From positions 1 to 36,179 of IMG/VR virus record IMGVR_UViG_3300025141_013686: 36,179 nucleotides of DNA; one strand, written 5' to 3'. Source of the DNA: a virus. The position numbers and the translations under genes were made by a program. This document shows positions 1 through 36,179 of the stretch, one piece after another; positions within the stretch are counted from its first letter, which is position 1; each line of letters opens with the position of its first letter. The notes beneath the pieces are model-generated. The model was not told the origin of the DNA. It ran no database searches and saw only the letters and a program-made list of their open reading frames with translations.

Positions 1-2
1 TG

Positions 3-428
3 GTCAAACATTTTTTGCTCATCACAGACAATATTGATATAATAGTAATGTTGCAACCAACATCGCCTTTACGCACAAGCAAAGACATAGATAATGCCAT
101 TGACGCATTTTTTGAACAAGATGTTGATTCTTTGTTTTCTGCCGTTGAATTGGAAGATTTTTTTATTTGGGAGAGAGTCAATAATGGAAGCCTCCGAAGC
201 GTTAATTATGATTTCGAAAACAGACAACGAAGACAGGATATTCATGGACAATTTGTTGAAAATGGATCAATTTATGTATTTAAACCATCTGTTGTTTTGG
301 AACACGATAATAGACTCGGTGGAAAAATTGGCGTTTCTATTATGGAGCCGTGGAAAATACACGAAATAGACTCACATGATGATTTGGAGTTGTGCAGATT
401 TGTTTATAACCAAAAGGTATTAAAGTGA
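3..428 (+). CDS. CMP-sugar synthetase (acylneuraminate cytidylyltransferase family), 5' partial
   Basis: This is the C-terminal part of a nucleotide-sugar cytidylyltransferase. The reading frame is open from base 3 with no convincing start, because TTG at 15 lies inside conserved sequence, so the gene begins outside the window. The visible motif LQPTSPLRTSKDIDNAI is the family signature around the nucleotide and sugar site, and the tail with NGSIYVFKP and then EIDSHDDLEL matches the family's C-terminal end. Known members use CTP to activate sialic-acid-like nonulosonic acids or KDO as CMP-sugars in the cytoplasm. The actual substrate cannot be read here. The TGA stop overlaps the GTG start of the next gene by four bases, which suggests coupled translation. 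A nonulosonate synthase of the NeuB type would be the expected upstream partner, but it is not visible. Confidence 0.88.
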   Translation, partial: VKHFLLITDNIDIIVMLQPTSPLRTSKDIDNAIDAFFEQDVDSLFSAVELEDFFIWERVNNGSLRSVNYDFENRQRRQDIHGQFVENGSIYVFKPSVVLEHDNRLGGKIGVSIMEPWKIHEIDSHDDLELCRFVYNQKVLK

Positions 429-1396
429 GTGATAGATTAGTATACTTTAATGGCGACTTCGTACCGGAGTCCGAAGCAAAAATTTCAATTTATGATTCCG
501 CTCTAATGTTTGGGGATATGGTATTTGAAATGACACGTTCCTTTAATAAAAAACAATTCAAGCTGCGGGAGCATTTAGAGAGATTATATATTGGGATCAA
601 ATATTTACAAATTCCAATTAACATGACAATAGATGAAATGGAAGAGGCGGTCTATAAAACAATAGAAGTTAACGATCCATTGTTTGAAGATGACGATGAA
701 CATCGCATCATGATTGATGTTACAAGAGGACTTTTGGGTCTTTATGATACAAGGGTCGAGAGTGTGGATTCTGGTGTTAATGTTATCATTGCAGATTTCC
801 CATTGAGGTGGACGGTTGCCTCAATGGGTCATTTGTTTGACAAAGGGATTAACGCAGTTATCCCATCTCAACGAGCTATTCCCGCTCGTCTACTTGAGCC
901 AAAAATCAAAAATAGAAGCAGAATACACTATCTTATGGCAAATATTGAGGTATCGCAGTTTGCTGGTAGCGATAACTGGGCTCTCCTATTAGACGAAGAC
1001 GGCTTTATCGCAGAAGGAACAGGTGATAATTTCTTTATTGTTAAAAACGGCGCAATTATTACACCTGAAGGCAGAAACATTTTAAGAGGTATAAGTCGTG
1101 AATATATTTTCGAACTCGCCCAACAACATGGCTTAGATTGTTTTGAAACGAATATAGAACCTTATGATGTCTATACTGCTGATGAAGCATTTATGACAGG
1201 AACTCCATTTTGTTTGTTACCCGTTACCAAGTTGAATGGTCGTGAGATTGGAGACGGCAAGCCAGGAAGTATAACAACATTCTTGCTGGAGAAATGGAGT
1301 AAAAATGTCGGCGTGGATATTGTCTCCCAGATTAAGTCATATGCCGACGAGGTTAAGATAGAGTCACCATCACCTTATGAGTTTAAGAGAAAATAA
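425..1396 (+). CDS. PLP-dependent class IV aminotransferase (branched-chain / D-amino acid type)
   Basis: This 323-residue protein is a fold-type IV aminotransferase, the family of branched-chain aminotransferase, D-amino acid transaminase and aminodeoxychorismate lyase. Its length is normal for the family. The N-terminus has the typical YFNGDFVPESEAKI lead and a DSALMFGD segment. Lysine 162 in EPKIKNRSR is the likely Schiff-base lysine. The AEGTGDNFF motif near residues 196-204 and the ILRGISRE motif near 219-226 are the usual phosphate- and cofactor-binding elements. The start is GTG at 425, overlapping the previous stop by four bases, and the stop overlaps the next ATG by one. The setting between a cytidylyltransferase and a sugar epimerase suggests a role in sugar or amino-acid substituent synthesis, not in general amino-acid metabolism. 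The substrate is unknown. Confidence 0.88.
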   Translation: MSDRLVYFNGDFVPESEAKISIYDSALMFGDMVFEMTRSFNKKQFKLREHLERLYIGIKYLQIPINMTIDEMEEAVYKTIEVNDPLFEDDDEHRIMIDVTRGLLGLYDTRVESVDSGVNVIIADFPLRWTVASMGHLFDKGINAVIPSQRAIPARLLEPKIKNRSRIHYLMANIEVSQFAGSDNWALLLDEDGFIAEGTGDNFFIVKNGAIITPEGRNILRGISREYIFELAQQHGLDCFETNIEPYDVYTADEAFMTGTPFCLLPVTKLNGREIGDGKPGSITTFLLEKWSKNVGVDIVSQIKSYADEVKIESPSPYEFKRK

Positions 1397-2169
1397 TGAA
1401 TCTTGGAATAATACAAGGCAGATTATCGATGCCAGTTCGCAATCATATACAAGAGTTTCCACGTAATTGGAAAAAAGAATTTGAACTTCTCGACAGATGC
1501 GGATTACACCATATTGAATGGCTGATTACGAAAGGTACTGCAAAATCTAATCCTGCATTTGACGAAGCAACCTCTCTTAAGGAGTTTCCAATTAGTTCAT
1601 ATTGCGCCGATACATTGGTGGATATAGGGGTTACCGATGATAAATATCTTAAAGAACATTTACAACCAATTTGCGAGTCAGCCATTCGCAACGAGATAGG
1701 CACCATTACCATACCTCTTTTGGAGGATAGTAGTGTAGAAGATCCAAAACTTAGACAAAAATTTAAGGAACTTATATTGGAGTATGCAATACAATATCCA
1801 AATATAAAATTCTCTTTTGAATGTGAATTACCAATTGAGGAACTTCAAGACATATTAGAGTTATCTGATAATTTTTACGTTACTTATGACACTGGAAATA
1901 TTACATCATATGGTTTAGATCATACTGATTATATTAACGCTTTTCATGAACGAATAAATAACGTACATCTAAAAGATAGAACGTATGATGCGAAAACAGT
2001 TTATCCCACTACCGGAGATACTGATTTTAAACTAATTTTTGAAACTCTATCGTCTGTAGGGTATAATGGGCTTTATACATTACAGACCGCAAGAGGCAAA
2101 GCGGGCATAGAAATCATTACTATGATACAACACAAAAACATTTTAAAAGGACTATATGATGCAGAATAA
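1396..2169 (+). CDS. Sugar phosphate isomerase/epimerase-like TIM-barrel protein
   Basis: This 257-residue protein belongs to the xylose isomerase-like TIM-barrel family (AP endonuclease 2 fold). The start MNLGIIQGRLS is the usual first strand. Probable metal ligands sit where the family has them: Glu142 in FSFECEL, Asp165 in YDTGN and His191 in NVHLKDR. The fourth position, often Glu, appears to be Gln230 in YTLQTAR. Members isomerise or epimerise sugars, inositols and related polyols using a divalent metal. The ATG overlaps the preceding TAA by one base, and the 3' end overlaps the next gene by up to 14 bases. The context suggests it acts on a precursor of an activated sugar. The exact reaction is not deducible. 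Confidence 0.82.
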   Translation: MNLGIIQGRLSMPVRNHIQEFPRNWKKEFELLDRCGLHHIEWLITKGTAKSNPAFDEATSLKEFPISSYCADTLVDIGVTDDKYLKEHLQPICESAIRNEIGTITIPLLEDSSVEDPKLRQKFKELILEYAIQYPNIKFSFECELPIEELQDILELSDNFYVTYDTGNITSYGLDHTDYINAFHERINNVHLKDRTYDAKTVYPTTGDTDFKLIFETLSSVGYNGLYTLQTARGKAGIEIITMIQHKNILKGLYDAE

Positions 2170-2980
2170 CATTTTTGATCTCACGGGAAAAATTGCCGTC
2201 ATCACAGGCGCAGGTGGCATCTTGGGACCAAAGCATGCCGAAGCAATTATTGAGCATGGCGGAACGGTTATATTAACTGATTCTCACGAAGATAGAGCGG
2301 AAGATAAGGCAAGAACATTAAACGATAAATATGGAAAGGGCTCTGCTTATGCATATTATATGGACGTGACAAAAAAGGATACAATTCTTGCTGTTGCCAA
2401 TCAGTTAAGTAAAGTAGATATTTTAATCAACAACGCTGCGAAGGATCCCAAAGTCGAGGGCTCAAAAGGAATGTCGCCAAGCTCCAGATTTGAAACAATG
2501 ACACAGGAATATTGGGAAGAGGGAATCAGCGCTACACTACATGGCACCTTTCTCTGTTCACAAGTGTTTGCCAACAAGATGCTTGAAGATGGCGGCGGCG
2601 TAATCGTTAATATAGCCTCGTGTCTCGCCAACCTTGCACCAGACCAAAGAATTTATAGGCAGGAAGGTTTAGAAGAGGATATGCAGAATGTAAAGCCGAT
2701 TACTTATGTTGCATCGAAATGGGCTGTTGTTGGAATGACTAAATACTTAGCAACGTATTTTGCAGACCGTGGAATCCGGGTTAACTGCCTTAGCCCAACT
2801 GGCGTTTGGAATGAAAGAATTCCAGAGCATATGGTCAAAAGAATTGCGAATCTCAACCCAATGAATCGTATGGCTAACATCGATGAGTATAAAGGCGCAA
2901 TTGTCTTTTTGTGTTCAGACGCAAGCTCATATATGACGGGGACAAATTTGATTGTCGATGGTGGCAAAACTTCGTGGTAA
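2156..2980 (+). CDS. Short-chain dehydrogenase/reductase (SDR family)
   Basis: This is a classical SDR of 274 residues. The cofactor-binding glycine motif TGAGGILG is at about residues 17-24, NNAA at 92-95, the catalytic Ser155 follows in NIASC, and Tyr184 with Lys188 form the YxxxK motif in ITYVASK. The C-terminus YMTGTNLIVDGG is the usual last strand. It should oxidise or reduce a hydroxyl or keto group with NAD(P). Two adjacent ATG codons (2156 and 2159) could start it, both inside the end of the epimerase gene. Similar SDRs occur beside cytidylyltransferases in bacterial surface-sugar clusters, which fits this location. The substrate is unknown. Confidence 0.9.
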   Translation: MMQNNIFDLTGKIAVITGAGGILGPKHAEAIIEHGGTVILTDSHEDRAEDKARTLNDKYGKGSAYAYYMDVTKKDTILAVANQLSKVDILINNAAKDPKVEGSKGMSPSSRFETMTQEYWEEGISATLHGTFLCSQVFANKMLEDGGGVIVNIASCLANLAPDQRIYRQEGLEEDMQNVKPITYVASKWAVVGMTKYLATYFADRGIRVNCLSPTGVWNERIPEHMVKRIANLNPMNRMANIDEYKGAIVFLCSDASSYMTGTNLIVDGGKTSW

Positions 2981-2991
2981 CTGAATTGCCA

Positions 2992-3333
2992 ATGAAGCAT
3001 GTTCCCAAAGGATGGGGATGGGAGCGCTGGATTGTCAACAATGAAGAATATTGTGGAAAGCTCTTATTCTTCTATAAAGACAAGAAATGTTCCTGGCATT
3101 ATCACGTTTTAAAAGATGAGGTCTTTTATTTACAATCTGGCAAAATGTTGATAAAGTATTCAGATGAAGATAATATTGCAAATGCCAAAGAATTGGTTTT
3201 AAATGCTGGTGATAACTTTCACGTTTATCGAGGGCTACGACATAGAATGATTGCGCTGGAGGATTCTGAATTATTTGAATTTTCAACACAACACTTTGAT
3301 AGTGATAGCCACAGGATATTAAAGGGTGACTAA
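2992..3333 (+). CDS. Small cupin-domain protein
   Basis: This is a single cupin of about 113 residues. The first cupin motif is CSWHYHVLKDEVFY, giving probable metal ligands His36, His38 and Glu43. The second motif includes GLRHRM with His84. The N-terminus KHVPKGWGWERWIVNN resembles sugar-associated cupins of the mannose-6-phosphate isomerase type. I chose the ATG at 2992, but an in-frame GTG at 2974, overlapping the SDR gene, is possible because no clear ribosome binding site precedes either. Longer frames reaching back to 2911 lie inside the SDR gene and are not credible. Cupins in such clusters may isomerise, epimerise or bind sugars. The role here is unassigned. Confidence 0.75.
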   Translation: MKHVPKGWGWERWIVNNEEYCGKLLFFYKDKKCSWHYHVLKDEVFYLQSGKMLIKYSDEDNIANAKELVLNAGDNFHVYRGLRHRMIALEDSELFEFSTQHFDSDSHRILKGD

Positions 3334-3343
3334 GGACGGAATT

Positions 3344-3694
3344 ATGAAAGTAGCTACAGTAATAGAGCGACAAATTAAAGAAAGAACAAGAGAGGTGTGT
3401 CTCAAAAATACATTACCCGAACTTCCGACACACATTGTTGCAACGGACTCAATTGGCGAAGTAATTGAAAAAATGGTGATTCTTCACATTCGAACGTGGA
3501 TGCTTGAAGACGCAATAACCGAAGCCGAAACCGATAAAGAGATTGCCGATCTGAAAAGAAAAATTGACATCTGTTTTAAACAAAAAAGACCAAAATATAT
3601 TGAGGCAATTAATGCGATGATTGATAATGCAATTATACACGGGCATACATTAAAAGAAGATTCTGTTAAACTATATGGAAGGACAAAAAAATGA
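3344..3694 (+). CDS. DUF4254-like protein
   Basis: This 116-residue protein resembles the DUF4254 family. The middle has HIRTWMLEDA (about 48-57) followed by DKEIADLKRKID (about 64-75), close to the family pattern in which a Trp and a Leu-Glu-Asp are followed by a basic helix containing Lys-Arg and Ile-Asp. Members are often encoded beside lipooligosaccharide glycosyltransferases, and no activity is established. The ATG at 3344 is chosen because AAGGA lies about eight bases upstream. A GTG at 3326 in the same frame would overlap the cupin but has poorer spacing. The stop overlaps the ATG of the next gene in an ATGA arrangement. The family assignment rests on memory of the motif. Confidence 0.6.
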   Translation: MKVATVIERQIKERTREVCLKNTLPELPTHIVATDSIGEVIEKMVILHIRTWMLEDAITEAETDKEIADLKRKIDICFKQKRPKYIEAINAMIDNAIIHGHTLKEDSVKLYGRTKK

Positions 3695-4806
3695 AAAAAA
3701 CTTTGTTTATCTTCGGTCCTTACGACGAATTTACTTTATTTATAAAATTCAATAGTCTTATTCGCAGGGAGAAACAAAAAAAAGAATATGATGAGATTAT
3801 TGCAATTGTTCCATATTGCGCCGCTGGCGTGATTTCGGAAGCCGATAAAATTCTTACCGTTAGCCACCAATTTCATAGAAATACGGAGAGTGAGTACCCG
3901 AGAGTGCTGGAACTGAAAACTCCCGCCTCAAGCCTGGAGCCAGATCCCGGAGTTCGAGAGCACATTGGATATGTACGTTCGGGTTTTCTATCGCTAGCAC
4001 TGCGATATATTAGACAGAATTTTGATAACTATGATGTAGCTATGTATACCGAAAAAAATCACTCCTATCGTAGATACTTCCTTCACGAATTCAGCAGCGA
4101 GCGGGTGGTGGGTACACTGAAAGCCCTCGATGCTTTTGATATTAAGCGCAATCCATCTTCAGAGGGCTGCGTATACCACGATCAGTTTGTTGATGTTGCG
4201 AAGAATCTAGGAGAAGGGATGGAGTTGCTGCCGTTTAAGGAAGACTACCATACAATAAAAAATTCATATGGTGATTATTTTGACGAAAAAACATATGTAA
4301 TTCACTCTCGCGGCTTTAAATACAAACAACCGGGCGTGTATAATGCAGAGCACGGGATGAACAGCTTGGGATATCGTCCGATTATTAAAAAATTAATGGA
4401 TGAGGGATATAAATTCATTAATGTCGGTTTCCCACCTGCGGATTTAGGCATACAACATGCCAACTATACTCCATGCAATCTTAGCCTCTCTTATTCGGAG
4501 CATTTATCTTTCTGTCGTCTTGCGGCTGGATGGATAATGTTTAGCGATGCTGGTGGTTGGTTGATACATATTTGTTCGGATCTAGATATCTTTTCAATTG
4601 GTCCCGAGTGGGCGCATTTTAGTACAGGAGCACACGGTTATAAACCGCTACTAGAAAATAGGCTACTACGGAAGGAACTTTACACAGCAGATCTTCGCAA
4701 TGGAACTCCTAAAGAGTTATATGGGTATATAAGAGCCCACAAACCAACGATATATAACGACAAACTACCAAGTTTAAAACAAAGGGTAATAGTAATTGAT
4801 GAATGA
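3691..4806 (+). CDS. Probable glycosyltransferase (GT-B-like), family not identified
   Basis: This 371-residue protein has no signal peptide or obvious membrane segment. It starts with a Rossmann-like strand (KKTLFIFGPYDEFTLFI), and the second half holds YVIHSRGFKY at about 202-211, a helix then YKFINVGFPP at about 240-249, and MFSDAGGW at about 283-290. This order resembles the C-terminal nucleotide-sugar domain of GT-B enzymes, where a basic strand is followed by a glycine-rich acceptor or donor loop. A good SD (AAGGA) precedes the ATG, and the start overlaps the previous stop by four bases. Placement next to GDP-fucose and CMP-sugar genes supports a transferase that uses one of those donors. 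It could instead be a different Rossmann-fold polysaccharide enzyme. Confidence 0.5.
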   Translation: MKKTLFIFGPYDEFTLFIKFNSLIRREKQKKEYDEIIAIVPYCAAGVISEADKILTVSHQFHRNTESEYPRVLELKTPASSLEPDPGVREHIGYVRSGFLSLALRYIRQNFDNYDVAMYTEKNHSYRRYFLHEFSSERVVGTLKALDAFDIKRNPSSEGCVYHDQFVDVAKNLGEGMELLPFKEDYHTIKNSYGDYFDEKTYVIHSRGFKYKQPGVYNAEHGMNSLGYRPIIKKLMDEGYKFINVGFPPADLGIQHANYTPCNLSLSYSEHLSFCRLAAGWIMFSDAGGWLIHICSDLDIFSIGPEWAHFSTGAHGYKPLLENRLLRKELYTADLRNGTPKELYGYIRAHKPTIYNDKLPSLKQRVIVIDE

Positions 4807-5707
4807 AAAACATGAAAGAGTTCTTGTAACAGGTGGAACCGGCTTTGTTGGAAAAAATTTACAAGAGCAAAAACCCAATTGGATTTATGTCTCTTCTAAG
4901 CACTATGATTTAACTATTCCAAATGAGTGTCGTCAAATGTATAGAGACACCCAGCCAGATGCAGTTATCCACTTAGCTGCGAGAGTAGGCAGTATAAAAG
5001 ACAATACCGAAAATCAAGCAGAATATTATTTTCAAAATACAATGATTAACACCAATGTTGTTCACGAAGCATATAAAGGAGGCATCAAGAGGCTTTTAGC
5101 CTCATTAAGCACATGTGCCTTCCCAGATAAGCTTGAATCTTATCCCTTTACTGAACAGGATCTATTAAGAGGACCACCAGCACCAACTAATTTTTCATAT
5201 GGGCATACTAAAAGATCGCTCCATGTTCAATGTCATTCTTATAGAAAGCAATATGGGCTAAACTACTCTACGTTTTGCCCGTCAAATATTTACGGACCAG
5301 CAGATCATTTTGATAGTGAAGCTTCACATTTTGTCCCATCTTTAGTAAGCAAGTTGTACAATTTAAAAAATAATACTTTAACACTATGGGGAACCGGTAC
5401 CCCATTAAGACAACAATTATATGTTGATGATTTGGCGACAATTATACCAATTCTTTTGGAACACCACAATACAGAACTACCGCTAATTGTTGCACCTGAC
5501 GAAAATTTGAGTATAAACCAAATGGCTAATATTGCAATTAAAAAACTGAATAAAAATGTTATAATAGAATACAATGGAGAGTTAGATGGACAACATCGAA
5601 AAGATGGCGACAATTCTAAGTTAAAACAAATAATTGGTGATTTTGAATTTACCTCGTTTGAACAGGGAATAGAAAAAACATACCAATGGTATAAGGAACA
5701 CAGATGA
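4799..5707 (+). CDS. fcl: GDP-L-fucose synthase
   Basis: This 302-residue NAD(P)-dependent epimerase/reductase has the full set of GDP-L-fucose synthase landmarks. TGGTGFVG is at about 11-18, Ser104 and Cys106 are in LSTCAFPD, Tyr134 and Lys138 are in YGHTK, His177 is in SHFVPSL, and an Arg is at about 204 in [12 protein letters not shown]. These align with the catalytic Ser, Cys, Tyr, Lys and His of the Escherichia coli enzyme, so I expect activity. It converts GDP-4-keto-6-deoxymannose to GDP-L-fucose in the cytoplasm by 3,5-epimerisation and reduction. The ATG at 4799 is preferred to an upstream TTG at 4796. It overlaps the glycosyltransferase gene by eight bases and gmd by four. The partner enzyme that makes its substrate is the next gene. 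Confidence 0.92.
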
Positions 5708-6690
5708 AAAAGACAGCGCTAATAACCGGTGTTACAGGACAAGATGGCTCTTATTTGGCAGAACTTTTGTTAAATAAGGGATATCGTGTGATCGGTATGA
5801 AAAGAAGAACTTCCTTGATTAATACTAATAGAATCGACCACATATTTGAAGATAATGATAAAATCATGAATTTCGATCTTGTCTATGGAAACTTAAATGA
5901 TTCCGGTGCACTGCACAGATTGTTGATTAAATATAAACCAGATGAGATTTATAATTTAGGAGCACAATCTCATGTGCGAGTTTCGTTTGACACACCGGAA
6001 GAGACTACAGAATATGTAGCGATGGGTACGCTTAGACTTTTAGAGGCAACCAGAAACATATGCCCCAAATCAAGATTTTATCAAGCATCATCGTCAGAAA
6101 TGTTTGGCGACAATCCTGACATTCCCCACAATGAAGAGACACATCTCGCACCCGCCTCACCATACGCTTGTTCAAAAGTGTATGCTCACCATTTAATAAG
6201 AAATTATCGTGAAAGTTATAACCTTCACGCATCCAGCGGGATACTCTTTAATCACGAGTCTCCACGAAGAGGAGAAACGTTTGTCACCCGCAAAATCACA
6301 AGAGCCGCAGCAAGAATCAAGCTAGGTCTTCAGGATGATCTATATTTGGGAAACTTAGATGCAAAAAGAGACTGGGGCTTTGCTGGTGATTACGTAGAAG
6401 CCATGTGGCTAATGTTACAACAAGACGAGCCAGATGATTATGTGATTGCAACTGGAGAGTCTTATAGCGTTCAGCAGTTTTTAGAATTTGTCTTTGATTA
6501 CGCTGAATTAGACATTGACAAATATTTAAAAATAGACGAAAGACTATTTAGACCACATGAAGTACCTTATTTATTGGGCAACCCATCTAAAGCAAAACGT
6601 AAGCTAAACTGGAGTCCCAAAGTTAATTTTGAAGAACTGGCTATTATGATGTATGAGTCAGACCTAAAAAGCATAAAAAAGGAGAATTAA
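5704..6690 (+). CDS. gmd: GDP-mannose 4,6-dehydratase
   Basis: This 328-residue enzyme catalyses the first step of GDP-fucose synthesis, turning GDP-mannose into GDP-4-keto-6-deoxymannose. The cofactor motif [10 protein letters not shown] is at about 9-18, and [12 protein letters not shown] near 84-95 is characteristic. The active site shows ASSSEMFG with Glu132, plus Tyr154 and Lys158 in YACSK. The Thr found in the E. coli motif ASTSE is Ser here, a conservative change. [17 protein letters not shown] near 183-199 is a hallmark of GMD over other SDR sugar enzymes. Length is slightly shorter than the bacterial norm. The ATG overlaps the fcl stop as ATGA. It completes a two-enzyme GDP-fucose route and ends the glycan cassette, one base before the next start. 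Confidence 0.95.
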
Positions 6691-6691
6691 T

Positions 6692-6937
6692 ATGCAACTT
6701 TCAAATCAAGCACTGGGAGCGCTTATGCTCGCACTACAAAATTCTTTAATGAATCAGACGGATATTGTTCCGGTATTAAAAGAACTTACATTTACTGATA
6801 CTAATGATGGGCTCGTTGTTGACAACCCGCCAATTGTTGACATGTCCAACGAGCCCGAAGAAGACGCAGACGGCAGCGCAATATTTCAAGCATATGTAGA
6901 AGAAATGGAAAACACAGACAAACCCACCACATCTTAA
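6692..6937 (+). CDS. Small acidic phage protein, function unknown
   Basis: This 81-residue protein has a helical N-terminus (NQALGALMLALQNSLMNQ) followed by an acidic tail rich in Asp and Glu (NEPEEDADG). It starts one base after the gmd stop with a strong AAGGAG about eight bases upstream, so it should be well translated. The N-terminal pattern reminds me of short conserved proteins in marine T4-like phages, but no function is known to me. It has no signal peptide or membrane segment. Its position marks the change from sugar genes to phage genes. Confidence 0.65.
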   Translation: MQLSNQALGALMLALQNSLMNQTDIVPVLKELTFTDTNDGLVVDNPPIVDMSNEPEEDADGSAIFQAYVEEMENTDKPTTS

Positions 6938-6938
6938 G

Positions 6939-7214
6939 ATGCCGAAATATGTATATAGGTGTTTAGAATGTGAACAAGTTTATGAAATCGTTCATTCGTT
7001 TGGAGAAGTAATTGAAACTTGCTTGCAGCTAAACGAATATAGCGAATGCGCCACTACATCTAAGGTACAGAGAATGCCACAATATGTTAATCTTGTTAAA
7101 AAAGAAAACAAAGAGACACAGGTGGGACAAGTCGTTAATGACTTTATTAAAACGACAAAAGAAGAAATAAACACATACAAAAAAGAGTTACAAGAATGGA
7201 CATACAAAAAATAG
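6939..7214 (+). CDS. FmdB-like zinc-ribbon protein with degenerate second knuckle
   Basis: This 91-residue protein begins MPKYVYRCLECEQVYEI, the usual start of FmdB-type putative regulatory zinc ribbons. Cys8 and Cys11 form a normal first knuckle. The second pair is spread out as Cys28 and Cys37 in place of the usual CxxC, so metal binding may be altered. After the ribbon comes a Lys/Glu-rich helical tail of about 40 residues. It starts one base after the preceding stop with no clear SD, suggesting translational coupling, and its 3' end overlaps the next gene by 19 bases. The role is unknown, and such ribbons are common in phages near late-regulation genes. Confidence 0.65.
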   Translation: MPKYVYRCLECEQVYEIVHSFGEVIETCLQLNEYSECATTSKVQRMPQYVNLVKKENKETQVGQVVNDFIKTTKEEINTYKKELQEWTYKK

Positions 7215-7531
7215 ACCTATTCTATATAATTTTTGGCTTATCGCTGACATTCAATATTGTTTTTGTTTGGTATATACGAGCAATATTAAAAAAGTTGTTT
7301 TTCATATCAGACAATATTGATACAATATCAGAAGTAAACATTAATTTTGCCCAACATATTGAGGTGCTTTATGAACAAGAAAGATATTTTGGAGAACCTG
7401 CCATTGAAGAGTTATTGGCACACTCAAAGCACGTTGCCGAACAAATGAAAGTTTTTGATGATATATTGGCTGACCTAGACTTTATAGAAGAGAAAGCAGC
7501 GGATCGCGAACAAGAGTCCTCTGCACCATGA
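7196..7531 (+). CDS. Single-pass membrane protein of unknown function
   Basis: This 111-residue protein has one predicted membrane helix at about residues 8-28 (FYIIFGLSLTFNIVFVWYIR), followed by basic residues, then a helical soluble tail ending in acidic and polar residues. The positive residues after the helix suggest the C-terminal part is cytoplasmic. Similar short membrane proteins with a helix, then SDNIDTISE-like and YFGEPAIEELL-like segments, seem to recur in marine T4-like phages, as I recall them. No function is known to me. It overlaps the zinc-ribbon gene by 19 bases and the sigma-factor gene by four (ATGA). Confidence 0.65.
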   Translation: MDIQKIDLFYIIFGLSLTFNIVFVWYIRAILKKLFFISDNIDTISEVNINFAQHIEVLYEQERYFGEPAIEELLAHSKHVAEQMKVFDDILADLDFIEEKAADREQESSAP

Positions 7532-8226
7532 GCAATACTGGACGTAGAAAGAAATCAGGTAAGCACTACTTTACCAAAGACCATGAGAATGCCATAATAC
7601 AATATGTTGCTTCAGATGATCAGGTTGAAAGAACCAAGTTATATATTGAATACATCGGTCCAGCATTTAATGAAATGGTGGATAAAATTGTATATACCTA
7701 TAAATTTACAACTCTTCCAAATGTTGATTCGCTAAAGGATGAGTGCAAAGTTTGGTTAACTACTATTCTTGATAAATATGATCCAAACAAGGGATCTAAA
7801 GCATTCTCGTATTTTAGTGTAATTACTAAAAATTGGTTTATTCACAAAGTTAAAAAAAATGCCAAGAGAGCGAGAACTGAAGTGTTATATGATGAGTTAC
7901 CAAAACACTTAGAAACCGCACACGTAACAACAACTAATAAATCTGACGAACTTCGCGAAGAACGCGAGTTTTGGATTGCTTTATGGTCTGAAATAGATCA
8001 CTGGGACACTGGAAATCTTAAGGAAAATGAAAAAAAGGTTTTAGAGGCAGTAAAAATACTATTAAATTCTGTTAATGAGGATGAAATGATTTATAATAAA
8101 AAGGCAATTTACCTTTATTTACGAGAACTTACAGGGCTTAACACAAAGCAAGTTGTTAATAATCTTAATAAATTGCGTATAAAATATAAGATATTTAAGA
8201 AAAACTGGATTAATGGAAAGATATAA
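7528..8226 (+). CDS. Late-transcription sigma factor, T4 gp55-like
   Basis: This 232-residue protein resembles the T4 gp55 group, which replaces host sigma-70 on RNA polymerase to recognise late promoters. The key stretch is about residues 70-115: DECKVWLTTILDKYDPNKG, then SKAFSYFSVITKNWFIHKVKK, corresponding to the sigma region 2 core with an aromatic helix followed by a basic one. T4 gp55 is somewhat shorter (under 200 residues), and the extra length here is C-terminal (EKKVLEAVKILL onward), possibly a region-4-like helical segment. It overlaps the preceding gene as ATGA. The stop codon lies inside a hairpin that continues into the next gene's start. It presumably drives the virion genes downstream. 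No protein similar to the co-activator gp33 is recognisable next to it. Confidence 0.72.
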   Translation: MSNTGRRKKSGKHYFTKDHENAIIQYVASDDQVERTKLYIEYIGPAFNEMVDKIVYTYKFTTLPNVDSLKDECKVWLTTILDKYDPNKGSKAFSYFSVITKNWFIHKVKKNAKRARTEVLYDELPKHLETAHVTTTNKSDELREEREFWIALWSEIDHWDTGNLKENEKKVLEAVKILLNSVNEDEMIYNKKAIYLYLRELTGLNTKQVVNNLNKLRIKYKIFKKNWINGKI

Positions 8227-8266
8227 TATTCGCGGATCCTAATTAATAAGGAGCCTGAATATTATG
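8222..8266 (+). promoter_or_regulatory. Hairpin enclosing the ribosome binding site and start codon of the next gene
   Basis: The spacer between the sigma-factor gene and the next gene can fold almost completely. Bases 8223-8231 (ATAATATTC) are perfectly complementary to 8257-8265, and G-U pairs extend each end to 8222/8266 and 8232/8256. After bulged C8233, GG 8234-8235 pairs with CC 8254-8255, an A-G mismatch follows, then TCCT 8237-8240 pairs with AGGA 8249-8252. The loop is eight bases. The SD AAGGAG and the AUG at 8264 are therefore both inside the stem. This is the layout of a translation-control hairpin. No T run follows, so it is not a standard terminator. Confidence 0.5.
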
Positions 8267-8551
8267 AAAAAAGTAGACAATTATCTAGAAGAAGCAATCG
8301 GTAACATACGCAAAGACCGCGAAATAACCAAAGAATTGCTCAATGATTTGATTGTATATCTGAGCGCAGACGAGTCTAGGCACAAGGATGTTGGCCAAAT
8401 AGCCGCCAAATATGTCGAAACCCTCCAACGCTCAAACGAACAGCTTGTAAAGGTTGTAACCTTGTTGCAAAAAAAACAAGGAGGCACCACTAGTTTATCT
8501 GATGTAGACAAGACGGAAATATTTGACTTACTTAATGGAGAAAACAAATAA
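8264..8551 (+). CDS. Small helical phage protein of unknown function
   Basis: This 95-residue protein is predicted to be mostly alpha-helical. It has a charged N-terminal half (NIRKDREITKELLNDLIVYL) and a central segment AAKYVETLQRSNEQLVKVV that looks like an amphipathic or coiled helix. I recall similar proteins in marine myoviruses but no function. AAGGAG is ten bases upstream of the ATG, and both are inside the hairpin described at 8222-8266, so expression may be controlled. The TAA overlaps the ATG of the following peptidase gene by one base, so translation of the two is probably coupled. Confidence 0.7.
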   Translation: MKKVDNYLEEAIGNIRKDREITKELLNDLIVYLSADESRHKDVGQIAAKYVETLQRSNEQLVKVVTLLQKKQGGTTSLSDVDKTEIFDLLNGENK

Positions 8552-10122
8552 TGGCTAATGACTTTGTTCAATATATATTAAATAGTGTAAGCCTCCCAAC
8601 TCAAAATGGCAATCTTCGCCCATCCGATATCCCCCCCTACGTCGCCCAGAACAATGCGAGATTTGCAAACTTTGATCATGATGCGTTTGCCTCAAATAAT
8701 GTAGGATACAAAGCATTCATTTTGAAGTATGCATCTTCGGGCACTGGAGAAAGCGATTCCTCTCGCGGACAAGCGACACTTTATAACCCTTCACACTGGC
8801 TTACGGTAACAAACCAATATTTCGATCTTATGGAGGGCATTGACGCTACGGCAGAAGAAGGGCAAAGCACAGCAAATCAAGCTGTTGCACAAATGCTTAA
8901 TATTAATTCTCCGCAGATGCATGTGTGGATTCCCTCCTTGGATATTGATTTAGAGGTACCCCAGATACAGCCGTCGCCAACAGTAACAACCGGATATGCC
9001 GCTGTTAATGCAAACTTATTTAGAATGTGTACTATTGACAGAGAAGAATATAAGACAAGCCTGCCTCCTGTGGGCTCTTTAATTCTTGTTGATTTTGAAG
9101 ACAGGGCGGGTCAAGGGGGACTTGCTATGACCGGACTTATAACTCAAGATCGTCAATTTTGCAGAGCAGTATTAAGTGCGCTAAGCTCTGATAATAACAA
9201 TGGATCGCCAATACGAGACTCAGCAGCGGCACGACGAGCCCAAACAGCAGAACTTGCCAACAATGGGATTAGCGTTCCTACGGGAGATCAAATAGGCACT
9301 CTCGAAGTTCCCGACCCAATCCCCGTATCCGCTGAAATTGCTCAGCTTGCAGCAAATTATGACAATAATGTGCCCGACAGAGTGCCCCTCAAAGATCACC
9401 CCAGCGGAAAGCATCGCGAACTGTTCGAAAAAGCACATCCTGATTTTGTGCCATATATGAAAGCATTTGCTCGCAACGCTTGGGACAATCGTAAAGCCAC
9501 TATTTATTTTACCAGCAGCTACCGCTCCCATAGCGAACAACTCTATCTCCACAGGAACTGGATGATATGGCATGCGTTCCAAGCACTTCCAGCCTCTGAA
9601 AGGCAAGCAATGGCTTCGTCTGGGTACTACCACTTCGAATGGGGAATTGGATATGGTGGCGTCAAGGCATATGATACACAAGCAAAGTGGACCACTGCCT
9701 CCCCTTATGACAGTTCAAGCCCACCGACAGAGCAGCAATATATAGCTACCGATCCCGACAAAACAAGTTATCACTCTCTGGGACTGGCATTTGATTTTTC
9801 TCCAACCTGGGGAGACGTTAACCCCGATGGCGTGGTCCCAAGCACCCCGGTGAAGGGGTATCATATGCTGGCTGGCATGGATGGACCAGGAAATAGCTAT
9901 AGTGCCGCCCCATCAGAATGGGAAGCCACCGGCATCGTCGATGACGGAACCAGCATAGGTCTTCAATGGGGAGGGAATTGGACCGGAAAGCATGTGGATC
10001 CGATTCATTTTGATTTTGGTTTTGTTCTCGGAGCCAATCAGAAACAAGCGGTTGTGGACGCAGCCAAACAACAGGGCGTCGAACCCAATCGAGTGGATCT
10101 TAGCGCTTTTGTTTTTGTATAA
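8551..10122 (+). CDS. Baseplate hub-like protein fused to an M15 L-Ala-D-Glu-type endopeptidase
   Basis: This 523-residue protein has two parts. The N-terminal half contains PPVGSLILVDFEDRAGQGG near 172-190, which looks like the OB-fold strand found in gp5-like hub or spike proteins. The C-terminal part (about 285-500) is a peptidase M15 domain: SSYRS at 322-326, SYHSLGLAFDF with zinc ligands His408 and Asp415, and DPIHFDF with catalytic Asp483 and zinc ligand His486, preceded by LQWGGNW. An Asp three residues before the last His, together with the WGG motif, fits phage L-alanyl-D-glutamate endopeptidases better than D-Ala-D-Ala enzymes. It would cut peptide crosslinks in the wall during entry. 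The peptidase half looks richer in G and C than the flanking genes. The hub role is inferred. Confidence 0.8.
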   Translation: MANDFVQYILNSVSLPTQNGNLRPSDIPPYVAQNNARFANFDHDAFASNNVGYKAFILKYASSGTGESDSSRGQATLYNPSHWLTVTNQYFDLMEGIDATAEEGQSTANQAVAQMLNINSPQMHVWIPSLDIDLEVPQIQPSPTVTTGYAAVNANLFRMCTIDREEYKTSLPPVGSLILVDFEDRAGQGGLAMTGLITQDRQFCRAVLSALSSDNNNGSPIRDSAAARRAQTAELANNGISVPTGDQIGTLEVPDPIPVSAEIAQLAANYDNNVPDRVPLKDHPSGKHRELFEKAHPDFVPYMKAFARNAWDNRKATIYFTSSYRSHSEQLYLHRNWMIWHAFQALPASERQAMASSGYYHFEWGIGYGGVKAYDTQAKWTTASPYDSSSPPTEQQYIATDPDKTSYHSLGLAFDFSPTWGDVNPDGVVPSTPVKGYHMLAGMDGPGNSYSAAPSEWEATGIVDDGTSIGLQWGGNWTGKHVDPIHFDFGFVLGANQKQAVVDAAKQQGVEPNRVDLSAFVFV

Positions 10123-10135
10123 TATGGTATAATTT

Positions 10136-10936
10136 ATGTCACAAGTTCCCCGCATACTTAATGTTAAATTAAAAAAGACAAATTTCTACACAATACAAGA
10201 TCCTGGACCGTTCACTGGTGTTGCTTCCCCGGCAAACTTAAATGATTACGAAATAATTAGAGGCACTTACGGTCTATATTATAGAGGTGGCAAGATAGGT
10301 ACTGTTTATGAGCTTGTAAACATTGGGAACAACGTGTTGGTTACTAAAGATATTGCCGGATATCTTGTAGCAATGTTACAAGAAGCGCAAGATAGCGGCA
10401 TTAACTTGCGAGTTACCAGTGGGTTCCGAACAATGAAGCACCAATTGGAACTTTTTCAAGGAAATCAAGATTCGTCTACAGTCTTTGTTGCAAAACCTGG
10501 ATTTAATCACCATCAAATCGGCATCGCAGTAGATTTTAACGTGAACGACATGGAAGGACGGGTATATGAATGGCTTGTTAAAAACGCTTACCGTTTTGGA
10601 TTCATTCGAACAGTCCCCAACGAGCGATGGCATTGGGAATATTGGGGAAGTTGGGCTGAACAACAGCAACCAGAATGGTCGAAACACAAAAGGTTAAACC
10701 ATAAACAGTTATCGATGTTTTCAAAAGTTCCAAGAATTCATAGCTGCGGCGACGGGGGATCAGGAGGAAAGTTTCCAGTTAGCGAATCGCATTGGTGGAC
10801 CACCCTTGGCGCTTCTGGAGAACACACAGATGCTAGCACCGAGGGCATGACAAACTCATGGATTGGATTTTCTAATGAATTTCTGCCTACCAAATTTGAT
10901 CGCGAAGATCCTCATTGGGGCACTAAGAAGTTTTAA
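10136..10936 (+). CDS. Second M15-family peptidase (VanY-like)
   Basis: This 266-residue protein carries a compact M15 domain at about 75-170. SGFRT is at 95-99, NHHQIGIAVDF gives zinc ligands His126 and Asp133, and ERWHWEYW gives catalytic Glu163 and zinc ligand His166. The Glu-x-x-His arrangement is that of D,D-carboxypeptidases of the VanY type, unlike the Asp version in the preceding gene. The N-terminal 70 residues and the C-terminal 95 residues (KHKRLNHKQLS onward, with a Gly-rich GDGGSGGK loop) match nothing I know and may anchor it to the virion. There is no signal peptide or holin-like neighbour. It starts 13 bases after the hub gene without a visible SD. It could be a second virion-associated lysin or the late endolysin. 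Confidence 0.82.
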   Translation: MSQVPRILNVKLKKTNFYTIQDPGPFTGVASPANLNDYEIIRGTYGLYYRGGKIGTVYELVNIGNNVLVTKDIAGYLVAMLQEAQDSGINLRVTSGFRTMKHQLELFQGNQDSSTVFVAKPGFNHHQIGIAVDFNVNDMEGRVYEWLVKNAYRFGFIRTVPNERWHWEYWGSWAEQQQPEWSKHKRLNHKQLSMFSKVPRIHSCGDGGSGGKFPVSESHWWTTLGASGEHTDASTEGMTNSWIGFSNEFLPTKFDREDPHWGTKKF

Positions 10937-10956
10937 AGATCTAACTAATTATAGTT

Positions 10957-11964
10957 ATGCCAAGACGCAATAGAGATGCGGTTTGTTTAGACGGCTTTGT
11001 TAATACGGCTCCGCTAGATATCGCCAATACCGATCCCTCTTATCCCGGATATGGAGCAGGGGTATTTGGTGATGACATTGTTGAGCCTCTTCCTCGGCGG
11101 ATACCCGCGCCCTCTGAGGATATACTTCAAAAGGGAAACTCATGGATTGTATTAGGAAGAGACAGAACAGGCTCAAGAGCAAGTGGCCACGGAGGTGCTG
11201 CCGAGACTGGATGTAGTGCAATAGACATATGCGTAGGAATGGGCGGTCCATGTCCTACTAATGGTGAGAACGTTGATCCCAATTTTAAAGCAGATGGCGC
11301 ACGAATCTATGTAAGCCAAAAAACAAATATTGACGAAGCCTTTAAAATAGGGTGGAGGGACATTGGACCACAACTGGTACCGGGATACATCGCAGGCGGC
11401 GCTGCCATGATGTTCGATTCTTTTGATGAATCAGGTATTGGTATTAAAGCCGATGCTGTGCGTATAATTGGCACCAATGGAATAAAATTAGTAACAAGAA
11501 CCCAAAATAGGGACAGCACCGGCCTTCAAGCCGATTATAACGGCATCGAATTAATTGCCAATGGGGATATTAGCAAGTTACAATATATGGTTAAAGGCAA
11601 TAATTTGGTTGCCTGTTTAAACGTTCTCGAAGAGAGAATTAATGCGGTGATGGGAATACTTCTTGAGGTCATTAGAGCACAAAATACATATAACAAAGCC
11701 ATCCTAAACCATACACACGTACTCAATCCCGCCGTATCCGGCATGGCTGGTTCCATTCCCGTCATTGCAAGTCTCGCTTACCCCAAGACGAGCAAGTCCT
11801 CCACGCTAGTCCCATCAGGCTGCAAAACAATCACCGACTTTGCTACTGAGTCTTTGGATGTTTTTAAAACCAGAATTAATTTAAATATTAATTGGAATGC
11901 AAAATATTTGACCGGGGCAGATCCACGGAATTATATTTTAAGCCAATACAACAAGGTCAACTAA
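10957..11964 (+). CDS. Virion structural protein, possibly baseplate spike
   Basis: This 335-residue protein has no known catalytic motif. It has a Gly-rich segment (SGHGGAAETGCSAIDICVGMGG, about 76-97), then DGARIYVSQKTNIDEAF, SGIGIKADAVRIIGTNGIKLVTR and GIELIANGD, which look like short beta strands repeated in register, as in spike or needle proteins. A later VKGNNLVACLN segment is followed by a helix and a His pair in NHTHV near 252-256. I recall this arrangement from structural proteins of marine myoviruses that lie beside the hub. It starts 20 bases after the peptidase gene without a clear SD. The spike role is inferred from strand-like repeats and position. Confidence 0.6.
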   Translation: MPRRNRDAVCLDGFVNTAPLDIANTDPSYPGYGAGVFGDDIVEPLPRRIPAPSEDILQKGNSWIVLGRDRTGSRASGHGGAAETGCSAIDICVGMGGPCPTNGENVDPNFKADGARIYVSQKTNIDEAFKIGWRDIGPQLVPGYIAGGAAMMFDSFDESGIGIKADAVRIIGTNGIKLVTRTQNRDSTGLQADYNGIELIANGDISKLQYMVKGNNLVACLNVLEERINAVMGILLEVIRAQNTYNKAILNHTHVLNPAVSGMAGSIPVIASLAYPKTSKSSTLVPSGCKTITDFATESLDVFKTRINLNINWNAKYLTGADPRNYILSQYNKVN

Positions 11965-11971
11965 AGTAAGT

Positions 11972-14900
11972 ATGGATTGGAGATATAGAAACGAGTGCCA
12001 GCCATTTTCCGATGAAAACGGAAATCATTATATTGTAGTCGATAGTGAATGGGAATCGATTGGAACAGAGAAAGAAACTAGACTAGCTGCTGCCAAAGTC
12101 TATGGCGTCGAAAAATTATTACAATTTTATGGAAAAGAAACCACAACGTCGCAGATCAATGTTCTACTATCCTATGCAACAGTAGACGACTATTTTGTAA
12201 GCTATAAACCCTGTGTGCCAATGAAAGTCTTGGTTAGGGTTCCACAGGCTATCTTTGACGGGGTACCTGATGATGCCAGCGCTTGCGATATTAACAAGCC
12301 AGCAGAAGGCTATTTTAGCGCATATTTATCTGCTGCCGATTATAGAGAAAGCATAGATTATGTGGTTAACACTATACTATCCTATGTACCAAAGCTAGCC
12401 GTTGCTGATGAATTTATCACAAATATAGATATAATAGCAGAGGCAAACAGGCTTCGAAGGTGCTCCAATGTTATTGATAGATACTTTACCATAAATCAAG
12501 TAACAATAGGTCCACGCGAATCCGTAACGTGTCCTCCAACGATGGAAGATCGCCTAGAGATTGGATATACATATGATTATAAAGTTGCGTTTGCTCTTGT
12601 TGAGGGTTCTCAATATACTGTTGGATATGATTGTTTTATAGAAAATACATTACTAAATCATATGACAACTGCAAATTATTTAATTAATTTGAGCAGAATG
12701 GTTGGGGAACTAAACAATAGAAACAAAGAGACTTTTGATATTTTTTCATTTTTATCACAATACACTTTGCCAACCCCTGTTATACAGACAAAAGAGAAGC
12801 CCTCCGATGGTTTACCAGCTTATAGCGATGGAGCCAGCTTTGGCTGGGCGGACGCAGCCAAACTATTAAGTTTGGAATTAGACATAAACTTATGTAAATC
12901 AGCCAAAGAGTTAGCGGAAGAAGAAAGGCTATTAAATCTAGATAGAGAACAAGCAGCAATACAGGCTGCACAAAGAAAGCTAGCAACTAAAGACCGATGG
13001 TTTGACAAAACAAGAGATCTCCTAGAGTCTATCAAAGACCCACAGCCAGATCAAGATGAACGGTGGCTAAAAGAAGCTATTGGCAAAATATTCACCGATG
13101 TTTTAGGAAAGGCTAATATCGCATGCGTTGTTAATGAATCGCTACAATGTTATTTAGATCGCCTTATAACACTTTTGGGAGAACAAATTATAGATGAAGA
13201 CTGTGATTTAGGAAACTTATTGCAAGTCTCTATAGACCTCGGGGAAATGGTCGATGCCCAGTGCGGTTTTAAGAGGTGCGATGGCCGACAGGATGTCTTT
13301 GATTTTACCGTTGGATTTCCAATCTTTCAAGGTATTAGTATACCTGCTAATTTTCCCACTATAGATTTTCTAGATGAAGCAATTGCAAAAGCAATAGAAC
13401 AATTATACAGAACTTTAATTAGCGCCTTAGCGTCAGTTATTATGGGAGTGATTGAAAATTCTTGCGACTTTTTGTTTGATGATGTGTTGGGGGAGGGAGA
13501 TGCGGTAAACACGCTTAGCGACGGTTATCAAAGCTGGATTAGCAACACTATCGGTATTAATATATCTGAACTAGAAGATCCAGAAGCCTGGAAAGAAGCA
13601 CTGGTGACCACTGGCGGATCTGGTTTTGTTGGAGTAATTGGAGGGTTAGTAAGCAGTATGGTTGCTTCAGGAAAAGCAGCTTGGAGCGACACGGGCGTTT
13701 CTCTAAATCTGCCCAATCCCGACAACGGAGGACGGGTAGAAGAAGTCTTTATATCTCCACAAGTGTTTACCTCTTTGTTTGCAGATCTATTGGCTGCTAC
13801 AGACGATATAAGCGCCGTAACAACAACCAGCGAACAAGCCAAACTATACAAGGGCAATGCCAGCGAAGACACACAAAGGTTGGCATTTAGGTGTCTTAAG
13901 CTAAGAAATCCTGATTTTGCGGAACTAATTGAAGATCAATATAAACTTGCAGATATGTTTTCAGCCATGGGCAAACTGGTAGATTCAAAGTTTTTGTTTG
14001 AGGCGGAAGATGATACTCGAACTCCTCCAAGAAATTTCTGTGATCTCGATGACGGCTCAGAAGCCAGAGCAGTACGGGAAACGCTATTATCAGAGAAAGA
14101 TCCAGATATATCTGAAGACGATATCAACGAAATTATTGACAAAGAGGTAGAACGAAACAAAGAAAAGCTTTGCAGTTCCGCAACATTTATTGAATCTTAT
14201 CTAAATGGTGGCATCGCGCCGCCTTTTCCCACAATATTTGGAGATGATGACTCTTTAATTCCCGAGATGCCGGAAATCATAGATGCTATAGCAGGCGATG
14301 CAGGAAGTGGCATATTGGCTACCATAATTAGTAGTTTTAATTTTGATGCTGTAAAATATGGTGATATTTGGAATGGTATGTTGGCGATGGACCTGTCCAC
14401 CGACGAATACCCTGTCTCGATATTAAACGATCCTAGAACAATATGGGGTCGTTACAAGGCTGATACGGACTGCCGCGGTGGCTTCGGCACCCACTACGAG
14501 AGAAAGTATTTTCGTTATTATACAAACAATGATGGCAAAAGTAGATACCGCTGTGGGTATTCTCCTCCCAGCGGCTGGAGTCCAACATATACCGGCGGAG
14601 AACAATCGGTGCTTAACCATGCATTCTCAGATGGTGATGTCGATGAGAATGACACAGTGTTCTCAGACAGATTAGCCACCGAGCTTGGCATGGGATCTGA
14701 TGTCATGAAAGACGTATTTAAATTTTGTGAAGAGCATGATCACAAAGATGGGCTCGCACACCAATTGTTTTATGAGCCCGATAATACACTTGTTGCTTAC
14801 GATGTATGGATTTATCACGAAGGCGGAGTCAGTCGGACTGGCAAAAATCCCTATTCGGAAGTTACGATTGTAAAATCGAAATATGAAGAGGATGACCAAC

Positions 14901-17900
14901 CGATTGTAGGTACCTACACCTACGATTACGGTGGCTCTTGGAACCATAACGATACCTCAAACTTTAATGATGGCATGGCGCAGCAGGACTGGTTTAAGGA
15001 GTACGTCAATGAAGTCGGGGAATCCTCAGCACAGGGTATGCTCGATGCCTTAACCGGGTTTGCCGAGGACGATTGGGATAAGATAGCAGCCGCAGCCGGG
15101 GTTGCTCTTGTAGGGGGTACCACACCTGCTGCCGTTATGTTGCTTTTAGGAATTATTGGGGGTACATCGCTCGCGTTTGCGGGAATGGGGAGCTTGATTG
15201 GTCCCCTGTTTGCGATGCTATTTCTGACCACTTTTGCACTTGTCATAGGGCTCGTCATTTTAGCAGGTGTCCTCCTCGCCATCTGGGCGTGGAGAAAGAA
15301 AAAAGAAGAAAGCGGCAGAGATGCCTTTCGATTCAGCCCGGTGGCATATACATCCTCTGAAACAGTGACAGACCCCGAAGACTCAAACAACGTGCTCAGC
15401 GTGAATATTCCAAATTTAACTACAACTTTTGATATTGTTGTTAATCGCGATTCTGGAACCGTCACCGTAAGCAAGCGCGTGATCTCATCAGAAAAAATTA
15501 GCAGACCGGCTACGTGGCCAACAAACTTAACCCAATTGTATCGACCACGTTCGACTCTTTTTGGGGTTGAGTCGGGCTCCACCGCAGCGCTAATGTGGAA
15601 TGAAGAAACTCAATCCTGGGTTGATTCACGTTTAACTGACATACAAAACAATACTAGATTAAGAACATATGTACAAGATTATACTATAAAAACTACGGAA
15701 GATGACTTAGGAGACAAAAAAGATTTAGGCGGGCTGGAGGAACTCCGCTCCGACACTTCCACGAACGACAATGACGAGCCAACGTTTGACTTAAGTGATT
15801 TGTTGGATGTTAGCGCACTTCATGCAAGCCAGTCAGACGGAACAATGGTAATAACATCGCCGTATGCAAATGTTTTTGGACGTTTGGTCACAAATGCATT
15901 AAAGAGTGTTTTTACTTCCTCTAGTGATACAATGGTGATTGAAAGCCTGATGGACTCTTTTAATACCGACCCGGATGCCGCCAATCAACCAAGCTATTAT
16001 CTAGGACCAGCCTCCGTGAATCTTGATCGATATGGCACTTTTATGCAACAATTGCTTACCTCATGTGCAGCAGCCATCCCAGAGGCAAGTTATTTTAAGA
16101 CACCCACCCACAACGCTGCGGGTACCCTGAGTTCAGGATTCGACTCTATTAATTTAGTATTTCCTGATAGTGATATTTTTGATTTTGCTGAGCTTGCAAA
16201 ACAAATGAATGATCATGTTAAAAAATTAATAAAATTAGAGATGAGCCTAACTTATTGTGATCCTATAGGTCCAAATAATAGGGCAAATGTATCTTATTCT
16301 ATTATAATGCTTATAAGATTGTTTATAATTGAAATAGCACTGGCATCAATTCAAGTCTTAGAAGTAATGGGTCCAGGTCTTATAGATAGCCCGATATTTG
16401 CCAAACAAGTTCTGGAATTGATCAAATTAGATATGGAGAAGTGGCAAGCATCTTTTGACACGCTTGACAGTAATCTATATGACGATATTTTAAATAATAG
16501 CAAGATATATTGGGAAACATTGTTTTTAATAAACGGAGAAGGGACAACATATGATTCTGGGGAGGATGCTTTGACAGCTATAATTGTACAAGAAATTGTT
16601 AATGTAAAGCCCTCCATCAGTACTACGTTAAATTTAAGTCACGTTCCAGACAATTATGATGAATTTATAACCAGCACAATGTTTCCAACAGTTGATGCAC
16701 CAGCTAAACCTGAGAGTGGTACAACCGTCGTGCCCCCTATTACAATGGAACAGGCTGCCGCCTCAGATCTTGACGAGGCTCGCGAATATAAGAACGAGTT
16801 GACAATGATCTCCTTCTATACAGAAGGCAGCAGCGGATACCACCCCGACGATGGCGACGGATACGACGACGACGGGTCTGGTGTCTCGCATGTCACCGAC
16901 TCAAACGACTGGTTCGTCCGTGGTCTACGCAGTCATTATGGTGATACCATAACAGATGATTTAATAGCCCACCTTCTTGAACAATATAATACTTGGCTCG
17001 ACAATAACGAGGGCTTGCCCAATGCCAATAACAAAAAGATAGAGTTAGAAAAAAAGTATACATATGTCTCTACCACGGGCGACAAGATTAGATACAGTAT
17101 CGAGACTAAGTTCACAGGAAAAGCAGATGAGGAAACCCCCGCAAAGAGTGGACGCGGCGATCTACCCGACACGCCCGCCTCGTGGAGAAATGATTGGAAG
17201 TATGAGATCACCCTCACCGGAGAATATACAACTGAGTTTTTTGGACGAATGAGCGATTGGGCAATTTTCAATCCATTCCGCGATGAAGTCTATGGCATGA
17301 AACCTGCCGACGACCCGTGCGCCGCTCTCGCAGAGGAAGCCGCCGCCGACCCCGTCACCGCAGTCGAGTCCCAAGCTACGCCCCAGCGCACACCGGCTGA
17401 TGACGCCGCAGGAAAAGCAGACCAGGAAAACGCCACACGATGGGGTCCGCCCACCCGCGCAGACGTGGATGTCAACCACGAGGTAAGACCCGGTTTATAT
17501 TTTGAAAGATATATAAAGTTCCAAAAGAAAGGAGCATCTAGTTGGAGAATACTTGGAGTCAGTAATTTTATAACTCTTATGGAAAAGGCGTTGGAAGACA
17601 GGGACTGGAAGCCTTTCGCACACACTGGAGACGGGGGGATTTATGACGGAGCATACCTGGACCGCACGAGCAATTTGCTAGACGAATTTGAACTTATTAG
17701 GTTCGGATTCAGACTAAACTACATCGATGTCCTCGGCTATCCGGGGTCAGGTCTATCTGGTATCAGTTCAAAATCACGCAAATGGGGAGCGTTTTATTTA
17801 CAAAACCAAACGATAGCAGTCAACCAAAGCATAGACGAATTCTTGGAACTCTCCCCGGAAGCCCAACAACCGTATGCTGAGACTTCAAGCGCATGGAGCA

Positions 17901-18328
17901 AAGATTTCAATTCAGTTCCTTTAATTAATGTAGAATGTGAATATACATCCGATAGAACAGATGCGTTACGAGAAGACGGCACTCCAGTCAACAAGCCCCT
18001 TAATGAAATTTTTGAAGCGGGCGCTTTCGCTATAAAATACGAGGAGTCTTTGCAGGGATTAAAAGAATCAATGTGGGAGAGAGAAACATGGCGCATACTT
18101 TTCGATCTTGTAGTGCCCGTAAAAGACATCGCAGCCACACTCGCTGTATATCAGTATTCAGCATTATCGGATGAAGCGACTTTCGTAGGAGGAGTACAGG
18201 GCACAAACTTATATCAGATTGTGGCAAAAAGCAAACTATCGGCATTACAAATAATTGTTAATTCTATTTATGGTACAGGAAAGGTTAGCTTTGTAGATCC
18301 GTTTTTTCAAAAAGCTGGAATAACATAA
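11972..18328 (+). CDS. Giant virion protein with internal membrane segment (2118 residues)
   Basis: This protein is uninterrupted over 2118 codons. I recognise no family. Residues about 305-340 are a charged helical stretch (SAKELAEEERLL, then REQAAIQAAQRKLA). Residues about 1044-1107 are strongly hydrophobic and Gly-rich, long enough for two or three membrane helices, and end in WAWRKKKEE. About 1620-1640 is an Asp/Gly-rich tract, and about 1783-1826 is an Ala/Pro/Glu-rich tract with very high GC. The C-terminal 300 residues look like a mixed globular domain. Its place between the spike-like gene and gp25 implies a tail or baseplate component. A tape-measure protein is an alternative, since those carry hydrophobic segments, but the mixed composition with many cysteines argues against it. 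A transit role across the host membrane is inference. Confidence 0.7.
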   Translation: MDWRYRNECQPFSDENGNHYIVVDSEWESIGTEKETRLAAAKVYGVEKLLQFYGKETTTSQINVLLSYATVDDYFVSYKPCVPMKVLVRVPQAIFDGVPDDASACDINKPAEGYFSAYLSAADYRESIDYVVNTILSYVPKLAVADEFITNIDIIAEANRLRRCSNVIDRYFTINQVTIGPRESVTCPPTMEDRLEIGYTYDYKVAFALVEGSQYTVGYDCFIENTLLNHMTTANYLINLSRMVGELNNRNKETFDIFSFLSQYTLPTPVIQTKEKPSDGLPAYSDGASFGWADAAKLLSLELDINLCKSAKELAEEERLLNLDREQAAIQAAQRKLATKDRWFDKTRDLLESIKDPQPDQDERWLKEAIGKIFTDVLGKANIACVVNESLQCYLDRLITLLGEQIIDEDCDLGNLLQVSIDLGEMVDAQCGFKRCDGRQDVFDFTVGFPIFQGISIPANFPTIDFLDEAIAKAIEQLYRTLISALASVIMGVIENSCDFLFDDVLGEGDAVNTLSDGYQSWISNTIGINISELEDPEAWKEALVTTGGSGFVGVIGGLVSSMVASGKAAWSDTGVSLNLPNPDNGGRVEEVFISPQVFTSLFADLLAATDDISAVTTTSEQAKLYKGNASEDTQRLAFRCLKLRNPDFAELIEDQYKLADMFSAMGKLVDSKFLFEAEDDTRTPPRNFCDLDDGSEARAVRETLLSEKDPDISEDDINEIIDKEVERNKEKLCSSATFIESYLNGGIAPPFPTIFGDDDSLIPEMPEIIDAIAGDAGSGILATIISSFNFDAVKYGDIWNGMLAMDLSTDEYPVSILNDPRTIWGRYKADTDCRGGFGTHYERKYFRYYTNNDGKSRYRCGYSPPSGWSPTYTGGEQSVLNHAFSDGDVDENDTVFSDRLATELGMGSDVMKDVFKFCEEHDHKDGLAHQLFYEPDNTLVAYDVWIYHEGGVSRTGKNPYSEVTIVKSKYEEDDQPIVGTYTYDYGGSWNHNDTSNFNDGMAQQDWFKEYVNEVGESSAQGMLDALTGFAEDDWDKIAAAAGVALVGGTTPAAVMLLLGIIGGTSLAFAGMGSLIGPLFAMLFLTTFALVIGLVILAGVLLAIWAWRKKKEESGRDAFRFSPVAYTSSETVTDPEDSNNVLSVNIPNLTTTFDIVVNRDSGTVTVSKRVISSEKISRPATWPTNLTQLYRPRSTLFGVESGSTAALMWNEETQSWVDSRLTDIQNNTRLRTYVQDYTIKTTEDDLGDKKDLGGLEELRSDTSTNDNDEPTFDLSDLLDVSALHASQSDGTMVITSPYANVFGRLVTNALKSVFTSSSDTMVIESLMDSFNTDPDAANQPSYYLGPASVNLDRYGTFMQQLLTSCAAAIPEASYFKTPTHNAAGTLSSGFDSINLVFPDSDIFDFAELAKQMNDHVKKLIKLEMSLTYCDPIGPNNRANVSYSIIMLIRLFIIEIALASIQVLEVMGPGLIDSPIFAKQVLELIKLDMEKWQASFDTLDSNLYDDILNNSKIYWETLFLINGEGTTYDSGEDALTAIIVQEIVNVKPSISTTLNLSHVPDNYDEFITSTMFPTVDAPAKPESGTTVVPPITMEQAAASDLDEAREYKNELTMISFYTEGSSGYHPDDGDGYDDDGSGVSHVTDSNDWFVRGLRSHYGDTITDDLIAHLLEQYNTWLDNNEGLPNANNKKIELEKKYTYVSTTGDKIRYSIETKFTGKADEETPAKSGRGDLPDTPASWRNDWKYEITLTGEYTTEFFGRMSDWAIFNPFRDEVYGMKPADDPCAALAEEAAADPVTAVESQATPQRTPADDAAGKADQENATRWGPPTRADVDVNHEVRPGLYFERYIKFQKKGASSWRILGVSNFITLMEKALEDRDWKPFAHTGDGGIYDGAYLDRTSNLLDEFELIRFGFRLNYIDVLGYPGSGLSGISSKSRKWGAFYLQNQTIAVNQSIDEFLELSPEAQQPYAETSSAWSKDFNSVPLINVECEYTSDRTDALREDGTPVNKPLNEIFEAGAFAIKYEESLQGLKESMWERETWRILFDLVVPVKDIAATLAVYQYSALSDEATFVGGVQGTNLYQIVAKSKLSALQIIVNSIYGTGKVSFVDPFFQKAGIT
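17281..17460 (+). other. GC-rich low-complexity patch inside the 2118-residue gene
   Basis: By hand count 121 of these 180 bases are G or C (67 percent), against 58 of 180 (32 percent) at 16261-16440 in the same gene. It encodes an Ala, Asp, Glu, Pro and Thr-rich tract of linker type, including short runs such as AEEAAADP. The frame is intact across it, so this is not an assembly break by frame criteria. It may be an acquired or expanded linker. Confidence 0.7.
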
Positions 18329-18363
18329 ATCTACAAAACTATTTAATCACAGGAGCAAACTAA

Positions 18364-18759
18364 ATGGCAGGATTATCACCTAAATTACCGTTACATAGAA
18401 ATTTTGAAGATGGATATGCTTTGAATAAAACTTTTAAAGACCTTACAAGGCAAAATTTAAAAATGTTAATTTTAACTTCTCCAGGCGAGAGACTTATGTT
18501 TCCGTTATTTGGAGTGGGGCTAAGACGATATTTGTTTAGAAACGCCGATGCAACTACGTTTTCTGAAATAAGAAACAATATTAATTCGCAAGTTAGACGA
18601 TATATGCCTTATGTTAGTATTGAATCGGTCGATTTCCTATCGGAATCTACCTCGACAAGTATAATAGAGGGTACTTCTCCGGGTAATTTTGTACATCTTC
18701 AGATAAAGTATAGTATTCCAGATTCCTTTCTTTCGGATACGCTTAGTGTTAGGATATAA
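18364..18759 (+). CDS. Baseplate wedge protein, T4 gp25-like
   Basis: This 131-residue protein matches the GPW/gp25 family, a conserved component of contractile-tail baseplates that links wedge to sheath and is related by fold to lysozyme-like proteins. The diagnostic stretch is residues 38-58, TSPGERLMFPLFGVGLRRYLF, a family signature (the EPR-type motif is GER here). Length is the usual one for gp25. AGGAG lies about eight bases before the ATG, a good start. It is followed 30 bases later by gp6, the same wedge neighbourhood seen in many contractile systems. This is one of the strongest pieces of evidence that the window is from a myovirus. Confidence 0.9.
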   Translation: MAGLSPKLPLHRNFEDGYALNKTFKDLTRQNLKMLILTSPGERLMFPLFGVGLRRYLFRNADATTFSEIRNNINSQVRRYMPYVSIESVDFLSESTSTSIIEGTSPGNFVHLQIKYSIPDSFLSDTLSVRI

Positions 18760-18789
18760 TTATGAATAGTCAAAAAAGAGGTATTTTGT

Positions 18790-20589
18790 GTGGGCAATAA
18801 ACGTAATAATATAAAAATTAATTACCTAAGTCGAGATTATTCTTCTATTAAAGAAGACCTAATAGCATTTGCAAGAAGATATTATCCCGATACGTTTCAA
18901 GATTTTTCTACGGCTGGTTTCGGCGCACTAATGCTCGATACCGTTGCGTATGTAGGAGATATACTGTCTTTCTACTTAGACTATCAAGCCAACGAAAGCT
19001 TTTTATCGACTGCTATTGAATATGAAAACATTTTAAAACATGGACAAACAGTCGGATATAAACACCAAGGTGCTCGCGCTTCATACGGAAATATTACATT
19101 ATATGCAATCATTCCTGCTAATGCAAGTGCGACAGGACCAGACACAGACTATATGCCCATTATCAAAGCCGGTTCTACATTCGCAGCAGCCAATAACTCA
19201 TTGTTCACTCTTTTAGAAGATGTTAACTTGGCAGATTCAGCAAATGAAATTGTTACAGCAAACACAACGACGACCGGTGAACCAGAAAATTTTGCTGTAA
19301 AGGCAAATGGCGTCGTTGTTTCTGGGGAAGATCGAGTAAAAAAATTTACAGTAGGCGATTTTGTTAAGTTTAGAACTCTGCGCCTTCCAGGCAATAATAT
19401 AACAGAAGTTCTCTCGATAGCAGATCTTGAAGGATATCAGTATTATGAGGTAGATCACTTATCACAAAACACTATTTATGTGCCAATTTCTAATAATGAT
19501 ACCACAACTAACGTGCAAGCTCCCAACATTCTAAAGCCAGTTATTGTCCCGCGCCGGTATATTGTACAAAATGATAGAAATCAAACAGTCATTACATTTG
19601 GATATGGATCCGAAGCAGAAATTTCCTTTCAGTCGCTTGCTAGTTCCAGGGATGTGGTATTAAATATACACTCTAAGAATTATATCACAGATACCGCTCT
19701 AGATCCTTCCGTTCTAATAAAAACAGACCAGTTTGGAGTCGGACCATCTAACACAACTGTATATGTAACATATAGAACCAACACTGCTAGAAATTCTAAT
19801 GCGACTTCAAATTCGGTTACGACACCGGTAAATATACAATCGGAATTTGCGAATCGAACTCAGCTATTAGGTAGTAAAATGGCAGGCGTTAGAAGCTCAA
19901 TTGAGTGTACCAACGAAGAACCCATTCAGGGTGACGTTCGTGCTCCAGGTATTGATGATCTAAAATATTTAATTCAAAGTAGTTACTCGTCACAAAACCG
20001 AGCCGTCACGGCAGAAGATTATAAAGGCATGGTATTAATGATGCCATCTAAATTTGGTGGCGTGGAAAGGTGCTCTATTATACAAGATGTTGATTCAAAT
20101 TTAAGAAATATCAATATTTATACTATTTCACGATCTCCTTTGGGGTTTTACGAACCAACAAATAGTATTGTAAAAGAAAACATTAAAACATGGCTATCAT
20201 CCAAAAGAATGATCAACGATTCTGTAGATATTTTAGATGCTAAGATCGTTAATCTAGGAATTAAATTTGAATTAATTTCTGAGATGGGGGTTAATAAAAC
20301 ACAAATATTTAGTGATGCTGTTTCGAGATTAACAGCATTTCTAGTCAATGGGCAAGATGTCGGTGAAGATTTTAGTATCACAGACTTATACACAGTATTA
20401 AATAATGTACCCGGAGTAATAGACACAGTTTCCATAAAAGTAGACCAGATTGCTCACGTTGGATACTCGTCTATAGTATTTAATGTAAAGACCAATACAT
20501 CCCCAGATGGCAGATATATCAAAGCGCCTGTCAATGTGGTATTTGAAATTAAATATCCAAGTGCTGACATACAGGGAACAATCGTATAA
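18790..20589 (+). CDS. Baseplate wedge protein, T4 gp6-like
   Basis: This 599-residue protein begins with INYLSRDYSSIKEDLIAF and continues YPDTFQDFSTAGFGALMLD, then YVGDILSFYLDYQANESFL, the recognisable N-terminus of T4 gp6-like wedge proteins (Baseplate_J-related). T4 gp6 is about 660 residues, so length fits. It dimerises to form the inner ring of the baseplate that opens during contraction. The start is GTG at 18790 with AGAGG about eight bases upstream. An ATG at 18762 opens only a 12-codon frame and is rejected. The stop overlaps the next ATG by one base. The C-terminal region, with TDLYTVLNNVPGVIDT, matches the usual gp6 end. Confidence 0.9.
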   Translation: MGNKRNNIKINYLSRDYSSIKEDLIAFARRYYPDTFQDFSTAGFGALMLDTVAYVGDILSFYLDYQANESFLSTAIEYENILKHGQTVGYKHQGARASYGNITLYAIIPANASATGPDTDYMPIIKAGSTFAAANNSLFTLLEDVNLADSANEIVTANTTTTGEPENFAVKANGVVVSGEDRVKKFTVGDFVKFRTLRLPGNNITEVLSIADLEGYQYYEVDHLSQNTIYVPISNNDTTTNVQAPNILKPVIVPRRYIVQNDRNQTVITFGYGSEAEISFQSLASSRDVVLNIHSKNYITDTALDPSVLIKTDQFGVGPSNTTVYVTYRTNTARNSNATSNSVTTPVNIQSEFANRTQLLGSKMAGVRSSIECTNEEPIQGDVRAPGIDDLKYLIQSSYSSQNRAVTAEDYKGMVLMMPSKFGGVERCSIIQDVDSNLRNINIYTISRSPLGFYEPTNSIVKENIKTWLSSKRMINDSVDILDAKIVNLGIKFELISEMGVNKTQIFSDAVSRLTAFLVNGQDVGEDFSITDLYTVLNNVPGVIDTVSIKVDQIAHVGYSSIVFNVKTNTSPDGRYIKAPVNVVFEIKYPSADIQGTIV

Positions 20590-22103
20590 TGGGAGTAAAA
20601 AGATACACAGCAATAGCAGATACGACAATTACCAATGCGTTTAAGTTGAATTTAAGGACTCGTGCTACTGGTTCTAATATGGGGCTATCCGATTCGCTTG
20701 AAGTGTTTCATATTTATGGACAAGAATCCTCTGGCTCATCCGAGAATTCCAGAATTTTAGTTAAGTTTAAAGTTACGGGCTCAAACTCGCTCAAAACAGA
20801 TAGAACAAATAAAAAGATTCCGGCAAAAGATAATGTAAGCTTCTATCTTCGCTTGTTCAACGTAAGACACCCGTTTACGCTTCCTAGAAACTATCATATG
20901 ACCATTGCTGCCATATCCCAATCTTGGGACGAAGGCACCGGATTGGATATGGAATCATATAATGATCAGGGAGCAGCAAATTGGACAGATGCCCTAAGCG
21001 GTGCCGCTGGAGTCACAACTTGGGTTTCTGGAGGTGGTGGCGCTTTTCACGCAAGTCCAACATATAGCGCTTATTTTGATAAGGGCACGGAAGACATAGA
21101 GGTTGATATTACAACTTTGGTAGAACAGTGGATCGTAGGCTCTACCGGGGGTTCCGCCAATGGTAAAGAGAATTTTGGCATTGGAGTTTATTTATCTAAC
21201 GAATCAGAAAGTTCCTCTTCATATACAAAAAAATTCTCTTCTAGAGGATCTGAGTTCTTTTTTAGACGCCCCGTGATCGAGGCACGATGGGATTCAGCCA
21301 AAAAAGACGATAGAGGCAATTTCTATTATAGTAGTTCTTTGGCTCCAGCCGAAGACAATTTAAATACATTATATTTATATAATCGCGTTAGGGGCAGGCT
21401 ACGAGATATACCCGGAATAGGACAGGGCGACAACATATTAGTAAGTCTTTTTTCAGGGTCAGGAGATAACTCCAAGCCCTATGGCTCAGCATTAAATCTA
21501 CCTATTTCGGTCCCTTCGGTCAAAACGATTGCTGATTTAAATGCTACTGGCGGTTGGGTTGCAACTGGCATTTATTCATGTTCTTTTGCTGCAACCGCAT
21601 CGGCTACGCCTCTAACTAAACTTTTTGATGTGTGGCACAGTTCCAGCACCCAGCAGTCTCCTCAATATTTTACTGGAAGCATTGTTCCTACAACACTTGC
21701 GCCATCTAATATTAATCCATATGTTAGGTATGCTATGAACATTTCTAATTTGAGAGATGTTTATTATCGTGACGAAACGGCACAATTTAGATTGTTTACA
21801 AGACAAAAAGATTGGAGTCCTACAATATATTCCAAAGCCACAGCAGAAGCTAAGCCCACAATTATAGATAGCGCTTCATTTAAAGTAGTACGAATCGTCG
21901 ATGAATATGAGGCAATACCCTTCGGGACAGGATCCGATATGCACACACAACTTTCTTTTGACGCTTCAGGCAGTTACTTTGATTTAGATTTAACCATGTT
22001 AGAAGCAGGTTATGCATATGGAATTAAATTCGCTTTTTATGATGAGGGCGCAAAATCTTGGAATGAATACCCAGATGTGTTTAAGTTCAGAGTAGAGGAG
22101 TAA
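20589..22103 (+). CDS. Virion structural protein (beta-rich, baseplate-associated)
   Basis: This 504-residue protein is Ser, Gly and Thr-rich and appears to be mostly beta strand. The N-terminal 240 residues (ADTTITNAFK, TGSNMGLSDSLEVF, SRILVKFKV, then RRPVIEARWDS) resemble DNRLRE-type modules, which place an Asp-Thr-Thr-Ile start before a short strand and a hydrophobic 'ILVKF'. Such modules are seen on secreted and surface proteins. The second half has PYVRYAMNISNLRDVYYRDE and YGIKFAFYDEGAKSWNEYP. The gene lies between gp6 and the giant 3313-residue gene, starts on the overlap TAATG and ends one base before the next start, so it belongs to the wedge operon. It could be a gp7/gp8-equivalent or a fibre-attachment protein. 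I cannot choose. Confidence 0.62.
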   Translation: MGVKRYTAIADTTITNAFKLNLRTRATGSNMGLSDSLEVFHIYGQESSGSSENSRILVKFKVTGSNSLKTDRTNKKIPAKDNVSFYLRLFNVRHPFTLPRNYHMTIAAISQSWDEGTGLDMESYNDQGAANWTDALSGAAGVTTWVSGGGGAFHASPTYSAYFDKGTEDIEVDITTLVEQWIVGSTGGSANGKENFGIGVYLSNESESSSSYTKKFSSRGSEFFFRRPVIEARWDSAKKDDRGNFYYSSSLAPAEDNLNTLYLYNRVRGRLRDIPGIGQGDNILVSLFSGSGDNSKPYGSALNLPISVPSVKTIADLNATGGWVATGIYSCSFAATASATPLTKLFDVWHSSSTQQSPQYFTGSIVPTTLAPSNINPYVRYAMNISNLRDVYYRDETAQFRLFTRQKDWSPTIYSKATAEAKPTIIDSASFKVVRIVDEYEAIPFGTGSDMHTQLSFDASGSYFDLDLTMLEAGYAYGIKFAFYDEGAKSWNEYPDVFKFRVEE

Positions 22104-22104
22104 T

Positions 22105-25100
22105 ATGTCTGTAAAAGATCTTTTTAAAAGAAGTCATTCAGTTATAGCGTCTGCGAGCCTCGAAACTATGGGAGCAGAAGTTGAATCTGCTGACTATTTT
22201 GAACCATACATAAAAGATCAAGATCGCCTTGAACCTCACGTAGACTTCAGTGATCCAGCAAACTTCGTAAAATACGGTTCTGCTGAACAATATTATGATA
22301 CAGCAATCAAGTGGATTTGGGGAAACTATCCATATGATGGCTCCTTAAAAGAAAAGCTTGAGTGGCGTAATCAGTCAACACTACTTGACTTGTACATTTA
22401 TGATGTGCGCTATCCAAAAACAACTGGATATGCTACTTTTGCGCCAACGCGATGGGGAACTCATACTGGAAGTCTTTATAGTGGCTACGGAGCACCCGCA
22501 TCATCAGATTATGAATATATTAATTTAAAAGGCGGTCCTGGCACTCCGTATGGACAATCAATCGGCACAGCTTCTTTAAAGGGAGTTTTTGACTCCAAGG
22601 CGAATGTTTGGGACGCCGATGTCACCGGATCCGGTACCAGAGAATCAAACTTAAAAACCAATTTAAGTGGCGGTGTCACCGTTGAATTCTGGCTGAAAAC
22701 CGGCTCTTTGAACACCTCAACCCAGACAGCAAGACAAGTTGTTTTTGATATGTGGAATAATCAGGCTTCTTCAAGTGCTGATTATGGGAGGTTTAGAATC
22801 GAACTAGATGGAGCGCCCGGAAACGCCACAGCAACAATAACCATCACGGATTACACCGAACTCAACGCTACCGACAAGGTGAACTTGGTTGCTACTGATG
22901 GCAATAATTATGACTTTACACAAGGCGACCAAAGCTCTGTTAACGGTACATGGGAAGCCACGACCTCGAATGATCAAACAGCAACTAACCTGATGAATGT
23001 CATTAACACTACATCTGGACCATCAGGGACAAGGTTTACTGCCACTGTTGATGGAGCAGTCGTGACTGTAACTCAGGCAACAGCAGGCACAAACGGCAAC
23101 ACAACTATTACTTTGACAGATAGCGGCACCGCTGGCATGACTAAAACAGATTTTACGGGCGGTGAATACCATGGTGCACCACCTTTCCGAATAACGTTGA
23201 TGTCCGGTGCAGCGGGCTTAGGTCGGACCACTCTTGACGCTTCAGGTTCTTCAGGACTTCCCGTTGGTACCGATATTGATCTTAACTCGCTTTCATCTTG
23301 GAAACATTATGCATTTAGTTTTGTTAATAGTGGCAATGAATTACAAACCAAATTTTATGTAGATGGGACTCTTAGTGAAACAATCACTACAGGTTCAAGC
23401 ATTAATGAAATAAGAGAGCCTCTTGAAGCCAATATAGGCGCTCTTTTATCTGGAACATACAATACAACCTGGACAGCCGCAGGTGTCGGTTCTCCAGCCC
23501 ACGGCTGGGGTAAATTATCCGGTTCTATTGATGAGTTCAGATTCTGGAAAACGAAACGAAGCTCTAAAGATATCAAGCGCAACTGGTTCACCAGTAATAT
23601 AGGTGGTGGTACAAATACTGATTTTGCAAATACAGCACTCGGTGTTTATTATAAGTTTAACGAGGGTATTACAGACAAGCTCCCGACAGATAAAATCGTT
23701 TTAGACTATTCGGGACGAATCACCAACGGAACATGGACGGGTTATGAAACAGGCAGCGCTGGAGAACCGTGGCTTGCATCTAGAAATACAGGTTCTGCAA
23801 TTGTATCAGCAAGTGCGGGTGTCGAAGATCTAGATCCAATTATTAGAGCAAACCATCCATTAATTGGGGCTTTAACTACCGAATTAATTGCTAGTGGTAC
23901 CGTATATGATTATACAAATAATTCATCTATGTTCTATTCAATGCCTTCTTGGATTATCGAAGAAGATGAAGGACACGACGGCACTACCGGAGACTTAAAG
24001 AGGCTCACCCAAATATTGGGAAGCCATTTTGATAATTTAGATCTTCAAATTGGAGAATTGTCAAAATTAAATATGGCATCTTATCCAAGCAGCAGTGCGG
24101 ATTTAAAAATGTTCAAGCCATATCCCTATATGTACAGAGCGGTACAGTCGCACGGGCTGGAAAGTCCAGAGCTTTTTTCGGACTCATCACTTCTTGAATA
24201 TTTTCGTAATCGAAATGAAACTAAAGAATTTGAAGAAGATCTACAGACAGTTAAAAATTTAATTTATGGTAACATTTACAACAACCTATCAGCGATTTAC
24301 AAATCAAAGGGCACAGAAAAGTCAATTAGAAACCTTATTCGCTGTTTCGGCGTGGACAACGACGTAGTTAGACTAAATGTGTATGCTGATAATAGCACCT
24401 ATAAGTTCGAACCAAAGCGAAGATTTGCCTCTCATAAGACCAAAGCAGTAGATTTCAATAGCGTTGACCGATTCCAAAGTACAATTTATCAATATCAGGA
24501 CGCCTCTAATGCCAATAGTGTAGGTTATATATCAGGGAGTGCGACCGGCAAAGCCAATGCTGGCTCAATAGATGCTTTCCAATTCGAAGACGGTTTCCCG
24601 ATAACTGTTGAAGCCGAGGTTATTCTTCCCAAAAAGGCATCGATGGACTTCGATGTAGGCAGAAGCCAAGCGTTTAATTTCCTTACATCTTCTCTTTATG
24701 GACTCCACACCCCAGCAATAACCTCAAGCGCGACAACACATACTACTACTACAAACTTGACCTGGGCAACCGGCGATCCAGCAAACTTCCAGGTTTTTGC
24801 AATAAGAGATAGTCTGCACTCTAAAGATGTAAAGTTCTCACTATCTTCGTCTGCTTTACTTCCCAATCATCCTGGTATATCAAGTAGCTATTTTTTGGAT
24901 GTCTACGATGATCAAAAATGGAATCTCGCCGTCAGGCTTAAGCCCCATGGCTATCCACAATCTTTTAGTACTGGAGCATTGGCTAACGATTACACGCTTG
25001 AATTTTATGGTGTCAACTATATTGCCGACAGAAAGGTTAATGAGTTTATTGCAACGGCATCAGTAACTAAAGCAACAGCAGAAAACTTTTTAGCTAACCC

Positions 25101-28100
25101 AAAACGTCTCTATGCTGGCGCACACATAACAAACTTCACAGGCGCTGCATTACAATATAGTGATGCCAAGATAGTCTCTTTGCGTTATTGGATGAATTAT
25201 TTGGACAATACCGTAATTCAAGATCACGCAATGGACCCAAGCAACTTTGGCGCTGGGCGACCTGATAGAAGTGCATATTTGCTGCACTCAGATTTGGGCA
25301 CATTTACTTCTTCCAATGGCATTGTCTCAGCCAGTGTGGAAGTACCACAAATAGAGACATTGGCATTATATTGGGATTTCGAAACTCTTACAGGCTCTGA
25401 TAATGGCAGTGGCTCTCCCACTACGTTTGATGGCAAGTTTACAATACAGGATGTTTCTTCTGGTTCCACGGCACTGGCAAAACGTTATGATTGGTTGGGT
25501 AAAATACTTAAATATCAACACACAGGACGAGGAAACTTTTTCCCAATTAACAATACATCCTCTATCGACACTGTATATTTGTATGCAGGAAAACAACAAT
25601 TGCCCGAAACTGTATTTGGAGACGATAATATTCGCGTCTTGTCTCAAGCAGAAACAGAGGTTTTTACAAAAGAAACACGTCCTACAAAAACATATTATGC
25701 TTTTGAAAAAAGCATGTATCAAGTTATTTCCGATGAGATCATCAACTATTTTAGCTCCATACGCGAGTTCAATAATTTAGTAGGTAATCCTGTTAATCGT
25801 TATAGGCAAGAATATAAAGATATTAAATACTTACGTCAATTTTTCTTTGAGAGAATAAGGAACACTCCAGATTTAGATAAGTTTATAGATTATTATAAAT
25901 GGCTTGACTCCACGCTGGAAGCCATGTTGATGCAGCTTGTTCCAGCTTCTGCACAAACGAGCGACGGGATTGATAATATTGTAGAAAGCCACATTTTGGA
26001 AAGAAACAAATACTGGAACAAATTTGCCCTTATCGAAACTGTTACAGCCACAGAGGGTGGAGCCAAGGGCATTAACAACCTTCTTTATAATTGGAGAACT
26101 GGGCACAGACCTTTAGGTGGACTAGAAGCGGATAATTGCCCTTATTGGTTCCATCGAGCCGAACGCGATACCGCTCCGTTAAGTAGCAGCGATGGAGCTA
26201 CTGATTGGCAAGCGGTGAATACTGATAGAAATAGAATTCTTAGCGCATCGCTACAAGTATTAGAGCGTCAATGGACCACCCCGTTTAAATATACTGTTGA
26301 CCGTACCAAAAATATACATGGCGGCATAAACTATAGTGACAATAAGAAATATTATTATTTCCGGGGCGTTAACATGCCTCACGGAGAAGTTACGGAAGCT
26401 GATTGTGGTCTTTCTGGAGTTCCAAAGAATGTTATCAATGCTTGGAATATAGACGTGCGACCCCTTAAAGTTTGCCTCGATCCCTATCTTGAACCAAATC
26501 CAAATATAAAAACAAAATATTCTTTTGGCACAAACAATGGTCGCGAGCAATTGGATGGATTACATGATACCGTAAAGGGCGCAATCGCAATGCCCTTTAA
26601 TATTTATAGTGCATCTCAAGGTCTTGGCGGGTATAATGAGACTGTACAGGCTGAGTTTCTTACAGGCTCTCAATTAGTAAACTTACATAATGATGGATAT
26701 GGTGTTCTTAACGAAGTACCCATGCAGGGTCCGTTTGCTGAAAAATATGTTGGCGGACATCAAGCGCGACATATTAGAATTAATCGATATGCAGATCCAA
26801 CCCTCGTCGGCGGCGACGGAGCTACCACTCCCAATAATTTAGACGGCTTATATTCTAGACCTGAATCCTGGCGATTACTTTTTGGAGGAGGTCCAGAGTG
26901 TCCCCCAGGAGCGGGCGCGATTGGTCTGACCGGTCCTGACTATGGTGGACCCTACCCAGATTCCACAAAATATAGAGCATGGTGGTTTAGAGAAGAAACC
27001 GCAAAACGTCCAGTCAATATTCGTAATATTTTACAGACGACTGCCTCGGTCGATGTGCCGCTTTCGGGCGTACTTCAGCATGGACCAATCGGTAATTACG
27101 AGAAATCATATCAGGTTGTGCAAACATCTGGAAGAAGTACAAACAATCCTTGGTTTAACGATGGGCAGACAGAATTATTACCAGCACGATATGCCAACGA
27201 TCTGCCAAAAACAACTAACGTTCATACACTGGTCGCCGTGCGAGATGCCGAATTTGACAGCCATGGAAGAGGCAATACGTTTATTCCCGGTACTACACCG
27301 GCAGCTACCGATGCAGCCGCCGCTGAACAAGGCGCTCTTCGAAGGTTGTCCTCACGATATTCTCCTTATAATGTCGTAGCGGCGCACGAAGGAAGACAAA
27401 CAGTCTTTAACTTACCAACCAGAACTAAACAAGATACTGTAATTGTTGAACGCTTCTCTGCTCCTGGCGGACCCGAGATTAATTCCTTGGGATTCTTGGA
27501 TATTGCAGCAGCAGAAAAATCAGTTTATAATGCACTGCCGTATAGAAATCTAACTGTTCGTGGTTCTGGCTCAGGTGAAGCCTCTGGTTCTGGTGGCGAT
27601 ACCATGCGTTTGGAAGACCAGACTGGCAACCGGCGCGGATTACAAACACTTCTATCTCTCCACTGTGGTCAATTTGGATCTGATGCCACACACGGCGTAA
27701 TCAAATTACATCGGGGTGATTGTGATTATCTTTCCGCTTCGTTCCACAAGGTTAATCGTAATGCGCTTTTGCGCCCAGAAGCCGCCGTAGCAGCAGCAGC
27801 AGCAGGGGATCCAGGTGGGAGGTCACTAGAAGCGGTCACAAACATAAGTGCTTCATTATATGACAATTGGTATGTACAGCACCCAATTCCACAAAATGAT
27901 TTTCAATATATGTGGATAAGCGCATCACTAAGTGGCACTGGTAATTTTCGAGCAGCCACAGGATATGCACCTCGTTCTGGGCTGGTTTCCGGCACCAACA
28001 GTTTCCATTCAGCAATTTCATTCTTAACTGCTTCTGAAGCTCTTGCGGTTCTCGATGGAGCTAATTGTGTTTTTGGTACCATTGAAAGAAAAACCGCCGC

Positions 28101-31100
28101 TACCGCATTAACGCACATCCCAGTAGATTTTGTAGGATTAAATACAATAGTCTATGATCCAATTGGGGTACAATTCAATTATCTTGGAGGCGCGGCAGCA
28201 CTGGAAGGCGCAGTATCTTCATCAACTGATTATCTTAATAAATCTATATGTATCGCTGGCTACACAGAAAACGGTGAGGTCGATATGTTTAATGCAATCA
28301 TGCTACATCGTAATGGTCCATATGGATATCCAACATGGAAACAAATTAGAACAGGCGAAAGCTCCATAGTTCGCGCAATGAGAGCAAACAATACATCATC
28401 AATCATTGATCCGGCCACATTGCCAGAGAACTTAAGTGGTCTGCATTTTTATAACTGGAGATCGATGAAATCTCACGATAGCACCGTTTCATACAGTTCC
28501 ACTGGTGGACAGATTTGGTCTATCGAAAATATCTTTGGCGCAGATGGGAATTGGATTGCCTCTCAAGATAGGGAAGTGCTCACTTATCCCGAACCTGTTG
28601 TGATAACAAAATACCAACCATTATTTATTAACGCCAAAACATCAACAGAAGGGGCATGGGTCAACACTAATATCAAAGCAACATATGGAAATTATAAATC
28701 GTATTTTAGCAACCTCCCGCTTAATGACAAGCTATCACTAAATGAACATGGCGACACTCCAGCCGATAGAATTCTTACAGGCTTACATGTGGGCACAATA
28801 CCTAGCGTACTTAATTATGTCGTATATACAGAAAATGTATTCCCGACATCAATAAACAAACACAAGAAACACACCAGAGGACGCCCAACATTTGATTGTC
28901 CATTTTGGAGAAATGATAGGCGAGATAGAGTTACAAAAGACGGCGGACCCGTATACGATGGCAGAGCCTTCTCTCAGAAAAACTCTCAGGGGTTTCCAAT
29001 TTTGACCTCCAGCATGTGGCCACTGGATGCCCGAGCAGCCTTTCACCAAACGTATGAAAGCGCCGCAGACCCCCAGGCACCAACATCAATCCTCACATCG
29101 TTCTTTCCCTCGTACCCTAGCTGTGGGGAATTACAATCTCATGAAGCAACAGTGTTCAACAAAGCCGGAGGCGCTCTTGCCGGGGGCCCCGGCAACCCAA
29201 CCGCATGCACTGCTGGAGAATCCACGACTCGTGGTGCTGCATTCATCACAGCATCAGCGTTATACGCAAGGCGTCATTTATTACCCACCGGTTCCAGTGC
29301 GGTTTCTCCCTCTTCGGGAATAACAGGCTCGTACTGGCGTGATACTGTTTTTGGCTCAGGAGATGCTCCCTGGGATACTGGATTGCAGTCTGGTAAAAGT
29401 CCATTTTATAATTCGTATGATGAATATGCTGAATATCTGCACAAGATTGCCAAAGGTGGTTCTATTTTGCCCGAATATAGAATGAGCGAGAGAATAGATG
29501 ACTATCTTATAAATGGCGTAGATCCTTTTAAAGACACAGCCATGTTTAGTTTGACTGGTGCTCTCGCCAACCACACTTCAAGCCAAGAAGCTAATTTTGC
29601 TAAAACATATAGTAATTCTGAGTTTCAGAAATATTTTGATGTTCTTCAAACCAGTTTGAAAGTAGAAGCATCGGCAAAAGCCCGTCAAATTTCAGTAACC
29701 TGCCACGGAGCAAAAAAACTCCTTCCATATGAGGGATTTCACCCAGCGCTTAGAAGTGTACAATTGGCGTCCCTATTCTCTCAGTCATATGGTGCAAACG
29801 TGTTGTTGACAGGATCTGGACCAAGAGGTGGCCCAGCCTCTCGCTGGCGTGCATTTTTGTCACCAATGTTCGCACCAGGAATATTTTTCAATTCTATTAA
29901 ATCTGGTATTGCCGTCGATTATCCACTAATGTTAGGCGATGTCTCCCTTGGCACAGGTTCATCTTTCGGATACGGCGCAGGCGGCGCTGGCTATCAATCA
30001 ACTTCAAAGAACCACTTTCTTTCACACTGTACCAGAAGCGCAGACAGCGATATGAACCCGGATAATGTTTTTAGTGAGCGATTACCCTTTGAAGCGCTAG
30101 TGGATCCAGAATCATATTATGCAAACAAATCAATAATAGACCTTGAAACACACCCTTCGGCCACTGTTAATATGACCGCATCTTGGGATGGGTCTGGAGA
30201 CGATAGATACAAGTTGGCAATGCACAACTTTTTAGCAGAAGTTCCAGACTTTTACTTGAAAGATGGAACATTACCAGCATTCTTCTCTCAGCCAGAAGAC
30301 ACATGGAAATCCAACACCGCGAAGTTCGATCCTGATAAGTGCTATCAAATGGCTGTTAAAATACGAAAATCATTTGAATATAATACAGATGCGTTCATCA
30401 ACCAAGGTGGAGCCGGTGCCTCCTATGGTTCCTTGTTTCCAAGAGGGTTCGGAGATGTCCCGCAAATTGTTTCGGGAACGGAAACAATTTGTATGTATAG
30501 TAGACCCACCGCATTTGGGCCCCCAAGCGATGCGGGCTCTCTTACTAAGACCGGCACCACCTCAGCTTATAGTAATATCATTTCCTATGGGATCAATCAG
30601 GAAAATTATTGGTTTGGAGGGGGTAGCATGCTTGGATATAATGCCCCATTTACTCCATGTTATTACGATGGGTCTGCGTGGTGTATAATAGAGTGGAATC
30701 CATCGGAGGGAACCACACAGATACCGGACTTAAACACTCTGATATCTGAGTTAACTGCTTCTTATATACGGTATAAAGGATGGCAGCCCAGCGGCAGTGA
30801 AGCAGGGGGCGGATTCCAATCTGGAGAAAATATAAACACAAATGCAAATCAAGTTTCTTCTTCCATAAATCTATTCGGAACATCAAAGGGGTTGGCTGAT
30901 ATTTTGAAATATACTGGCGTCAATCTCCAGGATTCGGAAAATCGATGGGTTATACAAGCGAAATGGGCAACGCCCATATTAAACTTTATTGATTGTTCTG
31001 AACAAGCTGGTGCATTGTTGACCGATGTAAGGAACGCAACAGCAGACGGGGAATTAAATTGCAAAGGCGGTAGGCACACAAGATCAATAGGTATGTGGCA

Positions 31101-32046
31101 TCAATACGGGCGACTTCCAAAGGGGAAAGAAGGCATTTGGCTTGAAATTTCCGATCATAGCGGCAGTCTCACACCTGCTCGACAGAACGAAATATATCAC
31201 GCAGATGCCACCGGCTCTTTAGCGGATTTGGTAGGCTTTCCTAAAACCTCTATTAAAATGGGACAGGTTGCCCCAAGTAAAGTTATCCGCGAAGCCGTTG
31301 TTGCAATTCCGTATGTGCAGACTGACACTGCCCCGGATGGCTCTACAATATTCTTCAATGAAAAAAAATTATTTACACTCCCGGCAAACGATATTCAAGC
31401 CGCATTAACCCCAGGCAAAGGGACTACACAGTCAGTTCAATCCATGGTTGATGCAATGCAACGATATGTATTTCCTCCAAGTTTAGATTTTATTACTTAT
31501 CCCGATTCTGTTCGCCCGTTTACAATGTATATTTTTGAGTTTGAACACAAATTAGATCAAGAAGACCTAGTTGATATGTGGCAAAACTTGCTTCCGAAAA
31601 TCGGACGTTCGTTTGAAAAGAACGGACCCGATAGAGTAGGTACCGAACAAGTCATACAATCTCACACAATTACACATCGTTTAAATATGGGAGAATTACT
31701 ATCTTCTACGCAAGATAATTTACGATGGATGGTTTTTAAAGTAAAACAAAGAGCACAAAGAAATTATTTTAGAAAAGTAGCCGCAACAAATTCAGAGATT
31801 GTTCCAAGTATTCAATATGGGTCGTTATTAGGAGCGTTGTCGCCACTTGGGCAGGCACTTCCTAGCATCATCGCTGGCGGCGCGGCAAAGGGCGCTGCAC
31901 AAAAAACAGATGAAGCAAACCTGACATATAACTGGCCATATGATTTCTTTTCATTAGTTGAACTTGTTAGCCTTGACTCAAGCTTTACATTTGAAGTAAA
32001 CAGCAAAGCAGCCAAAGCTGCGGAGTTAACGAAGGGAAAGAAATGA
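22105..32046 (+). CDS. Giant baseplate/adhesin protein with LamG-like domains and a gpI-like motif (3313 residues)
   Basis: This continuous 3313-residue protein is the largest gene here. Residues about 185-495 form a LamG/concanavalin-like domain (VTVEFWLKTGS, then SSWKHYAFSFVNSG and SIDEFRFWKTKRSSKDI). It is split by a beta-rich insert at about 238-353. Residues 732-750 read YKSKGTEKSIRNLIRCFGV, like the P2 gpI or T4 gp7 'KGT' helix, suggesting a wedge core. A second lectin-like fold seems to lie at about 819-1052 (ITVEAEVILPKK, LRYWMNYLD). The 2000 residues after that are Gly/Ser-rich and unassigned. Residues about 3112-3240 (PFTMYIFEFEHKLDQEDLVDMWQNLLP) look like a compact terminal domain. 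GAGGAG precedes the ATG. It likely forms an outer wedge with receptor-binding parts. The adhesin role is inferred. Confidence 0.72.
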   Translation: MSVKDLFKRSHSVIASASLETMGAEVESADYFEPYIKDQDRLEPHVDFSDPANFVKYGSAEQYYDTAIKWIWGNYPYDGSLKEKLEWRNQSTLLDLYIYDVRYPKTTGYATFAPTRWGTHTGSLYSGYGAPASSDYEYINLKGGPGTPYGQSIGTASLKGVFDSKANVWDADVTGSGTRESNLKTNLSGGVTVEFWLKTGSLNTSTQTARQVVFDMWNNQASSSADYGRFRIELDGAPGNATATITITDYTELNATDKVNLVATDGNNYDFTQGDQSSVNGTWEATTSNDQTATNLMNVINTTSGPSGTRFTATVDGAVVTVTQATAGTNGNTTITLTDSGTAGMTKTDFTGGEYHGAPPFRITLMSGAAGLGRTTLDASGSSGLPVGTDIDLNSLSSWKHYAFSFVNSGNELQTKFYVDGTLSETITTGSSINEIREPLEANIGALLSGTYNTTWTAAGVGSPAHGWGKLSGSIDEFRFWKTKRSSKDIKRNWFTSNIGGGTNTDFANTALGVYYKFNEGITDKLPTDKIVLDYSGRITNGTWTGYETGSAGEPWLASRNTGSAIVSASAGVEDLDPIIRANHPLIGALTTELIASGTVYDYTNNSSMFYSMPSWIIEEDEGHDGTTGDLKRLTQILGSHFDNLDLQIGELSKLNMASYPSSSADLKMFKPYPYMYRAVQSHGLESPELFSDSSLLEYFRNRNETKEFEEDLQTVKNLIYGNIYNNLSAIYKSKGTEKSIRNLIRCFGVDNDVVRLNVYADNSTYKFEPKRRFASHKTKAVDFNSVDRFQSTIYQYQDASNANSVGYISGSATGKANAGSIDAFQFEDGFPITVEAEVILPKKASMDFDVGRSQAFNFLTSSLYGLHTPAITSSATTHTTTTNLTWATGDPANFQVFAIRDSLHSKDVKFSLSSSALLPNHPGISSSYFLDVYDDQKWNLAVRLKPHGYPQSFSTGALANDYTLEFYGVNYIADRKVNEFIATASVTKATAENFLANPKRLYAGAHITNFTGAALQYSDAKIVSLRYWMNYLDNTVIQDHAMDPSNFGAGRPDRSAYLLHSDLGTFTSSNGIVSASVEVPQIETLALYWDFETLTGSDNGSGSPTTFDGKFTIQDVSSGSTALAKRYDWLGKILKYQHTGRGNFFPINNTSSIDTVYLYAGKQQLPETVFGDDNIRVLSQAETEVFTKETRPTKTYYAFEKSMYQVISDEIINYFSSIREFNNLVGNPVNRYRQEYKDIKYLRQFFFERIRNTPDLDKFIDYYKWLDSTLEAMLMQLVPASAQTSDGIDNIVESHILERNKYWNKFALIETVTATEGGAKGINNLLYNWRTGHRPLGGLEADNCPYWFHRAERDTAPLSSSDGATDWQAVNTDRNRILSASLQVLERQWTTPFKYTVDRTKNIHGGINYSDNKKYYYFRGVNMPHGEVTEADCGLSGVPKNVINAWNIDVRPLKVCLDPYLEPNPNIKTKYSFGTNNGREQLDGLHDTVKGAIAMPFNIYSASQGLGGYNETVQAEFLTGSQLVNLHNDGYGVLNEVPMQGPFAEKYVGGHQARHIRINRYADPTLVGGDGATTPNNLDGLYSRPESWRLLFGGGPECPPGAGAIGLTGPDYGGPYPDSTKYRAWWFREETAKRPVNIRNILQTTASVDVPLSGVLQHGPIGNYEKSYQVVQTSGRSTNNPWFNDGQTELLPARYANDLPKTTNVHTLVAVRDAEFDSHGRGNTFIPGTTPAATDAAAAEQGALRRLSSRYSPYNVVAAHEGRQTVFNLPTRTKQDTVIVERFSAPGGPEINSLGFLDIAAAEKSVYNALPYRNLTVRGSGSGEASGSGGDTMRLEDQTGNRRGLQTLLSLHCGQFGSDATHGVIKLHRGDCDYLSASFHKVNRNALLRPEAAVAAAAAGDPGGRSLEAVTNISASLYDNWYVQHPIPQNDFQYMWISASLSGTGNFRAATGYAPRSGLVSGTNSFHSAISFLTASEALAVLDGANCVFGTIERKTAATALTHIPVDFVGLNTIVYDPIGVQFNYLGGAAALEGAVSSSTDYLNKSICIAGYTENGEVDMFNAIMLHRNGPYGYPTWKQIRTGESSIVRAMRANNTSSIIDPATLPENLSGLHFYNWRSMKSHDSTVSYSSTGGQIWSIENIFGADGNWIASQDREVLTYPEPVVITKYQPLFINAKTSTEGAWVNTNIKATYGNYKSYFSNLPLNDKLSLNEHGDTPADRILTGLHVGTIPSVLNYVVYTENVFPTSINKHKKHTRGRPTFDCPFWRNDRRDRVTKDGGPVYDGRAFSQKNSQGFPILTSSMWPLDARAAFHQTYESAADPQAPTSILTSFFPSYPSCGELQSHEATVFNKAGGALAGGPGNPTACTAGESTTRGAAFITASALYARRHLLPTGSSAVSPSSGITGSYWRDTVFGSGDAPWDTGLQSGKSPFYNSYDEYAEYLHKIAKGGSILPEYRMSERIDDYLINGVDPFKDTAMFSLTGALANHTSSQEANFAKTYSNSEFQKYFDVLQTSLKVEASAKARQISVTCHGAKKLLPYEGFHPALRSVQLASLFSQSYGANVLLTGSGPRGGPASRWRAFLSPMFAPGIFFNSIKSGIAVDYPLMLGDVSLGTGSSFGYGAGGAGYQSTSKNHFLSHCTRSADSDMNPDNVFSERLPFEALVDPESYYANKSIIDLETHPSATVNMTASWDGSGDDRYKLAMHNFLAEVPDFYLKDGTLPAFFSQPEDTWKSNTAKFDPDKCYQMAVKIRKSFEYNTDAFINQGGAGASYGSLFPRGFGDVPQIVSGTETICMYSRPTAFGPPSDAGSLTKTGTTSAYSNIISYGINQENYWFGGGSMLGYNAPFTPCYYDGSAWCIIEWNPSEGTTQIPDLNTLISELTASYIRYKGWQPSGSEAGGGFQSGENINTNANQVSSSINLFGTSKGLADILKYTGVNLQDSENRWVIQAKWATPILNFIDCSEQAGALLTDVRNATADGELNCKGGRHTRSIGMWHQYGRLPKGKEGIWLEISDHSGSLTPARQNEIYHADATGSLADLVGFPKTSIKMGQVAPSKVIREAVVAIPYVQTDTAPDGSTIFFNEKKLFTLPANDIQAALTPGKGTTQSVQSMVDAMQRYVFPPSLDFITYPDSVRPFTMYIFEFEHKLDQEDLVDMWQNLLPKIGRSFEKNGPDRVGTEQVIQSHTITHRLNMGELLSSTQDNLRWMVFKVKQRAQRNYFRKVAATNSEIVPSIQYGSLLGALSPLGQALPSIIAGGAAKGAAQKTDEANLTYNWPYDFFSLVELVSLDSSFTFEVNSKAAKAAELTKGKK

Positions 32047-32081
32047 TGAAGCGAATATTTATTATAGAGTGTAAACATTAA

Positions 32082-33179
32082 ATGGAATTTTTTAATAAAA
32101 AAGAAGAAGTAATTGATTTACAACTGACACAGCATGGCAAACATCTCTTGTCAAGGGGGAAGTTTAAGCCAATTTATTATGCCTTTTATGATGATGGGAT
32201 TTTATATGACGGAGAATACGGGAGTGACATCAGAGAAATACAAAACAACACAGAAGGCAGAATTCAAGAAAACACCCCAAATTTAAAGACACAATACGTT
32301 TTTCACGATTTAGATAAAGGATTTGGTGAAGCTCTGCACATCCTTACAAATACGCAGAATCAAGTCGCCGCCCAACAAGTCCTCGCAGCGACCCCTGAGC
32401 AAAGCCAAATTTTAATTACTCCACTGGGCAGTTCTGACTTAGGCAGCGAGTACCTTCCAGCCTGGAAAATATCTACTCTAAGTGGTGAATTCCTTCCAGG
32501 TGATACAACTCCAACTTTAGCTTTAAGTGGCTCTAACACAATTTTAAATATTCCACAAATTGGATGCGAGATAGTGTATAACGTTTCTGTTGAGGATATG
32601 ACAGAGAGCGTGACTCAAGATATGCTTGATGCAATTGCTAGGGGAGATCTTGATGGAACCCCACAAAGCGTTTTAGAAGAACAATTGGCTGGGACTACAG
32701 GCTATAGTGATGTGAATTATAATGTACATGTTTTTGACGACAACACGTTTCTAAAAGTTGAATCGGATTCCCTGATCATGCGAATTATAGAAGATAACGT
32801 TAATCCGAGTATTAAAGGCTATGAAATAGAAGTATTTGAAGTAGAAGATATTGTTCTTGGTAATAAAACAGTGACACAATTAAACGCACTTAGATTTATT
32901 AATGAACCTGACTTGATTGTTGATAATATTCTTTTGGATGAATCAGAAGTGCAACAAGCCAAGATAGTAACTGATTCTAGTTTTGTTAACCACTATTTTG
33001 ATATAGAAGTCGATGACGAAATAGAAGCAGGACTAATATGCAGCAAAATTCAGAATGCTGACAAAACTCTATATAAACTTGTTACATTAGATTTCGAATG
33101 TCCTGACGCAACATCTAATTACCAATTCTTGAGCCCCTATGCTCAAAAGACAGACGATGAAGAGTGTGGAAATGGTTAA
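32082..33179 (+). CDS. Conserved virion structural protein, unassigned
   Basis: This 365-residue acidic protein starts MEFFNKKEEVIDLQLTQHGK, then FKPIYYAFYDDGILYDGEYG. I recall a very similar N-terminus in proteins of marine T4-like phages encoded next to baseplate genes, usually without a function. The centre is strand-rich with Val/Asp/Thr, and the C-terminus ends in EECGNG. It begins 35 bases after the giant gene and has only a weak possible SD. I see no catalytic motif, membrane segment or signal peptide. It may be a baseplate or fibre-connecting protein. Confidence 0.62.
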   Translation: MEFFNKKEEVIDLQLTQHGKHLLSRGKFKPIYYAFYDDGILYDGEYGSDIREIQNNTEGRIQENTPNLKTQYVFHDLDKGFGEALHILTNTQNQVAAQQVLAATPEQSQILITPLGSSDLGSEYLPAWKISTLSGEFLPGDTTPTLALSGSNTILNIPQIGCEIVYNVSVEDMTESVTQDMLDAIARGDLDGTPQSVLEEQLAGTTGYSDVNYNVHVFDDNTFLKVESDSLIMRIIEDNVNPSIKGYEIEVFEVEDIVLGNKTVTQLNALRFINEPDLIVDNILLDESEVQQAKIVTDSSFVNHYFDIEVDDEIEAGLICSKIQNADKTLYKLVTLDFECPDATSNYQFLSPYAQKTDDEECGNG

Positions 33180-33220
33180 AGTTCACTATTCACAGATAAA
33201 CCTGGGAGTGCATAAATAAA

Positions 33221-36179
33221 ATGGCACATGCATGTCCGATAATTCCAAAAGTCTATATTGATAAAGTATTTTTAGGCAATGCTTCCTTATCTACGAGTGG
33301 TGATGGAGAAGTAACCGTTAACACGGGCGACATTATTGTAAACTTAAAGTTTACACAATTAATCGAGGCAGACTTGGTGAACAATCTCATGGAATTCCCA
33401 AATTCAGATATTAATATACAAGATTATGTTAAAATTGTATGTATGTTATCAACTTCACAAGAGGTAACAGATGTCATAAAAGAAGGTCTTGATCCTCAAA
33501 ATCGATATGAGGGTGGCTGGCCAGCCCCCTGGACGTTCAATCAATATAACATGCGCGGACCAACCACTTGGGATGGTAGTGCTTATTGGACCCCGTTTGC
33601 TTTAGGTGATCCGCTGCTGAAGCCAGGGGCGCATGGGTTGCGAGCAGGACAGTTTGACAGTGACCCCATCGGTAGCCAATATTACGCAGAAATCCATTCC
33701 GTCGATGAGTTTACATGCACCCCAGACATCACCTATCAAGATGAGCCGTTTGTTGCCAATGGAGTATATAGGTTTGGGTCTTTCCGCAACAATGCGAACT
33801 TCGAGTCGCTTACCCACTTAACTTGTTTCGCTTATGTAGTAATAGACACTGATCAATTAGAGACAGATTATAGTATATCATTACCTTCTCAATATAAATA
33901 TTTTACAACAGGCTATTATGTGCAAGAACGCATTATAGAAGGGGGCGACGTTGCACCCAAGTTTTTTGTTAAAATGGATTCGGGAGATACCACCTCGGAT
34001 GCCGATCCGCAAGACAAAGCAGATCATTCCCATACATATCAGATTGACGCCAATGGCAATGGTATTACAGATACCGTGACGATATCGGCGGACCCCCGCT
34101 ATGATCACTTTCATGAAATAAAAAATTATGCAGTCTTCTTGTCCCACAACCATGTGCACGAGATCAACGAGGACGCCCTTTCTGTCACAAATACTATTGA
34201 TTATAGAATACAAGCCGAATTGGATGCGCTACACACATCCCTTGCGGGCATGGGAACGCGATTGCTCGCAGAAGAAGAAGCAGTTTATTTTTCTGATATG
34301 TGGCTAACAAAAGACGCCTCCAGAAATGCTAGATATGCTTTTACATTTGATTATGGAAAGTTTATTCTCAACGAATCCGATGATAGAGATTTTATTTCAA
34401 ATATGAGCATTACCGCAAAACAACAAATAATTTCTAATTCTATAATCACAAAATTTATATTGAGCAGACATCAAGTTGGACCCGGTGGAATCGATGTACC
34501 CGTGGTTGAAGATCTAGACGATCCCGCTCTAACTGAAATTGGTTTAGAACTAATGAGCCAAAGCTATCCCAGTGGTAATGGCCAGAGTTACTCACTATTA
34601 AGACATTTCACCGGAATCGACGCACCAGCAGGTTTGACCTTCGGTGAACCCCGCGTAGGAATGGCAGATTTAACTTCTGGAGAGTATCAGTATATACTAG
34701 ACATAGAGGTTGTTGATGGATTTGCCTCTATGATTGCCCTCATCCTGAAGCCTCTTGTTGAAGCCTTCGCCAATTATCAAGAATATTATAATACGGCAAT
34801 GCTTCCGTTACCTTCTGAACTATGTGAACATTTTACTCTCAAAGGCGTGAAAAACCTAGATAAGCCCCTCAGCCAGATTGCAACAGATACAATCATTGCC
34901 TACCTTGATGCACTCGGAGCACTCTTCGACGGCTTCGACTCCCAATCTTCTCACTATGCGTATTATCAAAGCAAATTACAAACAATGGTGTATCCAAAAA
35001 CAGGTACTCAAGAAGGCGTGGCACTTCTTAACCAAATGATGCTAGATTTGGTGGGAATTTATGATAACCTGCTACGGAAAAATTCATCAGGTACAAGCGT
35101 AGAAGTAACAGCAGCCGATATACAATCAAACAATCTCGCCCTCCACGACAACGCACCCGTGATTACAATGCGTTATGAGTTTAATAACTATATAGACGCA
35201 CTATTTGAAAATGATATGTATGTAGATAATGTGAGCCTTAGCCTATCCGATGTGATACCAGGATTAAAGGTTTATACCATACCACAGTTGCTCAGCGCAA
35301 CATCAACGGGAGTCTCTGACGCCAACCCTACCGTTGAAGATCAAACTTCATCCGATGGGTATAGTGCCACCACTGACTCAACTGATACCACATCTACATC
35401 AGATGACGCATTGACCCGCGAAGAAGCCGATGCCGCAGCCGATGAACACTGGAACGCAGCTTCTGCGGCAACTCTAGCAACTGATGAGAGCGGTGCGGCA
35501 ATCTCCCTCAGTTCCGCAGCGGCAAACGCATTAAGCTCCTACACGGGTCAGCAGGCTACGACATGGACTGTTGATAAAGGAGGCACCACTTCAAGCATCT
35601 TTTCAATGGGGAATTATTTTGGAGGCGCGGTAGCCAAAGTGAACCCGATCTTTAAAGCCGCTGTAACAACAAACGGCGATTCTACTGCCGTTGATTTGTT
35701 TACATCAGATCCACAGCCCGCATCTACTCTTATGAATGAGGTTGAGGTTTTAATGAAGTATAATATCGCCACACCGCAGCCGCCGACAACTCTTGGCGGC
35801 ATACAGCTTAAAAGCGACGACTGGGCAGTAAAGAGGTTTGAGGAGCTTAACGTAGCAAGCTGCACTGGACCTGTCACCACACGCTGTTATTATCTTTGTC
35901 GTCAATCTGAACCTTCAGGATGGAAATGGGGAGAGATTATTAATAGATATTTCTTATTGGTGGCACCGCAGATCCCCTGGGCTCCCGCCACACCCAAAAA
36001 AGAGAAAAATTGGGGAGTTGTGGACGAGATAGACAAAGATTCTACATCCTGGAATCAAAAGGGTGCCATTGAACAACTTAACCAACAAAGAGAGGAAGAA
36101 TCTGAAAATTCGCAAAGCAACGGCAAGGGCATCGGCAAGGGCATCGGCAAGGGCATCGGCAAGGGCATCGACAAGAGCA
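33221..36179 (+). CDS. Large tail or baseplate protein with His-x-His clusters, 3' partial
   Basis: The frame from ATG 33221 is open to the last base (986 complete codons), so the gene continues to the right. GGGAG lies 12 bases upstream. Residues about 1-60 are strand-rich. Three His-x-His clusters lie at 269-271 (HSH), 296-298 (HFH) and 309-313 (HNHVH), around an Asp-Gly-like DANGNGITD, a layout I recall from marine phage tip domains. His-x-His clusters bind iron in T4 long tail fibres. Residues about 702-760 are Ser/Thr/Asp/Ala-rich. The visible end is EEESENSQSNGK followed by GIGKGIGKGIGKGI, coded by a 12-base repeat. No stop is seen, so the true length and C-terminus are unknown. The role is inferred as tail tip or fibre. 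Confidence 0.68.
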   Translation, partial: MAHACPIIPKVYIDKVFLGNASLSTSGDGEVTVNTGDIIVNLKFTQLIEADLVNNLMEFPNSDINIQDYVKIVCMLSTSQEVTDVIKEGLDPQNRYEGGWPAPWTFNQYNMRGPTTWDGSAYWTPFALGDPLLKPGAHGLRAGQFDSDPIGSQYYAEIHSVDEFTCTPDITYQDEPFVANGVYRFGSFRNNANFESLTHLTCFAYVVIDTDQLETDYSISLPSQYKYFTTGYYVQERIIEGGDVAPKFFVKMDSGDTTSDADPQDKADHSHTYQIDANGNGITDTVTISADPRYDHFHEIKNYAVFLSHNHVHEINEDALSVTNTIDYRIQAELDALHTSLAGMGTRLLAEEEAVYFSDMWLTKDASRNARYAFTFDYGKFILNESDDRDFISNMSITAKQQIISNSIITKFILSRHQVGPGGIDVPVVEDLDDPALTEIGLELMSQSYPSGNGQSYSLLRHFTGIDAPAGLTFGEPRVGMADLTSGEYQYILDIEVVDGFASMIALILKPLVEAFANYQEYYNTAMLPLPSELCEHFTLKGVKNLDKPLSQIATDTIIAYLDALGALFDGFDSQSSHYAYYQSKLQTMVYPKTGTQEGVALLNQMMLDLVGIYDNLLRKNSSGTSVEVTAADIQSNNLALHDNAPVITMRYEFNNYIDALFENDMYVDNVSLSLSDVIPGLKVYTIPQLLSATSTGVSDANPTVEDQTSSDGYSATTDSTDTTSTSDDALTREEADAAADEHWNAASAATLATDESGAAISLSSAAANALSSYTGQQATTWTVDKGGTTSSIFSMGNYFGGAVAKVNPIFKAAVTTNGDSTAVDLFTSDPQPASTLMNEVEVLMKYNIATPQPPTTLGGIQLKSDDWAVKRFEELNVASCTGPVTTRCYYLCRQSEPSGWKWGEIINRYFLLVAPQIPWAPATPKKEKNWGVVDEIDKDSTSWNQKGAIEQLNQQREEESENSQSNGKGIGKGIGKGIGKGIDKS
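36122..36173 (+). repeat. 12-base tandem repeat at the right edge
   Basis: The unit GGCAAGGGCATC occurs four times exactly (36122-36133, 36134-36145, 36146-36157, 36158-36169), and a partial degenerate copy (GACAAGAGC) follows. It is in frame and encodes Gly-Lys-Gly-Ile repeats (residues 968-983), ending in Asp-Lys-Ser. Exact copies suggest recent expansion, and slippage can change copy number. The window ends inside or just after it. Confidence 0.92.

Follow-up and report, generated by a model that had tools for sequence, protein, structure and literature searches.

The window analysed here, the whole of the 36-kb IMG/VR virus record IMGVR_UViG_3300025141_013686 (36,179 nt), opens with nine sugar-related open reading frames (ORFs, called by a simple script) at positions 3–6690. 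The cassette proposed in the initial annotation is real, all nine ORFs lying on the plus strand with family matches far beyond chance, and families were confirmed for seven or eight of them. The first ORF (3–428) encodes the C-terminal 141 aa of a neuA-like CMP-sugar synthetase whose 5′ end is cut by the contig start. Taken alone, this fragment has a weak NeuA/PseF likeness (PseF E=5e-9, below cut-off), but along its entire length it shares 87% identity with an intact 227-aa ORF in the related locus L110 (L110:9321-10004), which comes after a NeuB homologue. For the window, NeuB would lie beyond the contig end; in L110 it is present beside the module that is 87–92% identical to the window's, and in L113, L114, L115 and L121 it is present near that module.

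The neuA fragment is followed by a class IV PLP aminotransferase of the BCAT/DAAT fold (425–1396; Aminotran_4 PF01063, 3.6e-44; top PDB match 5mqz, 5e-61), 92% identical to its L110 homologue, a TIM-barrel sugar isomerase/epimerase (1396–2169; AP_endonuc_2 PF01261, 1.9e-8) and a short-chain dehydrogenase/reductase (SDR; 2156–2980; PF13561, 1.4e-41). PDB searches with the latter two proteins were uninformative, MJ1311 at 0.0085 being the sole match of the TIM-barrel protein. The next genes are a cupin of the sugar-isomerase type common among marine phages (2992–3333; Cupin_2, 1.1e-6; PHROG 7851, 6e-57), with 69% DNA identity to the LPS cluster of P-SSM2, and a DUF4254-like gene (3344–3694), a label that agrees with a PF14063 match, although at E=1e-4 this is below the curated cut-off; a relative lies in L121, just upstream of the neuA and class IV aminotransferase genes. 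The 371-aa ORF at 3691–4806 had been called a probable glycosyltransferase, a guess from position alone. It is an orphan: searches of Pfam, NCBIfam, PHROGs, PDB, phage records, viral contigs, GTDB genomes and 297 Pelagibacterales genomes found nothing that resembles it, and its AlphaFold model (AF2 without alignment) is uninformative at pLDDT 31.

The cassette ends with an fcl-like epimerase (4799–5707; Epimerase PF01370, 1.1e-46) and the GDP-mannose 4,6-dehydratase gmd (5704–6690; GDP_Man_Dehyd, 5.9e-133). The gmd product exceeds its curated cut-off (TIGR01472, 473.5 bits against 415) but the fcl-like protein is below that of NF047922 (191.7 bits against 500), and the GDP-fucose pair is therefore probably complete rather than proven. 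Neighbouring ORFs overlap at six junctions by 4, 1, 14 (or 11), 4, 8 and 4 nt, within the range of 1–14 bases given previously, but at the SDR–cupin and cupin–DUF4254 junctions (starts likely at 2992 and 3344) a gap of about 10 nt is the likelier arrangement.

A gap of 1 nt separates gmd from o81 (6692–6937), the conserved right border of the sugar genes, which has a homologue directly after the last sugar gene in most of 80 related loci. It is followed on the same plus strand by o91 (6939–7214), encoding a conserved small protein with a zinc-ribbon-like N-terminus, o111 (7196–7531), encoding a conserved small protein with one hydrophobic segment, and a gp55-like late sigma factor (7528–8226; PHROG 234, 4e-7). 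This right-core order, o81–o91–o111–late sigma and then baseplate genes, qualifies the statement that the cassette runs directly into phage late genes: it does abut phage genes, but o81 to sigma come first and candidate late promoters appear after sigma. The late sigma factor has at least 590 relatives in IMG/VR, among them some that are 61–87% identical. Judged by its gp25-like (PF04965) and gp6-like wedge proteins and its late sigma factor, the window is part of the genome of a T4-like marine myovirus, several relatives of which measure about 185–205 kb. The closest named phages, Microcystis phage Mel-JY01 and Flavobacterium phage immuto, are only 27–33% identical, and psbA was not found in any of 18 records, several of which are fragments; a cyanophage identity was rejected on these grounds.

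The T4 late motif TATAAATA is absent from the gaps before late genes, and a motif found de novo, CTAWTTA, replaced TATAAATA in the search for late promoters. Candidate elements lie on the plus strand at 8239–8245 (CTAATTA, 25 nt before the conserved plus-strand gene o95 at 8264–8551, the first gene with such an element), at 10945–10951 (CTAATTA, 12 nt before the ORF at 10957) and at 18339–18345 (CTATTTA, 25 nt before the gp25-like gene). Across the loci, CTAWTTA precedes 26 of 80 o95 starts against 4 of 644 island ORFs (8 of 644 after shuffling), and its occurrence before o81, o91, o111 and sigma is not beyond chance. Because of coding sites, the density of the motif over the whole sequence does not exceed that of shuffles, and for this reason gap and start positions alone were used. 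These counts suggest that the sugar cassette belongs to a pre-late unit together with sigma, a tentative reading because the loci are related to each other.

The nine genes had been presented as a unit, which is too narrow: they form the 3′ end of a larger hypervariable glycan island of 7–25 kb at a fixed locus. In the 80 best of at least 590 IMG/VR loci, the region upstream of o81 holds differing runs of sugar genes, with 707 of 714 ORFs on the plus strand and 260 clusters. Recurrent families include gmd, fcl-like epimerases, NeuB, NeuA, DegT aminotransferases, UDP-glucose dehydrogenase, PfkB/HldE-like kinases and cytidylyltransferases, glycosyltransferases of families GT1, GT2, GT4 and GT11, methyltransferases and B12-radical SAM proteins. 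Extension of 16 loci leftward showed a left core common to the relatives, consisting of PhoH, a 220–260-aa protein, a PD-(D/E)XK nuclease and two glycosyltransferases, GT4-A and GT4-B, this pair occurring in all records with sufficient leftward extent (14–15 of 16). The window, whose upstream island half lies off the contig, does not itself contain the GT4 pair, but its phage presumably carries the same left core. Fifteen islands fully delimited from GT4-B to o81 span 6.7–25.2 kb (median 15.6 kb), with 265 of 267 ORFs on the plus strand. Sugar/LPS genes of variable content thus occupy a fixed place in a T4-like genome.

Sigma is 97.8% identical between L007 and L010, which have 1 of 7 island genes in common, and 97.7% identical between L036 and L059, which have 2 of 12; L005 and L071, with 64% identity in sigma, have 12 of 13. 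The window's neuA, aminotransferase and TIM genes are 87, 92 and 83% identical to those of L110, and positions 1–3333 are 77% identical to it at the DNA level, but its sigma is only 60% identical. L112 keeps seven of the window's nine genes in the same order. Whole cassettes are exchanged between phage lineages in a serotype-like manner.

A phage-specific clade for several of the genes had been named beforehand as the test of a retained phage pathway, and one was obtained for each of gmd, TIM and SDR. The gmd tree (28 phage and 45 best bacterial sequences) has one phage side with support of 97/97, the window lying in a 20-phage clade (99/98), and the TIM and SDR trees each have a phage side supported at 100/99. 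The bacterial side comprised best matches from Pelagibacterales, Pseudomonadota and one Patescibacteria genome. The Pelagibacterales (SAR11) encode a distant counterpart of the CMP-sugar half of the cassette, a NeuB–NeuA–aminotransferase–VOC–TIM–SDR operon with the same pathway order, but at 25–45% identity and in part with a class III aminotransferase and a VOC protein, whereas the window has a class IV enzyme. The single close match labelled bacterial, the Pelagibacter MAG contig L100, was rejected as proof of a SAR11 host: its TIM and SDR lie inside the phage clade, and it measures 9 kb within a MAG of 1.6 Mb. L100 probably represents phage DNA that was misbinned.

The possibility that a bacterial sugar locus was joined to phage DNA at about 6690 during assembly is suggested by a window that starts inside the cassette, but is refuted by independent junctions. 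The last island gene lies within about 200 nt of o81 in 59 loci from independent contigs, GC is continuous, and the genes do not all group with one bacterial locus. The natural junction and the phage clades uphold the proposal that a phage carries a glycan cassette on the scale of a pathway. The size of the set is not new, as large sugar and LPS clusters are already known from phages (PMC3037559, PMC7029224, PMC7824862), those of jumbo phages being capsular (PMC7824862). What is new is the island locus with its borders, the quantified exchange of cassettes, the lack of export enzymes, a GT4 pair conserved in cultured as well as uncultured phages, and a variant CMP-sugar operon whose aminotransferase is of class IV.

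The arrangement PD-(D/E)XK–GT4-A–GT4-B followed by further sugar genes has the same order in the cultured Flavobacterium phage immuto, where a GT2 and an aminotransferase gene come next, and in the cultured Microcystis phage Mel-JY01, although the island there is small and does not adjoin the late sigma gene, and the sigma and gp6-like proteins are about 27–30% identical; the pair recurs more weakly in Rhodothermus phage RM378. GT4-A and GT4-B match the Pfam family GT4-conflict weakly (8e-6 and 7.5e-5, below cut-off). The best PDB match of both GT4 profiles is B736L of chlorovirus NY-2A (6.9e-15 and 8.6e-7), which is also the only PDB match of GT4-A searched alone (2.2e-9). A GT4-A model (pLDDT 83) likewise places B736L first by E-value, with a slightly higher TM-score for sucrose-phosphate synthase 6kih. 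GT-B folds are broadly alike, so that the B736L match by itself is weak evidence on the acceptor. B736L binds GDP-mannose (PMC9614988, PMC4691112), its acceptor is unknown and the viral N-glycans concerned lack mannose (PMC9614988). GDP-mannose is also the substrate of gmd.

Classical serotype-converting phages (gtr, oac) carry membrane proteins. Flippases, polymerases, initiating transferases and polytopic transferases are all lacking among the 267 ORFs of delimited islands and the 577 larger island ORFs, and with them the membrane flippase, bactoprenol transferase or polytopic transferase that would mark a serotype-converting cassette. A simple hydropathy rule, applied in the same way to islands and SAR11 windows, predicted three or more transmembrane segments in 0 of 577 island ORFs of at least 150 aa and in 3 of 116 ORFs of the SAR11 windows. 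PF02397 and PF01943 were absent from 16 whole records in which controls were detected.

Several known systems resemble the island in part. The host recognition cluster of pelagimyophages (PMC7029224) is likewise hypervariable, belongs to T4-like marine phages and combines LPS-type sugar genes with glycosyltransferases close to structural genes, but its place is between VrlC and gp14, together with tail fibres, whereas the present island lies between GT4-B and o81/late sigma, beside baseplate genes and flanked by the conserved GT4 pair. The LPS clusters of cyanophages P-SSM2, S-SM2 and S-SSM7 (PMC3037559) have in common with it the cupin, an HldE-like kinase with cytidylyltransferase, and epimerases, but are sporadic and occupy other positions; psbA was absent from the 18 records examined here. 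In chloroviruses, which have gmd/fcl genes of their own, capsid glycosylation takes place in the cytosol, and the glycan combines a conserved core with outer sugars that vary (PMC7019647). The likeness to that system (PMC7019647, PMC9614988) covers virus-encoded gmd/fcl, soluble glycosyltransferases and a conserved core with a variable set, at the gene level only and with fcl below cut-off; the chlorovirus host is eukaryotic, and the virion glycan is proven there and inferred here.

The absence of membrane-step enzymes, the recurrence of the GT4 pair and the B736L match are together best explained by a cytosolic pathway run by the phage, in which a conserved core is combined with exchangeable outer sugars and virion proteins are the likeliest acceptors, a reading to which we assign a probability of roughly 45%. 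The island enzymes would make activated sugars in the cytosol. From host GDP-mannose, gmd and fcl would produce either GDP-L-fucose or a 6-deoxy sugar akin to it; a CMP-activated amino-ulosonic acid would be the joint product of NeuB (beyond the contig end), NeuA, TIM, SDR and the class IV aminotransferase. The conserved GT4 pair would start the core glycan, variable island genes would extend and decorate it, and the acceptor would most likely be at least one protein of the phage's own virion, since a pair conserved in phages of unrelated hosts is more readily explained by an acceptor that the phage encodes than by a host polysaccharide. Transcription of the sugar genes seems to precede or accompany that of late sigma, so that enzymes and sugars could be ready when late proteins appear, and exchange of a cassette would alter the sugar coat of the particle like a serotype. 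The fuller picture, of a widespread marine phage clade with a capsule-like serotype locus for its own particles, in which the GT4 pair builds a virion-protein core and swapped cassettes vary the coat as a prokaryotic counterpart of chlorovirus capsid glycosylation, is put forward more tentatively. A literature search on the virion glycan chemistry of these phages returned nothing usable.

A close rival to virion glycosylation, somewhat less favoured, is that the enzymes feed new sugars or side branches into lipid-linked LPS or capsule assembly of the host, blocking superinfecting phages. The island sugars (NeuB/NeuA, heptose kinase, uronic acid dehydrogenase, fucose) typically occur in LPS and capsule too, SAR11 genomes hold the distant CMP-sugar operon, and expression that seems pre-late rather than late also suits host remodelling; all three argue against the virion reading. 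Serotype-like cassette swapping agrees with remodelling too, and a change of the host O-chain is the published interpretation of similar pelagimyophage and cyanophage islands (PMC7029224, PMC7824862). Under this explanation the host would have to supply all membrane steps, as neither the 267 delimited-island ORFs, the 577 larger ORFs nor the PF02397/PF01943 search of 16 whole records provided them, and conservation of the GT4 pair across phages of Flavobacterium and Microcystis would be harder to accommodate.

Glycosylation of modified phage DNA bases, among the targets first suggested, appears very improbable, even though T4-like phages are its classic case and GT4-A/B, besides their sub-threshold resemblance to GT4-conflict, adjoin a nuclease gene. 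PF00303 (thymidylate synthase/dCMP hydroxymethylase) occurs in 0 of 11 large records, which speaks against T4-type glucosylation and bears on the T4-type route only; CMP-ulosonate and GDP-fucose are not known as DNA donors, and sugars this varied would be unnecessary for restriction escape. Equally little weight is given to the notion that the island is functionless host DNA retained as filler for headful packaging, as once considered for cyanophages (PMC3037559). Its highly variable content would fit, but the dense one-strand packing of the open frames, the long common history of the phage clades and the retention of whole modules across lineages do not.

Marine phage sugar clusters have long been described, for example in 2010 (PMC3037559). 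The fixed locus, the conserved GT4 pair in cultured phages and the lack of export machinery make it directly testable in a culturable phage whether such clusters act on the host or on the virion. If the virion reading is true, the particles of these phages would come in sugar serotypes that can be exchanged, with consequences for how they adsorb, decay and compete in the ocean.

A 9,245 bp contig binned in a Candidatus Pelagibacter MAG (L100, identical with L188) carries genes in the order NeuB, NeuA, class III aminotransferase, VOC, TIM, SDR, cupin, fcl and DegT. Its TIM and SDR group inside the phage clade that holds the corresponding genes of the window, and the contig is probably a misbinned phage contig.

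The left core bordering the variable sugar island in related phages includes a conserved 257-aa protein (4773-5543 in locus L099), with weak similarity to the ATLF metalloprotease domain that falls below the cut-off (E=4e-4). Within the window, two adjacent genes directly upstream of the baseplate genes (8551-10122 and 10136-10936) encode M15/VanY-type peptidase domains, and the last ORF ends at the contig edge in an in-frame 12-bp repeat encoding GKGIGKGIGKGI (36117-36179).

Recurrent in the islands are B12-binding radical SAM enzymes (1990-3633 in locus L066, and 10 further loci); a 56% identical enzyme of this type lies in a Zambryskibacteria sugar locus (L101). The island of the relative L110 encodes an acetolactate-synthase-type thiamine-diphosphate enzyme followed by ketopantoate hydroxymethyltransferase (PanB; 1588-4309), an unusual pairing whose product may be a branched sugar or an acyl group. 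Heptose-type sugar modules contain an Mpo1-like 2-hydroxy fatty acid dioxygenase (5911-6207 in locus L033, and 12 further loci), which perhaps acts in lipid modification.

Follow-up and report, generated by a model that had tools for sequence, protein, structure and literature searches.

Can a single uninterrupted gene of 3313 codons encode a baseplate wedge subunit of a contractile tail, and what else does so large a protein carry? This question is raised by the IMG/VR virus record IMGVR_UViG_3300025141_013686, whose 36,179 nucleotides are called the window here; the rest of the source genome lies outside this 36-kb record. In the original prediction, the core of the protein was regarded as a possible wedge component, onto which, if so, receptor-binding parts that are separate proteins in T4 had been fused. 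The analysis presented here makes it likely that the giant protein is a gp7-type (P2 gpI-type) baseplate wedge subunit of a contractile phage, enlarged into a scaffold. Within this scaffold a short cassette was recognized, which other, unrelated tail genes of uncultured marine phages share at the DNA level. Coordinates of all features are collected in Table 1.

Table 1. Features of the giant gene and its neighbourhood in the window, with the evidence for each assignment
Feature	Coordinates	Strand	Evidence
gp25-like baseplate wedge subunit/sheath initiator	18364..18759	+	phrog_261 E 2.6e-17, phrog_43 E 1.2e-9; matched in 110 loci
gp6-like baseplate wedge subunit (P2 gpJ equivalent)	18790..20589	+	phrog_6 E 1.1e-18, phrog_219 E 1.9e-17; matched in 121 loci
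Conserved 504-aa protein of the structural operon, encoded between gp6 and giant gene	20589..22103	+	Matched in 97 loci; cassette landing site in relatives
3313-aa giant wedge-type protein	22105..32046	+	One uninterrupted ORF, ATG to stop
LamG1, concanavalin-like, about residues 185-545, cassette-interrupted	22657..23739	+	Laminin_G_3 in relatives; empty-site alignment
Mobile 338-nt in-frame domain cassette in LamG1 loop, residues 241-353	22825..23162	+	DNA homology limits; empty-site alignment; tree
Wedge core, first helical half (A), residues 575-775, with KGT motif	23827..24429	+	Immuto gp162 hhalign E 8.8e-17; cyanophage/T4 gp7 E 4.4e-5
gpI/gp7-type motif YKSKGTEKSIRNLIRCFGV, residues 732-750	24298..24354	+	Sequence; Tail_P2_I E 0.12 over residues 730-790
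LamG2, concanavalin-like, about residues 785-1045, between the two helical halves	24457..25239	+	AlphaFold model, Foldseek
Wedge core, second helical half (B), residues 1198-1308, ending ...LVPASA...VESHILERNKYW	25696..26028	+	Alignments; equivalent half present in immuto and in Mel-JY01
C-terminal module part 1, about residues 1496-2290	26590..28974	+	Start: separate gene in L118; end: L070/L090 gene junction
C-terminal module part 2, residues 2293-3313	28981..32043	+	Separate ORF in L070 and L090
365-aa conserved protein downstream of giant gene	32082..33179	+	Matched in 59 loci

Gene context and family of the giant protein

The giant gene is the last of a series running gp25, gp6, the gene for the 504-aa protein and the giant gene itself, followed by the gene for the 365-aa protein and an open-ended ORF, and the order of gp25/gp6 and the giant gene is kept across about 100 loci. 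A scan with the core alignment identified at least 485 related stretches in IMG/VR, constituting a family of uncultured marine phages. From these, 80 loci (designated by L numbers) were fetched, which contain 88 family ORFs, with some loci overlapping, and both ends lie inside the locus for 62 of them. That the giant ORF is real was borne out by these relatives, since in 55 of the 62 two-ended members the full length, 2783-4031 aa, is encoded by a single ORF, and one open-ended member exceeds 4900 aa. Only the immuto phages were recovered as relatives when residues 1-2965 were compared by tblastn with about 50,700 phage records. Separate gp8 and gp10 proteins were looked for with profiles in seven large contigs of relatives; no gp8 was found, and the gp10 profile gave two weak matches, both on one contig, which are not convincing. 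The separate gp10 equivalent that would have spoken against the original prediction thus did not turn up in these contigs, although such a gene may have escaped the profiles.

Other genes of the window were observed alongside. The open-ended ORF after the 365-aa gene (33221-36178, 986 aa) has no family match, and similar ORFs are present in 22 loci. Upstream of the tail genes, positions 2156-6690 hold a metabolic cluster with a FabG-like reductase, two nucleotide-sugar epimerases and a cysteine dioxygenase (phrog_7851, E 2e-57), and positions 7528-8226 weakly match a late sigma transcription factor (phrog_234, E 4e-7).

The helical core and its relation to gp7 and gpI

The core consists of two helical halves, the first of which contains the KGT motif, whose K and G are invariant in 67 members. 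The homology of this core to gp162 of Flavobacterium phage immuto is firm at the level of profile alignment, and a counterpart of half B is also present in immuto gp162. Relation to the classical wedge proteins is more distant. Searches of the core against Pfam, NCBIfam and PHROGs returned sub-threshold gpI-type matches only, namely Tail_P2_I in three of the 67 members, at a score under the Pfam cut-off, and TIGR02242 in three members. A comparison profile built from ten giant cyanophage proteins and three T4-type gp7 sequences matched the core profile with an E value of 4.4e-5 (probability 69%, centred on the motif), the best of 20 column-shuffled controls reaching 0.031. The cyanophage gp7 set itself matches T4-type gp7 with E 7e-9, and it is again at this motif that T4 gp7 is recognized by PHROG 2885 ('baseplate wedge subunit', 4179 positions). 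These comparisons lend moderate support to homology of the core with cyanophage and T4 gp7, and homology with P2 gpI appears marginal (P 0.011). No match was obtained by hhalign of the core against T4-type gp7 alone, gp8 or gp10, nor by a PDB sequence search with the core, and a scan of viral contigs with P2 gpI returned near-identical coliphage copies only.

Structure prediction did not provide the wedge-like fold that had been anticipated around residue 740. AlphaFold modelled the helical halves of the core with pLDDT of about 45-65, and the model of the lectin-free immuto core (pLDDT 44.7) was unusable. Foldseek comparison of the core model with PDB and viral libraries returned neither gp7 nor gpI; LamG2 dominates the matches, and the remaining ones, which lack a name or have not been characterised, presumably belong to the family. 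The predicted wedge identity was thus supported in part, and no fold match was added. The identification as a wedge subunit draws on the gene order, the KGT motif, the sub-threshold Tail_P2_I and TIGR02242 matches and the gp7 profile match, and further on the core homology to immuto gp162, which itself follows gp25-type and gp6-type genes. Counting against it are the absence of gp7 and gpI from the Foldseek matches, the weak similarity to P2 gpI alone, the empty comparisons with T4-type gp7 alone and with PDB sequences, and the 504-aa gene placed between gp6 and the giant gene, unlike the arrangement in T4.

Lectin-like domains and the C-terminal module

As had been predicted, the motif lies between two concanavalin-like domains, LamG1 preceding the core and LamG2 separating its two halves. 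Both belong to the concanavalin/LamG superfamily, which is established for LamG1 by profile matches of its homologues and for LamG2 by its fold. The LamG1-homologous region of L002 matches Pfam Laminin_G_3 over the Pfam cut-off (E 4.6e-8) and that of L008 slightly short of it (E 4.1e-6); the window's own copy, which is interrupted, gives no Pfam match. LamG2 is modelled with pLDDT of about 90 across most of residues 770-1060, using a 67-sequence alignment, and its Foldseek matches include agrin, SHBG, legume lectins and alginate lyases. One correction to the original prediction is required, as LamG1 is interrupted by an inserted cassette of 113 residues. The proposed fusion of receptor-binding parts to a baseplate component was thus upheld as regards lectin-like domains fused to or inserted in the core; that these bind receptors is suggested by the domain type.

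The unassigned residues following the core were likewise found as described, about 2000 residues in which no Pfam or PHROG family is matched. They are largely made up of a C-terminal module of about 1900 residues, which is a separate gene in one relative, is unseen in another and is split elsewhere in five. The L118 protein ends at 1259 aa and is followed by three small ORFs and then by a separate ORF for the module, starting at the equivalent of residue ~1496. In L077 the protein stops at 1270 aa, and the genes that come next are a 279-aa ORF and those of the tail sheath and the tail tube; on this short contig the module was not seen and the 365-aa gene was not detected, and since the contig is short, the module could be encoded elsewhere. 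In L070 and L090 the split lies at ~2290 with ordinary gene junctions, in L062/L063 it lies at ~1910, and L119 is in pieces. Inserts in the module correspond to Laminin_G_3 in 6 of 17 long relatives (best E 5e-41), with pentaxin and reelin-type matches also observed. Because the module is separable or split in relatives and hosts further domains, these comparisons support its being an accessory, domain-collecting part of the protein. The separate module gene of L118 (14621-15896) also carries 'ALDI.AGKMYWTD' repeats, resembling YWTD beta-propeller repeats.

A domain cassette shared by unrelated structural genes

The cassette, about 113 codons long, occupies a site in LamG1 that is empty in 12 aligned relatives. 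By blastn, homology to the window cassette covers precisely these 338 nt (22825-23162) in 7 of 11 copies, and the remaining four deviate by 1-9 bases at one end. Its landing genes comprise the wedge gene (at least six sites), the tail sheath (at least three), the 504-aa gene and many unclassified ORFs. Within the wedge gene, copies were located at approximate positions near residues 239, 805, 828, 868, 1120, 1337, 1592 and 1622, among them those placed after the core in L083, L084, L086 and L101; a further copy lies inside the 504-aa homologue of L072, and others in the tail sheaths of L233, L252, L257 and L312. In L262 (2519-7213) and L286, one protein with several copies of the cassette domain, some of them in tandem, was also noted. 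The cassette gave no match in cultured phages, and none was confirmed in bacteria or archaea by a pattern-seeded scan of one genome per species covering 84,980 species. It has no PDB sequence match and no Pfam match in the window protein, and one of 20 copies matched a PHROG family, phrog_28344, which carries no named function.

Divergence of the cassette differs from that of its host proteins. Compared with the copies of L101/L251, the window cassette shows DNA identity of 85% and identity of 66% at fourfold sites (53 sites), the corresponding values for the L101 backbone against the window being 53% and 22%. Across 18 contexts, cassettes keep 79-89% amino-acid identity to the window copy, even at fourfold identity of 24-50%, whereas the wedge proteins that carry them have diverged to 35-50%. 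Such retention of the amino-acid sequence where fourfold sites have changed so extensively points to purifying selection acting on the cassette domain. In a quick DNA tree of 342 columns, in which many ORFs are labelled 'other', the window cassette falls together with one sheath copy and with six copies inserted elsewhere in the wedge gene (SH-aLRT 100), and a single clade was rejected both for wedge copies (AU p 4e-49) and for sheath copies (p 0.007). The cassette has, on this evidence, moved horizontally between structural genes. We favour, with some reserve, a 338-nt cassette with near-fixed ends that travels from one structural gene to another, unrelated one in uncultured marine phages, the giant wedge being one platform for it. 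Its sharp ends may reflect a dedicated insertion mechanism.

Alternative explanations

Another reading of the lectin domains and the very large size, both typical of adhesins, is that the giant protein is of tail-fibre or adhesin type with a KGT motif arising by chance, and that the real gp7/gpI is another gene, e.g., that of the 504-aa or the 365-aa protein. The 504-aa gene does adjoin gp6, in the usual place of gp7 or gpI, and the gp7 profile match is of moderate strength. However, the most conserved part of the giant protein is the motif-bearing core, which is homologous to immuto and Mel-JY01 proteins from the equivalent gene cluster, no wedge family is matched by the 504-aa protein and the L077 protein is reduced to little beyond LamG1, the core and LamG2, so that we consider such an adhesin unlikely. 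The single ORF could also encode a precursor cleaved into the wedge core and one or more C-terminal proteins. Gene junctions of relatives at about residues 1496, 1910 and 2290 indicate that the pieces can be separate chains, and basic residues are abundant in the region 2254-2275, but the split relatives have ordinary gene junctions and one ORF is kept in 55 of the 62 complete members; cleavage is accordingly given a similarly low probability.

A third concern is that the giant ORF or its inserts were created during metagenome assembly, for assemblers can be expected to go astray at repeats, and the cassette occurs in many copies. Against this, dozens of contigs contain full-length ORFs, in the window one and the same LamG domain continues in frame on either side of the cassette and several insertion contexts recur across separate samples (L083/L084/L086/L101; L237/L238; L287/L288/L289). 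An assembly artefact is contradicted by these recurrent ORFs and contexts and was rejected as extremely improbable.

Comparison with known systems

The closest known parallels to a gp7-type wedge protein of this size are the Kyanoviridae gp7/VrlC 'baseplate wedge initiator' proteins, which have the same KGT motif, giant size and a long C-terminal extension and, where the flank was read, follow gp25-gp6 as in the window. Following gp6 are proteins of 4120 aa in S-SCSM1, 4225 aa in ACG-2014f (annotated baseplate wedge initiator), 3533 aa in S-MbCM7 (VrlC), 6737 aa in S-WAM1, 5172 aa in S-SCSM2R and 3494 aa in ACG-2014j and ACG-2014i, and the same motif is present in proteins of 6817 aa in ACG-2014d and 6198 aa in S-RIM14. 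The size of the window protein, taken at first as exceptional for a baseplate gene, is hence unexceptional for this gene position in marine myophages, the cyanophage counterparts spanning 3494-6817 aa. The motif lies in the residue 200-700 region of the cyanophage proteins, as compared with residue 732 in the window protein; outside the motif region similarity was not detected, and the alternation of LamG domains and core halves was not seen in them. In marine T4-like phages (cyano- and pelagimyophages), T4 gp7 is absent, with VrlC apparently in its place, and ConA-type proteins are encoded in the same operon (PMC7029224). Giant wedge proteins are thus already known from marine cyanophages, and the window protein is most likely of gp7/VrlC type with a cassette added.

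T4 gp7 (1032 aa) and P2 gpI (176 aa) share with the window protein the KG-T/I helix motif and the position in the gp25-gp6 cluster, but have neither fused lectin domains nor a C-terminal module of this length; the sequence link to T4 gp7 passes via cyanophage profiles only, the one to P2 gpI being marginal. Immuto gp162 (1265 aa) and WWT39511 of Microcystis phage Mel-JY01 (1336 aa) have a homologous two-half core after gp25 and gp6, and by inspection WWT39511 has a LamG-like insert between the core halves, in the same place as LamG2 of the window; LamG1 or a C-terminal module of the window's kind was not found in either. As for the cassette, Ig-like domains are exchanged horizontally among tailed phages and are likewise accessory, beta-rich and present in the sheath and other tail proteins (PMC9230969). 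The window cassette differs from these in that its DNA ends are nearly fixed and copies in unrelated genes remain highly identical in DNA.

Proposed function and significance

In T4, the (gp6)2-gp7 complex and in XM1 its counterpart nucleate the wedge (PMC10457771), and on this ground the core of the giant protein would join two gp6-like subunits and thereby start the assembly of one wedge out of six. Domain type and variability suggest that the LamG domains, the C-terminal module with its inserts and the cassettes may point outward from the baseplate rim, where they would contact glycans of the host surface, and one polypeptide would then combine adhesion with the wedge that triggers sheath contraction. 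Loops in different relatives host extra lectin-like or beta-rich domains, and exchange of surface cassettes would alter adhesion with no rebuilding of the core.

The comparisons suggest that giant marine wedge proteins represent one widespread design, in which a small conserved gp7-like core carries adhesion parts that T4 keeps in separate proteins. The existence of natural members with and without the C-terminal module in the same gene makes the role of this extension testable. The most unusual element is the cassette, with ends that are nearly fixed and DNA that stays alike in unrelated genes. It allows the spread of a single domain over sheath, wedge and other tail genes to be traced and bears on how adhesion may change fast in phages.
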